50,854 nucleotides of DNA. Origin: Chloroflexota bacterium (lineage in GTDB: Bacteria > Chloroflexota > Limnocylindria > P2-11E). Each line of letters begins with the position of its first letter. Positions within the stretch are counted from its first letter, which is position 1. The notes under the pieces were generated by a model, which saw only the letters and a program-made list of their open reading frames with translations, had not been told where the DNA came from and did not search any database. The stretch spans positions 1 through 50,854 of the forward strand of contig VBDQ01000023.1 in assembly GCA_005889075.1 (NCBI GenBank). The letters are read 5' to 3'. Shown piece by piece: positions 1 through 50,854 of the stretch. Both the position numbers and the translations under genes were made by a program.

Positions 1-359
1 TCGATCTTGCGAGGCTGATACTCCGGGTCGCCATCGGACAGGATGGCCGGCTCCCCCGCTCGCCACATTCGCTCGATCACCGCGAACGCGCCCGGATAGA
101 CGAACTGCGCGAACGGCGGGTCCATGACGACGCGCTCCAGGTCGGGGCCGGCGAGATCGGGACGCTCCTCACGAAAGCGCACAAGCGTCGCCGGATAGTC
201 GATCACTCCGCCAGCCGCCCGAACCTCCTCATAGATCGCCCAGAAGCGTCGGGCGGCGTCGTAACCCGCGACGCCTCGAAGCTCGCGATCGCAGAGCGCC
301 TTCAGCGCGTCGTTGTCCAGGAGCGTGTTGTCGACATCGATGAGAAAGACCACGCTCAC
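1..359 (-). CDS. HAD-superfamily hydrolase, C-terminus beyond window
   Basis: This is the N-terminal 119 or so residues of a haloacid-dehalogenase-type phosphatase; the rest lies beyond base 1. The first HAD motif is visible near the N-terminus as DVDNTLLDND, whose first Asp would be the phosphorylated nucleophile, and ILSDGD about 110 residues in fits motif II. The region between them is a helical cap, as in family members acting on small phosphorylated metabolites. The start is taken as the GTG at 359; a second in-frame GTG lies at 353. It follows the SARP regulator on the same strand by 12 bases, so the two are probably cotranscribed. The substrate cannot be told. Confidence 0.75.
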   Translation of the reverse strand, partial: MSVVFLIDVDNTLLDNDALKALCDRELRGVAGYDAARRFWAIYEEVRAAGGVIDYPATLVRFREERPDLAGPDLERVVMDPPFAQFVYPGAFAVIERMWRAGEPAILSDGDPEYQPRKI

Positions 360-371
360 CTGACGGTCCGT

Positions 372-1112
372 CTAACCCAGGATCTCGCGGAAGACTCGTT
401 CCGTCTCTTTCGATGGCGACGCCTGCGCCGAGGCGAGCGCCGCGCGGCACTCATCCATGACACGTGCAGCTTGTGCCGCATTGCCTCCCGACGCGAGCGC
501 GCGCATGAGCAGCCGGTAACCCGACTCCCGAAGGGCATCCGTGGCGATGAGCCGGCGGGCGACCCGCTCGGCCTCGGCCGGCCGATCCTGATCGATCTCG
601 ACTTCCGCCAGCACCTCGAGCGCCTGCAGCTCGATGTCGCGTAGCGTCCTGCGCTCGGCCTCGATCCAGTCGCCCGACTCGCCCGGGAGAAATCCCCGTT
701 GCGCGATCTCGCAGGCGATGACGCTCTCAGCCCATGCCCCGGCGACGTCGCCGCGGCTGCGGATCGCGGCCACGTGATGGATCGCGCTCCACGCCCGTTC
801 GCGGTCGACGAACGTCCCGCTCGGGAGCGCGAGCGTGTATGCCCCGGTCGCCGACCGCAGCTCGGCGAGCTCGCCCGTCCGGGCGAGGGTGTGGCGCAAT
901 CGGCTTGCGAGCGCGTTGACGCTCGCGTCCGAGGCATCCGGCGACTCCTCGCCCCAGAGCGCTGCGACGATCTCGCCTCGGCCGACCGGCCGCCTGCGAT
1001 TCAGGACGAGATACGCCCAGAGGCGCCGGCCGAGCCGCCCGGGAAACTCGACCTCATCGATCGTTCGCGCCAGTCCTTCGATCGAGAGACGGCCGCAAAG
1101 CTGGATTCGCAC
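372..1112 (-). CDS. SARP-type transcriptional regulator with BTAD domain
   Basis: The 246-residue protein has an OmpR-like winged-helix domain (about 1-95, with LGRRLWAYLVLNRRRPVGR and the WGEESPDAS segment typical of SARP proteins) followed by an all-helical bacterial transcriptional activation domain (about 100-245). It matches the minimal form of the AfsR/DnrI family and lacks the NB-ARC and TPR extensions of large members. Such proteins bind direct repeats near promoters as activators. It diverges from the small monooxygenase-like gene at 1173 across 60 bp and precedes a HAD hydrolase, either of which may be a target. No receiver or sensor domain is present, so the signal is unknown. Confidence 0.85.
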   Translation of the reverse strand: MRIQLCGRLSIEGLARTIDEVEFPGRLGRRLWAYLVLNRRRPVGRGEIVAALWGEESPDASDASVNALASRLRHTLARTGELAELRSATGAYTLALPSGTFVDRERAWSAIHHVAAIRSRGDVAGAWAESVIACEIAQRGFLPGESGDWIEAERRTLRDIELQALEVLAEVEIDQDRPAEAERVARRLIATDALRESGYRLLMRALASGGNAAQAARVMDECRAALASAQASPSKETERVFREILG

Positions 1113-1172
1113 GCGACAAGGAAATCACAAGGTGCCGGGGAGACGATTCGGCCTGCGCGACAGGAGGTTCCG
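1113..1172. promoter_or_regulatory. Divergent promoter region between SARP gene and ABM-like gene
   Basis: These 60 bases must hold the start signals of both divergent genes. AGGAGG at 1162-1167 is a strong ribosome-binding site five bases before the ATG at 1173. No convincing -35/-10 pair or direct repeat could be picked out by eye. Confidence 0.4.
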
Positions 1173-1469
1173 ATGAAATACACCGTGACGATCCGCGCCA
1201 AGCTCCGCGATGCGGCGACGGCCAAGAAGTATCACGATGAGGTCACGACAGCGACCAAGGCCGCCGCGAAAGAGGCCGGCGATCTCACGCACGCCGTCTA
1301 TCTCGACCCGAATGACCGGCGTGCGTTCTTCGGGGTGGATACCTGGTCCAGCCTGGAGGGCATCCAGCGTTTCGCAGGTTCGCCTCAGATCAAGGAGTTC
1401 TTCGCCAAGCTGTTCGACGGCGAACCCGAGGTGCGTATTTGGGTAGATTCCGACTGGAATCAGTGGTGA
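1173..1469 (+). CDS. Small ABM-like (dimeric alpha-beta barrel) protein
   Basis: This 98-residue protein begins MKYTVTIRAKLRD and has the size and beta-alpha-beta-beta-alpha-beta pattern of the antibiotic-biosynthesis-monooxygenase/EthD-like ferredoxin fold. Phrases such as DRRAFFGVDTWSSLEGIQRF match the pattern in which a homodimer forms an open barrel around a small substrate. There are no visible metal or cofactor residues, so a reaction cannot be assigned. The ATG at 1173 is chosen because AGGAGG precedes it; an open frame continues far upstream but only as antisense to the SARP gene. It is divergent from the SARP regulator, a likely controller. Confidence 0.7.
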   Translation: MKYTVTIRAKLRDAATAKKYHDEVTTATKAAAKEAGDLTHAVYLDPNDRRAFFGVDTWSSLEGIQRFAGSPQIKEFFAKLFDGEPEVRIWVDSDWNQW

Positions 1470-1488
1470 TGTGCTACCAAGAGCGCCA

Positions 1489-1647
1489 ATGAGCCAGCTG
1501 AAAAGCCTTCGCTGCCCCTGCGGCTTCGAGGTCCGCAGTCGCGATGAGGATGAGATCGTGCGGATGGCCCAGCTCCATGCGAAGACGATTCACGGTCAGG
1601 AGATCACGGTCGAGCAGGCACGCGCCCTGATCCAGATCGCCGCCTAA
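1489..1647 (+). CDS. DUF1059 family small protein
   Basis: A 52-residue protein starting MSQLKSLRCPCGFEVRS. The CxCGFE motif near the N-terminus, followed by an acidic stretch, the LHAKTIHG segment and a helical end, is the signature of the DUF1059 family of short predicted metal-binding proteins common in Actinobacteria and Chloroflexota. The function of the family is not established. It follows the ABM-like gene by 19 bases and may share its transcript. It converges with, and overlaps by four bases, the disrupted GNAT reading frame on the minus strand. Confidence 0.75.
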   Translation: MSQLKSLRCPCGFEVRSRDEDEIVRMAQLHAKTIHGQEITVEQARALIQIAA

Positions 1648-1910
1648 AGCCGGCGCTCGAAGAGGAACGCCTGCTCCGACCACGGCGGACGGAACCCGGT
1701 CCGCTCGGCGGCGACGCGCTCGGCGCGATCGCCGACGTAGAAGGAGACGGTCCGCAGCCGGCGCCGCGCGGCGAGGGCGCGAAGGCTCAGCAGGAGCTCG
1801 CGCAAGACCGCGCCGCGACCGCCGATCGCGACGATCGGAAGGCTTCCGCGCGGGTCCCGCGCGCTGCCGACGATCGCGGCCGCGCCAAGCGGATCGCCGG
1901 CCACGAACAC
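1644..1910 (-). pseudogene. Second half of the disrupted two-domain GNAT
   Basis: Eighty-eight codons beginning MFVAGDPLGAAAIV and ending FRPPWSEQAFLFERRL. The sequence reads like the C-terminal half of a second GNAT domain: a beta strand FVAGDP, a helix ELLLSLRALAARR, and a final strand after a G-F-x-x-P-W turn. It is out of frame with the gene at 1787-2347 and about 45 residues shorter than a full second domain would need. The most economical view is one two-domain gene that has lost an internal piece. It could instead be an independently started small protein, which I consider less likely. Confidence 0.5.
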
Positions 1911-2347
1911 CCGACCCCGTTCTGTCGCGGAGCCAGAGCCGGTGCTTCATGACGCCACAGGTGGGCGGCGCGACGGAACCCAAAGCGCCTCGCGGCCTTA
2001 TGTATCGGGGTGTTGTCGGACGCGGTCGAGAAGCGGATCACCGCGAATCCGCGGTCGCGCGCGAATGCGATCCGGTGCGCGATCAGCGCGGTCGCGATCC
2101 CGCGACGGCGATAGCGCGGCGCTACGCGGCCGCCCTCGAGCCACGCCTCACGCGGACTGATCTTGGTCAGCTTCCCCATCCCGACGACGTGCCCGCCGAC
2201 TTCGGCGACGAAGAACGGTCCGGTCCGGCCCGTGACCCATGCATCGAACAAAGCGGGCACGCGGTCCCCGCCGTTCCAGATCGTCTTTACGGCCTCGCGG
2301 ACACCTCGTTTGTCGCTGGGCCGCGCGCGACGGATGACCAGCTCCAC
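1787..2347 (-). CDS. GNAT acetyltransferase, 3' end disrupted
   Basis: The first 130 or so residues are a clear GNAT N-acetyltransferase domain: MELVIRRARPSDKRGV at the start, GKLTKISPREAWLEGG as the core strands, and VAPRYRRRGIATAL as the acetyl-CoA pyrophosphate-binding motif A. After about residue 140 the frame turns into Arg/Ser-rich sequence with no GNAT character, while sensible coding continues in a different frame at 1910. I therefore think only the N-terminal part is true sequence and that a deletion or frameshift lies near 1905-1930. The acceptor substrate is unknown. Confidence 0.7.
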   Translation of the reverse strand: MELVIRRARPSDKRGVREAVKTIWNGGDRVPALFDAWVTGRTGPFFVAEVGGHVVGMGKLTKISPREAWLEGGRVAPRYRRRGIATALIAHRIAFARDRGFAVIRFSTASDNTPIHKAARRFGFRRAAHLWRHEAPALAPRQNGVGCSWPAIRLARPRSSAARGTRAEAFRSSRSAVAARSCASSC

Positions 2348-2407
2348 GCGGTCATCCTGCCCGATCGGTTACCGGGAGGCTCGCGTCAGCGAGGCTTCAA
2401 GTACAGG

Positions 2408-2423
2408 CCGAGCGGTAGCTCGG
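2408..2423 (-). terminator. Hairpin after the HtrA-like gene
   Basis: CCGAGC and GCTCGG form a perfect 6-bp stem with a four-base loop, starting three bases after the TAA stop at 2427-2429. No T-run follows in the transcribed direction, so termination efficiency is doubtful. It may equally be a 3'-end stabiliser. Confidence 0.35.
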
Positions 2424-2426
2424 GTC

Positions 2427-3380
2427 TTATCGAGAGTCCACGGGTGTGATCGTGGTGTGGCGCAGCTCCCCGGCGCGAACGTACGCGAGATCGGCGGCGC
2501 GGCCGATGCGATCCGCCGAAAGGACCCGTTGAAGCTCGGACAGCGTGATGAGCGGCGTCCCATCGAGCGAGACGAGTATGTCGCCCGCGCGAAGTCCGGC
2601 ACGCTCAGCCGGGGAAGGGGCAACGACCTCGAGAACGCGGATCCCACCGGAGCTCGCGAGCCCGAGCTCACTGGCAAGACTGCGGCCGATCGGCGTCGGC
2701 GCTCCGCCGATGCCGAGGTACGCGCGCCGCACACGGCCGTCGCGAATGAGCATCCCGGCGACCAGCCGGGCAGTCGTCGCGGGAATCGCGAAGCAGATGC
2801 CCTGCGCCATCGGGATGATCGCGGTGTTGATCCCGATGATCTTCGCGTGCGTGTCTACCAACGGACCCCCGGAGTTGCCGGGATTCAGAGCCGCGTCGGT
2901 CTGGATGACGTTCTCGATCATCCGGCCATCGTTCGCGCGTAGCGAACGTCCGGTGGCGCTCACCACGCCCGTGGTTACCGTGGAGTGGAAACCGAGCGGG
3001 TCGCCGATCGCGATAACGAGCTGACCGACGCGCAGCGTATCGGAGTCCGAGAGCTCGGCCGCCGGGAGGCCCGACCCGTTGACCCGGATCACGGCGAGAT
3101 CGGTCGCGGGATCCGATCCAACGACGTCGGCGTGGAGCTCAGCGCCGCTGTGCATCGCGACGCCGACCTCGCGAGTCGCATCGACGACATGCGCGTTCGT
3201 GAGCGCGTAGCCGTCTGGCGTGACGATGACGCCGCTTCCGCCGCTCCGTCCGCGCCGCACGTTGATAACGCTCGGCGCGACCCGCTCGACGACGCGGATC
3301 ACCGCCTGGGAGTACGCGTCGAGCAGCGCGCTCGCCGCATCGGTCTCGGCTCGCGGCCGGTCGCTTACCTCGCTTGCCAT
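2427..3380 (-). CDS. HtrA/DegP-like trypsin-fold serine protease with PDZ domain
   Basis: With the start at 3380 this is 317 residues: a chymotrypsin-fold domain (about 25-210) with catalytic triad H64 (TNAHVVD), D94 (PATDLAVIRV) and S170 (NPGNSGGPL), then one PDZ domain (about 220-312, with YLGIGG and ERAGLRAGDIL). The family degrades or refolds damaged extracytoplasmic proteins. Unlike most relatives it shows no signal peptide or membrane anchor, even if translated from an upstream GTG/TTG, so it may be cytoplasmic or leave by another route. The start is chosen because its ATG shares a base with the TGA of the upstream gene (TGATG), implying translational coupling. Confidence 0.85.
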   Translation of the reverse strand: MASEVSDRPRAETDAASALLDAYSQAVIRVVERVAPSVINVRRGRSGGSGVIVTPDGYALTNAHVVDATREVGVAMHSGAELHADVVGSDPATDLAVIRVNGSGLPAAELSDSDTLRVGQLVIAIGDPLGFHSTVTTGVVSATGRSLRANDGRMIENVIQTDAALNPGNSGGPLVDTHAKIIGINTAIIPMAQGICFAIPATTARLVAGMLIRDGRVRRAYLGIGGAPTPIGRSLASELGLASSGGIRVLEVVAPSPAERAGLRAGDILVSLDGTPLITLSELQRVLSADRIGRAADLAYVRAGELRHTTITPVDSR

Positions 3381-3883
3381 CAGTTCAGCGGCCCGTGCGA
3401 CCGCGCCTCGCCGACCTTCGTCATCGCTTCCTTGAGCTCGCCGAGCCACGACGACTCGTTCTTCTCGACGAGGCGGACGCACCACGCGAGTGCGTGCGAG
3501 CGGCTTCGCGCGACGCCGGCGCGCACCAGCGTGTCCAGGAGCTCCCGCTCGGGCAGGCGCAGCCGCGTCATCACCGGAACAGCGAGATGCGTGAAGAGCG
3601 CGGTCTGGTCGCCGATCTTGGCGCCCCAGGCGAGGTTGCGGCCGAAGCGCTGGCGCGCTTCGCCGGCGATCTTCACCCGCTCGTCGCGGGTCGATTCGCG
3701 GAAGCGCTGGATCGCGCCCTCGCGCGCCGCCTTCACCGCATCCGCCCCGCTGGCCTGAACATCGGCCAGCGTCCCAACGACCCAGATCTCATCCTCGTCC
3801 ATGCGGACCTCCGGCTCGCCCGTGTACCAATCCTTGGGAAGCCGTCCCGCCAGCCAGCCCTTGACCTCGTCGATCCCCGCCAT
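3380..3883 (-). CDS. Conserved protein of unknown function, coupled to HtrA gene
   Basis: I do not recognise a named domain in this 167-residue protein. It begins MAGIDEVKGWLAGRLPKDW and has an acidic strand segment (EVRMDEDEIWVVG), a basic helical middle (REGAIQRFRESTRDERVKIAGEARQR) and a helical C-terminus (LLDTLVRAGVARSRSHALAW) that looks like a ribbon-helix-helix or small DNA-binding-type unit. No signal peptide or membrane segment is present. Its stop overlaps the start of the HtrA-like protease by one base, so the two are probably made together. It overlaps the end of the upstream permease gene by 95 bases. Confidence 0.6.
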   Translation of the reverse strand: MAGIDEVKGWLAGRLPKDWYTGEPEVRMDEDEIWVVGTLADVQASGADAVKAAREGAIQRFRESTRDERVKIAGEARQRFGRNLAWGAKIGDQTALFTHLAVPVMTRLRLPERELLDTLVRAGVARSRSHALAWCVRLVEKNESSWLGELKEAMTKVGEARSHGPLN

Positions 3884-4835
3884 CTCGTCCCTCCGGCCTG
3901 CTTTCGCTACCAGCGCGGAGACGAGGGTCGAGCGCGTCGCGAAGGCCGTCGCCGATCAGGTACAGACAGAGCACGGTGACGAACACCGCGACGCCGGGGG
4001 GATAGATCAGGTAAGGGGCCTTCCCGAGGTACTGCGAAGCGTTCGTGAGCATGTTGCCCCACGACGGTGTCGGCGGCTGAATGCCGAAGCCGATGAACGA
4101 GATCGCGGATTCGGTGAGGATGAGCTGCCCGACCTCGATCATCCCTAGGACGATCATCAGCGGAAGGATGTTCGGGACGATGTGCCGGACCATCAGGCGT
4201 ACCGGTGTGCAGCCGACGGTGCGTCCCGCGAGAACGTATTCGCGCTCCCGCAGCGAGATCGTCTGCCCGCGCGCGTAGTTCGCGATCCCGAGCCAGCCAA
4301 GCCCACCGAGCAGGACGGCGAACGGCAGCGGCTCGAGCCGGAAGAGCACGCCGATGATCAGGAGCAGATAGAGCAGCGGGACGCTGTTCAACGTGGTGAC
4401 GAGCCAGACCACGATGTCGTCCCAGCGGCCGCGGAAGTAGCCGGCCGTCACGCCCATACCGAGACCGATGACGAGTGCGGTCAGCGCACCGAAGGATCCG
4501 ATGAACAGCGAGACGCGGGCGCCAAACAGCAGTCGGACGATCTGGCTTCGCCCGAGCTCGTCCGTTCCGAGCCAGAGCCACGGCTGCGCGAAAGTGGGCT
4601 TGGTGTAGTTGGAGAGGATGTCCTGGTCTCGCTCGGTCTTGTGGAAAAAACCGTCGCCGAGAAGCGGCGCCGCGAGCGCCAGGATGACCATGACGCCGAT
4701 CACCGTCAGCGCGATCAGCGTCGTCGGATCGCGCCGCAAACGCCAGAGCGCGTCGCGCCAGAGGCCCGCGCTCGCGCGACGCGCTTCGCGCTGGCGGAGC
4801 GTGGCGACGGTCGCGGTGACGGCGTCGGTCGCCAT
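3789..4835 (-). CDS. Peptide/opine-type ABC transporter permease (DppC/OppC-like)
   Basis: An inner-membrane permease of the DppC class. After a cytoplasmic N-terminus (WRDALWRLRRDPTTLIAL) there are about six membrane segments, and the EAA-type loop lies around REREYVLAGRTVGCTPVRLMVRHIVP, where an ATPase would dock. The natural family end is LRDALDPRLR, but the frame runs on for about 36 residues that are an out-of-frame reading of the next gene, giving a 95-base overlap. Its ATG shares a base with the TGA of the partner permease. No ATPase gene is in this cluster. The substrate (peptide, opine or sugar) cannot be told. Confidence 0.85.
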   Translation of the reverse strand: MATDAVTATVATLRQREARRASAGLWRDALWRLRRDPTTLIALTVIGVMVILALAAPLLGDGFFHKTERDQDILSNYTKPTFAQPWLWLGTDELGRSQIVRLLFGARVSLFIGSFGALTALVIGLGMGVTAGYFRGRWDDIVVWLVTTLNSVPLLYLLLIIGVLFRLEPLPFAVLLGGLGWLGIANYARGQTISLREREYVLAGRTVGCTPVRLMVRHIVPNILPLMIVLGMIEVGQLILTESAISFIGFGIQPPTPSWGNMLTNASQYLGKAPYLIYPPGVAVFVTVLCLYLIGDGLRDALDPRLRAGSESRPEGRDGGDRRGQGLAGGTASQGLVHGRAGGPHGRG

Positions 4836-5794
4836 CAGCGGACCTTGATGCGCGGGTCGACCCAGGCATAGGCGACGTCGCGGAGGATGTAGGAGACGAT
4901 GAGCAGCACGCTCGAGATGACGACGCCGGCCTGGACCAGCGGATAGTCCTTGTTCACGGCGGCCTCGAACGTGAGCCGGCCGAGGCCTGGCCAGTTGAAG
5001 ACCCGCTCGATGATGAGCGAACCCGAGAAGAACACGAGCAGGATCGTCCCGAAGGACGTGACCACGGGGATCAATGCGTTCCGCAGCACGTGGCCCGCGA
5101 TGATGGCCTGCTCCTTGAGACCCTTGCTACGGGCCGTGCGCACGTAATCCTGCGAGATCACCTCGAGCACCTCGGTGCGCAGCAGGCGTGGCAGGTTGGC
5201 GATGCCGGCGATCGAGATGACGGCGACGGGACCCATGAGGTGCCAGAGACGATCCCAGCAGAGCCCGCAATCGATGCCGACCGCGTTCATGCTGCCGATC
5301 GGGAACCAGCGCGCTTGGACCCCGAAAGTGAGCACGAACATCAAACCGAGCCAGAACTGCGGGATGGCGTGCCCGCCGACGCTGAACACGCGGATGCCAT
5401 GGTCGGCCAGGGTGCCGCGACGCAGGGCCGCGAGGATCCCGAGCGGGATGCCGACCGCGATCGTGACGATGAGTGCGGCCAACGAGATCTGCAGGCTGTT
5501 GGGGACGCGCTCGAGGATCAGCGACATCACCGGCCGCTGGTAATAGAAGGAGTTGCCGAAGTCGAGGTGCGCCACGTTCCAGACCCACTTGGCGAACTGC
5601 ACGGGCAGAGGGTCGTTGAGCCCGAGCGATTCGCGAAGCGCGATGCGATCCTCGGGTGTGATGTCGTACTGCCCGCCGAGCATGAGCTGGATCGGATCGG
5701 ACGGGGAGAGCCGAGTGAGGAGGAAGGTCAGGACGAGGATGCCCAGGAGCGTCGGGATCGCGATGACGAGTCGCCGTGCGATGAAGCGAGCCAG
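4835..5794 (-). CDS. Peptide/opine-type ABC transporter permease (DppB/OppB-like)
   Basis: The partner permease. From the first ATG (5683) it would lack the first membrane helix, but the same frame continues upstream as ARFIARRLVIAIPTLLGI, the conserved DppB N-terminus. The only start-like codon in register there is a CTG at 5794 preceded by a GGGGGA purine tract, so I place the start there, giving 319 residues, normal for the family. The large periplasmic loop after helix 1 (GLNDPLPVQFAKWVWNV, DFGNSFYYQRPV) and the EAA loop (SQDYVRTARSKGLKEQAII) are intact. It sits between the binding protein and the DppC-like gene, sharing a base with the latter. Confidence 0.8.
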   Translation of the reverse strand: MARFIARRLVIAIPTLLGILVLTFLLTRLSPSDPIQLMLGGQYDITPEDRIALRESLGLNDPLPVQFAKWVWNVAHLDFGNSFYYQRPVMSLILERVPNSLQISLAALIVTIAVGIPLGILAALRRGTLADHGIRVFSVGGHAIPQFWLGLMFVLTFGVQARWFPIGSMNAVGIDCGLCWDRLWHLMGPVAVISIAGIANLPRLLRTEVLEVISQDYVRTARSKGLKEQAIIAGHVLRNALIPVVTSFGTILLVFFSGSLIIERVFNWPGLGRLTFEAAVNKDYPLVQAGVVISSVLLIVSYILRDVAYAWVDPRIKVR

Positions 5795-5814
5795 GCGGTC
5801 CCCCGATCCGAGAC

Positions 5815-5841
5815 GGCGCCCGAGCTATTCGCCCGGGCGCC
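5815..5841 (-). promoter_or_regulatory. Stem-loop between binding-protein and permease genes
   Basis: GGCGCCC at 5815-5821 and GGGCGCC at 5835-5841 form a perfect 7-bp all-GC stem with a 13-base loop. It lies 17 bases after the stop of the binding-protein gene and about 20 bases before the CTG start proposed for the permease. Such intercistronic stems commonly protect the upstream message and lower permease synthesis; that role here is inferred. Confidence 0.5.
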
Positions 5842-5857
5842 GCCGCCGCTTATCCAG

Positions 5858-7564
5858 CTATTTCTTGAACCACCACTTCTCGACGTTCCAGGTAGTGCTG
5901 TAGGTCGCGGGGTCGAAGTTCTGGAGCTTCTTGTCGGCGTAGGTCAGGGAGTCGCGCGTGAACAGGAACGTGTACGGGACATCGTTGTTGAGCTGCTGGT
6001 CGACGGCGTGGAGCGCCTTCTTGCGTCCGGCCTGGCTGCAGTCGGGGCCGTTTCGGTTGTCGAGAAGCGCCTGGTCGACCTTCGCGTTCGTGTAGAAGAC
6101 GTCGTTGAATTGGTCCTTGCCGGTCTGGCTCGAGTGCCAGATCGAGTACGGATCCGGGTCGGCCCCGAGCGACCAACCGATGATGAAGCCTTCGTAGTCG
6201 GGGCCGGGCTGCGTGCGGTCGAGGAGCGCGTTGAACGACTCGAGCAGCGGATCGATCTCGATGCCGATGTCCTTGTACTGCTGCTGCGCGAACTGGAGGA
6301 TCGTCTCGCGGACGTTGTTTCCCTGATTCGTCTCGATGCGCATCTTCATCGGAGAACCGTCGGTCCAGCGGTAGACGCCGTCCGAGCCCATCTTCGCTCC
6401 AGCCTGCTCGAGGAGCTGCTTCGCCTTGTTCACATCCCGTGCGTACTTTGTGAGCCCGCTATCGTCATAGGCCCACGAAACAGGCGGCGTGTGCGCGTAG
6501 ATCTGCGAGCCGAAGCCGAACAGCACCTTGTTCACGATCGCCGGCGCGTCGATGCCGTACGCCAAGGCTTGACGCACCTGCACGTTCGCGAGCCACGGCG
6601 CCTTCGCCGCCTTGGCGTTCCAACCGATGTAGTCGTACGCGGAGGTCTTGAAGCGGTAGAGCTTCAGGGCGTCGTTCTTCGAGACCTCGTCGTTGTCGGA
6701 AGGGTTTACCGCGGCGTACGTGACCTCACCGGTCATGAGTGCGTTCTTGACCGCGGTCGCGTCGGCGTAGACCTTCACGATGAGCTCGTCGACGAGCGGC
6801 GCACCTCTGAAGTACTTGTCGTTCTTCGCGAACGTCACCTGGACGCCTGGCTGGAACGACTTGAAGATCCACGGCCCCATCGAGGCCGGGGGGTTCATGT
6901 TGTATGGAACGTCGTCGATGTTCTTGGTCACGTCCGTGGTCTTGTTGTCCCACTGCGTCTTGAAGGGCTTGCTCGGCAAGATCCCACCGGCGCCGCCTGC
7001 ACCAAGCGCGGCCACGGCCGGGCAGAAGACCTTGTTGAACTTAATCTCGATGACTTTCCCGCCGTTCTTGATCGTGATGCCGGAGACCGTGTCGGCCTTT
7101 CCGTCGACGTAGTCCTGCCACCCGACGACGTCCTGGTACGTGCTCTTCCGGACCGTCTTCTTGCTGCGGCCAACCGCTTCGACGGTGTATTTCCAGTCAT
7201 CGCCGGTAAACGGGTCGCCGTTGCTCCAGACCAGGTTGTCGCGAAGAGTGAACGTCAAGGTGAGGCCGTCGGACGAGAGCTCGAATTTCTCGGCAAGGCT
7301 GCCTTCGGTGATGCCGGTCTTGGAGTTCGCGCGCGTCAAGGTCGGATAGACCTGGTTCCAGATCAGGCTGGATTGGGTGTCCGCCGAGATCACAGGTTGC
7401 ATCGTCTTCGGATCACCCGTGGCGCCTACCACGATCCGGCCGCCCGCCACAGGCTGCTCCGACACGGACGCCGAGGCTTGCTCTCCGCCGGTCGTCGCCG
7501 GGCCCGCGCCGCAAGCGGTCGCGACGAACGCCAAGACTCCAAAAAAGGCCAGGAATCGCCGCAT
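5858..7564 (-). CDS. ABC transporter peptide-type substrate-binding lipoprotein
   Basis: A 568-residue family-5 extracellular solute-binding protein. The N-terminus is a lipoprotein signal with lipobox ending at C18 (FVATAC), so the mature protein would be anchored outside the membrane. Family hallmarks are GGRIVVGATGDPKTMQPV, LRDNLVWSNGDPFTGDDWKYTVEA and VRQALAYGIDAPAIVNKVLFG. The length fits DppA/OppA types. A GAGGGGG tract precedes the ATG. It is first in a run with two permeases, and is preceded by a candidate promoter and a palindrome (7619-7633). The ligand is unknown; the two ATPases usually needed are not nearby. Confidence 0.9.
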   Translation of the reverse strand: MRRFLAFFGVLAFVATACGAGPATTGGEQASASVSEQPVAGGRIVVGATGDPKTMQPVISADTQSSLIWNQVYPTLTRANSKTGITEGSLAEKFELSSDGLTLTFTLRDNLVWSNGDPFTGDDWKYTVEAVGRSKKTVRKSTYQDVVGWQDYVDGKADTVSGITIKNGGKVIEIKFNKVFCPAVAALGAGGAGGILPSKPFKTQWDNKTTDVTKNIDDVPYNMNPPASMGPWIFKSFQPGVQVTFAKNDKYFRGAPLVDELIVKVYADATAVKNALMTGEVTYAAVNPSDNDEVSKNDALKLYRFKTSAYDYIGWNAKAAKAPWLANVQVRQALAYGIDAPAIVNKVLFGFGSQIYAHTPPVSWAYDDSGLTKYARDVNKAKQLLEQAGAKMGSDGVYRWTDGSPMKMRIETNQGNNVRETILQFAQQQYKDIGIEIDPLLESFNALLDRTQPGPDYEGFIIGWSLGADPDPYSIWHSSQTGKDQFNDVFYTNAKVDQALLDNRNGPDCSQAGRKKALHAVDQQLNNDVPYTFLFTRDSLTYADKKLQNFDPATYSTTWNVEKWWFKK

Positions 7565-7618
7565 GAGGACCCCCTCTCGTGCTGTCGGCCACCCACGGCC
7601 GCCACTTCGAATACGTCG

Positions 7619-7633
7619 CCGTTTACAAAACGG
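7619..7633. promoter_or_regulatory. 15-bp palindrome upstream of the peptide importer, operator or leader hairpin
   Basis: CCGTTT and AAACGG are perfect inverted arms separated by three bases. The palindrome begins one base after the proposed -10 hexamer, i.e. over the likely transcription start, the classical place for a repressor site. It could alternatively act as a small RNA hairpin. Confidence 0.4.
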
Positions 7634-7634
7634 T

Positions 7635-7663
7635 TCTATCGGGCGGCGAATCTAGCAGGTCAA
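7635..7663 (-). promoter_or_regulatory. Candidate sigma-70-type promoter for the peptide importer operon
   Basis: Read on the minus strand, TTGACC (7663-7658) and GATAGA (7640-7635) are separated by 17 bases. The -35 matches the consensus at five of six positions; the -10 is weak at three of six. It lies about 70 bases upstream of the binding-protein start codon. Confidence 0.35.
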
Positions 7664-7675
7664 CTCCGGCAGGGT

Positions 7676-8338
7676 TCACCCCGTGTCGGCGATGAGCCGC
7701 GCGACCACGCGGAGATCCGCGATGAAGGCGCGCATCTCCTCTTCCCGGGCGGCCTCGTCGTAGGCCCTGAGGATCGAGGAAGGGTGCACCGTGGCAACCA
7801 CGTGAGGAGCGAGCGGGGAAGCGATCAGCTTGCCCCGTTCTTTGGTCACCCTGAACGCTGGCGAGATGAGCGCCTGCGCCGCGGTCGCACCGAGACAGAC
7901 CACGACGCGCGGCTTCAGGATCGCGAGCTCCGCATCGAGCCAGAGGCGGCAGGCCTGGATCTCGCTCCGTCCGGGCTTCTCGTGCAGGCGCCGCTTGCCG
8001 GCCTTGCGCCACTTGAAGTGCTTCACCGCGTTGGTCACGTACACCGTGCTCCGGTCGATGCCCGCGGCCTCGAGCGCCTCGTCGAGCACTCGACCCGCGG
8101 GACCGACGAAGGGCCGACCCGCGATGTCCTCTTTGTCTCCCGGCTGCTCGCCCACGAACACGACTTTGGACGTGCGCTTTCCCTCGCCGAAGACGGTCTG
8201 CGTCGCGTTCTTCCACAGGTCGCAGGCGCGGCAATGCGCCGCCGATTCGCGGTATCCGGGAAGGCTCGTGCGCTCTGGGAGCTCGGGGTACTCGTGTCCC
8301 GGCTCGGGCTTGGGCGGCGGCAGCGAGCCGTCCTTCAT
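7676..8338 (-). CDS. udgX: UdgX-type uracil-DNA glycosylase
   Basis: A 220-residue uracil-DNA glycosylase of the iron-sulfur group (families 4/5 and UdgX). C36, C39, C130 and C148 fit the 4Fe-4S ligands; motif A is GEQPGDKED (63-71) and the DNA-binding motif is HPSSILR (185-191). The insertion KRRLHEKP (116-121 region) matches the UdgX loop, in which a histidine (here H119) bonds covalently to the uracil site and leaves enzyme stuck to DNA. I start at ATG 8338; the frame opens 21 codons further upstream but that would overlap the divergent gene. No repair genes adjoin it, apart from possibly sharing transcription with nothing downstream on this strand within 100 bases. Confidence 0.85.
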   Translation of the reverse strand: MKDGSLPPPKPEPGHEYPELPERTSLPGYRESAAHCRACDLWKNATQTVFGEGKRTSKVVFVGEQPGDKEDIAGRPFVGPAGRVLDEALEAAGIDRSTVYVTNAVKHFKWRKAGKRRLHEKPGRSEIQACRLWLDAELAILKPRVVVCLGATAAQALISPAFRVTKERGKLIASPLAPHVVATVHPSSILRAYDEAAREEEMRAFIADLRVVARLIADTG

Positions 8339-8379
8339 GGACCGTGGACGGAGCAAGGCGCGCGCCCGATGGTCCGGTC

Positions 8380-8847
8380 GTGAAGATCGCCGCGCCGGCA
8401 CTTGCTGTCATCGCCCTTGTGGCGATCGGCACGGCGGAGGCGCTCGAGAGTGCGCGCGAGCTCGCGGAGCTACCGGGGCGCGGGCGGCCGACGCTCGGCG
8501 GTGGCGGCGCGTCGCTGACGCTGGCCGGTCTGGTCCTCTCTATCGGCGTCTATGCGGTGCTCGGCTGGTCGGTCTCGTCGTGGACCGCCCGAGAGAGCGT
8601 CGCCCTACGGATCGGTGCCGGGGTCGGTCTCGCCGCTGGACTCATCGGGGGGACGATCCGCGCGGTCGCGGTGCGCGATTACGTGGATTCGATAGTGAGC
8701 GGCTTCGGTCTCCCGCTCGAGCTCGCGACATTCGCGCTGGCGGTCTTCGTCGTACTTGCGGTCGTCGCGAGCGCCTTGGGAGGCGCCGGGATCACTTGGC
8801 TGAGCTTCCGTTCTGCTCGGAAGAGGTCGCAGCGACCTCTTGCCTGA
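8380..8847 (+). CDS. Small integral membrane protein of unknown function
   Basis: Starting at GTG 8380 this is 155 residues with about four hydrophobic segments: APALAVIALVAIGTAEAL, LTLAGLVLSIGVYAVLGW, LRIGAGVGLAAGLIGGTI and LATFALAVFVVLAVVASALG. An alternative GTG at 8344 adds 12 residues but would leave only five bases to the divergent UdgX gene. I recognise no family. It ends 56 bases inside the 3' end of the convergent HD-GYP gene, so the two messages would be antisense to each other there. Confidence 0.55.
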   Translation: MKIAAPALAVIALVAIGTAEALESARELAELPGRGRPTLGGGGASLTLAGLVLSIGVYAVLGWSVSSWTARESVALRIGAGVGLAAGLIGGTIRAVAVRDYVDSIVSGFGLPLELATFALAVFVVLAVVASALGGAGITWLSFRSARKRSQRPLA

Positions 8848-9778
8848 TGCGGTCGACGGCCCCCTCGCGAGAGAGACCGACAAACGCGCTCACGACTTCG
8901 GGGTCGAATCGCTCGCCGGCACCCTTCTCGATCGCCTCGAGCCCGGCCTCGGCGGACCACGCGTCCTTGTACGGGCGCTTCGAGGTCAGCGCATCGAATA
9001 CGTCGGCGACCGACACGATGCGCGCCGCGAGCGAGATCTCGTCGCCCTTCTTGCCGTCGGGGTAGCCCTTCCCGTCCCAACGCTCGTGGTGCTCGCGCGC
9101 GATCCCGCGGGCGATCTCGAAGAAGCGCGCGTCTCCGAGCATCTTCTCCCCGTCGGTGCAGTGCTTCTTGATCACGTCGAACTCGTCGTCCGACAAGTGA
9201 TGCTCGCTCTGCAAGATGTGATCGGGTGTGTGGATCTTTCCGACATCGTGCATGACGCTCGAGTAGCCGAACTCCTCGACGAGATCCGCCGGCAGGCCGA
9301 GCCGCTCGGCGATCGCCTCGACGTAGCGGCGCACGCGAAGGAGGTGGTCTCCGGTCGTGCGGTCCTTGATCGTGGCGGCGAGCAGCAGGTGGCTGATGCC
9401 CTGGAGACCGGTGCGGCGAAGCTCTTCGTTCGCGATGCGCTCCTGCTCGAGAGCGCGCTCGAGCTCGTGGCGCCGCTCGCGCTCGGTGCGCAGCATCTGC
9501 GCGAGGTCCTCGGCATAGCGCGTCGCCTGCTTCTCCATGAGCGCCATCTGCCGGAGCTGTAACTCGAATTCCTTGCGGACGCCTTGCTCGCGCTCGTACA
9601 CCTTCGCGAAGTCCATCGCCATACGCATGGCCTGCGCGTTGGAGAGGTCGGCGACGCGTACCGCTTGGTGAAGGAGCTGCCTGAAGACGTCGGGGCTCGC
9701 GGCGCCGCTCGGCGCTTCGGGCATGGCCGGCGAGACATCGACCGTCTCGACCATCTTCTTCGTGTCGTCGGGGTTCAT
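8792..9778 (-). CDS. HD-GYP domain protein, probable cyclic-di-GMP phosphodiesterase
   Basis: A 328-residue cytoplasmic protein. Residues 1-60 are unassigned, 60-125 are a charged coiled coil (EREQGVRKEFELQLRQ, RTERERRHELERALEQERI), and 125-320 an HD-GYP domain with an intact H177-D178 pair (MHDVGKIHTPD), HHE at 230-232 and GYP at 238-240. Intact members hydrolyse cyclic di-GMP to GMP or pGpG. It follows the CheY-like gene by five bases, so that regulator may control it in trans in place of a fused receiver. It is the last gene of the long minus-strand signalling cluster and contrasts with the degenerate HD-GYP protein upstream. Confidence 0.88.
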   Translation of the reverse strand: MNPDDTKKMVETVDVSPAMPEAPSGAASPDVFRQLLHQAVRVADLSNAQAMRMAMDFAKVYEREQGVRKEFELQLRQMALMEKQATRYAEDLAQMLRTERERRHELERALEQERIANEELRRTGLQGISHLLLAATIKDRTTGDHLLRVRRYVEAIAERLGLPADLVEEFGYSSVMHDVGKIHTPDHILQSEHHLSDDEFDVIKKHCTDGEKMLGDARFFEIARGIAREHHERWDGKGYPDGKKGDEISLAARIVSVADVFDALTSKRPYKDAWSAEAGLEAIEKGAGERFDPEVVSAFVGLSREGAVDRIRQEVAATSSEQNGSSAK

Positions 9779-9783
9779 GGGCT

Positions 9784-10155
9784 CTAGCTGTGGGCCAGGA
9801 TCCCGCGGATCGTGTCGATGAGCTCGAGCGGCCCGAAGGGCTTGGTCAGGTATTGCGTCGCGCCGGCGGCGAAGCCGATCGCGCGGTCGCTGTCGCTCTC
9901 GTGAGCGGTGAGCATCACGACGGGGATGTCCTTCGTCGCCTGATCGGCCTTGATCTGGCGGCAGACGTCGAAGCCATTCGGACCGGGACCCATGTCCACG
10001 TCCAACAGCACCAGGTCGGGCTTCTCGGAGCGGACCAGGTCGAGCGCCTCGTTTCCGTTCTTGGCCTCGACGATCGTCCAACCCTGCGTGGACAGGGTGA
10101 TACGGACCATCTGCCTGATGGGCACCAGATCGTCGGCGACGAGCAGCTTGGCCAT
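9784..10155 (-). CDS. Single-domain CheY-like response regulator
   Basis: A stand-alone receiver domain of 123 residues with acidic pocket D8-D9, phospho-acceptor D52 (LVLLDVDMGPGPNG), the conserved Thr in VVMLTAHES and the Lys in YLTKPF. No output domain is attached. It is five bases upstream of the intact HD-GYP gene, suggesting that it docks on that protein's coiled coil, or passes phosphoryl groups among the nearby kinases. A hairpin at 10200-10230 separates it from the preceding gene, so it may be expressed at a different level from the upstream cluster. Confidence 0.92.
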   Translation of the reverse strand: MAKLLVADDLVPIRQMVRITLSTQGWTIVEAKNGNEALDLVRSEKPDLVLLDVDMGPGPNGFDVCRQIKADQATKDIPVVMLTAHESDSDRAIGFAAGATQYLTKPFGPLELIDTIRGILAHS

Positions 10156-10199
10156 TTTCTGCCTCCGGATGCTAGATATAGGTCCTAACGACCCGTACC

Positions 10200-10230
10200 C
10201 CCGAACGAATGGTCTCTATGACCGTTCGGG
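10200..10230 (-). terminator. Hairpin between NarL-type and CheY-like genes
   Basis: CCCGAACG (10200-10207) and CGTTCGGG (10223-10230) are perfect inverted arms; a second small stem GGTC/GACC lies inside the loop. It covers the stop codon of the NarL-type gene (10216-10218). With no T-run it may be a partial terminator or a processing site. Confidence 0.4.
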
Positions 10231-10929
10231 TGTCGGACCGTTTCCCCCGCGCGGGGGAGCCGGGCGCTCGCGAGTCCAGGATTCGAGCGTGACGAGCCCG
10301 AGGCGAGCCGCTTCCGCGACTGCTTCGAGACGGGAGTGCGCGCCGAGCTTGCGGAGGACCGCCTGAACGTGGGCACGCAGCGTCGCAGTGGAGATCCCGA
10401 GCGAGTCCGCAGCGGCGGAGGTGCTGGTCCCGCTCGCGAGGAGGCGCAGGACCTCGAGCTCGCGGCTCGTCAGCGGCTCGATCACCTTCTTGTTCGCGCC
10501 GCTCTCGAGGAGCAGCCGCTGAAGCTCGCTTGGCGCGAAGAGGATCTCTCCCGATGCCGCTGCGCGAACGCTCTCGACGACCTCCGCGAATCCCCGCTCC
10601 TTGGTGAGGTGTCCCACCGCGCCGGATCGCGCGACGTCGTTGAGCGTCGCGGCCGATGGGTCGGCGGTCAGGACGAGCACCGCGGTGTCCGGGAGGGTGT
10701 TGCGCACGGCCCGGGCAAGGTCGGCTCCGGTCCCGTCAGGGAGGTGATAGTCGGCCAGGACGACATCGGGCTTGTGCTCGTTCAGCGCGGCGATGGCCGT
10801 CTTGACGTTGTGCACGACAGCCTCGACGTTGATCCCGTCGGCCCCGCGCAGCGCGACGCGCATCAGCTCCGCGAAGAGCCGCTCGTCGTCGACGATGACC
10901 ACCCGGATCGGACTACTCGTTTCATTCAC
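10216..10929 (-). CDS. NarL/FixJ-family response regulator
   Basis: A 237-residue two-domain regulator: receiver (about 7-125, D60 in VVLADYHLPDGTG) and a LuxR-type helix-turn-helix (about 160-220, PLTSRELEVLRLLASG and SLGISTATLRAHVQAVLRKLGAHSR). The K of the receiver is present in GHLTKERG. It starts at GTG 10929, which overlaps the TGA of the degenerate HD-GYP gene in a GTGA four-base overlap, so it is translationally coupled. It is the only DNA-binding protein of the minus-strand signalling cluster and thus its likely transcriptional output. Confidence 0.92.
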   Translation of the reverse strand: MNETSSPIRVVIVDDERLFAELMRVALRGADGINVEAVVHNVKTAIAALNEHKPDVVLADYHLPDGTGADLARAVRNTLPDTAVLVLTADPSAATLNDVARSGAVGHLTKERGFAEVVESVRAAASGEILFAPSELQRLLLESGANKKVIEPLTSRELEVLRLLASGTSTSAAADSLGISTATLRAHVQAVLRKLGAHSRLEAVAEAARLGLVTLESWTRERPAPPRGGNGPTPERS

Positions 10930-12242
10930 GGCTGCTGCCCTCCGTTCGACCGGATCTGCGTCGCGAGCGCCGCGACGACCGCGGCATCGAGCTCGCCTCG
11001 CGCGACGGCGCCTTGCAGGATGCGCACGGCCTCTGCCTCGGAGACTCCAGGCCGGTCGGGACGATCGGTGAGGAGCGCTTCGAACCGGTCGGCGACGGTC
11101 ACGATACGGACCTCGAGCGGAATGAGCTCGGCGCGCAACCCATCGGGATAGCCCGTGCCGTCGAGCCGCTCGTGATGGTGCCGGACTATCGGCAGCAGGC
11201 CCGAGAGCCGGTTGAATCCGCCGAGCAGCTCCTCGCCCAGGATCGGATGGCGCTCGAGCATGGCGCGCTCGTCGGGCGTGAGCTCGCCCTGCTTGGCGAG
11301 GAGCGCCGCGGGAAGGCGCGCGTTGCCGACGTCCTTGAGCAGGGCTCCGAGCCGGATCGTCATGCGCGTGGACTCATCGAGCCCGAGCGCACGCCCGATC
11401 TGCACTGCACGCGCCGCGACGCGCTCGCTGTGCCCTTGGCTTGGGCGATCGTGCGATGCGACTGCCGCGGCGAGGACGATGAGCGCCTCGGCGGCCGCGC
11501 TCAGATCCTGATCGAGCCGCTCTTCGCGGACCACGAGATCGACGATGCGCGGCAGCTGCGCGTCCACGGGCACGATCTCGGGACGATCATCTGACGCGCG
11601 CCCGCCGGTGACGCGAATGACCGAAGCGTCCTCAGGCGCATCGGCGGGGACCGGCGCGTTCCCCTCCACGATGAGGACGTCTGGTGCCTCCGACCCATCC
11701 GCGATGTCGAAGCGGGACCCGAGCAGCCGCTCGACGTGTCCCGCGAGGGCGGAGTCCCCGATCGCGACGCGAGCCCGAAGACGCGCTCCCCCGGAGCGGT
11801 CGACGGTGCGGACAAGACGCGGCACGCGCGGGTTGCGCGCCTGGCCGAGCACCGCATCGATGCGCGCGAGCAGCTCGGCGGCCTGGAACGGCTTGGTGAT
11901 GTAGTCCGCGGCGCCGCACGACAGGCCGCGGACCTTGTCCACGACCTCGCCGCGTGCCGAGAGGAAGATCACGGGGATCGGCGCGGTCGAGCTGTTGCTC
12001 TTGATCCGCAGGCAAACGTCGTAGCCGTCGGTGTCGGGAAGCATGACGTCGAGGAGCACGAGGTCTGGGAGGAGCTCCTCGACCAGGGCGATGCCTCTCT
12101 GGCCGTCATGCGCCACCGAGACGACCATCCCGTTGGCCTGAAGTCGCCGCTGCAGCACGTCGGCGGACGCTTGATCGTCCTCGACGACGACCACGCGCGT
12201 CGGCGGGGCATCGGAGCGAATGGCCTCTTCCACGGCCTTCAT
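10926..12242 (-). CDS. Receiver plus degenerate HD-GYP domain protein
   Basis: A 438-residue protein: receiver (about 15-135, phospho-acceptor D65, K118 in ITKPF), a 100-residue linker that may hold a second, degenerate receiver-like fold (155-235), and an HD-GYP domain (about 250-430). The HD pair is broken: the expected HDIGK reads KDVGN at 303-307, so the first metal-binding His is Lys303, while HHE (356-358) and DGTGYP (361-366) are kept. I expect reduced or no hydrolysis and a role as a cyclic-di-GMP receptor or scaffold. It overlaps the VTC gene by ATGA and the NarL-type gene by GTGA. Confidence 0.85.
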   Translation of the reverse strand: MKAVEEAIRSDAPPTRVVVVEDDQASADVLQRRLQANGMVVSVAHDGQRGIALVEELLPDLVLLDVMLPDTDGYDVCLRIKSNSSTAPIPVIFLSARGEVVDKVRGLSCGAADYITKPFQAAELLARIDAVLGQARNPRVPRLVRTVDRSGGARLRARVAIGDSALAGHVERLLGSRFDIADGSEAPDVLIVEGNAPVPADAPEDASVIRVTGGRASDDRPEIVPVDAQLPRIVDLVVREERLDQDLSAAAEALIVLAAAVASHDRPSQGHSERVAARAVQIGRALGLDESTRMTIRLGALLKDVGNARLPAALLAKQGELTPDERAMLERHPILGEELLGGFNRLSGLLPIVRHHHERLDGTGYPDGLRAELIPLEVRIVTVADRFEALLTDRPDRPGVSEAEAVRILQGAVARGELDAAVVAALATQIRSNGGQQP

Positions 12243-13018
12243 TTCCTTGCCGCGCCGTTCTCGCCGAGGAGATGGCGCATGGCGACGATGAACTTGGAGG
12301 GACGTTCCTCCTTGGTGTTCTCCTTGAGGTACTGGTGAAGGTCGACCGCCCAGTGCGGAAGGTCGGAGTACCACTTCATCTCCACGATCACATCCGGCTC
12401 CATCGCGAGGAGCGAGCCGAGCGGCGAAGGGTCATCCTCGTCGGTCGTCTCCCACGGCAGCGCGAAGTACATGAGGTTGTGATCGGCTGTGATTCGGACC
12501 GACGAATCCAAGGAGCTGTACGCGAGGCGGTTGTACTGCGTCACGCACACCGGTCTCGCGCCGTCCTTAAGGAGACGGCCCGCCCGCTCCGCGAGACCGT
12601 GGTTCAGGTCGGAGATCGCGGGCTCGCTGCGGAGGAAGGACCGTGCGCTCTCCATCGGCACGCCGTATCGCTCTTTGAGCGACGTGTCCTCCTCGTCGTC
12701 CTTGAACTCGATCCAGGCCGTGCCGGGGCCGAGGACCTGGCGCGGTCGGGTGCGATGGTATTCGCGGATCCGCAGCTGCATCGCGGAGCCGCGCTGCGCC
12801 GAACGGTAGATGGACCAGGCGACGGTGTCGCAGTACGTCGTCGTCGACCATTGATAGGGTCGGTCGTCGCGGGAGAGCGGAAGATTATTCGCGGTCGTGC
12901 GCATGACCAGCCGAGCGACGCTCTCGCTCACCTGGAAGCGATGCTCGTGTCGCCGCTCGGCGTCCGCCTCGTGAGCGGCGACGACTTTGGTGGTCACCCT
13001 TCGATTCCGGGCGTTCAC
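12239..13018 (-). CDS. VTC-domain polyphosphate polymerase
   Basis: A 259-residue protein that matches the catalytic tunnel domain of yeast Vtc4, an ATP-dependent polyphosphate polymerase. The basic and acidic tunnel residues lie on successive strands: EHRF (25-28), LRIREY (82-87), WIEFKDD (102-108), QYNRLAY (161-167), RITADHN (175-181), VIVEMKW (210-216) and SKF (241-243). No SPX domain or membrane segment is attached, as is usual for bacterial forms. The start is GTG 13018. It lies 12 bases after a nucleotide-carrier-like transporter and overlaps the receiver/HD-GYP gene by four bases, placing polyphosphate synthesis inside a signalling operon. Confidence 0.85.
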   Translation of the reverse strand: MNARNRRVTTKVVAAHEADAERRHEHRFQVSESVARLVMRTTANNLPLSRDDRPYQWSTTTYCDTVAWSIYRSAQRGSAMQLRIREYHRTRPRQVLGPGTAWIEFKDDEEDTSLKERYGVPMESARSFLRSEPAISDLNHGLAERAGRLLKDGARPVCVTQYNRLAYSSLDSSVRITADHNLMYFALPWETTDEDDPSPLGSLLAMEPDVIVEMKWYSDLPHWAVDLHQYLKENTKEERPSKFIVAMRHLLGENGAARK

Positions 13019-13030
13019 GTTAACGCTTCC

Positions 13031-14524
13031 TCACTCGGTCACGTCCGCGGCCACGGCGAGCACGCCCCTTCGGGTCAGGGCGACCCGAACGCCGTGCTCG
13101 ACGTCCGCTGGGATGGCGCCGTTAAGCGAGCGGAGCAGCTCGTCCGGCACCGCGGCGTGCTCGGTCGCGAGGATCTCGGCGGCGCTCCGCCGAACATCCG
13201 GCTCGATCGAGGTGATGTTCTCGGCGATGCGGCGCCCGAACACCGCGCGGGTGTGGAACGTGTTGTAGAGGTACACCACCGACAGTCCGGTGCCCACCGC
13301 CAGGAGGGTCTGCACATCGGACGCGGCGAGACCCACGATGAGCCCCACGGCGGCGACCATGTTGCCGAACGCGTTCACTCCGCCCGAGAGGAATGCCCGG
13401 GCGCGCGGGCGGATGTCGGCGGAGACCTGGCTGTAGACGAGCTCCGCAGCCGGCCGGTGGATCGCCGGGATGACGATGCGCTCCCCGAGCTGCAAGGCGA
13501 CGCCGGCAATGAAGCCGATGGTCAGAGCGTCCGGGGCACTGATTGCCGCGCCGGCGTACGTGGCGAGGTACCAGAGCGGCAGCACGAAGAGGACGCGCGC
13601 GATGCCGAGCCTCCGGAGCGCGGCGCTGGTGATGACGCTCTGGATGAATAGCGCGACGATCGACGAGCTCGTGTAGACGGACGCGTAGAGCTGGCTGAAG
13701 AAGTCCTCGCTCGCGACGCCGTTGCCCGCGGCGGCCTGATTCAGACCGAGCAGGTACAGGAAGTTCGCGAACTGCATGAGGAAGTACCAAAAGAAAACGC
13801 CGACCGCGAAGGTCTGAAGTAGCCGATCCCTTGCCACGGTGCGGTAGCCGTCGACCGAGTCGCGGATGCTCCCGCGAAGCCCGTGAGGACGTTCATCCGA
13901 GTCGATCTTGCTGCCGTGCCCCTCCGGCAGGCCGCGGTAGATGACGAGGGCGACGAAGCAAATGAAGAATCCGACCGCTTGCGCGCCGATGAAGTTCTCG
14001 GCGTGGATGATCGGCGCGATCGCGGCGCCCAGGAAGCCGCCCGCGATCTTTCCGACCAGGACCGATCCCGCGAAGAACGGGAAGAGACGCTTCGACTGCT
14101 CGGCGTCATAGAGGTTCCCGGCGTATACCCAGAAGAGGATGTAGATCGTCTCCTTGACGCCGTGCGCGAAGACGTACGAGATCGGCTGCACGATGTTGCC
14201 CGCGACCGGGAACGTGATGCCAAGCTGGATCGCGACCGAGAGCAACGTGACGCCGGCGACGTACCAGAGCAGCAAGGTGCGGCGTCGGACCCGATCGACG
14301 AAGAAGAAGATCAGCGCCGAAACCGCGAGCATCGCGAGCGGCGTGATGATGTACATCCACGGCACGTACTGGACGCCGTACCGCTTGACGAAGAGCGCGT
14401 CCGCGCCGAGCTTGCCGATCCAGTCGGCGCCGACCATGAGCGTCAACAGGCCGTAAAGGAAGAGGCCGAGGCCCCATTCGCCTCGGCGCAGCGGGAATGC
14501 GTCGACCAGGACGCGACGGACCAT
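13031..14524 (-). CDS. Membrane transporter resembling ATP/ADP (NTT) carriers within the MFS fold
   Basis: A 497-residue protein with about twelve membrane helices and a soluble C-terminal tail of about 90 residues. The spacing and segments such as LFVKRYGVQYVPWMYIITP, QPISYVFAHGVKETIYILFWVYAGNLYD and LFPFFAGSVLVGKIAGGFLGA resemble the TLC/NTT nucleotide carriers seen in intracellular bacteria and also, without known function, in free-living ones. The ATG at 14524 is chosen; it follows the REC-REC-kinase by five bases. Its tail (SIEPDVRRSAAEILATEHAAVPDELL) looks like helical HEAT-type repeats. Substrate unproven; nucleotide or phosphate compounds are guesses from the neighbours. Confidence 0.65.
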   Translation of the reverse strand: MVRRVLVDAFPLRRGEWGLGLFLYGLLTLMVGADWIGKLGADALFVKRYGVQYVPWMYIITPLAMLAVSALIFFFVDRVRRRTLLLWYVAGVTLLSVAIQLGITFPVAGNIVQPISYVFAHGVKETIYILFWVYAGNLYDAEQSKRLFPFFAGSVLVGKIAGGFLGAAIAPIIHAENFIGAQAVGFFICFVALVIYRGLPEGHGSKIDSDERPHGLRGSIRDSVDGYRTVARDRLLQTFAVGVFFWYFLMQFANFLYLLGLNQAAAGNGVASEDFFSQLYASVYTSSSIVALFIQSVITSAALRRLGIARVLFVLPLWYLATYAGAAISAPDALTIGFIAGVALQLGERIVIPAIHRPAAELVYSQVSADIRPRARAFLSGGVNAFGNMVAAVGLIVGLAASDVQTLLAVGTGLSVVYLYNTFHTRAVFGRRIAENITSIEPDVRRSAAEILATEHAAVPDELLRSLNGAIPADVEHGVRVALTRRGVLAVAADVTE

Positions 14525-14529
14525 GGGCG

Positions 14530-16077
14530 CTAGGCCTTCGCCGGCGTCCGTTGCGCCGCGGGGAGCGTGAACTGCACGACCGCGCCGGGCTTTCCGGGGT
14601 TGGCGACGCTGATCGTGCCGCCGTGCAGCTCGACCGCGAGCTTGCAAAACGCGAGACCGAGGCCCGTGCCGCCGCGGCTCCGGCCCGCACCTTGATAGAA
14701 ACGGTCGAAGATGTGCGGAGCGTCGTTCTCGGATATGCCGGGGCCGGTGTCGACGACCCGGACGACCACCGAGCGCTCGAGCGACTCATCCGGAGCGCTT
14801 TCGATGCGGACCTTACCGCCACTCGGCGTGTGCTTGACCGCATTCGCGAGCAGATTGGTGAGCACGCGAACGATGAGCGCATCGTCGACGAAGACCGAGG
14901 CATCCGCGGGGAGCGTGGTGTCGAGCTCGATCCCCTTGGCGAGCGCCTCGGGGGCCACCTGCGCCAGGCTGCGCTCGGCCAGAGCCGCGAGCCCGATGAC
15001 CTGGGGCATCGCCTCGAGCTTGCCCTCCTCCATCTTGTAGACGTCGAGAAGGGCGTTGACCATCCGCAGCAGCTCGCTGATGTTCGATTCCGAGAGTCGC
15101 AGGAGCTCGTCGAACTCATGCCGCCCCGGCTCGAGCTGACCCATCCGCACGAGCTGCATGAACGCGACGACGCTGTTCGCGAGGTTGCGGATGTCGTGGC
15201 CGAGCATGCCGATGAGCTCTTTGCGCGACTGCTCGAGACGATGCAGGTCGACATTCGTCCGCCGCAGCTCATCTTGCAGGCGCTTCGTGAAGATGGCGCT
15301 GCGCACGCGCGCCGCGAGCTCCATCGGCTCGATCGGTTTGGTGATGTAGTCGATGCCACCGACCTCGAATCCCTTGCTCACGTCCTCGGACCGGTCGCGC
15401 GCGGTCACGAAGATCACCGGGATCTCGGCGGTCTCGGGCTGGGACTTGAGACGCCGGCAGGTCTGCCAGCCATCGATGCCCGGCATCATCACGTCGAGCA
15501 AGATCAGGTCGGGCTGTTCCGTTCGGGCGAGTGCGATCGCGCGCTCTCCTGAGCTCGCCACCTGCGTCTGGCAGCCGATGGCCTCGAGGCGGCGAGCGAG
15601 GAGCTCGACGTTCGCGACCTCGTCGTCGACGATCAGTACCCGGCCGAGGGGAGTCGGCTGCTGGCCGCGTGCGGGCGCGGCGCCATCGCGCGCGGGCGTA
15701 TGCGCCGCGGGGCCCCCGGGAAAGTACCTGGTGAGGATCGCGCGCAGCTCCGCCGGCGCGAAGGGCTTCGACACGAAGTCGTCGCACCCGGCCTCGATCG
15801 CGCGTGCCCGATCGGACGGCAGCGCCAGCGCGGAGACCGCGATGATCGGGATCGCCGACGCCCAGCCCTCGCTCCGAAGCGACCGCGTCAAGCTCCATCC
15901 ATCCATGCGCGGCAGCAGCAGATCGACGAGGATCGCGTCCGGCCGCTCGACGCGCGCGAGCTCGAGACCTGCGACGCCATCCGAGGCGACCAGGGCTTCG
16001 TGGCCCGACGCGCGGATGATCCGCGAGGCGACGTCGAGGTTGTTGGCGTCATCCTCGACGACGAGCACTCGCGCCAT
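14530..16077 (-). CDS. Hybrid REC-REC-histidine kinase
   Basis: A 515-residue soluble protein. Two receivers come first (about 1-120 with D52, K104; about 145-262 with D195, K247), then a short coiled coil (RLQDELRRTNVDLHRLEQSR), a HisKA domain with H294 (MLGHDIRNLANS) and an HATPase domain with N box NLLANAVKHTP, DTGPGIS and GGTGLGL. The order, receivers before the kinase, suggests that phosphorylation by the upstream membrane kinase governs this second kinase. The start ATG shares a base with the TGA of that kinase (TGATG). No membrane segment is present. Confidence 0.9.
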   Translation of the reverse strand: MARVLVVEDDANNLDVASRIIRASGHEALVASDGVAGLELARVERPDAILVDLLLPRMDGWSLTRSLRSEGWASAIPIIAVSALALPSDRARAIEAGCDDFVSKPFAPAELRAILTRYFPGGPAAHTPARDGAAPARGQQPTPLGRVLIVDDEVANVELLARRLEAIGCQTQVASSGERAIALARTEQPDLILLDVMMPGIDGWQTCRRLKSQPETAEIPVIFVTARDRSEDVSKGFEVGGIDYITKPIEPMELAARVRSAIFTKRLQDELRRTNVDLHRLEQSRKELIGMLGHDIRNLANSVVAFMQLVRMGQLEPGRHEFDELLRLSESNISELLRMVNALLDVYKMEEGKLEAMPQVIGLAALAERSLAQVAPEALAKGIELDTTLPADASVFVDDALIVRVLTNLLANAVKHTPSGGKVRIESAPDESLERSVVVRVVDTGPGISENDAPHIFDRFYQGAGRSRGGTGLGLAFCKLAVELHGGTISVANPGKPGAVVQFTLPAAQRTPAKA

Positions 16078-18371
16078 CAGCGGCCCGCGGCGGCGCGCGT
16101 GAGGAGCACGCTCTCGCTGCCGGCACGCACCCGGATCGGCAGGGTGAAGTGGAACGTGCTCCCCTTGCCGGTCTCGCTGTCCACCCAGATGCGGCCGCCG
16201 TGCAGCGTCACGAGCCGCTTCGAGATCGCGAGCCCGAGCCCGGTGCCGCCGTAGCGGCGTGTCGTCGAGCTGTCGGCCTGGCGGAATTCGTCGAACACGT
16301 AGGCCTGCGCTTCGGGACTGATCCCGACACCGGTGTCCGCCACCGACATCGTCACCCAGCCCTCGGCCGCGCTCGCCGAGACCGTCACAGAGCCGCGCTC
16401 CGTGAACTTCACCGCGTTCGCGAGCATGTTCGCGAGGATCTGGCGCACCCGCGCGCGGTCTGCCCACACGTTCGGAAGGCCCGCCGGAAGCAAGGTCCGT
16501 ACGGCGAGGCCCTTCTCGTCGGCGTGCGGCCGCACGAGCTCGAGCGCCTCGTCGGTGACGTCGACCATGTTCACCTCTTCGACGTTGAGCTCCATCTTTC
16601 CGGCCTCGATCTTCGCCAGATCGAGGAGGCCATTGATGAGACCGAGGAGGTTGTCCGCGGCCTGAGCCACACGGAAGAGATCGGTCTGCTGCTGCGGCGT
16701 CATCTCGCCGTCGAGGCCGTCCAGCATGAGCTTCGTGTAGCCGATGATCGCGTTCATCGGTGTCCGGAGCTCGTGGCTGACCGACGCGAGGAACTCGCTC
16801 TTTAGCCGGTTGGCGCGCTCGAGCTGCAGGTTGTTGACCCGGAGCTCGGAGACGAGGTCCGCGTTCTCGTTCGCGACGGAGACCAGACGCGCGATCGTTC
16901 GCAGCGCGCGCGCCTGCGTGTCAGTGACTTCGCGCTGCTGCCGAAAGTAGGCCGAGAGGAGGCCGATGGTGCGTCCCCGCGCGGAGAGCGGAACGTGCGC
17001 GACGAACTTCAGGTCGCCGGCCTGCACGCTCGAGAGCCGGATGCGATCGGCGTCGGCCTCCGAGCGGACGAGGACGCGCATCGCGAGCGTGACCGCGGTC
17101 TCGGCGTCGAGCCCCACGGTCGCGGGTGCAGAGAGACGCCCACCTGATCCTGGAGGCGCGCCGGGCGGGTCCTCCCGGATGACGATCGCGCCACCCTCGG
17201 CGCCGAGAAGCGAGACCATGCGGTCCAGCGATCGAGCGAAGATGCGCTCCGCATCGGTCACGCCGACGACCGCGTCCGCGACCTCGTTCACCGCGCGGAC
17301 CTCGTCGAGGTACTCGCGCTGGGCTCGTTCGCGTTCGTAGAGCGACTGGGCCATCGTGTCGAAGGCTCGCTCGAGCGTGCCGATCTCGTGCGGGGACGCT
17401 TGCGGTACGCGCGCCGCGAGGTCGCCCGCTTCGATGCGCTGCGCGGCGGAGGCCAGGCTCGCGAGCGGCTCGGTGATGCTTCGTGCCGTGCGGTAGGCGA
17501 GGAGGGTGACCACCGCGACGAGGCCAAGCCCGAGCACGATGAGGATCCCGACGAGGGTGCGCTGCGCCTGCTCGACACCGGCGGTCGGCACGAGAACGGC
17601 GAGCAGGCCCGGGTTCTGGCGCTGCGAGCGAATAACCCGGAAGATGCCGTAGTAGTTGGTGTTGTGGGCGCTGACGTTCTCGATGAGGACGTCGCCGGGC
17701 TGCGCGTCGACCTCGGTGACGCTCGGGAACATCGTGTTGCTGCCGAAGTCGACGGTCGACGCGCGGACCTGTCCGTTCCAGATGAGCGCAAGGTCGGCGT
17801 TCGATCGGGTCTTGATGTCGGTGAGGAACTTCGACCCGAGGATCGCGCCGGCTTCCATCATTCCGATTGGCTCTTGCTCCGCGTCGCGGATCACGTAGAT
17901 CGCGCGGACGAACAAGCCCTGCGGCTCGTCGAAGAGGACCCAGGATTGCTGCACCTGCGCTTGGGCCAAGGTCACGAGCTCGGGCTGGAACGTGTCGCTC
18001 GTCTTCTCCTGTGCAGTCGCGATGATGCGTCCGTCGTTATCAGCAACGCTCATGTCGTCGACGCCGATCTCGGACTTGAGCGGCAAGAGGAAGTTCGTGA
18101 GGGCGTCGGCGTCGCGCGCCGCGGTGAGCTGTCGGGTCGTGGGAAGGCTGGCGACGGTCTGGGCGGCCCGGCCCGCCAGGTCCGACTGGTCGTTGATCTC
18201 GTTCAGCGCGACGTCGGCAAGGATCGCGGACTCATCGGCGAACTGGCCAAGGATGAGCTGGTTCGATTCGTAGATCGCGACGGCGACCACGACGACGAGG
18301 GCAAGCACGCTCACCAGCACGTTCCGGCTGACGAGCGCGCGGAGCAGGCTAGGCGCCAGCAGCGTCTGCAT
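16077..18371 (-). CDS. Membrane sensor histidine kinase (Cache-HAMP-GAF-HisKA-HATPase)
   Basis: A 764-residue sensor kinase. Helix 1 is at 17-34, a long extracytoplasmic region of dCache type spans about 40-268, helix 2 is at 272-293, followed by HAMP (294-347), a GAF-like domain (about 365-505), HisKA with H533 (SVSHELRTPMN) and an HATPase domain (N box NMLANAVKFTE, DTGVGIS, GGTGLGLAISK). It sits between the PstS-like lipoprotein (54 bases upstream) and the REC-REC-kinase (one-base overlap). The lipoprotein is well placed to present a ligand to its external domain, by analogy with binding-protein-assisted sensors. Confidence 0.92.
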   Translation of the reverse strand: MQTLLAPSLLRALVSRNVLVSVLALVVVVAVAIYESNQLILGQFADESAILADVALNEINDQSDLAGRAAQTVASLPTTRQLTAARDADALTNFLLPLKSEIGVDDMSVADNDGRIIATAQEKTSDTFQPELVTLAQAQVQQSWVLFDEPQGLFVRAIYVIRDAEQEPIGMMEAGAILGSKFLTDIKTRSNADLALIWNGQVRASTVDFGSNTMFPSVTEVDAQPGDVLIENVSAHNTNYYGIFRVIRSQRQNPGLLAVLVPTAGVEQAQRTLVGILIVLGLGLVAVVTLLAYRTARSITEPLASLASAAQRIEAGDLAARVPQASPHEIGTLERAFDTMAQSLYERERAQREYLDEVRAVNEVADAVVGVTDAERIFARSLDRMVSLLGAEGGAIVIREDPPGAPPGSGGRLSAPATVGLDAETAVTLAMRVLVRSEADADRIRLSSVQAGDLKFVAHVPLSARGRTIGLLSAYFRQQREVTDTQARALRTIARLVSVANENADLVSELRVNNLQLERANRLKSEFLASVSHELRTPMNAIIGYTKLMLDGLDGEMTPQQQTDLFRVAQAADNLLGLINGLLDLAKIEAGKMELNVEEVNMVDVTDEALELVRPHADEKGLAVRTLLPAGLPNVWADRARVRQILANMLANAVKFTERGSVTVSASAAEGWVTMSVADTGVGISPEAQAYVFDEFRQADSSTTRRYGGTGLGLAISKRLVTLHGGRIWVDSETGKGSTFHFTLPIRVRAGSESVLLTRAAAGR

Positions 18372-18425
18372 CGACCCTACCCTCGCTCCTCCTCGACGAT
18401 TCTCCGGGGTGACGCCCGGCCCTCG

Positions 18426-19256
18426 CTAGAGACCCGCCAGGATCTTCTGCCCGTCCGGTCCCTTCACGAAACTGATGAAGGCTTGGATGGTCGGCTTCAC
18501 TTTCGCCGGATCCGTGGTGTAGACGAGGTATAGCGGACGGCGGACCTGGTACTTGCCGGAGTTGAGGTTGTCGCGGGTCGCAGAAACGCCATCGATCGTC
18601 GCGAAGGCGATCGTCGGATCGGCGAACGTGACCGCGCTCATCGTGACCATCCCGATCGACTCTTTGAACGAGTTGATCGCCTTTACCGTCTGGTCGATGT
18701 TCGTGACCTCGACCGCGTTCGGCGCGTAGGTCGGCTTCTTGCCGTCGAAGAAGTACGACTCGAACGCGCTGCGCGTCGATGCGCCCGCCTCACGGATGAG
18801 GATGCGGATCTTGCCGGGCGTCCCTCCGACATCCTTCCAGTCGGTGATCGCGCCCGTGAAGATCTTCGCGACTTGATCCTTGGTCAGCGCCTTGACCGGA
18901 TTCGACGCAGCCACGGCGACCGCCGTGCCGCTCGCGCCGATCGAGAGCGCCTCGACCTTGCCTTTCTCTGGGTCCTTGAGCTCGCGGCTGATGTAGCCAA
19001 GATCGGTCTCGCCCGAGACCACCAGATTCACGCCGGCATCGGAGCCGATGTCGGCGAGGCCCTGCCAGGTGATGTTCGGATGAAGCTTGCCGAATGCGTC
19101 GGTGAGCGCCTTGACGTTTTCGAGCGCGCCGCCGCCTCCGTTCACGATGTACTGCCCGGCCAGCGCGTCAGGTGTGGACTGCGCGGGGATCGCGCCTCCG
19201 CAGGCAGCCAGCGACGCCGCCAAGATACCGAGCAACGTTGTCCGCAAAGAACGCAC
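18426..19256 (-). CDS. PstS-like phosphate-type substrate-binding lipoprotein
   Basis: A short family member (about 276 residues) of the PstS/PBP-like superfamily. The lipobox LAAC gives a lipid-anchored mature protein. Family features are GGGGALENVKALTDAF at the start of the mature part, IGASGTAVAVAASNPVKALTKDQVAKIFTGAITDWKDVGG, and REAGASTRSAFESYF, which fits the phosphate-binding S-G-T/R-x-x-F pattern. I prefer the GTG at 19256 because CCTCCT on the plus strand at 19263-19268 gives an AGGAGG six bases before it; an ATG at 19271 is the alternative. No PstC, PstA or PstB gene is near; it heads the signalling cluster instead, implying a sensing role. Confidence 0.85.
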   Translation of the reverse strand: MRSLRTTLLGILAASLAACGGAIPAQSTPDALAGQYIVNGGGGALENVKALTDAFGKLHPNITWQGLADIGSDAGVNLVVSGETDLGYISRELKDPEKGKVEALSIGASGTAVAVAASNPVKALTKDQVAKIFTGAITDWKDVGGTPGKIRILIREAGASTRSAFESYFFDGKKPTYAPNAVEVTNIDQTVKAINSFKESIGMVTMSAVTFADPTIAFATIDGVSATRDNLNSGKYQVRRPLYLVYTTDPAKVKPTIQAFISFVKGPDGQKILAGL

Positions 19257-19313
19257 CCCGGCCCTCCTCATGGGTCGAATCGCGACATTAGTCTCTGACC
19301 TCTGTATAGGAAG

Positions 19314-19358
19314 GTCTATCCCTCTGGAGGCGGATTCCCGTTACACCTTGGGATAGAC
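19314..19358. promoter_or_regulatory. 9-bp inverted repeat in divergent promoter region
   Basis: GTCTATCCC (19314-19322) and GGGATAGAC (19350-19358) are perfect inverted arms, 36 bases centre to centre, inside the 160-base gap between the PstS-like gene (minus) and a histidine kinase gene (plus). The size fits two half-sites or a looped operator for a dimeric regulator controlling both sides. Which protein binds is unknown; the NarL-type regulator at 10216-10929 is a candidate. Confidence 0.45.
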
Positions 19359-19433
19359 GAGTCCTAATCCAAATTCGGTAGCCGAGACCAAAAGTGGACC
19401 AAAAGCGTCCGGGTTGGAGCGATACTGCGCCGG

Positions 19434-20519
19434 ATGAGCCAGCCGGAGACCGCCCTGCGGACGCCTAGCGTCCCTCGGGGCCGCGTCGCCGACGTCGACG
19501 TGAAGGGCCGACAAACGCTTTTCATGACCCTTCTGGTCGTTTTCAGCGTCGCCGTCATCTGGCTGGTGGACATCTCGAGTGGGCCCGAATACGGATTCGC
19601 GATCTTCTACCTGATCCCGATCGGCATCGCGAGCTGGTGGCTGGGACGTCGTCCCGCGATCGCGACCGCGATCCTCTCCGGGGCCGCCTGGATCTCCGCC
19701 GACATCATTTCGCGCACGGCGACATCGGTCCCGGCGAGCATCTGGAACGGCATCACGCGCACCGTGATCTTCCTCGTGCTCGCGGTCCTCCTCGATCAGG
19801 TCCGCAGGGAGCGCAACGCCCTCCAGAGCGTCGATGCGCATCGCGAGGAATCTCTCGCCCTCGTCGCGCACACGCTCCGGCGGTCCGCGACCGAGATCGA
19901 CGCTGCGATCGCCGACGCCTCTCGGGCACCCGCTCTCAGCGCGGCCGAGCGCGATGCGATCCTGGAGCTGCGCCGACAGAGCCGCAACTTCAATCGCTTC
20001 GCCGAGGACGTTCTCGAGGTCGGCCAGCTCGAGACCGGACACTTCCGCCTGAACAAAGGACGGTTCGACCTCAGCGAATTCGTCGCGACGCTCGTGAAGG
20101 AGACGGACAGGGAACGCCTCCAGCTCGTCGCTGAGGCCGACGCGGTCTGGGTCGATGCGGACCCTGAGCGCCTGCGCACCGCGATCGAGCATCTTCTCAA
20201 CAACGCACTTCGCTTCTCACCGGCCGGCTCGACCGTCCACGTGAGCGTGGACGTTCGCGACGGGCGGGCGCGCGTGGTGGTGAAGGATCAGGGCGTCGGC
20301 CTCGCGCGTTCGCATCTCCCGACGATCTTCAAGAAATACGGACGCATCGAAACGCCCGAGACGCGCGACCGCATCGGTGTCGGTCTGGGTCTGTACGTCG
20401 TCCGCCTGATCGCGGAGGCGCACGGCGGGAGCGTGTCGGCCGCCAGCGTCGGCCTAGGCCTGGGGTCCACGTTCACGCTCCAGCTGCCGGTCGCCCAAGC
20501 ACCCGGCTCCAGCCAATAA
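19434..20519 (+). CDS. Membrane sensor histidine kinase, short form
   Basis: A 361-residue kinase with about four membrane helices in the first 120 residues (TLFMTLLVVFSVAVIWLV, FAIFYLIPIGIASWWLG, AIATAILSGAAWISADI, TVIFLVLAVLL), almost no external domain, a divergent HisKA region with H146 (LVAHTLRRS), and an HATPase domain (HLLNNALRFSP, KDQGVGL, GVGLGLYVV). The topology suggests sensing within or near the membrane. It is divergent from the PstS-like gene and shares the inverted repeat at 19314-19358. No receiver follows on this strand, so it may feed the receivers of the minus-strand cluster. Confidence 0.88.
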   Translation: MSQPETALRTPSVPRGRVADVDVKGRQTLFMTLLVVFSVAVIWLVDISSGPEYGFAIFYLIPIGIASWWLGRRPAIATAILSGAAWISADIISRTATSVPASIWNGITRTVIFLVLAVLLDQVRRERNALQSVDAHREESLALVAHTLRRSATEIDAAIADASRAPALSAAERDAILELRRQSRNFNRFAEDVLEVGQLETGHFRLNKGRFDLSEFVATLVKETDRERLQLVAEADAVWVDADPERLRTAIEHLLNNALRFSPAGSTVHVSVDVRDGRARVVVKDQGVGLARSHLPTIFKKYGRIETPETRDRIGVGLGLYVVRLIAEAHGGSVSAASVGLGLGSTFTLQLPVAQAPGSSQ

Positions 20520-20540
20520 ATAAGGGGAAATAAATAAGGG
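20515..20540 (+). repeat. Two tandem copies of AATAAATAAGGG
   Basis: The 12-base unit occurs at 20515-20526 and again at 20529-20540. The first copy contains the TAA stop of the kinase gene. The AT-rich composition is unlike the surrounding sequence. Its function is unknown; it abuts the structured element that follows. Confidence 0.6.
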
Positions 20541-20599
20541 AGAGGACCTGCGCGCGGTCTGATGCCCTTCATCCCGGACCGCGCCTCGGCCGCTCTCCC
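20538..20599. terminator. Two-part stem structure after the kinase gene
   Basis: An outer stem GGGAGAG (20538-20544) with CTCTCCC (20593-20599) encloses an inner perfect 8-bp stem GCGCGGTC (20552-20559) with GACCGCGC (20577-20584) and a 17-base loop. It lies 18 bases after the kinase stop and between convergent genes, so a bidirectional terminator is the simplest reading; a small structured RNA is possible. Confidence 0.45.
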
Positions 20600-20681
20600 T
20601 GGCCCGATGCGCGGCGAGTGTTGATCCCGCGCGGGCGCGCGTAAATCGGCCCGCTGGTGGAATTTCCCTAGCGCAGATGCA

Positions 20682-20918
20682 TTAGGCGCGCGCTCGGACG
20701 GCGTTCGGGACTGGTGTCTGAGCGGCCTCGATCGCCTCCAGCAGGCGGCGCGACGCGTCGCTGACGTCGTCGACGGCCCTGTCAAAAGCCTCGGTGTTGC
20801 GGCGGGAAGGGCTTCTGTAGCCGCTCACCTTTCTCACGAACTGAAGCGCGGCGGCGCGGATCTCCTCGTCGGTCGCGGGAGCGTCGGAGCGGCGGAGGGT
20901 CTTGATGCTTCGGCACAT
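20682..20918 (-). CDS. DUF2277 family protein
   Basis: A 78-residue protein beginning MCRSIKTLRRSDAPAT, with EEIRAAALQFVRKVSGYRSPS and a C-terminal helix AFDRAVDDVSDASRRLLEAI. These are the hallmarks of DUF2277, a small bacterial family of unknown function whose members nearly always start Met-Cys-Arg and contain an invariant QFVRKxSG segment. The start is the ATG at 20918; the open frame continues upstream but loses family character. It stands alone on the minus strand, divergent from the membrane protein at 20976. Confidence 0.85.
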   Translation of the reverse strand: MCRSIKTLRRSDAPATDEEIRAAALQFVRKVSGYRSPSRRNTEAFDRAVDDVSDASRRLLEAIEAAQTPVPNAVRARA

Positions 20919-20975
20919 GAGGAAAAGGCTAACGGCTTCTCGGCAAATCTGGGCATCGCGGTTGACTTCGCCGGG

Positions 20976-22010
20976 ATGCCGTCGGATGTTCGGCAGGTGA
21001 GCCCGAACGTGGTTCTGCCGTTCTGCTCCTCGGTAGTGAGCTTCGCCTTCGCATTCGCTGTCCTCGCCCAGTGGTCCCGCCGCCGGCAGGCTTTCCAGCT
21101 TGTGTGGGCCGTCGGTCTGCTCTGGTACGGAATCAGCGCGGGGACGGAGTTCGTGGGGTCCGCCTTCGGCTGGACCGAGCCGCTGTACCGCGCCTGGTAC
21201 CTGATCGGGGCGTTCTTCGTGGCCGCGTACCTGGGCGCCGGCACCATCGTGCTCCTGGCACGCACGCGTTTCGGCTATTTCGTCGCACTGAGCTTCCTCT
21301 TCGGCGCGCTGTACGCCTTCGCGATCCGCGGTCGCTATCCCAACGACACGCTCTCGTTTGCGATCGTCCTCGCGGTCTGCGTCGCGACCGCCATTGCGCT
21401 CGCCATCGCGACGGCCCGCGCGCGCCAGGCCGTCACGCCGATCGTGATCGGCGTGCTCGTTGCGGGCTCGGCGATCGCGACGGTCGCGGTCCTCGGCGCG
21501 ACCCTGTCCGCGGCATACGCCGTCGACCCCGTGACCGGCGTGCCCGTCGGTGAGGCGATCCCCGGAAACGTGAGGATCCTCGCGGGTCCGTTCAACATCA
21601 TCGGCGCATTCGCGCTGGTGGTCGGTGCACTCTTCAGTGCCTACGTCTTCATGCCCAAGAAGCGGGTTCTTGGACGCCGCGCCTTGCCACCCGGCGTCGC
21701 GCAGATCTATGGGGCGCTCGCTGTCGTCGTGAACTTCTTCGCGTCGCTGCCGCGTGCGGCGGTGGCCCTGGTGCGCGGCGACCTCCACTCGCGGGTGCCG
21801 GCAACGCTCCTGATCGCGATCGGGGGATTCATCCCCGGCGTCACGAGCGGTCTCAATCGGTTCGGGATCACGTGGGCGTTCTTCCTCGGCGAGCTGCTCG
21901 GCGTCCTATTCATCTTCGCCGGCTTCCTCGTGAGCACAGAGATGTTCGGCTCGCGCGTTCGGCTGGGGCCGCTCGTCGTGCGACGCAAAGAGGAAGCGCC
22001 CGCGACCTAA
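20976..22010 (+). CDS. Polytopic membrane protein of unknown function
   Basis: A 344-residue protein with about nine hydrophobic helices spread along its length, e.g. VVSFAFAFAVLAQWS, LIGAFFVAAYLGAGTIVLLA, SFAIVLAVCVATAIALAI, VIGVLVAGSAIATVAVLGA, and ITWAFFLGELLGVLFIFAGF near the end. The W-A-V-G-L-L-W-Y-G motif in helix 2 and short polar loops recall uncharacterised sensor-like or transporter-like membrane proteins. I do not recognise a named family. It is followed after nine bases by the cyclodeaminase-family gene and may be cotranscribed with it, but no functional link is visible. Confidence 0.6.
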   Translation: MPSDVRQVSPNVVLPFCSSVVSFAFAFAVLAQWSRRRQAFQLVWAVGLLWYGISAGTEFVGSAFGWTEPLYRAWYLIGAFFVAAYLGAGTIVLLARTRFGYFVALSFLFGALYAFAIRGRYPNDTLSFAIVLAVCVATAIALAIATARARQAVTPIVIGVLVAGSAIATVAVLGATLSAAYAVDPVTGVPVGEAIPGNVRILAGPFNIIGAFALVVGALFSAYVFMPKKRVLGRRALPPGVAQIYGALAVVVNFFASLPRAAVALVRGDLHSRVPATLLIAIGGFIPGVTSGLNRFGITWAFFLGELLGVLFIFAGFLVSTEMFGSRVRLGPLVVRRKEEAPAT

Positions 22011-22019
22011 CATCCCGGC

Positions 22020-23003
22020 GTGCTCGTTCTCGCCCGATCCGACGTCGAGCGACTCATCGATCCAGACCTGCTGCGCGAGGCGATCGCCGGTGCGATGGCG
22101 GATCTGTCCGCCGGCCGCGTCTCGATGCCCCCGCGGATCGCTGCGCTCGTACCTGAGCGCGACGGACTCCTCGCGGCGATGCCCGCGTACCTTCCTTCAG
22201 CGGGCGCCCTCACGACGAAGCTCGTGTCGCTCTTCCCGCGGAACCGCGATCGTCCGACACATCAGGCCGTGATCGTCGTGTTCGATGCGGAGCACGGGAC
22301 GCCCGTCGCGCTCATGGACGGCGAGGCGATCACCGCAGCTCGGACCGCCGCCGCCTCTGCTCTGGCGACGGACCTACTGGCGCGCCAGGATGCCGAGGTC
22401 CTGGCGATCGTGGGGACGGGCGTCCAGGCGGCGGCGCACCTTCGGGCCGTACCGCGCGTGCGCTCGTTTCGCGAGGTCCGCGTGGCGGGACGCGATCGGG
22501 CGAAGGCACAAAGACTCGTGGATGAAGCGCGTGGCTGGCCCGATTCGATCGGCGCTCGCGCCGTCGCGACCTACGAGGAGGCCATCCGCGGCGCGGATGT
22601 CATCTCCGCGGCGACGCACTCACCCGAGCCGGTCGTTCGCCGCGAGTGGCTCGCCTCCGGTGCGCACGTGACCTCGGTCGGCTACAACACCGCGGGTCGC
22701 GAGGTCGATGGCGCGACGTTCCGCGATGCCCTGCTCGTCGTCGAATCGCGCGCCGCGGCGCTGGCGCCGCCACCCGCGGGATCGAACGACATTGCGCTCG
22801 CGATCAAGGAGGGCGCTATCGGGCCGGATCACGTCCACGCCGAGCTCGGCGAGATCGTGAACGGCTCGCGACCAGGTCGCACTGACGCGCGACAGCTCAC
22901 CGTTTACAAGTCGGTGGGCGTCGCGGTGCAGGACGCGGCGGCGGCTGCGCTCGTTCTGGGGGCCGCGCGACGGCTAGGCGCGGGGCGCGACGTAGCGATT
23001 TAG
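22020..23003 (+). CDS. Ornithine cyclodeaminase / mu-crystallin family reductase, probable pyrroline-2-carboxylate reductase
   Basis: A 327-residue NAD(P)-dependent enzyme of the ornithine cyclodeaminase/mu-crystallin family. K67 (TTKLVSLFP) and R108 (TAARTAAASALA) are the substrate-contacting positions, and VGTGVQAAAHL (131-141) is the dinucleotide-binding loop. Family members include ornithine cyclodeaminase, alanine dehydrogenase and ketimine reductases. Because a trans-3-hydroxy-L-proline dehydratase lies about 900 bases downstream, reduction of delta-1-pyrroline-2-carboxylate to L-proline is the most attractive role. The start is GTG 22020. That assignment is from context; the family alone does not decide it. 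Confidence 0.8.
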   Translation: MLVLARSDVERLIDPDLLREAIAGAMADLSAGRVSMPPRIAALVPERDGLLAAMPAYLPSAGALTTKLVSLFPRNRDRPTHQAVIVVFDAEHGTPVALMDGEAITAARTAAASALATDLLARQDAEVLAIVGTGVQAAAHLRAVPRVRSFREVRVAGRDRAKAQRLVDEARGWPDSIGARAVATYEEAIRGADVISAATHSPEPVVRREWLASGAHVTSVGYNTAGREVDGATFRDALLVVESRAAALAPPPAGSNDIALAIKEGAIGPDHVHAELGEIVNGSRPGRTDARQLTVYKSVGVAVQDAAAAALVLGAARRLGAGRDVAI

Positions 23004-23010
23004 CGGAGGT

Positions 23011-23862
23011 CTAGGAGACGGCGACGTTGGGCGACCGGCGACCGAGGCGGCACGCCGTGTCGGCGACGGTCGCGACGAGCCACTCGTCCCCCACCTTCGC
23101 CTCGAAGCGATACGGCATCGGCTTGCCCGTGTCGAGCGCGGCGACGAAGTCGTCGGAAACGCTCAGCACGACCCAGGCGACACCCGGCGTCTCGCCCTCT
23201 GGTACGCGCGCGTGGCCCTTCTGGCCCGGTGCGAGCGGGATGCACTTGCGCGTCTCGATGACGTTGTCGTCGCGGTCGACGAGTCGGACCGCGGACGGCG
23301 TGAGCTCCGCCGTGCCGCCCTCGAGCTGCATCCAATGGAGGCCGCCGTCGTCGTGGATACAGAAGCGGAAGGGGACCTTGGGGAGAAGGTGCGGCGCGGG
23401 CAAGGTCGGTGTCGATGCAGCGATGCCCGGAACAAGGGCGCGGACCGCCGTGGCGATCTTCTCTGCGGCCTCGTGGAGCGCGGCGTGCCCGCCGAGCATT
23501 CTCGCGCCGTACTGGAGCTCGTTCGTCGCACGGCCAACGTCGCCAAGGGGAAGCACGAAGTCGATGTACCGCGCGTATTCGTTGGCTGCACCGTCGACGT
23601 CGCCGGCGTTCGCGAGCATCGCGGCAAGGCGGCGGTGCGCACCGAGGTCGATCGGATCGATCGCCACGGCGGACCAGAGGAGCGCAAGCGCCGCGACACG
23701 GTTGCCCGCCTCGAGGAGCATCACCGCGCCGTCCTTTAAGGCCTCCACATCGGAGTGCGATCGGTCGTCGATCGGTTCGGGCAGGTCGACCCCGGCTTCG
23801 GGTTCAGAAGCGTCTGGGGGCGAAACCTCGGCGAGCGCGCGGAGACGCAGATCGTCGCTCAT
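23011..23862 (-). CDS. TPR-like helical repeat protein of unknown function
   Basis: A 283-residue protein without signal peptide. Residues 40-150 contain tetratricopeptide-like helix pairs (GAVMLLEAGNRVAALALLWSAVAIDP, GAHRRLAAMLANAGDVDGAANEYARYID). The C-terminal half (about 165-283) is beta-rich, with WMQLEGGTAELTPSAVRLVD and YRFEAKVGDEWLVATVADT. An acidic N-terminal segment precedes the repeats. It resembles regulatory or scaffold proteins but no family is named. It lies between, and opposite to, the two proline-pathway genes, which argues against membership in that pathway. Confidence 0.6.
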   Translation of the reverse strand: MSDDLRLRALAEVSPPDASEPEAGVDLPEPIDDRSHSDVEALKDGAVMLLEAGNRVAALALLWSAVAIDPIDLGAHRRLAAMLANAGDVDGAANEYARYIDFVLPLGDVGRATNELQYGARMLGGHAALHEAAEKIATAVRALVPGIAASTPTLPAPHLLPKVPFRFCIHDDGGLHWMQLEGGTAELTPSAVRLVDRDDNVIETRKCIPLAPGQKGHARVPEGETPGVAWVVLSVSDDFVAALDTGKPMPYRFEAKVGDEWLVATVADTACRLGRRSPNVAVS

Positions 23863-23910
23863 CCCGAGAATTGTTCCGCCACGGTCAATTCGCCAGGTTC
23901 ACTACGCCAA

Positions 23911-24966
23911 ATGACTATCGTCGCCGGCGTGCCTATTGTTCGCGACAACGGCGCCGGCTGGACGCCGCCACCCGGCTGGCGAAGGGTCCAGACCATCGAC
24001 TCCCACGCCGCTGGCGAGCCGCTTCGAGTGATCCTCGACGGCCTGGCGCCGATCCCGGGAGCGACGATCCTCGAGAAGCGCCGCTACGCGCGCGAGCACC
24101 TCGATCGCCTGCGCCGGGCGCTCCTGTTCGAGCCACGCGGTCACGCGGATATGTACGGTGCGATCCCAACGGAGCCGGTGACGAACGACGGTGATCTCGG
24201 CGTGCTGTTCCTGCACAACGAGGGCTGGAGCACGATGTGCGGCCACGGGATCATCGCGCTCACCACCGTGCTACTCGAGACCGGACTGCTCCCGTGGCGC
24301 GCGGAGATTCACATCGATGCGCCGGCCGGCCGGATCACCGCCCGCGCACGGCGCGACGGCGACCGCGTCGCCAGCGTCGCGTTCGAGAACGTGCCGTCGT
24401 TCGTCGTCGGTCTCGACGAATCGGTCGAGGTGAGCGGGCTCGGCACCGTGCGGTACGACCTCGCCTTCGGAGGCGCGTTTTACGCGTATGTGGATGCCGC
24501 GAGCGTCGGAGTGGCGCTCAGTGCCGAGCGCTTTCGCGATCTCATCGACATCGGGATGCGCATCAAGCGCGCGGTCATGACCTCACGCGAGATCCGGCAC
24601 CCGCGCGAGGCCGACCTGTCCTTTCTCTATGGAACGATCTTCACCGGACCGCCACAGGCCGCGGGAGTCGACTCCCGCAACGTCTGCATCTTCGCCGAGG
24701 GCGAGGTCGACCGCTCTCCGACCGGCACCGGCGTGTCCGGCCGCGTCGCCATCGAGCGCGCGCGAGGCAAGCTCAAGCCGGGGGAGCCGTTCGTCGTCGA
24801 GAGCATCATCGGCACGCGCTTCGTTGGCCGTGCCGTGCGCGACCTGCGCTGGGAAGGCCGCGACGCGGTCGTGCCCGAGGTCGAAGGCAGCGCCTGGATC
24901 AGCGGGCGAGGCGAGCTTCTTTTCGCGCCGGACGATCCGTTGCCTGAAGGCTTCATCCTGCGCTGA
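23911..24966 (+). CDS. Trans-3-hydroxy-L-proline dehydratase (proline racemase superfamily)
   Basis: A 351-residue enzyme of the proline racemase fold. The first catalytic position is Cys110 (MCGHG) and the second is Thr271 (DRSPTGTGVSGR). Proline racemases and 4-hydroxyproline epimerases carry Cys at both places; a Cys/Thr pair is the signature of trans-3-hydroxy-L-proline dehydratase, which eliminates water to give delta-1-pyrroline-2-carboxylate. Other family motifs are IDSHAAGEPLRV, RGHADMYGA and FGGAFYAYVD. The ATG at 23911 is chosen as the first start giving the conserved N-terminus. The reductase for the next step is plausibly the gene at 22020-23003. Confidence 0.88.
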   Translation: MTIVAGVPIVRDNGAGWTPPPGWRRVQTIDSHAAGEPLRVILDGLAPIPGATILEKRRYAREHLDRLRRALLFEPRGHADMYGAIPTEPVTNDGDLGVLFLHNEGWSTMCGHGIIALTTVLLETGLLPWRAEIHIDAPAGRITARARRDGDRVASVAFENVPSFVVGLDESVEVSGLGTVRYDLAFGGAFYAYVDAASVGVALSAERFRDLIDIGMRIKRAVMTSREIRHPREADLSFLYGTIFTGPPQAAGVDSRNVCIFAEGEVDRSPTGTGVSGRVAIERARGKLKPGEPFVVESIIGTRFVGRAVRDLRWEGRDAVVPEVEGSAWISGRGELLFAPDDPLPEGFILR

Positions 24967-24967
24967 C

Positions 24968-25180
24968 GTGTTCGTCTTCGTGACCGGGCAACCGCTCCCG
25001 CGCCTGGTCGTCTCGAACGCGCCGCTGCGTCTGACCGGTCGGTTCTCCCCGAGATTGCGCGAGACCGTCGCATCGGCCCATGGCGTCACGTTCTGGGCGA
25101 GCGATGCGAAGGCCCGCGCCGAGCTCGGACGCACCCGCGCAGCCTGCGCGATGGCACGCGGGACACGTTCGGTCGCGTGA
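24968..25180 (+). pseudogene. Remnant of an NAD-dependent epimerase C-terminus
   Basis: A 70-codon frame from GTG 24968. LPRLVVSNAPLRL and RETVASAHGVTFWASDAKARAELG read like the last 60-70 residues of extended short-chain dehydrogenases (sugar epimerase type). The Rossmann domain is absent. The expected ending RDTFGRV appears in another frame just before 25180, so the end is also frameshifted. I take this as a decayed gene, but cannot rule out a small real protein. Confidence 0.45.
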
Positions 25181-25234
25181 ACGCTACGATGCGGGCCGGG
25201 CGGGATGAGGGAGCCGCGAAAAAGGGGGGACTCG

Positions 25235-27028
25235 ATGCTCCGTAGGTTCGGCATCGCGCTGACCGTCATCGCGCTCACCATGCTCGCCAGCTCGACCGGC
25301 ACCACCGCCAGCGTCCCGCAAGGGACGCAGAGCGACAAGGACTACGCGAAGAGCTTCGCGCGGTACGGAGTCACCAACGTCGTCGCGACGACCCAACGAA
25401 CGAGCTGCTACACGCCGGAGGTGCCGTTCTCCACGAGCGACGGCCCGAACGACGGGTATACAGGCATGTCCGACTGCCTGGGGGCATCCAACACCGGTGA
25501 GGCGCTGGGCCCGTATGCGACCCAAGTGGGCAGCAACCCCGGCTATCCGGCCGCCAACCCGATGCTCGTCAAGGATCACTCGGAGTCCGATATTCGGGTC
25601 GACCCGACGAACTCGAATCACCTCATCGGCCAGTCGAAATGGTTCGTGAGCGCCGAGGGCTACAACCACCTGCTCGGCTTCTACGAGTCGTTCGACGGCG
25701 GCGCGAGCTGGCCGACCCAGGGACACGTTCCCGGGTACGAAGGTTGGACCGACAACACCGACCCGGTCGGCGCGTTCGACCGCTACGGCAACTTCTACTC
25801 GCTGATCCTTCCGTACCAGTTCTTCTACAACGCCGACGGCTCGCACAACTTCCAGAAGAACACCAACCGCGAGCCGAACCCGGCACAGCCGGCCGAGCTG
25901 ATCTCGGTCTCCGTGCGTCCGCACGGGGCGAGCGGTGCGAACGATTGGATCACGACCCACAACGGCAAGCCTGATTTCGTCGCGCCGTACGACAGCCAGG
26001 GCCGCGAGCCGGACAAGCAGTGGATCGGTGTTGACACGAACCCGGCGAGCCCCTTCGTGGACAACGTCTACGCGATGTGGGTCGTGTTCACCGGCCCCTA
26101 CACGCCGCATCCCGTCGTCTCGATCGCGCACGCGAACGCCGATGGCACGCACACGGACTGGTCGGCTCCGATCGCGCTTCCGGAGATCGGCGGGACGCCG
26201 CAAGGCTCGACGTATCTGTTCCCGCACGTCACGCCGGACGGCGCCGTCTACACGACGCTCGTCAATGAAACGCCCGCGCACGGCAGCTTCGCGTCGACGA
26301 TCTGGCTCGACCAGTCACACGACGGCGGTCTCACCTGGACGACCGGCCCCGCGATCGTGAAAGACATCCCCGAGCCGCCCTTCCGTTTCACGAATACGAC
26401 GTTCCGCGACGGCATTACCGCGACTTTCGGAACCGGCAACATCCTCGTCGCCGGACATTACCCGCTGTACGTCAGCTGGGAAGACGGCAGCACCGGTCTC
26501 GACAACGTTCTCCTGTCGGCCTCGTACGACGGTGGGGGCACGTGGACGTCGCCGATCCAGGTGAACGACAACGCGTCACCCGTCGACGAGTTCCAGCCGA
26601 ACCTCGACGTCGCGGCGAACGGGACGGTGAGCGTCGCGTTCTACGATCGGCGGCTCGCGTGCCCAGCGGCGGGCACAGCCGAGGCGACCGGCGCAGGTAT
26701 CGCCCTCGACCAGGTGAACCCGGCGTACAGCGGCAGTCTTCCGCCCTACGGCGCGACCAACTACTGCGTCAACGCGAGCATCCAGTACTACACCCCGACG
26801 CTCCAGCCGAAGGGACACAACATCCGGATCAGCCAGCACACCTGGGATCCGCAGCTCAACGCGGCACACACCGCTTGCCCGACGTGCCTCACCACGTTCA
26901 TCGGCGACTACTTTGGGATCACCTCGGCCGGCGGAAAGAGCTACACGACATCCGTGTCGACGTACGACGACGGAACGAACGCGGCGCACTACCAGCAACA
27001 GGTGATCGCGATCCTCTCCATCCCGTGA
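25235..27028 (+). CDS. Secreted protein with sialidase-like beta-propeller
   Basis: A 597-residue exported protein with a typical signal peptide (LRRFGIALTVIALTMLASSTGTTASV). The mature part has propeller-type repeats with Asp-box-like turns SFDGGASW, SHDGGLTW and SYDGGGTW, and many Tyr/Trp-rich strands. I see no catalytic Arg triad of true sialidases, so enzyme activity is not claimed; such proteins may bind or degrade extracellular glycans or cell debris. The ATG at 25235 is chosen because AAAGGGGGG lies just before it; an upstream start at 25205 adds ten residues. It resembles, in outline, the protein at 39828-41426. Confidence 0.75.
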   Translation: MLRRFGIALTVIALTMLASSTGTTASVPQGTQSDKDYAKSFARYGVTNVVATTQRTSCYTPEVPFSTSDGPNDGYTGMSDCLGASNTGEALGPYATQVGSNPGYPAANPMLVKDHSESDIRVDPTNSNHLIGQSKWFVSAEGYNHLLGFYESFDGGASWPTQGHVPGYEGWTDNTDPVGAFDRYGNFYSLILPYQFFYNADGSHNFQKNTNREPNPAQPAELISVSVRPHGASGANDWITTHNGKPDFVAPYDSQGREPDKQWIGVDTNPASPFVDNVYAMWVVFTGPYTPHPVVSIAHANADGTHTDWSAPIALPEIGGTPQGSTYLFPHVTPDGAVYTTLVNETPAHGSFASTIWLDQSHDGGLTWTTGPAIVKDIPEPPFRFTNTTFRDGITATFGTGNILVAGHYPLYVSWEDGSTGLDNVLLSASYDGGGTWTSPIQVNDNASPVDEFQPNLDVAANGTVSVAFYDRRLACPAAGTAEATGAGIALDQVNPAYSGSLPPYGATNYCVNASIQYYTPTLQPKGHNIRISQHTWDPQLNAAHTACPTCLTTFIGDYFGITSAGGKSYTTSVSTYDDGTNAAHYQQQVIAILSIP

Positions 27029-27297
27029 CCCAGAAACGTGGAGCGAGGGCGCAGGCTCTCGCTCCGCGGCTTCTTCTCTTCGCGTTCATTTCGCTATTCA
27101 CGCTCGGGCTCGGCCTGCTCGCGCTCTTCGACGGGATCGCGATGCTCGGCGACGCGTTCGCCGGCACGGGCGGCGGGGATCGAAACGTCGTGCTGGTTTT
27201 GGGCGGGCTGATGATCGTCGGCGCGCTCGTGCCCTTCGCGCTCTGGTTCGTCGCGGGCTGGGCGCTCCTCGTGCGGCGCGACCGATGGGAGTGGTGA
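27025..27297 (+). CDS. Small two-helix membrane protein
   Basis: A 90-residue protein starting at GTG 27025, which overlaps the TGA of the propeller gene (GTGA). Two membrane helices are clear: LLLFAFISLFTLGLGLLALF and VVLVLGGLMIVGALVPFALWFVAG. The ends are basic (VTQKRGARAQ; RRDRWEW). No family is recognised. Translational coupling suggests a role with the secreted protein or simply a shared transcript. Confidence 0.55.
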   Translation: MTQKRGARAQALAPRLLLFAFISLFTLGLGLLALFDGIAMLGDAFAGTGGGDRNVVLVLGGLMIVGALVPFALWFVAGWALLVRRDRWEW

Positions 27298-27339
27298 CCG
27301 GCGGTGGTAATGTCCAACGAGCGGCGAGGGAGGGACGAC

Positions 27340-28914
27340 ATGCGTATTCACCTGAAGGTCTCCGCGGGGATCCTGATCCTTGCGACCATCCTGGCGGCCT
27401 GCGCGCCGAGCGGCTCGACCGGCGGACCCTCCGCGACGACGAGCGGCCAGCCGAAACGAGGCGGGACCTTGATCCTCGCCCGGTCGGGCGAGGTCACGAA
27501 CCTCGATCCGCATAAGGTGCCGGCGTTCACGTCGGCGCGCGTCTTTGAGCTCGTCTACAGCTACCTGATGCGCCTCGACGAGAACCTCGGCGTGCAGCCC
27601 GATCTGGCCGCCTCCATGCCGAGGACATCGCCGGACGGGAAGAGGGTCACGGTGGAGCTCCGGACCGGCGTGAAGTTCCACAACGGCGATCCGCTGACGA
27701 GCGCCGACGTGAAGTACACGTTCGAGCGGATCCTCGACCCCAAGAACGCCGCCGTCGCGCGCTCGTTCTTCACCGACGTCGACACGATCACAGCGCCCGA
27801 CGACGCGACGGTGGTCTTCAACCTGAAGAACCCGAACGCCGCGCTCCTCGCCTACATGGCGCATCCGAACACCGGCATCGTTTCCAAGAAGATCGGCGAG
27901 GCGAACGCGGACCTCTCGAAGAAGGAGACCGCGATCGGCAGCGGGCCGTTCAAGCTCGCGGAGTGGGTGCCGGACAACTTCATGCGCTTCGAGGCAAACA
28001 GGAGCTACTACGTCGAGGGTCAGCCCTATCTCGACGGCATCCGCATCAACGTCGTGCCCGACGAGTCGGGCCTCGCGGCCGCGCTTCGCACGAAGGCCGC
28101 GGACATGGCCATCGTGACCGACGCCAAAGTCGCGCGGACGCTTCGCAGCGAGACGACGATCACGCTCGATTCGAAGCCGAGCCTCAGCTACAACCTGCTG
28201 TTCATGAACACGAAGCGCAAGCCGCTCGACAACGTCATGGTCCGGCAGGCGATCGCGTACGCGATCGACCGGAAGGCGATCATCGACGCGGTCGCCTTCG
28301 GCGAGGGCGAGATCACCGGTCCGATCGCGCCATCGCTCGCGAACTACGCGCTCCCGACCTCTCAGTACCCCCTGTACACGCGCGACGTCGCGAAGGCGAA
28401 GCAGCTCCTCCAGCAGGCCAACGTCGGACCGGTCTCCTTCACGATCCTGACCTCGACCACGGAGCCGGCGTACGGAAAGGACGAGGCCCAGCTGGTCCAA
28501 GCGCAGCTCGCCGAGGCTGGCATCACGGTGAAGATCGAGACGACGGAGCTGACGCAGTACGTCGACCGCTGGCTCAAGGCGGACTTCGACGTGGCGACCG
28601 GCCTCAACGGCGGCGGTCCCGATCCCGACTTCTACGTGTACCGGTACTTCACGAACGACGGCAACTTGAACTTCGTGACCAGCTACCAGAACAGCGTCTC
28701 GAGCGACGCGATCAAGCAGGGTCGGGCGACGACCGATGTCGCCAAGCGCAAGGATCTCTACACGACGGCGCAGAAGGAGCTGGTGAACGGGGTGCCCTTC
28801 ATCTGGCTCTTCGTGGGCCGCGACTACGTCGCGACGCTCCCGACGACGAAGGGCTTCACGCACCTCCCGACCGGCTCGATCATCTACCTGCGGCAGACCT
28901 GGCTGAACAAATAG
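27340..28914 (+). CDS. ABC transporter peptide-type substrate-binding lipoprotein
   Basis: A 524-residue family-5 solute-binding lipoprotein with lipobox ending at C21 (TILAAC). Typical features are RGGTLILARSGEVTNLDPHK, KFHNGDPLTSADVKYTFERILD and VRQAIAYAIDRKAIIDAV. The ATG at 27340 is preceded by GAGGGAGGGA, an excellent ribosome-binding site; the frame opens 12 codons earlier without one. It heads a run with two permeases and a GNAT. It differs from the binding protein at 5858-7564 in length and sequence, so the two importers probably take different ligands. No ATPase gene follows. Confidence 0.9.
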   Translation: MRIHLKVSAGILILATILAACAPSGSTGGPSATTSGQPKRGGTLILARSGEVTNLDPHKVPAFTSARVFELVYSYLMRLDENLGVQPDLAASMPRTSPDGKRVTVELRTGVKFHNGDPLTSADVKYTFERILDPKNAAVARSFFTDVDTITAPDDATVVFNLKNPNAALLAYMAHPNTGIVSKKIGEANADLSKKETAIGSGPFKLAEWVPDNFMRFEANRSYYVEGQPYLDGIRINVVPDESGLAAALRTKAADMAIVTDAKVARTLRSETTITLDSKPSLSYNLLFMNTKRKPLDNVMVRQAIAYAIDRKAIIDAVAFGEGEITGPIAPSLANYALPTSQYPLYTRDVAKAKQLLQQANVGPVSFTILTSTTEPAYGKDEAQLVQAQLAEAGITVKIETTELTQYVDRWLKADFDVATGLNGGGPDPDFYVYRYFTNDGNLNFVTSYQNSVSSDAIKQGRATTDVAKRKDLYTTAQKELVNGVPFIWLFVGRDYVATLPTTKGFTHLPTGSIIYLRQTWLNK

Positions 28915-28921
28915 CGCTAAA

Positions 28922-28963
28922 GAGGCGCTTCGCGGGATGAACGGCTATCTCGCGAAGCGCCTC
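28922..28963 (+). promoter_or_regulatory. Perfect 13-bp hairpin holding the permease start codon in its loop
   Basis: GAGGCGCTTCGCG (28922-28934) and CGCGAAGCGCCTC (28951-28963) are perfect inverted arms with a 16-base loop that contains the ATG of the DppB-like gene at 28937-28939. The 3' arm is coding (residues of the conserved AKRLL segment); the 5' arm is in the 22-base intercistronic gap and covers the place where a ribosome-binding site should lie. It should strongly limit permease initiation unless opened by ribosomes or a helper. Confidence 0.75.
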
Positions 28964-29890
28964 CTCGGCGCGATCCCCACCCTTGTCGGCGTCTCGTTTC
29001 TGACCTTCCTGTTCATCCGGCTCATTCCCGGCGACGCGATCGCCGCCCGGCTCGGGACGTCGACGGCGCTCACGCCCGAGCAGCTCGCGAGCTTGCGCGC
29101 GTACTTCGGCCTCGATCAGCCCATCCCGCTGCAGTACTGGAATTGGCTCGTGTCGCTCCTCCACGGCGATGCGGGTTACTCGATCCGCACCGGTCGGCCG
29201 GTCTTCGTCGAGATCGCGCAGCGTCTACCCGCGACGAGTGAGCTCGCGGCCGCCGCGGCGGTGATCGCGATCGCCGTCGGCGTCCCGCTGGGACTTGTCT
29301 CGGCGCTGCGGCCGCGATCCCGTCTCGATCTCGCGGTGCGCGTTGGTGGCCTGATCGGTCTATCGCTTCCGAGCTTCTGGCTCGGGACGCTCATCATCGT
29401 CCTCTTCTCGCTCTACCTCCGATGGCTGCCGAACACCGGTGGCTACGTGGATTTCGCGCAAGACCCGCTCGGCAATCTACGGCTACTCCTCTTCCCGGCG
29501 ATCACCCTCGGCGTCGCGCTCGCGGCGGCGACGATGCGTATGACGCGGTCGGCGATGCTCGATGTCCTCGGCGCGGACTACGTGCGCACCGCGACGGCCA
29601 AGGGGCTCGCCCCGCCGGTCGTCGTTCGGCGACACGTGCTGAAGAACGGGCTCATCGTCGTCGTCACGCTGCTCGGCATCCAGATCGGTCAGCTCTTGGG
29701 CGGCACCGTCGTGGTCGAGGAGATCTTCTCGGTCCCCGGGGTCGGACGGATGCTCCTGGCCGCGATCATCCAGCGCGACTACGCGCTCGTGCAGGGTGCC
29801 GTGCTCGTCATCGCGGTCCTCTTCGTGGCCGTGAACATCGCCGTCGACCTCCTGTATGGCTACCTGGATCCCCGAATCCGCCTCGCCTAG
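28937..29890 (+). CDS. Peptide-type ABC transporter permease (DppB/OppB-like)
   Basis: A 317-residue permease with the conserved start (NGYLAKRLLGAIPTLVGV), helix 1, the external loop GDAIAARLGTSTALTPEQ and LDQPIPLQYWNWLVS, and four to five further helices. The EAA loop is GADYVRTATAKGLAPPVVVRRHVLKNGL and the family end YLDPRIRLA is intact. Its start codon is in the loop of the hairpin at 28922-28963 and no free ribosome-binding site is visible. It lies between the binding protein and the DppC-like permease, overlapping the latter by 35 bases. Confidence 0.9.
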   Translation: MNGYLAKRLLGAIPTLVGVSFLTFLFIRLIPGDAIAARLGTSTALTPEQLASLRAYFGLDQPIPLQYWNWLVSLLHGDAGYSIRTGRPVFVEIAQRLPATSELAAAAAVIAIAVGVPLGLVSALRPRSRLDLAVRVGGLIGLSLPSFWLGTLIIVLFSLYLRWLPNTGGYVDFAQDPLGNLRLLLFPAITLGVALAAATMRMTRSAMLDVLGADYVRTATAKGLAPPVVVRRHVLKNGLIVVVTLLGIQIGQLLGGTVVVEEIFSVPGVGRMLLAAIIQRDYALVQGAVLVIAVLFVAVNIAVDLLYGYLDPRIRLA

Positions 29891-30743
29891 AGCGGCGGCG
29901 CCCGGATGGACCTTTGGCGCGGGCGCGGCCGCGCGGACTTTCGCGCGCGAGCCGGCCGCGCTCGTCGGCCTCGCCATGGTCGCGGCATATGCGTTCGTCG
30001 CGCTCAGCGTGAGCTTCCTACCGCTGCGTGATCCGCTGCAGGTCTCGAGCGAGCGACTCGCGGCGCCGAGCCTCACGTACCCGCTCGGCACCGACGCGCT
30101 CGGGCGCGATCTCTTGAGCAGGATCCTGTTCGGCGCGCGCCTGTCGATGGAGGTCACGGTCTTTTCAGTTGCCGCCGCGACGGCGGCCGGCGGGAGTCTT
30201 GGCTTGCTCTCGGGGTATGCGGGCGGCTTCATCGATCTTGCGATCGGCCGGGTGATGGATGTCTTCTTCGCGTTCCCGGCGATCCTCCTCGCGCTTGGGA
30301 TCGTCGCAGCGCTCGGCCCGGACCCGCGCAACGTCGTCATCGCGATCGCGGTCGTCTACACGCCGATCTTCACGCGCGTCGTTCGCGGACCCGCGCTCGC
30401 GCTGAAGTCGCGCGACTTCGTCGATGCCGCGCGCGCCATAGGCGCGACGCCCGCGCGAATTGTGCTTCGTCACATCCTTCCGAATCTCGTGTCGACGCTC
30501 GTCGTCCAGGTGAGCCTTGCGCTGTCCTGGGCGGTGCTCACCGAAGGCGCGCTCTCGTTCCTCGGTCTATCGGCGCAGCCGCCGGCTCCGTCGTGGGGCG
30601 TGATGCTGAACGAGGGGCGGCAATATCTCGAGTTCGCGACGCATCTCGCGCTCTTCCCGGGGCTCGCGATCATGATCGCGGTCCTCGGCTTCAACCTGCT
30701 CGGTGATGGGCTTCGCGACGCCCTCGATCCACAGCGTCGTTGA
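29856..30743 (+). CDS. Peptide-type ABC transporter permease (DppC/OppC-like)
   Basis: A 295-residue permease with a cytoplasmic N-terminus, about six helices, and the EAA loop KSRDFVDAARAIGATPARIVLRHILPNL. The family C-terminus GDGLRDALDPQRR is intact, in contrast to the DppC-like protein at 3789-4835. The ATG at 29856 gives a 35-base overlap with the upstream permease; no later in-frame start fits better. The gene after it starts within its stop codon. ATPase subunits must be supplied from elsewhere. Confidence 0.9.
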   Translation: MATWIPESASPRAAAPGWTFGAGAAARTFAREPAALVGLAMVAAYAFVALSVSFLPLRDPLQVSSERLAAPSLTYPLGTDALGRDLLSRILFGARLSMEVTVFSVAAATAAGGSLGLLSGYAGGFIDLAIGRVMDVFFAFPAILLALGIVAALGPDPRNVVIAIAVVYTPIFTRVVRGPALALKSRDFVDAARAIGATPARIVLRHILPNLVSTLVVQVSLALSWAVLTEGALSFLGLSAQPPAPSWGVMLNEGRQYLEFATHLALFPGLAIMIAVLGFNLLGDGLRDALDPQRR

Positions 30744-31207
30744 AGATCGTTCGCCTCTCCACGTCGCACGTGCCGAAGGTCGCGGCACTCATGGCGTCGT
30801 CGCCGCTCTTGCGGCGCTACGCCGTAACCGTGCGTGAAGCGCGCGCCAGCCTCGCCGAGGCGCGACGGGTCGGCGATGTGCTGCTCGTCGCAGTGGATCA
30901 AGAGGTCGTCGGCTTCGCATGGGTGATCACTTCGCGGGCGCTCGATGAGAGCGCGTATCTGCGACTGCTACTGGTCGCGGAAGATCGCCAGTCGGGCGGG
31001 ATCGGCGCTGCCCTCCTCGACGCAGCCGAGCGGATCGCTCGAACGAGAGGCGCGCGGCATCTCGTGCTGCTGGTGACGAAGACGAACCGTCGCGCTCGTG
31101 CCTTCTACGAGCGGCACGGCTATCGACACGTTGGCGAGCTGCCGCGGTTCGTTCGGCCGACGATCGACGAGGCGCTCTACGCGAAGGATCTCCGCCCTAG
31201 CCGCTAG
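30740..31207 (+). CDS. GNAT family N-acetyltransferase
   Basis: A 155-residue single-domain acetyltransferase. The acetyl-CoA binding motif A reads LLLVAEDRQSGGIGAALLDAAER, which fits R/Q-x-x-G-x-G/A, and the C-terminal RRARAFYERHGYRHVGEL is the standard motif B. The start is taken as TTG 30740, overlapping the TGA of the DppC-like permease, so it is coupled to the importer and could modify the imported compound. The acceptor is unknown. Confidence 0.85.
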   Translation: MKIVRLSTSHVPKVAALMASSPLLRRYAVTVREARASLAEARRVGDVLLVAVDQEVVGFAWVITSRALDESAYLRLLLVAEDRQSGGIGAALLDAAERIARTRGARHLVLLVTKTNRRARAFYERHGYRHVGELPRFVRPTIDEALYAKDLRPSR

Positions 31208-31214
31208 TCGTCCG

Positions 31215-33368
31215 CTACCGGCTCGGGATCACCCAGTCCTTCGGGAGGATGTGGATCCAGGTCTGTCCCGGCTCGAGCCGCACGAGCTCGCCGGCCGCGT
31301 TGCGGAGCTGGAACTGGTCGAAGAGGTCCGGGCGCGACCACGTGACGTCCTCGCGCCGGCCGTCGCGGAACACCACGCCAGTGCCGGTGCCCGTGGGGTC
31401 GGTGAAGAGCTTCGGGTTGCCCGCCGGGTCGAAGCCGTACGCGTCGGTGAAGTGGACCTCGGTGTCGATCACGATGATGTTCCGCGCGGCGATCGCCTGG
31501 CCGTTCGCGCCGTCCACCTCGCGGGCGCCGTCGTCGAACCGGGCGTAGGTCCGCGACCCGGCGTCGTACTGGTAGCGCACCGCGAACCCTCCGCGGTAGG
31601 GGATGTCGATCGTCGTCGCGGGCACGCTTGTGCCGAATCCGCCGGCCATGTCATCGGTGTTGGAGGGCGGCACGAAGTCCCACGCGGCGACGTCGACGGG
31701 ATCGTTCCCGCCCGGCGCGGATGCGAGCGCGGCCTTCAGCGCCGCGTAGCTGGTGAAGTAGTTGTACGGCGCCTCGCGGAACCCGACACGGTAGCCCCAG
31801 CCGTAGCTCGGCGAGAGGTCCACGTAGCGGTGCGCGACGGCGTCGTCGTAATGCAACCGCATGAGCTCCTCGGGGCCGCCGCCCGAATAGACGAATGCCG
31901 CGCCGAGGCTTGGCACGATCGGCGTGTCGGTGATGCGCGCGCTCCGCACCGAGCCGATCACATCGGGCTTTTGCGATTGAAACACCGCGGCCAGCCGTGT
32001 CGTGAGGCCTTCGACGAGCCACTCGTAGACCTCATCGGCCTTGCTGATCCCGTAGTGCGGCCGCGCGTGCGGGTTGTTGTCGATCTTCACGTAGAGCGGA
32101 CGCTCGTTCGCGGACCCGCCCGCGAGCGGCAGGCCGGTCAATGGCCAACGGGCGCAGACCGTTTGCTCGCCCGTTGAGATGACCTGGAACGCGCTCCCCG
32201 AGTTGTGGAGGACGCTCATGCGCACCTGCGTCATGTCGCCCGGCGCGACCGCGTCAGCGTCAGGCTTCTTGTCGCCGTCCCAGTCGCCGACCAATAGCGC
32301 CGACCCGCCCGCGCAGACGGAGGACGCCGGCAGCGCCGCCCAACCGGCCCAGCCGTTCGCGGGCTTGAAGCCGTTTGCCCCCTCAAAGACCTGGACTCTT
32401 GCGCTCCCATCCCCGTCGCCATAGAGCGCCACGAGATCGTCGCGACCATCCCCGGTGACGTCGGCGGCGGAGACCGAAGCGCGGCTTAGGTCGTACTCGC
32501 CTTCATTTGTCTCGTAGATGTTGCTTTGGAGGACGAGGCCGGACGGCAGCGGATCGAACACGCCGATCCGGACCTTCGCGTTCGGGTACTGATAAAGGAC
32601 GGCAATCTGCTGCGGCCCACTCGTTCGCGTGAACCGGCCGACGGCGAAGCGCGCTCGTGGGGCGTCGAACTGTCCAACACCCGAGTCGTAGACGCCCTGG
32701 CTACCGCCGTAGGCGAATGCCGACCCCGCCGAGTCGAACGAGTGCAGCTTCAGCTCGCCGTTGTCGTACTGATACGCGAGGAGGAGCTGGTCGCGATCGG
32801 TCGAGCCGAAAGCGCCGGCGAGCACCGCATGCACGCGGTCCCATGCGTACGCGTCGCTCTGCCACCACGCCTCGGGAGGTGTGAAAGCCGAGCCGGTCGA
32901 GCGGAACACCAGCAGCCGCGAGGCCGTCGCACCGTCCTTGTAGAGAGCGACGAGGTCATCTTTGCCGTCGCCGTTCGCGTCGGCCACCGCGAACTTCGCG
33001 CGGCTTATGGCGAAGAAGGCGGGCGACGACGCGAACCAGGTGGACTCGGCGAACGTCTCCCCGTCCGCGTTCGCATCGCGGACATTGATCCGGAGCGTCA
33101 AATCCTTGTTCGGGTCCTGGAGAAGCGCGATCTGCGACTTGCCATTGCCGCGGAAATCTCCGCTCGCCGCGACTGTCGCGCCGCCCACCGCGCTCACCGA
33201 GCGCAGCGGCGATGGCTTGACCGCCGCAAGAGGACTTGCGCTCGACGGAGCCGTTTCCGATGGGGACCCGATCGCACCACCACCGTTCGGTCCCGGCATG
33301 CCCCGGCACCCGGCAATCACGGTGGAAAGCACGAGAAGACCAGCGAGGACCGGCCGACGACGGTTCAC
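31215..33368 (-). CDS. Lipoprotein with VCBS-type repeats fused to a DUF3048 domain
   Basis: About 717 residues. The lipobox VIAGC is 17-21 residues from the GTG at 33368 (a GGAG lies just before it; a TTG at 33383 is the alternative). Residues to about 400 hold repeated FG-GAP/VCBS-like units such as GDFRGNGKSQIALLQD, DANGDGKDDLVALY, DVTGDGRDDLVALYGDG and DWDGDKKPDADAV, which bind calcium in propellers. The second part (from about KIDNNPHARPHYGISKADEVYEWLVEG) is DUF3048, a family represented by YerB lipoproteins and of uncertain function. The fusion is unusual. It converges with the GNAT gene, with seven bases between stops. Confidence 0.8.
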   Translation of the reverse strand: MNRRRPVLAGLLVLSTVIAGCRGMPGPNGGGAIGSPSETAPSSASPLAAVKPSPLRSVSAVGGATVAASGDFRGNGKSQIALLQDPNKDLTLRINVRDANADGETFAESTWFASSPAFFAISRAKFAVADANGDGKDDLVALYKDGATASRLLVFRSTGSAFTPPEAWWQSDAYAWDRVHAVLAGAFGSTDRDQLLLAYQYDNGELKLHSFDSAGSAFAYGGSQGVYDSGVGQFDAPRARFAVGRFTRTSGPQQIAVLYQYPNAKVRIGVFDPLPSGLVLQSNIYETNEGEYDLSRASVSAADVTGDGRDDLVALYGDGDGSARVQVFEGANGFKPANGWAGWAALPASSVCAGGSALLVGDWDGDKKPDADAVAPGDMTQVRMSVLHNSGSAFQVISTGEQTVCARWPLTGLPLAGGSANERPLYVKIDNNPHARPHYGISKADEVYEWLVEGLTTRLAAVFQSQKPDVIGSVRSARITDTPIVPSLGAAFVYSGGGPEELMRLHYDDAVAHRYVDLSPSYGWGYRVGFREAPYNYFTSYAALKAALASAPGGNDPVDVAAWDFVPPSNTDDMAGGFGTSVPATTIDIPYRGGFAVRYQYDAGSRTYARFDDGAREVDGANGQAIAARNIIVIDTEVHFTDAYGFDPAGNPKLFTDPTGTGTGVVFRDGRREDVTWSRPDLFDQFQLRNAAGELVRLEPGQTWIHILPKDWVIPSR

Positions 33369-33475
33369 TTGCTCCGACAACAATCGGGCATGAGGCAGGG
33401 TCCGTGCCAGCGGTGGAGCGGGTGGTCGCCAAGGTCGCCGACGTCCGAGAGCCCATGCGCTCGGTCGGAAGAGCG

Positions 33476-34093
33476 CTAGACGGTCGGGCGCCCGCCTTCA
33501 GAGGATCCCGCGGCGCGGTGGGCGGCGAAGCGCTGCTCGGCCTGCTGCTGTGCCTCCGCGAGCCACCGGGCGAGCCGCTCTTCGTGCTCGGCAAGACGTA
33601 GCGCCAGCTGCTCTTCGAACGCCTTGAGCTCCCCCATGAGCCGGTCGTGGAAGTGGTCCTGCTCGGTGGCGAGCTCGGTCTCGACCCGGGTCCGCTCGGA
33701 CGCCTCCCAGGCGCGCATCCGGGCGAGCTCTTCCTCGCGGTGCTCGTCGAGCTGGGCGAGCAGGAGGTCCAGTCCCACCGAAAGTCGCTTTTGCTGATCG
33801 CTGATCCACTGGCCGACGCGACCGCCGCTCTGGTCGATCGCGTTGTCGAGCTCGGTCCTGCGCGCGGTCCGCGGGGCCTCATCCGCAAGTGCGTTCAGCT
33901 TCTGGGTGGTCTCGACGGCCGGAACGGGGACGCTCTGCGGCTCCCCTGCTTCGGTTTGCGGACGCCCGACGTCGGGCGCGGGCGCGAACAGATCGTCGGC
34001 GCCTGGTTCGACGTGCCGCTGCCACAGGTCATCGGCGTGTGGCCCCAGCCGCGAGCGAAGCGGCCTCGGCTCGGAATCCGGTCCGTAGTTCAC
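33476..34093 (-). CDS. Coiled-coil protein of unknown function
   Basis: A 205-residue soluble protein. The N-terminal 75 residues are low-complexity, rich in Pro, Ala and Glu, and the rest is a long charged coiled coil (about 80-190, e.g. LDLLLAQLDEHREEELARMRAWEASER and LMGELKAFEEQLALRLAEHEERLARWLAE). No signal peptide or membrane helix. The shape suggests a structural or cell-envelope/division-associated scaffold, but this is a guess from composition. It is on the same strand as the DUF3048 lipoprotein, 107 bases upstream. Confidence 0.6.
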   Translation of the reverse strand: MNYGPDSEPRPLRSRLGPHADDLWQRHVEPGADDLFAPAPDVGRPQTEAGEPQSVPVPAVETTQKLNALADEAPRTARRTELDNAIDQSGGRVGQWISDQQKRLSVGLDLLLAQLDEHREEELARMRAWEASERTRVETELATEQDHFHDRLMGELKAFEEQLALRLAEHEERLARWLAEAQQQAEQRFAAHRAAGSSEGGRPTV

Positions 34094-34150
34094 GTGCGCG
34101 CCTCCCGTCCTTCTCCCCTCAGGTTGTACGCCGCCCGGCGCCCCGGCTTA

Positions 34151-34166
34151 TCCCTCGTCGGAGGGA
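34151..34166. terminator. Hairpin between small membrane and coiled-coil genes
   Basis: TCCCTC and GAGGGA form a perfect 6-bp stem with a four-base loop, 43 bases after the stop of the small membrane gene on the minus strand. No T-run. The other bases of this 115-base gap are GC-rich and featureless. Confidence 0.3.
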
Positions 34167-34208
34167 GATCGGCGGGGGCGAGCTGCGGGCGGCGGGGCCT
34201 GGGTCGGG

Positions 34209-34448
34209 TCAGCGACGCGTCAGGGCCCGCACATTGAGCGTGGCCAGGAAGGCGAACACCGCCGCGGCGGCCATGCCGACCATAAGCACGGTGCTTCCGG
34301 TCAAGAGCCAGTCGCCGGCGCCGTCCGCTCCGAGGATCCGCGCGGCGACGCCTGCGGTGGCGATCGCTGTCGAGAAGTACGCCAGCGCGAGAGCGAAGAT
34401 CGTGAAGCCGATGAACGCGAACGCTTTGGGCCAGCTCGGGTTTTTCAT
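34209..34448 (-). CDS. Small two-helix membrane protein
   Basis: A 79-residue protein from ATG 34448 beginning MKNPSWPKAFAFIGF. Two membrane helices, AFIGFTIFALALAYFSTAIATAG and LTGSTVLMVGMAAAAVFAFLATL, are joined by a short acidic loop (GADGAGD). No family recognised. An earlier ATG (34478) would add ten residues, including a Cys. The ribosome-binding site is poor (CTCCCCT before the start). Confidence 0.5.
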   Translation of the reverse strand: MKNPSWPKAFAFIGFTIFALALAYFSTAIATAGVAARILGADGAGDWLLTGSTVLMVGMAAAAVFAFLATLNVRALTRR

Positions 34449-34782
34449 AGGGGAGCATTCAATTTCGGCTTCGAGCATGGGTCAATCACACGGAGGTACC
34501 AGTGACCGATAGCGACGCAATCGATCCTTTGTGCAAGCGCGTTTTGCCGCGGTGTCCGTTTAGATCTTGAATCAACATCGCATATCAGGTCCTGGGCTCA
34601 TGCGATCTCGTGTACGTCGCCGGTTGGATCTCGAACACTCGTCACGAGTACGGTGCGCGACCTCACCTCGGGCTCGGGACTCGTCTTCGAGGACCGCGGA
34701 ACCCACCATCTGAAAGGCGTCCCTCGCGATTGGCAGCTTTTCGCGGCGGGTTGATCGTCGAGGGCATCACTACTATCGCCGC
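34449..34782. other. Gene-poor stretch holding a cyclase remnant
   Basis: In this 334-base stretch between the small membrane protein and the DMT exporter the only interpretable content is the adenylate-cyclase-type remnant at 34574-34754. Bases 34449-34573 are slightly AT-richer, with no open frame or hairpin I can support. Confidence 0.5.
34574..34754 (+). pseudogene. Remnant of an alpha/beta-hydrolase plus class III nucleotidyl cyclase fusion
   Basis: Two fragments meet in about 180 bases. From 34574 one frame reads NIAYQVLGSCDLVYVAGWISN, the hallmark start of the hydrolase domain of hydrolase-cyclase fusions. From about 34635 another frame reads TLVTSTVRDLTSGSGLVFED followed by RGTHHLKGVPRDWQLF and a TGA at 34752-34754, the hallmark end of class III adenylate/guanylate cyclases. 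All of the middle, probably well over 1 kb, is missing, and the pieces are in different frames. A stop also precedes the first piece. Confidence 0.65.
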
Positions 34783-35700
34783 GTGTCACGGCGGCTCGTC
34801 GTCATCGCGTACTCGATCGCCGCTCTAGCCCTTGCCGCACAGTGGACGGCCGCAAAGATCGCGCTGGCCGCGATCCCGCCGTTCGAGCTCTCGACCCTGC
34901 GTTTTGCGATCGCGTCCGTTCTCCTTGTTGTCGTCGCTGTCGTTACGCGGACGCGCCTTCCCATTCGCCGCTGGCGACCGGTGATGGCTGCCGCGGTCTT
35001 CGGAGTCGTCGGGTTCAATGCCCTCGCATTCCTCGGTCTGCGCCTGACGCCCGCATCGGACAGCGCTTTGATCGTGCCGACGACGATCCCGGTTGCGACA
35101 GCGCTTCTCGCGACCCTCATTCATGAACGACTCACGTCACGAAGGACGCTCGGATTGTGCGTCGCCAGCGTCGGCGCCGCGATCGTCATCGTGGGCGGCC
35201 AACCGCTCGGTGGGGATATCTCGACCGCGCGGCTGCTCGGGGATCTCCTCGAGATCGGAAGCGCCTTCGCCTGGGCCGCGTGCCTGACGATCAGCACGCT
35301 CGTGGTCCGGACCGAAAGCGTTCTGGGATTCGTGACGATGTCGTCGCTCGTAGGCACGGCGCTGCTCGTCCCGCTCGGATTCCTCGAGAACGGCTACGCC
35401 GACATCGCGACGATGGGCGATCGATCGTGGTTTGCAGTGGCGGTCCTCGGCGTCCTGTCCACGTTCGTGGCGTTCCTGATCTTCTTCTGGGCGGTCAGCC
35501 GCTTTGGACCCTCACGCGGAGCGCTGATCAGCTACCTCGCCCCAGTGGCTGGGCTCCTGTTCGCGTTCATCGTCCTCGGCGATCAGCCGGCGCCGGTTCA
35601 GCTGGCTGGTGCGGTCATCATCCTGACAGGTGTACGGGTCCTCGCGGTGGCGCCGCGAGCGACGGCGGTCAGAGTTCCGGGCCCGATACTTCCGGCGTAA
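34783..35700 (+). CDS. DMT-superfamily (EamA) transporter
   Basis: A 305-residue protein with ten membrane helices in two EamA repeats (about 5-135 and 150-290). Typical segments are PPFELSTLRFAIASVLLVVVAVV, TPASDSALIVPTTIPVATALLA, and SRFGPSRGALISYLAPVAGLLFAFIVLGD. The family exports amino acids or other small metabolites. Start GTG 34783. It follows the cyclase remnant by 28 bases and precedes the VOC protein by two, with which it is probably cotranscribed. Substrate unknown. Confidence 0.9.
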   Translation: MSRRLVVIAYSIAALALAAQWTAAKIALAAIPPFELSTLRFAIASVLLVVVAVVTRTRLPIRRWRPVMAAAVFGVVGFNALAFLGLRLTPASDSALIVPTTIPVATALLATLIHERLTSRRTLGLCVASVGAAIVIVGGQPLGGDISTARLLGDLLEIGSAFAWAACLTISTLVVRTESVLGFVTMSSLVGTALLVPLGFLENGYADIATMGDRSWFAVAVLGVLSTFVAFLIFFWAVSRFGPSRGALISYLAPVAGLLFAFIVLGDQPAPVQLAGAVIILTGVRVLAVAPRATAVRVPGPILPA

Positions 35701-35702
35701 GG

Positions 35703-36098
35703 GTGGCAACGCGCGAGGTGACTACGGGGATTGGGCGTCTCGGTTGGATACAGATCGACACTCCCGACCCAGAGCGACTCGCGGCGTTTTGGACTGTCGT
35801 CCTAGGAGTCGAAATCGAGGGCAGGCTGGGTAGTCCACCGCAGTTCGTGAATCTCCACAAGCAGTACCCAGACGCGCCGTATGTCTCCTTCCAGCGTGTA
35901 CCCGAACCAAAGGTAGTGAAGAATCGCGTGCACATGGACATCGTCGTCGACGATGTCGAGCTGGCCACATCGCGGATCGTGGAGCTAGGCGGACGACGGC
36001 GTCGGCCAGATGCGGACTTCAACGAATACGGCTACTGCTGGCGGACGATGGCCGATCCTGAGGGGAACGAGTTCTGCCTGATCTACAAGTGCAAGTGA
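35703..36098 (+). CDS. VOC (glyoxalase/dioxygenase-like) protein
   Basis: A 131-residue protein of the vicinal oxygen chelate fold: paired beta-alpha-beta-beta-beta modules with RLGWIQIDTPDPERLAAFWTVVLG at the start, KNRVHMDIVVDDVE in the middle and MADPEGNEFCLIYK at the end. His and Glu at these module positions (H in RVHMDI, E in GNEF) fit the metal-binding pattern of the family. GTG 35703 is the chosen start; no clear ribosome-binding site is seen, consistent with coupling to the DMT gene. Reaction unknown; bleomycin-resistance-like binding proteins are also in this family. Confidence 0.85.
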   Translation: MATREVTTGIGRLGWIQIDTPDPERLAAFWTVVLGVEIEGRLGSPPQFVNLHKQYPDAPYVSFQRVPEPKVVKNRVHMDIVVDDVELATSRIVELGGRRRRPDADFNEYGYCWRTMADPEGNEFCLIYKCK

Positions 36099-36121
36099 GC
36101 TTTCACTGACCGCGAGGTAGC

Positions 36122-36140
36122 GACGCCAAGTTACGGCGTC
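36122..36140. terminator. Hairpin between convergent VOC and ureohydrolase-like genes
   Basis: GACGCC (36122-36127) and GGCGTC (36135-36140) are perfect arms with a seven-base loop, lying in the 40-base gap between convergent genes and touching the stop of the minus-strand gene at 36139. It is placed to end transcripts from both sides, though no T-run follows. Confidence 0.4.
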
Positions 36141-36993
36141 ACCGAACCGAACTCCCGTCGCGGCAATTCAGCGCGATGAGCGTGAGAAATTCATGGAGCA
36201 GGGTGCCGGCGAGCAGCGACGTGACCTCGCCGTGGTCGTACTGAGGCTGGACCTCGACGAGATCGAAACCGACGAAGACCGGGCCCTCGCCGATCCGCGT
36301 GAGCACCTCAGGCAGCACAGCGTCGACACCGCGCTCCAGCAGCGTCTCGGTCGGGATCAAGTGAAGGCCGAGCGCGCGCGCACCGTCCCGATCTTCGGAG
36401 CCGTACAGCGAACCCCTGATGCCCAGCTGCACCGCCCTCGAGGTCTCGATCAGACCCTCCTCGATCGCGCGGCGGCACCAGGTGCCGTGGGTGTAGCGCT
36501 CGCCCCAGTAGTTGTCCCAGGTATCGGTGTGGGAATCGAAATCGACCAGGCCGACCGGCCCGTGGCGCTTGGCGATCGCCCGCAGCTCAGCCAGCGTGAT
36601 CGAATGGTCTCCTCCGATGGCGAGCGGAACGACCTCGGCAGCGAGGATCGGGCCGAGCCCTTTGTCGATCACTTCGTAAGAGGCCTCCACGTTCCCGGGG
36701 ATCACGGCGAGATCGCCCGCGTCGACGGCGGACACGTGTTCGAAGATCTCGACGTCTTGCTCGACGTTGTACGGCCGCAGCAATCGAGACGCCTCGCGGA
36801 TGGCCGCCGGCGCGAATCGACCGCCGATCCGATAGGTGACCGCCGTATCGAACGGGATGCCGAGGAACGCCGCGTCCACGCTATCCATGTCGGTGACGTT
36901 GGGAAGGCGCATGAATGTCCCGATGCCGGTGAACCTCGGAGCCCGCATCGCGTCGACCGGCCGGTAGCGCGTCGGGCGACGGATCTCAGGCAC
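36139..36993 (-). CDS. Agmatinase/arginase-family protein lacking the third metal motif
   Basis: A 284-residue member of the ureohydrolase family. The first metal motif GGDHS (127-131, H130) and second DSHTD (153-157) are intact, and the closing family segment VGFDLVEVQPQYDHGEVTSLL is present. However, the segment normally containing S/T-x-D-x-D-x-x-D-P and the substrate loop G-T-G-T-P-E-x-G-G is absent: the sequence goes from IGEGPVF straight to VGFDLVEV, an in-frame loss of about 30 residues. It would lack two metal-binding aspartates, so activity as agmatinase or guanidine hydrolase is unlikely. It is the last gene of the taurine/nitrate-type importer, overlapping the ATPase gene by eight bases. 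Confidence 0.8.
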   Translation of the reverse strand: MPEIRRPTRYRPVDAMRAPRFTGIGTFMRLPNVTDMDSVDAAFLGIPFDTAVTYRIGGRFAPAAIREASRLLRPYNVEQDVEIFEHVSAVDAGDLAVIPGNVEASYEVIDKGLGPILAAEVVPLAIGGDHSITLAELRAIAKRHGPVGLVDFDSHTDTWDNYWGERYTHGTWCRRAIEEGLIETSRAVQLGIRGSLYGSEDRDGARALGLHLIPTETLLERGVDAVLPEVLTRIGEGPVFVGFDLVEVQPQYDHGEVTSLLAGTLLHEFLTLIALNCRDGSSVR

Positions 36994-37777
36994 CGATCAG
37001 CTCGGACTCCACGGCCTTGAGGCTCTCTTCGTGGATGATCCCCACGACCTGGTTGCGCAGCTGCGCGAATCGCTGGCCGGTCAGCGTGTCGAACGTCCGC
37101 GGCCGCGGGATGTCGACCTTGAGCGTTGTCCGGATCCGACCCGGCCGGCTCGTCATGACATAGATGACGTCGCCGAGGAAGATCGCCTCCTCGATGTCGT
37201 GCGTGACGAAGACCACCGTCTTGCGGTAGCGCTGCCAAATGTCCGTGAGCAGCTCCTGCATGATCTGGCGGGTCTGCGCGTCCAGCGCGCCGAACGGCTC
37301 GTCCATCAGCAGCACCTCAGGGTCGCTCGCCAGCGCGCGCGCGATGGCGACACGCTGCTTCATCCCTCCCGAGAGCGCTTTCGGATAGGCGTCGGCGAAG
37401 CCATCGAGCTTCATGAGGTGGATAAGCTCGGCCGATGTTTTGCGACGATCGGCAACGGCCACCCTCTTTATCTCCGGCCCGAACTCGATGTTGCGACGCA
37501 CCGAGAGCCACGGATAGAGCGAGTAGGACTGGAACACCATTCCCCGATCGGCCCCGGGCTCGAACGTTGGCTTTCCGTTCACGAGCACTTCGCCTTCCGT
37601 GGGCGTGACGAGGCCCGCCGCGACCATCAGGAGCGTCGATTTCCCGCAGCCCGACGGGCCGACGATGCACGCGAACTGGCCGTCCGGCACCGTGACCGAG
37701 ATGCGCTCGAGGGCCCTGACCTCGCCGTGGCGCGTTGCGAAGCGCATGGCGACGTCGCGGATGGCGATCTCGCTCAC
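36986..37777 (-). CDS. Taurine/nitrate/sulfonate-type ABC transporter ATPase
   Basis: A 263-residue nucleotide-binding subunit with Walker A GPSGCGKST (40-48), signature LSGGMKQR, Walker B LLMDEPFGALD and the switch His in VTHDIEEA. Its closest types are SsuB/TauB/NrtD ATPases, which pair with permeases like the gene upstream. It overlaps that permease by ATGA (36986-37777 starts at 37777, permease ends at 37774) and is followed by the ureohydrolase relative. Together these suggest import of a nitrogenous compound, perhaps one with an amidino group, but the substrate is not defined. Confidence 0.92.
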   Translation of the reverse strand: MSEIAIRDVAMRFATRHGEVRALERISVTVPDGQFACIVGPSGCGKSTLLMVAAGLVTPTEGEVLVNGKPTFEPGADRGMVFQSYSLYPWLSVRRNIEFGPEIKRVAVADRRKTSAELIHLMKLDGFADAYPKALSGGMKQRVAIARALASDPEVLLMDEPFGALDAQTRQIMQELLTDIWQRYRKTVVFVTHDIEEAIFLGDVIYVMTSRPGRIRTTLKVDIPRPRTFDTLTGQRFAQLRNQVVGIIHEESLKAVESELIGA

Positions 37778-38637
37778 TGGTGGACCTTCTCGACGTAGGG
37801 AAACGCAACACGATGGGCGACCGCGAAGACCGCGTCGGTGATCAGTCCGAGGATGCCGATGGTGATGATCGCGGCGATGATGCGGTCAGCCCGCAGGTAG
37901 CGCTCGGCGATCAGGATGAAGCTGCCGATGCCGTGCTCCGCGGCGACCAGCTCGGCGACGATGAGGTAGGTCCACGCCCAGCCCATGGTGATGCGGAGCG
38001 CGTCGACGACCTCCGGGAACGTCGCCGGCAAGAACACCTTGTAGAAGACGGTCCAGCGAGACGCGCCCAGCGTGTAAGCGACGTTCAGCATCTCCGCCGG
38101 GACCCGATGCGCGATGTCCATCACGATGAGCACGAGCTGGAAGAACACGCCGATCCAGATGATCGTGATCTTCTCGTCTTCCCCCAGTCCTTGGAGCAGG
38201 AGCAGAAGAGGAATGAACGCGGAAGCCGGCATGTAGCGGATTGCGTTGATCGAGGGATTGAAGAAGGAGCGCACGGCCTCGAACGATCCCATCAGCAGGC
38301 CGAGCGGCACCGCCATCACCGCCGCGAGGAGAAAGCCGGCCAAGATCCGGAAGGCGCTCCACGCCACGTCGTTGTAGAAGCCGAGGTTGACCATCATGTC
38401 CCACCAGGTCGTGACCACCTGATAGGGGCTCGGCACGAAGAGCGGGTTCTGCACGAGCGCGGCGAGGCCGGACCACACACCGACGATGAAGACGAAGCTG
38501 CCCACGGCGAGCGCAAGCCGGGCCTGAGCCGGGATGGCCTGTTTCGGCGTCAGGTACGTGCGGAGGAAGCCCTGGCGCCGCCGCGGAGCGGCCGCCGACG
38601 GCACCTGAGCTGTTCGGGTCGCCCCGACCCGACTCAT
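37774..38637 (-). CDS. Taurine/nitrate/sulfonate-type ABC transporter permease
   Basis: A 287-residue permease of the SsuC/TauC type with about six helices, LALAVGSFVFIVGVWSGLAALV first, and a cytoplasmic loop AEMLNVAYTLGASRWTVFYKVFLPATFPEVVDALRI that is the classical EAA contact with the ATPase. It overlaps the ATPase gene by four bases and starts nine bases after the binding-protein gene. A perfect 8-bp hairpin begins two bases after its start codon (38614-38632). Confidence 0.92.
   Translation of the reverse strand: MSRVGATRTAQVPSAAAPRRRQGFLRTYLTPKQAIPAQARLALAVGSFVFIVGVWSGLAALVQNPLFVPSPYQVVTTWWDMMVNLGFYNDVAWSAFRILAGFLLAAVMAVPLGLLMGSFEAVRSFFNPSINAIRYMPASAFIPLLLLLQGLGEDEKITIIWIGVFFQLVLIVMDIAHRVPAEMLNVAYTLGASRWTVFYKVFLPATFPEVVDALRITMGWAWTYLIVAELVAAEHGIGSFILIAERYLRADRIIAAIITIGILGLITDAVFAVAHRVAFPYVEKVHQ
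38614..38632 (-). promoter_or_regulatory. Perfect 8-bp hairpin at the permease start
   Basis: TCGGGTCG (38614-38621) and CGACCCGA (38625-38632) are perfect arms with a three-base loop, beginning two bases after the ATG (38637-38635) in the permease message. Being within the ribosome footprint, it should reduce initiation. It encodes part of the basic N-terminus (SRVGATRT). Confidence 0.5.
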
Positions 38638-38646
38638 TGGTCCCCT

Positions 38647-39663
38647 CTACAGCGAGTTGATGAAGTCGGGATTGATCGCGCTCTCGGGCTTGACCGGCGT
38701 ATCGATCTTTCCCTGCGTCTTCCAGAAGTCACCGGCCGCCTTGTGGTTGTCGGCGATCTTCCCCGGGTTGCTCTTGGTCCCCATGATGGTCTTACCGGTC
38801 TTGAGGTCGAACAGCGTGAGCGTGTCGAGGTCGGCCTTCACGTCCTCGGGCTTCTCCTCGGTCGCTTTGCCCACGATGTTCAAGCCGTCGTTTGTGTTCT
38901 GCTGGAACCAGCTGAACGCGTCGTAGTACGCCTTCATGAACTCCTTCACGGTGCCTGGGTACTTGTCGACGAAGTCTGCCCGGAAGGCGAAGCTGTCCAT
39001 GATCAGATCCGGGTATTCCTTTGAAGAGACCAGAACGCGCCCGTCCGCGCGCGCTTTGGCCTTGCTGAGCCACGGCTCCCAGGTGACCGCGACGTCGACC
39101 TGCCCGGCGACGAACGCGGCGCCGGCCTCGCCCGACTTCATGTTCTGCTCGGTGACGTCCGACAGCGATAGGCCGTTCTTCTTGAGGACCTGCGCGAGGA
39201 ACCACTCCGACACCGATCCCTGGTTGACGGCGACCTTCTGACCCTTGAGGTCCTGCACCGTCTTGATGGTGCTCTTGGCAAGGATGCCGTCACCGCCGAC
39301 GGAGGCGTCGATCGGAAAGACTTCGACGGCGGGCACGCCATTGGCCTGTGCGCGCGCGAACGCATCGACGGTGGAGGCCATGCCTTCCAACCGGCCCGCG
39401 GTCAGCGCGAGGAGGCGATCGTTGGGATCCTCCACATCTTGGAACTTGACGTCGAGACCGTGGCTCTTCCACGTGTCCTTGGCGTTGGCGACGTAGATGA
39501 TCGCGTAGCCGGTCCAGGTCGAGGACGCGATGTGAATCGTGCCGTTGTACTTCCCGTCGCCAGTTCCACCCGTTCCCCCGGTCGTACCGCCGCATACGGC
39601 CAGCAGCAGGGCGGCCACGACGGGAAACACCAAGCGCGATAGCCCGGAAGATTGGTTGAGCAT
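38647..39663 (-). CDS. Taurine/nitrate/sulfonate-type substrate-binding lipoprotein
   Basis: A 338-residue lipoprotein of the NMT1/SsuA/TauA type. The lipobox LLAVC ends at C24, followed by a Gly/Thr-rich linker. Family features are SSTWTGYAIIYVANAKDTWKSHGLDVKF, VAFV-type central hinge around QKVAVNQGSVSEWFLAQVL, and DVAVTWEPWLSKA. The ATG at 39663 has GGGGGAGG 8-10 bases before it, so I reject an earlier frame start at 39735. First gene of the importer operon. Confidence 0.9.
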   Translation of the reverse strand: MLNQSSGLSRLVFPVVAALLLAVCGGTTGGTGGTGDGKYNGTIHIASSTWTGYAIIYVANAKDTWKSHGLDVKFQDVEDPNDRLLALTAGRLEGMASTVDAFARAQANGVPAVEVFPIDASVGGDGILAKSTIKTVQDLKGQKVAVNQGSVSEWFLAQVLKKNGLSLSDVTEQNMKSGEAGAAFVAGQVDVAVTWEPWLSKAKARADGRVLVSSKEYPDLIMDSFAFRADFVDKYPGTVKEFMKAYYDAFSWFQQNTNDGLNIVGKATEEKPEDVKADLDTLTLFDLKTGKTIMGTKSNPGKIADNHKAAGDFWKTQGKIDTPVKPESAINPDFINSL

Positions 39664-39784
39664 TAGACGCCTCCCCCGAAAACTCGGGCGCACTCGACAA
39701 CTGGCCTGCGCCCCACGGACCCGCGAGGCGCACATCCTAGAGCGGCTGCTCCGAATCGTCCTCAGCTGTGTGCATGACGAACAG

Positions 39785-39807
39785 GGGACGGTCCAAAGAC
39801 CGCCCCG
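39785..39807 (-). terminator. Terminator-like hairpin after the Asp-box protein gene
   Basis: GGGGACGGTC (39785-39794) pairs with GACCGCCCC (39799-39807) through nine base pairs with one bulged base and a four-base loop, 21 bases after the stop of the Asp-box gene. No T-run follows, but the stem is strong. The remainder of the 164-base gap before the importer shows nothing recognisable; I looked for a guanidine-I riboswitch and did not see one. Confidence 0.5.
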
Positions 39808-39827
39808 CCGCAGCGGCTAAGTCCCGA

Positions 39828-41426
39828 TCAATGGATCGAGAGCGTTGCCGTATAGACGTCCTGGTCCGCGGTCGTGTCGTTCGTGCTCGAGTCGGTCGGG
39901 TCGTTGCCCCTGCGTGTGTCCGTCCAAGCGACGTGCGCGACGCCGTTCGCGTCGACCGTGATCCCGCTGTAGTCACCGATGAAGCTGAACGCGCACGTCG
40001 GGTAGCCGAAGGCGTTCCCGTCGAGCACGTTCGAGGTCGCAGTCGAGATCGCCACGGGCGCAGACCAGCTCGCGCCGCCGTCAGACGAGCCGGCGCCGGC
40101 GATCGAGTACGTGTCGTTCGCTGCGGGTCGGTCGGACCAGCTCGCGAAAACCGTGCCCCCATTCGAGCCGACCCAGGGCAAGAACTGGTCGCCCGAGCCG
40201 CCGCCGATCGCGACCGGGCTGCTCCAGCTCGCACCACCGTCCGTCGAGCGGATGTAGAGCACATCCGCGTTCGTTCCGTTCCAGTTGGACCAGACGACGT
40301 GGAGGTTTGCGCCGTCACGGGCGAAGGCGGGGAAGCTGTAATCGCGGAAGGTCGCGCCCGGGAGCGGGCTCGGGATGTCATTGATCGCCGCGAGGACCCT
40401 CGTGCTGAACGTCGCGCCGCCATCCGTCGACGTGGAGTACGCGACGACGTCGCCGCCACGTGAGTACGCCTCGTACGTGACATGGATCGTGCCTGTCGCA
40501 TCCACGAGGACCACCGAGCCCTGGTTGTAGAGGAACGGGGAGACCCTCACGGGCGCCGACCAGTGCGCCCCGCCATCAGTCGTGTTGCTGATGACGATCG
40601 GCGAGCTCCGCGTGTGGCCGCTCGGCGATGTCTGGAACTGGGTCCAGGTGACATGGGCGACCAGTCCGTTGCTCGGGTCGGCGCCGACCCACTCCTTGTC
40701 GTTGAAGACTCTCCCGCCGTCGGCCGCGGAAGTCTGGAGCACGAAGCTCGTGCTCCACGTCGCGCCTCCATTCTCCGAGCGGCTCACGGCCACCGAGTTC
40801 GCGTTGTCGGTGCGGTTGAAGGCGAGATTCGCGTACCAGAACACGTTGTTCGGCCCGGCGGCGACCGAGGGGTCGCCCGCAGCCTCGTAGGGACCGGGCG
40901 CAATCGCGTTCGCTCGCACGAGGCCGGGGAGGAGGCCGGCCATCCAGGTCGCGCCCCCGTCGGTCGAACGGAAGAAGCCGCCCGAGCCGTCGTATCGGTT
41001 CTCGCTCGGCTCGTAGAGCCGGTAGTCATTCGCGCCGGCGACGAGGATCGCTGCATCGACCGGGCTCACCGCGATCGTCGTCTCGTCCTGTGGTGTCTCC
41101 TTTCCGGGGAAGCAGCTATTGACGGTGACGCCACCGATGGGACTCTGGATCGTCGCGTCGCTGCCGCCAGCGTTGACGTCGACGTTCGGGCCGGCACTCA
41201 CCGTGGTCGCGGCGAGCGTCGCGGCGCTGACCACCGCGGCACCAGAGATCGGAACGGTCGCCTGCCCGTGCCCGCGTCCCTCCGCGGCGAACCCCGATAG
41301 GCGGAACGGCGGCGGCGCTTGGGGATCATCGGCGTATGCCGGCACGCCGGAAGCGACGAGTAGCGCACCAGTCGCGATGACCATGCCGACCCGGCGAGAA
41401 GCGTTGGGTAGCACGCGGAAGCTCAT
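39828..41426 (-). CDS. Secreted Asp-box (BNR) beta-propeller protein, sialidase-like
   Basis: A 532-residue exported protein (signal peptide ending about PAYA-DD). The mature part has six Asp-box turns, S-x-D-G-G-x-x-W in form: STDGGATW, SENGGATW, TTDGGAHW, STDGGATF, STDGGASW and SSDGGASW, one per blade of a six-bladed propeller. Sialidase catalytic Arg/Tyr residues are not evident, so the enzyme label is not justified. AGGGAG precedes the ATG at 41426. It is monocistronic, closed by the hairpin at 39785-39807. Confidence 0.85.
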   Translation of the reverse strand: MSFRVLPNASRRVGMVIATGALLVASGVPAYADDPQAPPPFRLSGFAAEGRGHGQATVPISGAAVVSAATLAATTVSAGPNVDVNAGGSDATIQSPIGGVTVNSCFPGKETPQDETTIAVSPVDAAILVAGANDYRLYEPSENRYDGSGGFFRSTDGGATWMAGLLPGLVRANAIAPGPYEAAGDPSVAAGPNNVFWYANLAFNRTDNANSVAVSRSENGGATWSTSFVLQTSAADGGRVFNDKEWVGADPSNGLVAHVTWTQFQTSPSGHTRSSPIVISNTTDGGAHWSAPVRVSPFLYNQGSVVLVDATGTIHVTYEAYSRGGDVVAYSTSTDGGATFSTRVLAAINDIPSPLPGATFRDYSFPAFARDGANLHVVWSNWNGTNADVLYIRSTDGGASWSSPVAIGGGSGDQFLPWVGSNGGTVFASWSDRPAANDTYSIAGAGSSDGGASWSAPVAISTATSNVLDGNAFGYPTCAFSFIGDYSGITVDANGVAHVAWTDTRRGNDPTDSSTNDTTADQDVYTATLSIH

Positions 41427-41627
41427 GCGATTGCGCTCCCTGAAAACATTCGCGAGTCAGCGACGAAGCGGCCCCTTCGCTTTTGATGGCCATGTCGCGT
41501 CGTCGCATTATGCGCACGTCGAGCAGAGTTATCGCGAGCGAGCACCAGCATGACAATTCCTAGGCCGACGCTGAGTACGGATGCCAGAGCTCCCATCTAC
41601 CGGCCCGGAGTCAGGGCAACGGCGCCG
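41427..41627. promoter_or_regulatory. Upstream region of the Asp-box gene
   Basis: This 200-base gap lies between the start of the Asp-box gene (41426) and the stop of the lipoprotein gene (41628), both on the minus strand. It should contain the Asp-box promoter. Apart from the AGGGAG ribosome-binding site near 41435 no motif could be fixed. Confidence 0.3.
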
Positions 41628-42635
41628 CTAGTAGGCGTCTCCGCAAGAGGACTGATCGGGCATGAGGGCCTGGGCAAAGAGGACGATCCCGGTACCAGCC
41701 GTCCTCCAGACAAGGCCCGTATTAAAGGAGCCGTCAGGAAAATCGCTGACCGCCGCGCCCGCACGCTCCAATGCGGTACGAGCCGCGCGAAAATCGTCCG
41801 CTCCGAGTGCCGCGCAACGCAACGGCCTGGTCCCCGGCCCTATCGGCACGAAGACTTGGCTCGATGCTGCGAGGGGCTCGCCAAAGTCCGTGATAGGCGT
41901 GGTGAAGGGCCAGTCGATTGCATCGACGTCCGGCTGAGTTCCACCGACGGGCTCGGTTGAGATGACCACCCGATATGCGCCGGCGACGTACGGCCGGGGT
42001 CCCGCCGCCACCCACGCGCTCGCGGGAAGCCACTTCTCCGGTGCGGTCAGACGGACGGCAAGCTCGTCCAACTGTGTGCGCGCCGCCGAGGGCTTGTAGA
42101 AGATCTCTTCAGACTGCCCGAGGATCGGCGACGACACGGTCACCGTGCGCGCACCGTTCCAGACTCTGAACGTGCGCGCACTGATGCCATGCGGTTGCGG
42201 GGTGGCTCCCGGAGCGCGCTCCAGAGCGACGAGCCGATCGCTGTCGAAGAGGCCGGTGCCGAGTACGTCGTCACGAAGCCGCTGTGCTCCTGCGGTAGTG
42301 AGCGTGCGCTCGACGAGCGTGCCATCCTCGGCCCTGGTCACGAGGCGGCCCCCGACCGTCAAGACTACCGACGGGGACGGACAGCAAAGCTCTCCGAGTG
42401 AGTCGACCCGGACGACGAGATCAGAGGGTCCTATCGCTGGCAAAGGGACGGGGGCCCGTCGCACGGTACGAGGCGCATCCGTCGGCGACGATGTCGGGCT
42501 CGCTGCAGCGAGAGTTGTCTCCATGTCTTGAGTGGCGGTCGGCTGCGCAGGCGAACCGGTCGCGGGTGCGCATGCGGTCAAGATGATCGCGACGACGACC
42601 ACCATCGCCAGTTGTGCGCGAGATCTCGGGACCAT
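41628..42635 (-). CDS. Lipoprotein of unknown function
   Basis: A 335-residue protein from ATG 42635. The signal ends in lipobox IILTAC at C22, followed by a 35-residue Ser/Thr/Pro linker. The mature part has no recognised family; it contains beta-rich segments (LVVRVDSLGELCCPSPSVVLTVGG, YRVVISTEPVGG) and several cysteines (CC pair, CAAL, SCGDAY at the end). It is divergent from the toroid protein gene at 42753 across 117 bases. Confidence 0.7.
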   Translation of the reverse strand: MVPRSRAQLAMVVVVAIILTACAPATGSPAQPTATQDMETTLAAASPTSSPTDAPRTVRRAPVPLPAIGPSDLVVRVDSLGELCCPSPSVVLTVGGRLVTRAEDGTLVERTLTTAGAQRLRDDVLGTGLFDSDRLVALERAPGATPQPHGISARTFRVWNGARTVTVSSPILGQSEEIFYKPSAARTQLDELAVRLTAPEKWLPASAWVAAGPRPYVAGAYRVVISTEPVGGTQPDVDAIDWPFTTPITDFGEPLAASSQVFVPIGPGTRPLRCAALGADDFRAARTALERAGAAVSDFPDGSFNTGLVWRTAGTGIVLFAQALMPDQSSCGDAY

Positions 42636-42752
42636 CGAACGCACTCTAAAGGTCACCGCCAAGGCACTACCAGGGTTCCGTACTTATCGGAAGTCGGGTC
42701 GCCTCGGCTAGTGTGTCGCCTCCATCAAGCCACTCTCCGCGGGAGGAAGATC

Positions 42753-43691
42753 GTGTCCGTCATCGACTGGCTGCTCAATTCGGACCCGGCGATTCGCTGG
42801 CAGGCGATGCGCGATCTGACCGACGCGCCGGCCGACCAGGTCGCCGCGGAGCGTGCCCGGGTTGCCACCGAAGGCTGGGGCGCGCGGCTGCTGGCTCTGC
42901 GGCGGGAGGATGGGCTGTGGCACACCGGCACGTCGGATTCGGAGTGGCCCTCGCTGCTCGCCCTCTCGATGCTCCGAGACATGGGCCTCGACGCGTCGAG
43001 CGAGGTGGCGCGGAAGGCGATACGCCTGGTCCGCGACAACGCAACGTGGCACTCCCGGGGCCCGTGGCACGGCAACCCGGTGTTCGCGGGCGAGGTCGAG
43101 CCCTGCATCAACGGACGCGTCGTGACCGTCGGCTCGTACTTCGGCGTGGACGTGATAGGCATCGTCGAGCGGCTCCTCGACGAGCAGATGGCCGATGGCG
43201 GGTGGAACTGCGAGCAGGAAAACGGCTCGACCCGCGGATCGTTCCACACGACGATCAACGTCCTCGAGGGTCTTCTGGAGCACGAGCGCGCCATAGGCGG
43301 ATCGGCCGAGGTGACCGCGGCGCGTGAGCGAGGGCAGGAATACCTGCTCGAACGCCGGATGCTGCGCCGGCTCTCGAGCGGCGAGCTGATCGATCCGGCC
43401 TTCACGCTGTTCTCGTTCCCGACCGGCTGGCATTACGACGTCTTGCGCGGGCTCGACTATCTGCGCGCCGCGGGTGTGCCACCCGATGCGCGCGTGGCCG
43501 AGGCTATCGACCTAGTTCGCTCCAAACGTGACGCCGAGGGCCGGTTCCCACTTGAGAACCCACACGAGAGCGAAATGGTCACCGCGCGTGTCCGCGATCT
43601 CGGGTTCGACATGGACGAGCGCGAAGGCCGGCCCAGCCGCTGGAACACCTTGCGCGCGCTGCGCCTGCTTCAGTGGGCGGGCCGATCGTGA
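42753..43691 (+). CDS. Squalene-cyclase-like alpha/alpha-toroid protein
   Basis: A 312-residue protein from GTG 42753, which has GGGAGGA at 42741-42747 before it. The sequence is a series of helix pairs with terpenoid-cyclase/prenyltransferase-type repeats, e.g. DEQMADGGWNCEQENGSTRGSFHTTINVLEGL and KRDAEGRFPLENPH. There is no DXDD or other cyclase acid motif, so it is not a terpene cyclase; similar proteins are annotated loosely as prenyltransferase-repeat proteins and have no known reaction. Single gene, converging on the membrane protein at 43698 with six bases between. Confidence 0.75.
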   Translation: MSVIDWLLNSDPAIRWQAMRDLTDAPADQVAAERARVATEGWGARLLALRREDGLWHTGTSDSEWPSLLALSMLRDMGLDASSEVARKAIRLVRDNATWHSRGPWHGNPVFAGEVEPCINGRVVTVGSYFGVDVIGIVERLLDEQMADGGWNCEQENGSTRGSFHTTINVLEGLLEHERAIGGSAEVTAARERGQEYLLERRMLRRLSSGELIDPAFTLFSFPTGWHYDVLRGLDYLRAAGVPPDARVAEAIDLVRSKRDAEGRFPLENPHESEMVTARVRDLGFDMDEREGRPSRWNTLRALRLLQWAGRS

Positions 43692-43697
43692 CGAGGC

Positions 43698-44048
43698 TTA
43701 GCTCTTCTGCGCGGTCTGGACGCGGGGGAAGTAGCGGATCGCGAAGACCACGTACACCAGCCAGAGTGCGAGCCACGCAGAGCCGACGGCAAGAAGCCCG
43801 ATCGAAAAGAGGATCAAGCTCGGATCCAGGAACAGCAGGGTGTATCCGAGCAGCCAGAGGCGATCGGCCCGGCGGGAGTAGCGAGCCCGCTCGGCATCGT
43901 CGATCCGGCCTACAAGCGAGGAGCCGTAGTAGAAGAAGGATGCGAACACGAATGAGAACGTGGCCAGGCCCATCACGGCCAACGTGGCTTGAAAAAGCAA
44001 GGCATTGACCTCGCCACTCGCGAACCTCGGATACAGAAAGATCAGCAT
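43698..44048 (-). CDS. Small membrane protein of unknown function
   Basis: A 116-residue protein from ATG 44048, MLIFLYPRFASGEVNALL. It has three to four hydrophobic helices (FQATLAVMGLATFSFVFASFFYYGS, LWLLGYTLLFLDPSLILFSIGLLAV, LALWLVYVVFAIRYF) with a basic loop RIDDAERARYSRRADR between the first two. No family recognised. It lies 79 bases after the DHFR/RibD-like gene on the same strand. Confidence 0.6.
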   Translation of the reverse strand: MLIFLYPRFASGEVNALLFQATLAVMGLATFSFVFASFFYYGSSLVGRIDDAERARYSRRADRLWLLGYTLLFLDPSLILFSIGLLAVGSAWLALWLVYVVFAIRYFPRVQTAQKS

Positions 44049-44127
44049 GAACGTCTCCCATGAGAAATGCCTCCTCAGTTCGTCACCATATCCGGCACGC
44101 TTTGGTCTTGCCGACGACGAGAGGTCG

Positions 44128-44730
44128 CTATCGGCGCCGGAGCACGCGGTACCGGATGTGCGTGGCGTACCGCGACTGCGTCGCATCGATGGGGTCGAGG
44201 TCGAAAGACTCATCGAATCCGTCGAAGAGGCGCTTGCCGCCGCCAAGCACGACGGGCGCGATGGTGATCCAGACCTCGTCGAGGTGACCCGCGCGCAGCG
44301 CCTGGCGGATCACGTCCGCCCCACCCATGATGTCGACATTCTTCCCGCCGGCTGCTTCCCGCGCTCGCAGGATGGCCTCTTCGACTCCGTTCACGAACGT
44401 GAACCCCTTTCCGGCGGGCTCGTCCTCGGGGTGGTGAGTGACGATGAAGAACGGAACAGGCCAAGGGTTCGTTCCGCCCCACGCCTCGGCCGCGTCGTAC
44501 GTGCCGCGCCCGCCGACGACCGCTCCGCCGCTTGACATCATCCGATCGAGATGCTCCTTGTCCTTCCCGGTCGCCGCTCCAAGCTTCTCCGTGTCGTAGG
44601 TCCAGGGGCCGCCAAACACCCAGTAGTGGAGACGCTCGCCGCCCTCGCCGAGCCCGCGGCCGGGAGCGTCGTTCGGTCCGGTGATGTAGCCGTCCAGCGA
44701 CATGGTGATCGTCGCGACAACACTCGTCAT
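44128..44730 (-). CDS. DHFR/RibD C-terminal-like reductase
   Basis: A 200-residue protein of the RibD C-terminal/dihydrofolate-reductase fold: TSVVATITMSLDGYITGPND at the start, VVGGRGTYDAAEAWGG as the NADPH-binding helix region, GGKNVDIMGGADVIRQALRAGHLDEVWITIAPVVLGGGKRLFDG as the C-terminal core. Such stand-alone members are NADPH-dependent reductases of unknown substrate (YyaP/YwjB-like). The ATG at 44730 is preferred to a frame start at 44748. The 149-base gap upstream shows nothing further. Confidence 0.9.
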   Translation of the reverse strand: MTSVVATITMSLDGYITGPNDAPGRGLGEGGERLHYWVFGGPWTYDTEKLGAATGKDKEHLDRMMSSGGAVVGGRGTYDAAEAWGGTNPWPVPFFIVTHHPEDEPAGKGFTFVNGVEEAILRAREAAGGKNVDIMGGADVIRQALRAGHLDEVWITIAPVVLGGGKRLFDGFDESFDLDPIDATQSRYATHIRYRVLRRR

Positions 44731-44879
44731 GGCTGCGCCTCCACTCATTCGGGTCTCGGCACGTTAGACGAAGCGCCGAGTCGGAAATCATCGGTGTGCG
44801 CTCGGGCCGCACGAGGGGAGCGGTCGGGAGGTGGCGGACCGTCAGGCGGCGCGCGGAACAGCCTGAGCGGAAGGGGACC

Positions 44880-45403
44880 CTAGAGCTCTGCCGGCTCACG
44901 CCGAGCGCGCGAGACAGTGGCGAGGATCTCCACGATCAGCTCCGCACGCGTGGCGAATGCCGCCATATTCGGTGGAACGAGCTCATACGCCAACGCGATA
45001 TCGCGTATGCGATCCAGATCGAGCGCCCTTAGCTGAGCCGCGAGGAGGCCCTCGCCCATCGCGTCCACCTCAAATGGATCGAGAACGGCGCGCTGTCGCA
45101 GGGGCGAAAGCGACGGGTCGAGCCGCGCTGATCCGTCGGCCGCGCGCGAGCTCGCGCGCCTGAAGGCACCCTCAAGATAGGCCGGACCGACACCGGCGGC
45201 CCAGTACCGGAATGCTCGTTCGTTGGGCTGCATCGTCTCGATGTCCGTCCTCAGGCGCTCGTCGTCTTCGAGATCGACGAACTCGATCCAGCCCTCCACA
45301 TCCCATCCGAACGGACGCGTCCGACGGCGCGCGCACGATAGCGCTTTGCGACGAGGCTCTCGACCACATCCGCGTACTCGTGCGTGACCGTCTTGTCAGT
45401 CAT
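44880..45403 (-). pseudogene. Conserved unknown protein with a one-base frameshift near its N-terminus
   Basis: Two frames must be joined. From ATG 45403 the sequence reads MTDKTVTHEYADVVESLVAK up to VRSDGMW. At about 45297-45300 the frame shifts, and the other frame continues EGWIEFVDLEDDERLRTD to the stop at 44880 (139 codons if read alone from GTG 45299). Insertion of one G to make TGG-GAG-GGC restores the run G-M-W-E-G-W-I-E-F, which I recognise as conserved in this unnamed family. Function unknown. A homopolymer-type sequencing error is as likely as a real mutation. Confidence 0.65.
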
Positions 45404-45520
45404 GGCGTGCAGGTCGTGTCACCAGAACCACTCCGGCCCTCGCTCGCTCGGGCGGACCGCAACATCGTGTGTACAGACGGTTGAGATCCATTTCATGCCC
45501 CAGAGGCTGCTCGTCAAGGA

Positions 45521-46027
45521 GTGTCGGCGGTATCCATGAAATCACGGGCACCCCAGGAAAATGCGGGGTCTCCGTGTGGCAGTCCTTCTGCATCACGGCG
45601 GGCCGTGCATCTCTCACCGCGCGAGAGGGAGATCCTTCGCTACGTCGCGGCAGGACACACCACGAAAGAGCTGGCCGCCGCGCTGAATATCGCCGAGAGC
45701 ACCGCCGAGTGGCACGTCTCGAACATCCTTGTGAAGCTCGGAGCGTCCAGCCGGGCTGAAGCGGTCGCAGTCGGATTACGTGAGGGCCTTCTCGAGCCGG
45801 AGGAGCAACCTCTCACGGGAAGATCGGCGCCCGATTTGGCGACCAGGCCTGAGCGTCGCGCTCACGGCTGGCGGGACGAACGGGTCATCCATTTCGATCT
45901 GCTCGGAGTGCATCTCGGGAAGATCAGGATCGGGCGCGGCCGCCAAGATCTTGCGCAGACGGAAACAAAGCCCGTGCGTGCCGAGTCCGGCGGGCCTGAA
46001 GACCGCAGCGGTGCAAAGAAGGGATAG
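45521..46027 (+). CDS. LuxR-type helix-turn-helix regulator without receiver
   Basis: A 168-residue protein from GTG 45521 (ATG 45536 is an alternative). Residues 30-95 are a LuxR/GerE DNA-binding domain: LSPREREILRYVAAGHTTKELAAALNIAESTAEWHVSNILVKLGASSRAEAV is matched at every usual position. The flanking 30 N-terminal and 70 C-terminal residues are low-complexity and may not be ordered. No sensory domain is present. Its stop shares a base with the frame of the Lon-related gene, so they may be coupled and the regulator may control the protease. Confidence 0.8.
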   Translation: MSAVSMKSRAPQENAGSPCGSPSASRRAVHLSPREREILRYVAAGHTTKELAAALNIAESTAEWHVSNILVKLGASSRAEAVAVGLREGLLEPEEQPLTGRSAPDLATRPERRAHGWRDERVIHFDLLGVHLGKIRIGRGRQDLAQTETKPVRAESGGPEDRSGAKKG

Positions 46028-46029
46028 TG

Positions 46030-48192
46030 ATGAAGAAAGCGCGGTCCGAGAGCGCGAAGCTGCTGCCCATCCAAGAACTGCGCTGGCGCTGCGACCCGGC
46101 CGCCCTTGGCTTCGAAACAACCGAAGCCGTGAGTCCGCTCGACGGAGTCGCAGGCCAGGAACGGGCGGCGGATGCGATCAAACTAGCCCTCCGCATCACC
46201 GCGCCTGATTACAACGTCTTCGTGGCTGGGCCCCCCGGCACTGGCCGCCTCGCCGTCACGCTGGACCTGCTCCGGGCGGCCGCGGCGGCGCGCCCCGCAG
46301 CCTCGGACTGGTGCTATCTCGAAAACTTCCGCGAGCCTGATCGTCCGGTCGCGGTCGAGCTGCCGGCCGGCAAGGGCCGCGAGCTGAAGGCTGATCTCGA
46401 TGAGCTGATCGATCAATGTCGAGCTGACCTCCCAAGACTCATCGAGGCCGATGATCGGGAACACGCTCCCGGTCCGGCCATCACGCGGTCTGCGGTCGGA
46501 GGGAGGCTCGAGGCTCTGCGGAGAAAGTACGCCCAGGTTCCGGGCGTCGTTCGCCATGTCGACGCCATCAACGAGCAGCTCATCGAGTGGGTCGACTCCT
46601 CCCGTGCGGCCGACGCGCGGAGCGGCTCGGGCGCGGCACCGGCGATCTGGATCTCCTTTGGAGCCAACGTGTTTGTTACGCAGGACCCTGCGGCGGGCGC
46701 TCCGGTCGTCTGTGAGCCGAACCCGACGTTCCCGAACCTCGTCGGTCGGATCGACTACCGCGCTTCGCCCGCCGGGATGGATACGGACTTCAGGTCCCTC
46801 CGCGCCGGGACCATTCACCGCGCGAACGGCGGATACCTCGTCATGTACGCGCGAGACCTGCTTGCGGACCGATCGGCGTACCGGGCGGTAAAGCGTGCCC
46901 TGCGCGAGCGCGCGCTGACGGTCGAGAGCCCGCCCGACCAGGACGCAGCATTGCCCGTCGCCACGCTCAGGCCCGAGCCGATCCCGCTGAGCGTACTCGT
47001 CGTGCTGATCGGCGATCCCAGGCTGTACGCGCTTCTTCGCAACCGCGACGAAGATTTCGCGCAGCGGTTCAAGGTGAAGGCCGAGTTCACCGCATTCACG
47101 GACCGGACGCCCGCCGCAATCCAGACGTATGCGTCCTTCATCGCGAGGAGCGTCCGAACGCACGGTCTCTTGCGCTTCTCCGCCGACGCCGTGGCGCGTG
47201 TCATCGAAGAAGGAGCACGGCTGGCTGAAGACCGCGATCGCCTTACCGCTCGGTTCGGCCTCGTGGAAGACCTCCTCATCGAAGCGGACGCGGCAGCGCG
47301 GGCACGTGCGCAGACGACGGTACGCGCGGTCGACGTGATCGCGGCGCTCGAAGCGCGCGGCGGGCGGAGCAACCTCGTCGAAGAGGAGCTGCAGCGGCTG
47401 ATCGACGAAGGCGTGATCGCGATCGAGACGGACACGAAGGTCGTCGGGCAGGTGAATGGTCTGGCGGTCCGCGAGCTCGGCGATTACGCGTTCGCCCGTC
47501 CAACGCGGATCACCGCGCGCACCGGACCCGGCTTCGAAGAGGTGGTGGACATCGAGCGCCAGATCCATCTCTCGGGCCCAAGCCATACCAAGGGCGTGCT
47601 GACGCTCGAGGGCTACCTGCTGGGGAAGTACGGCCAGCGGCAGCCACTTGGGCTCACCGCGCGTCTGACCTTCGAGCAAAATTACGGGGGCGTCGACGGG
47701 GACAGCGCCTCCAGCCCCGAGCTGTACGCGGTGCTTTCGAGCCTCGCGGAGCTTCCCATCGATCAGGGCATCGCGGTAACGGGTTCCGTCGATCAGCGCG
47801 GAGATGTTCAGGCGATTGGCGGTGTGAACGAGAAGGTCGAAGGTCACTTCGCCGTGTGCAAGGCGCGAGGCCTCACCGGAAACCAGGGGGTGATCATCCC
47901 GAAGGCGAACATACGCAATCTCATGCTCGACCCGGAAGTTGTTGGCGCCGTCGCCGCGGGACAGTTTCACGTGTGGGCGGTGACGAGCATCGACGAAGGC
48001 ATCGAGCTGCTGACGGGCGTGCCGGCGGGCCAGGCGCGGGACGACGGGACGTACCCTCCGGAAAGCGTCCACGGCCGCGTACAGGCCCGGCTGGCCGCAT
48101 ACGCCGAGAACCTCGATCCCTACGTGCGGCCGCCGCGTTCTTCCACGAACGGCCGCTCCCGGACTGGGAAAACGCTTCAGCCTGAGAGGTGA
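46030..48192 (+). CDS. Lon-related AAA+ protease
   Basis: A 720-residue protein of the Lon-related (AAA_32 plus Lon S16) type. The ATPase region (about 1-420) has a Walker-A-like loop GPPGTGRL in which the Lys is replaced by Arg73. The protease domain (about 480-680) has the Ser-Lys dyad S559 (DGDSASS) and K602 (NEKVEG). The family degrades unfolded or regulatory proteins in the cytoplasm or at the membrane. ATG 46030 is chosen; a GTG lies one codon earlier. Its stop overlaps the start of the amino-acid permease by GTGA. Confidence 0.88.
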   Translation: MKKARSESAKLLPIQELRWRCDPAALGFETTEAVSPLDGVAGQERAADAIKLALRITAPDYNVFVAGPPGTGRLAVTLDLLRAAAAARPAASDWCYLENFREPDRPVAVELPAGKGRELKADLDELIDQCRADLPRLIEADDREHAPGPAITRSAVGGRLEALRRKYAQVPGVVRHVDAINEQLIEWVDSSRAADARSGSGAAPAIWISFGANVFVTQDPAAGAPVVCEPNPTFPNLVGRIDYRASPAGMDTDFRSLRAGTIHRANGGYLVMYARDLLADRSAYRAVKRALRERALTVESPPDQDAALPVATLRPEPIPLSVLVVLIGDPRLYALLRNRDEDFAQRFKVKAEFTAFTDRTPAAIQTYASFIARSVRTHGLLRFSADAVARVIEEGARLAEDRDRLTARFGLVEDLLIEADAAARARAQTTVRAVDVIAALEARGGRSNLVEEELQRLIDEGVIAIETDTKVVGQVNGLAVRELGDYAFARPTRITARTGPGFEEVVDIERQIHLSGPSHTKGVLTLEGYLLGKYGQRQPLGLTARLTFEQNYGGVDGDSASSPELYAVLSSLAELPIDQGIAVTGSVDQRGDVQAIGGVNEKVEGHFAVCKARGLTGNQGVIIPKANIRNLMLDPEVVGAVAAGQFHVWAVTSIDEGIELLTGVPAGQARDDGTYPPESVHGRVQARLAAYAENLDPYVRPPRSSTNGRSRTGKTLQPER

Positions 48193-49619
48193 GCGAGAAG
48201 GCGAGAGAAGGGCGTCGCGCTGACCTCGGCATCTTCGACTTCACGCTTCTCGTCGTTGGAGCGATCGTCGGTGCCGACATCTACGTCGTCTCCGCGATGG
48301 GTGCGCGGTTCCTCGGCCCCGCGCAGCTGGTCGCGTGGGTCGTCGCCGGGCTTCTCGCCGCGCTCACCGCGCTCGCTTTCGTGCAGTGCTGCGCGATCCT
48401 GCCAAAGGTCGGAGGCACCTATGCCTACACCCACGAGGCCTTCGGTCCGCTCGCGGGATTCCTTGCGGGTTGGGCGTTGTACCTCGGCGAGTGGGTGGCG
48501 CTTCCAGTATTCCCCCTCGCGTTCGCGAATTACTTTGCGTACTTCATCGGAGACTCACCGGCCGTCAGCGTCATCGTCAAGGTGCTCCTCGTCGGCGTGA
48601 TCACGGCGGTGAACGTCCGCGGCATTCAGACGGGCGCGCGGCTCAACGACGCGCTCACAGTGGCGAAGCTCGTCCCGCTTGGACTTCTCGTCGCGGTCGG
48701 CCTTGCCGTCCTCGCTACCCATTCGGCCCAGGCCGCGGAGCGGGTCACGCCGTTCGCGCCACTTGGGTGGGGCGGTCTCGGCTCGGCTGTCCTACTCATC
48801 TTCTGGGCGTACGCGGGATACGAGCTGGCGGTGCTTCCCGCGGGCGAGGTGAGCGAGCCGCAGCGGACGCTCCCGCTCGGTCTCGTCCTTGGTATGGCGA
48901 TCGCGACGATCTTCTACCTGCTCACCGCGGCGAGCGTGGTCATCGCTCTTCCCACCGAGGCCGCGCAAGCGTCGCAGCGCCCGCTCGCCGATGCGCTCGC
49001 GAGTCTTCTCCCGAGCCTCGGCCTGCCCGCGGCGATCGGCGGTGTGGTGATGAGCGCGGGAGCGCTTGTGTCGATTGCCGGCGTCTACGACGTGTTCACC
49101 CTGAGCCTCGCTCGCCTGAGCTACGCGATGGCGAAGGATGGCCTCTTCCCAGCGCCATTCGCAAAGATCCACCCGCGGTTTCACACTCCATATCTCGGGA
49201 TAGGCTTCCAAGGGCTGTGCGCGCTCGCCGCTTCGCTGCTCTTCGATCTCCGCAGCCTGATCGCGATCTCCGTGTTCTTTCTCGGACTGTGCTACGTGGC
49301 AACGGCGGTCTCCGCGCTTCGGCTGGTGCAGCGCAAGCCGGCTCGACGGCTGAACATTCCGGTCCTGCGCCCCATGCTCGTCCTCGCGGCACTCGCCGGC
49401 GCTTACCTGAGCCTGCAGGCGCCGCCACCGCTCCTCGCGCTCGGGGCATTCGCGATGCTCGTCGGTCTGGCCGCGTATCTACTACGGCGCACCGGGTGGC
49501 GCGAGGGAAGCAAGCTCCTCACACGTGCTGAAGACGATGAGCGCCGCCTAGCGCGGTGGGCGGCGCGGAGAGAGCGATGGCTTGTGGACTGGCCGATGCG
49601 AGGCGAGGCCCGGCGCTGA
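48189..49619 (+). CDS. APC-family amino-acid permease
   Basis: A 476-residue transporter with twelve helices. The first helix has LVVGAIVGADIYVVSAMG and helix 6 has FWAYAGYELAVLPAGEVSEPQRTLP, both family hallmarks: a G-x-G-type substrate-contact stretch and E-x-x-x-P. The C-terminus is a charged cytoplasmic tail (about 430-476). GTG 48189 overlaps the Lon-related stop in a GTGA overlap, so the two are translationally linked. Substrate probably an amino acid or polyamine; not determined. Confidence 0.9.
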   Translation: MSEKAREGRRADLGIFDFTLLVVGAIVGADIYVVSAMGARFLGPAQLVAWVVAGLLAALTALAFVQCCAILPKVGGTYAYTHEAFGPLAGFLAGWALYLGEWVALPVFPLAFANYFAYFIGDSPAVSVIVKVLLVGVITAVNVRGIQTGARLNDALTVAKLVPLGLLVAVGLAVLATHSAQAAERVTPFAPLGWGGLGSAVLLIFWAYAGYELAVLPAGEVSEPQRTLPLGLVLGMAIATIFYLLTAASVVIALPTEAAQASQRPLADALASLLPSLGLPAAIGGVVMSAGALVSIAGVYDVFTLSLARLSYAMAKDGLFPAPFAKIHPRFHTPYLGIGFQGLCALAASLLFDLRSLIAISVFFLGLCYVATAVSALRLVQRKPARRLNIPVLRPMLVLAALAGAYLSLQAPPPLLALGAFAMLVGLAAYLLRRTGWREGSKLLTRAEDDERRLARWAARRERWLVDWPMRGEARR

Positions 49620-49641
49620 GCGCACTCCAGCGATCCGCGAA

Positions 49642-50439
49642 CTACATCGGCGGCCCGCCCATCACAAACTCGGCAACAGTCGGGATCGTCGCGACCGCGA
49701 TTCCAAATCCCACGAGGAGCACGGCAACCGCCTTGGCGACGGCCGCGGTCGGCGCGAGAACCTTCTCGACGAAGATGACCGCCGCAACTGCGGCCATCCA
49801 TCCAACGCTCGCAAGCCCGACCGCGAGCAGGACGAGCATGAGCCCGGCACAGCACCCCACGCAGAAGACGCCCTCTTCGATTCCCATCCGCAAGGCCCCG
49901 CTCGCGCCTGACCGGAAACCACCAATCAGCCAATGGAGTGGAGATCGACAGTGCCCGAGGCATTTCTCCTTGAGCGGGGTCAAGTGGTACAGGCCTCCGG
50001 CGCCGATCGCGGCACCCAGGAACACTTGAGGCGCAGCTTGCACGCTCGGAATCGCGCCGACGAGCGGCGCAACCAGCCCCACGAGCACGTAGGCTCCGAC
50101 TCCTACGGCGCCCCAGATCATCAGATACCCCGCGACGAAGAGCGTCGCGAGCAGCGGCCACGCCCCTACCTGGCGCCGGGAGTACTGGGCATACACGAGT
50201 ACGACCGGAGCGACGGAGGGGAACATCATCGCCGCCATCATGATTACCCACGTCGCGAGGAAGATCGCGAAGCTCTCGAAGTCCACACGAACCGACATCG
50301 TCATCGAGCCGCTCTGAGCGGAAACGTATGCCCAACCGACGCCGGCAAGCGCCAGGAGCGCAACGAGCATGGAGAAAGCCGCGGCGGTCAATGCCAGACG
50401 CCCGAAGCGATCTTCGAATGTGGAGACCGCGGAATTCAA
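49642..50439 (-). CDS. DUF2182 membrane protein
   Basis: About 265 residues with six or seven helices. The DUF2182 hallmarks are present: ATWVIMMAAMMFPSVAPVVLVYA, YHLTPLKEKCLGHCRSPLHWL, and GIEEGVFCVGCCAGLMLVLLAVG. Cys, His and Met in these motifs suggest metal handling; the family is called a predicted metal-binding membrane protein. The start is uncertain: TTG 50439 is favoured because the frame further up (to 50544) overlaps the DUF1326 gene. It follows the DUF1326 gene, a pairing often seen in other genomes. Confidence 0.8.
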   Translation of the reverse strand: MNSAVSTFEDRFGRLALTAAAFSMLVALLALAGVGWAYVSAQSGSMTMSVRVDFESFAIFLATWVIMMAAMMFPSVAPVVLVYAQYSRRQVGAWPLLATLFVAGYLMIWGAVGVGAYVLVGLVAPLVGAIPSVQAAPQVFLGAAIGAGGLYHLTPLKEKCLGHCRSPLHWLIGGFRSGASGALRMGIEEGVFCVGCCAGLMLVLLAVGLASVGWMAAVAAVIFVEKVLAPTAAVAKAVAVLLVGFGIAVATIPTVAEFVMGGPPM

Positions 50440-50483
50440 GCGGCCAACTCCATTAAGAACAGATGAGCCGGACTGGCCAGTCG

Positions 50484-50854
50484 TTATGCCTCGTACTTGA
50501 ACTCGGTCGTGAAGCCGTTCGAACCAGACCCTTCGAAGTTCCAAGCACCTTCGTAGCGGATCCGTCCGGCTCTGGCGACGCGCACTGGTTGCGGAACAAC
50601 GCCTAGCAGCGGGTTGGTGATGACGGGCGCGGTCTTGCCGTCCATACCCTTGAGCTCCTCACTGTCCATCTCGAGGACCTTGCCTACCTTCACATGTCGT
50701 TTGCCGTTGGTCTTCTCAAAGGTGATCTGCGCGGCCGTCACACCCGTGACCGTTCCGATGAGCGGCACGACCGCCGCAAGGTGGCCTCCGGCTTGTCCCG
50801 AAAAGATCGCGCCGAGCGCTTGCGCTTGGTCGGGCTTGGCCCGCTCGTCCAGGT
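50484..50854 (-). CDS. DUF1326 protein, N-terminus beyond window
   Basis: The last 120 or so residues of a DUF1326 protein; the gene enters from the right edge. LDERAKPDQAQALGAIFSGQ with AGGHLAAVVPLIGTV, then GKRHVKVGKVLEMDSEEL and the final SGSNGFTTEFKYEA match the C-terminal half of the family. An internal ATG at 50768 is not the true start because conserved family sequence continues upstream to 50854. Function unknown, probably joint with the DUF2182 protein. Confidence 0.8.
   Translation of the reverse strand, partial: LDERAKPDQAQALGAIFSGQAGGHLAAVVPLIGTVTGVTAAQITFEKTNGKRHVKVGKVLEMDSEELKGMDGKTAPVITNPLLGVVPQPVRVARAGRIRYEGAWNFEGSGSNGFTTEFKYEA

Follow-up and report, generated by a model that had tools for sequence, protein, structure and literature searches.

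A predicted VTC-type polyphosphate polymerase gene paired with a pseudo-HD-GYP response regulator gene in a two-component cluster of Chloroflexota

Introduction

In yeast, VTC is controlled through SPX domains and inositol pyrophosphates, and the tunnel domains of Vtc2/3 are non-catalytic and bind polyphosphate (polyP). Bacterial VTC domains are already a known kind, as are degenerate forms of the HD-GYP domain, which in active proteins carries the motif HDxGK. In reviews, VTC enzymes are placed in eukaryotes and bacterial polyP synthesis is ascribed to PPK (PMC12526157, PMC10657179), and polyP synthesis in prokaryotes is described as being under pho regulatory control (PMC7332688). Yeast Vtc4 is inactivated by mutating R264, R266, and E426 (PMC9911596), Glu-171 of AtTTM3 is part of an acidic patch (PMC4641920), and replacement of H221 or K225 of the HD-GYP protein PmGH by alanine abolishes its phosphodiesterase activity (PMC4159591).

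Here we analyse a 50,854-nucleotide stretch (the window; GCA_005889075.1, contig VBDQ01000023.1) from a bacterium of the Chloroflexota (Limnocylindria; P2-11E), in which a predicted VTC-type polyP polymerase is encoded within a cluster of two-component genes.

Results and Discussion

Organization of the gene cluster

The cluster comprises nine genes on the minus strand, running from 19271 to 8792 and joined mostly by overlaps or short gaps:

18426..19271 (-), PstS-like phosphate-binding lipoprotein (PF12849, 95.5 bits, over the cut-off)
16077..18371 (-), membrane sensor histidine kinase, dCache-HAMP-GAF-HisKA-HATPase, with two hydrophobic segments
14530..16077 (-), hybrid histidine kinase/response regulator, REC-REC-HisKA-HATPase (Pfam domains)
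13031..14524 (-), polytopic membrane protein of no recognised family, with at least eight hydrophobic segments
12239..13018 (-), VTC-domain (TTM-fold) predicted polyphosphate polymerase (PF09359, AlphaFold2 model, PDB fold matches)
10926..12242 (-), response regulator of 438 amino acids with an intact REC domain, a middle region, and a pseudo-HD-GYP domain (PF00072, HD_5)
10216..10929 (-), LuxR/NarL-type DNA-binding response regulator (REC and GerE), conserved in gene order
9784..10155 (-), single-domain response regulator (PF00072, 91.7 bits)
8792..9778 (-), intact HD-GYP protein, predicted c-di-GMP phosphodiesterase (HD_5, 126.7 bits)

The PstS-like gene is the first of the operon. Its product scored 140.5 bits against TIGR02136, below the cut-off of 206.6, and phosphate-binding proteins were among its best PDB matches (top E 1.6e-28); the gene calls of the window that were scanned included no pstCAB genes. 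Between this gene and a divergent histidine kinase gene lies an intergenic stretch (19272-19433) that is well conserved in nine relatives and is a likely promoter region. No RNA families were found in the window, and the repeats in the cluster were set aside, being either similarity between REC/HK coding sequences or chance matches in GC-rich sequence. The start of the hybrid kinase at 16077 was set from a TGATG junction; the stretch scanned for domains began at 16038.

The membrane gene at 13031-14524 adjoins the VTC gene in the genus and in g8 and is missing from that place in g2. Because it is not always present and has no Pfam or PDB relative, we kept it out of the core of the system; its product is a candidate transporter partner of VTC. 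Downstream of it, as the sequence-only reading had noted, the VTC gene overlaps the receiver/HD-GYP gene, the stop of one and the start of the other sharing 4 bp (ATGA). An alternative start for the second gene at an upstream in-frame GTG (12374) was rejected in favor of 12242. Its own junction with the LuxR-type gene is a GTGA overlap. The single-domain REC protein is 69-99% identical across the order. The intact HD-GYP gene, three genes downstream of the REC-pseudo-HD-GYP gene, encodes HDVGK and HHERWDGKGYP, with HDVGK kept in 13 of 13 orthologues.

Elsewhere in the window are a LonB/LonC-like AAA protease (46027-48192, plus strand; AAA_32, LonB LID, LonC helical, and Lon_C) and a DUF3048 protein with FG-GAP-like repeats ahead of its DUF3048 part (31215-33383, minus strand).

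A probably soluble VTC protein with the Vtc4 tunnel residues

The VTC open reading frame at 12239-13018 starts with GTG and encodes 259 amino acids that match the PF09359 VTC profile nearly end to end (positions 2-234 of 235; 73.8 bits, cut-off 23); there was no NCBIfam match, and a genome search found no second VTC gene in the source genome. An AlphaFold2 model built from 15 orthologues (mean pLDDT 85.7) had the yeast Vtc4 crystal structures 3g3r/3g3q as its top PDB matches (E ~6e-13, TM ~0.64), ahead of every CYTH-type triphosphatase. In sequence searches of the PDB the single protein gave weak matches only (E 0.12), and the orthologue profile reached Vtc4 at 5e-7. The VTC identity proposed by the sequence-only reading was thus borne out by both the profile and the fold.

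So too were the tunnel residues that it had named. Aligned through the orthologue profile to the full-length chain 8i6v_E, on which Vtc4 residues were counted, R164, R175, E213, K215, and K242 correspond to Vtc4 R361, R373, E426, K428, and K458. R83, R85, K106, and K115 correspond to R264, R266, K281, and K294, the first two placed by the LRIREY/LRWYG pattern and the multiple alignment, as HMMER shifted the short stretch there. These nine residues are invariant across the 15 orthologues and nearly invariant among 24 other VTC proteins of the phylum. Identity with Vtc4 thus extends to nine of ten catalytic or polyP-guiding positions. The tenth, which we take to be Vtc4 K200, is Arg 27 here; in the alignment against Vtc4 and bacterial VTC proteins that had been proposed as a check, it was the one tunnel position among those inspected at which the Vtc4 residue was missing. 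Arginine stands there in every VTC of this order and lysine in 23 of 23 alignable VTCs from outside it, a conservative change specific to the order.

A Pfam scan found VTC as the sole domain, with no SPX, and a hydrophobicity scan found no hydrophobic or transmembrane segment, so that the marks of the eukaryotic VTC complex (SPX and a C-terminal transmembrane domain) are absent from the protein. The absence of SPX had been noted earlier as a feature of this gene; the observation holds, but none of the orthologues examined has an SPX domain either, so it is no peculiarity of this gene. The protein is most likely a cytoplasmic, TTM-fold enzyme converting ATP to polyP, and, judged by its residues and fold, polymerase activity is probable.

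The partner is a response regulator with a degenerate HD-GYP domain

The gene that overlaps VTC encodes a REC domain (PF00072, 96.7 bits) and an HD-GYP-type domain (HD_5, 125 bits), separated by a middle region with no family match. Its AlphaFold2 model (pLDDT 59.7) was too poor for a fold search. The receiver identified by the sequence-only reading is intact, with the phospho-acceptor D65 and the lysine K117 invariant in orthologues; the degeneration of the HD-GYP catalytic motif had been overlooked. Alignment to the active HD-GYP structures 5z7c and 4mcw places K303-D304-V-G-N307 where active proteins have HDxGK, and every orthologue has (K/R)DxG(N/H/Y) there. The positions equivalent to PmGH H221 and K225 are thereby replaced throughout the orthologues, and the other histidines, the GYP motif, the VAD aspartate, and most metal ligands are retained. 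We therefore predict a conserved pseudo-phosphodiesterase that would be unable to hydrolyse c-di-GMP, making control through hydrolysis by this protein unlikely, and the retained residues leave nucleotide binding possible. That the receiver is intact while the motif is lost in all orthologues indicates that the output domain of this protein, which is translationally coupled to VTC, was converted from an enzyme to another role and then conserved.

In two loci (L015, ~1330-1471; L028, ~7780-7901) the start of this gene lies in a different frame from the remainder, through either a frameshift or an assembly error; both loci may be one species.

Conservation of the pairing within the order

Among 29 genomes of the order, 16 encode VTC, 17 encode the REC-pseudo-HD-GYP family, and 12 encode neither. 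In all 16 VTC-bearing genomes the two genes are adjacent; in the seventeenth (G134) the contig ends inside the REC-pseudo-HD-GYP gene, where VTC would be expected. The co-occurrence gives a Fisher p of 3e-8, uncorrected for shared descent. Apart from that contig-edge case, a search of 177 genomes of the class detected the REC-pseudo-HD-GYP family, at the threshold used, only alongside VTC. PF09359 missed the VTC of two genomes (G131 and G133), both of which were found with the order's own alignment. Additional loci (L021-L034) came from Chloroflexi MAGs, mostly with depth labels suggesting soil cores; their species probably overlap largely with those of the G-numbered genomes, and the counts are not to be summed.

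Protein identity is ~80% through most of the genus, and the gene order is kept down to ~48-50% VTC identity (f2, L010/L034), the membrane gene alone coming and going. The best single piece of evidence for the pairing comes from G141, a 97% complete genome of the same genus as G138-G142, in which the VTC, REC-pseudo-HD-GYP, and PstS-like genes are all missing. The sensor kinase, hybrid kinase, LuxR, REC, and HD-GYP genes remain in order, and the genes that would flank the VTC/pseudo-HD-GYP pair meet at a GTGA overlap; this is one event, representing either a loss or an older state. The earlier claim of a VTC gene embedded in a response-regulator operon can thus be extended, as the linkage to a two-component cluster is conserved across the order with this one joint absence. 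Conservation of the pairing is within one order. Taken together, these patterns show that the linkage is no coincidence and make it probable that the two genes form a functional pair.

Polyphosphate metabolism and c-di-GMP in the order

Profile searches of the 29 genomes, which are incomplete MAGs, found PPK1 in one genome and in none of those bearing VTC, PPK2 over the cut-off in two (one of them with VTC), and neither Ppx/GppA over the cut-off nor DUF4956 (PF16316) in any. Positive controls were detected in each of these searches; since a profile missed VTC twice, these negatives carry a risk of being false. With no PPK1 detected in the VTC-bearing genomes, the principal polyP synthase that could be recognised there is VTC, and in nearly all of them, allowing for MAG incompleteness, it appears to be the only one. 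The whole order seems to be without the standard polyP enzymes, whether VTC is present or not. With no Ppx over the cut-off and almost no PPK2, the order yielded no known route of polyP use. The source genome encodes nine GGDEF domains over the cut-off, indicating that c-di-GMP is likely present.

A proposed model of phosphate-responsive polyP synthesis and its alternatives

The operon and its co-conservation suggest that phosphate signalling may switch polyP synthesis. In our model, a two-component cluster responding to phosphate would have VTC as its polyP-synthesising output and would act through the dedicated partner of this enzyme, the REC-pseudo-HD-GYP protein. External phosphate would be sensed by the PstS-like protein together with the dCache kinase, a role assigned from their families, and phosphoryl groups would pass to the REC-pseudo-HD-GYP protein. 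Through contact, and possibly with c-di-GMP as an additional input, that protein would change VTC activity or placement. It would then do the job performed in yeast by SPX domains and inositol pyrophosphates. With its intact phospho-acceptor and predicted inability to hydrolyse c-di-GMP, the partner is probably a phosphorylation-dependent, perhaps c-di-GMP-binding, regulator of VTC. We regard the model as a whole as evenly poised. Among its parts, we lean toward phosphate as the signal, and we consider direct contact between VTC and the REC-pseudo-HD-GYP protein slightly less likely than not. The most specific version, in which a phosphorylated receiver together with c-di-GMP, bound and left uncleaved by the pseudo-HD-GYP domain, directly switches the sole or principal polyP synthase in an order without PPK1, is rather unlikely. 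Counting against the whole model are the arginine at K200, the lack of a known route of polyP use, conservation within a single order, and reliance on a single joint absence.

Linkage in an operon could by itself reflect nothing beyond co-transcription, and the main rival to direct control is coupling through transcription. In that case a polyP-making VTC would share the expression of a phosphate/stress two-component operon, and the REC-pseudo-HD-GYP protein would never touch VTC, acting instead on the LuxR regulator, on the active HD-GYP protein, or on some other REC partner. In favor of such coupling are the run of nine genes joined mostly by overlaps and short gaps, the pho regulatory control of polyP synthesis stated for prokaryotes (PMC7332688), and the persistence of the cluster without VTC in G141. 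What that genome lacks, however, is exactly VTC and the pseudo-HD-GYP protein (with PstS), while the other regulators stay, and the pseudo-HD-GYP family was not seen apart from VTC across the class, the one contig-edge case aside. We consider this reading doubtful, if the most serious competitor. A still simpler account, that the neighbourhood is one inherited block that has had no reason to break, would explain why all cases share one order and why proteins within most of the genus are so similar, but it fits poorly with a gene order that persists to 48-50% identity, with the variable presence of the membrane gene beside a VTC/pseudo-HD-GYP pair that does not separate, and with the joint absence of that pair from G141; we judge it very improbable.

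A different objection concerns the VTC protein itself, which might be a TTM-fold triphosphatase or polyphosphatase, or a non-catalytic polyP sensor informing the two-component system of the phosphate or polyP level. TTM-fold proteins show more than one kind of activity, and a plant relative sharing the core is no polymerase (PMC4641920); the arginine at the K200 position is in keeping with such a role, and, no Ppx having been found, a polyP-degrading function would fill a gap. Against this, no orthologue departs at any other catalytic or metal residue, the E426 and K458 equivalents included, Vtc4 leads the fold matches ahead of all CYTH enzymes, and K215 (Vtc4 K428) lies two residues past the metal glutamate, where AtTTM3 has its acidic-patch Glu-171 (PMC4641920). 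We find a non-polymerase role improbable and retain polymerase activity, with control through the REC-pseudo-HD-GYP protein, as the preferred reading.

Significance

The pairing of VTC with a pseudo-HD-GYP protein in a lineage without detectable PPK1 was not found in the literature searched. That search, mostly without subscription journals and so weak evidence of absence, also turned up neither a study of a bacterial VTC enzyme nor one of VTC coupled to two-component systems, in agreement with the earlier remark that such coupling is not established. If the model is true, the VTC of this uncultivated soil lineage would add a second way of making polyP in bacteria, the conserved pseudo-HD-GYP domain would acquire a concrete role, and gating by a two-component system would parallel, in bacteria, the SPX control of yeast. 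The two proteins would offer a small, probably soluble system for studying the switching of the VTC tunnel without SPX.

Comparison with known systems

The VTC protein shares its fold and nine matched tunnel residues with the TTM domain of yeast Vtc4 (3G3Q/3G3R, 8I6V), at ~20% identity, but lacks the SPX domain, transmembrane part, and Vtc1-like channel and has arginine for K200; the neighbouring regulator gene encodes a REC protein rather than an inositol-pyrophosphate sensor. In other Chloroflexota, VTC often adjoins DUF4956, its usual partner in bacteria and the recurring neighbour outside the order. These proteins belong to the same Pfam family and have the same tunnel residues, but they pair with the membrane protein DUF4956 where the VTC described here pairs with REC-pseudo-HD-GYP. 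A few of them also adjoin two-component genes: an OmpR-type response regulator follows VTC-DUF4956 in L038 and L051, and a histidine kinase precedes it in L046, indicating that linkage of VTC to two-component systems probably arose more than once. The first two (L038, 1408-3519, with a 4-bp overlap with the regulator; L051, 1327-3541) are separate linkages of this type.

The partner protein resembles RpfG and TM0186 (and, for the catalytic domain, PmGH) in its REC-HD-GYP layout and in retaining the GYP motif and most of the metal ligands, but carries lysine or arginine in place of the HD histidine and asparagine, histidine, or tyrosine in place of the HDxGK lysine, and is predicted to be inactive. 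The closest regulatory parallel is the control of ppk by PhoR/PhoB-PstS, as in both cases a phosphate-binding protein and two-component genes are linked to a polyP synthase gene; here the predicted synthase is VTC, with PPK1 undetected, and the coupled regulator has no recognised DNA-binding domain.
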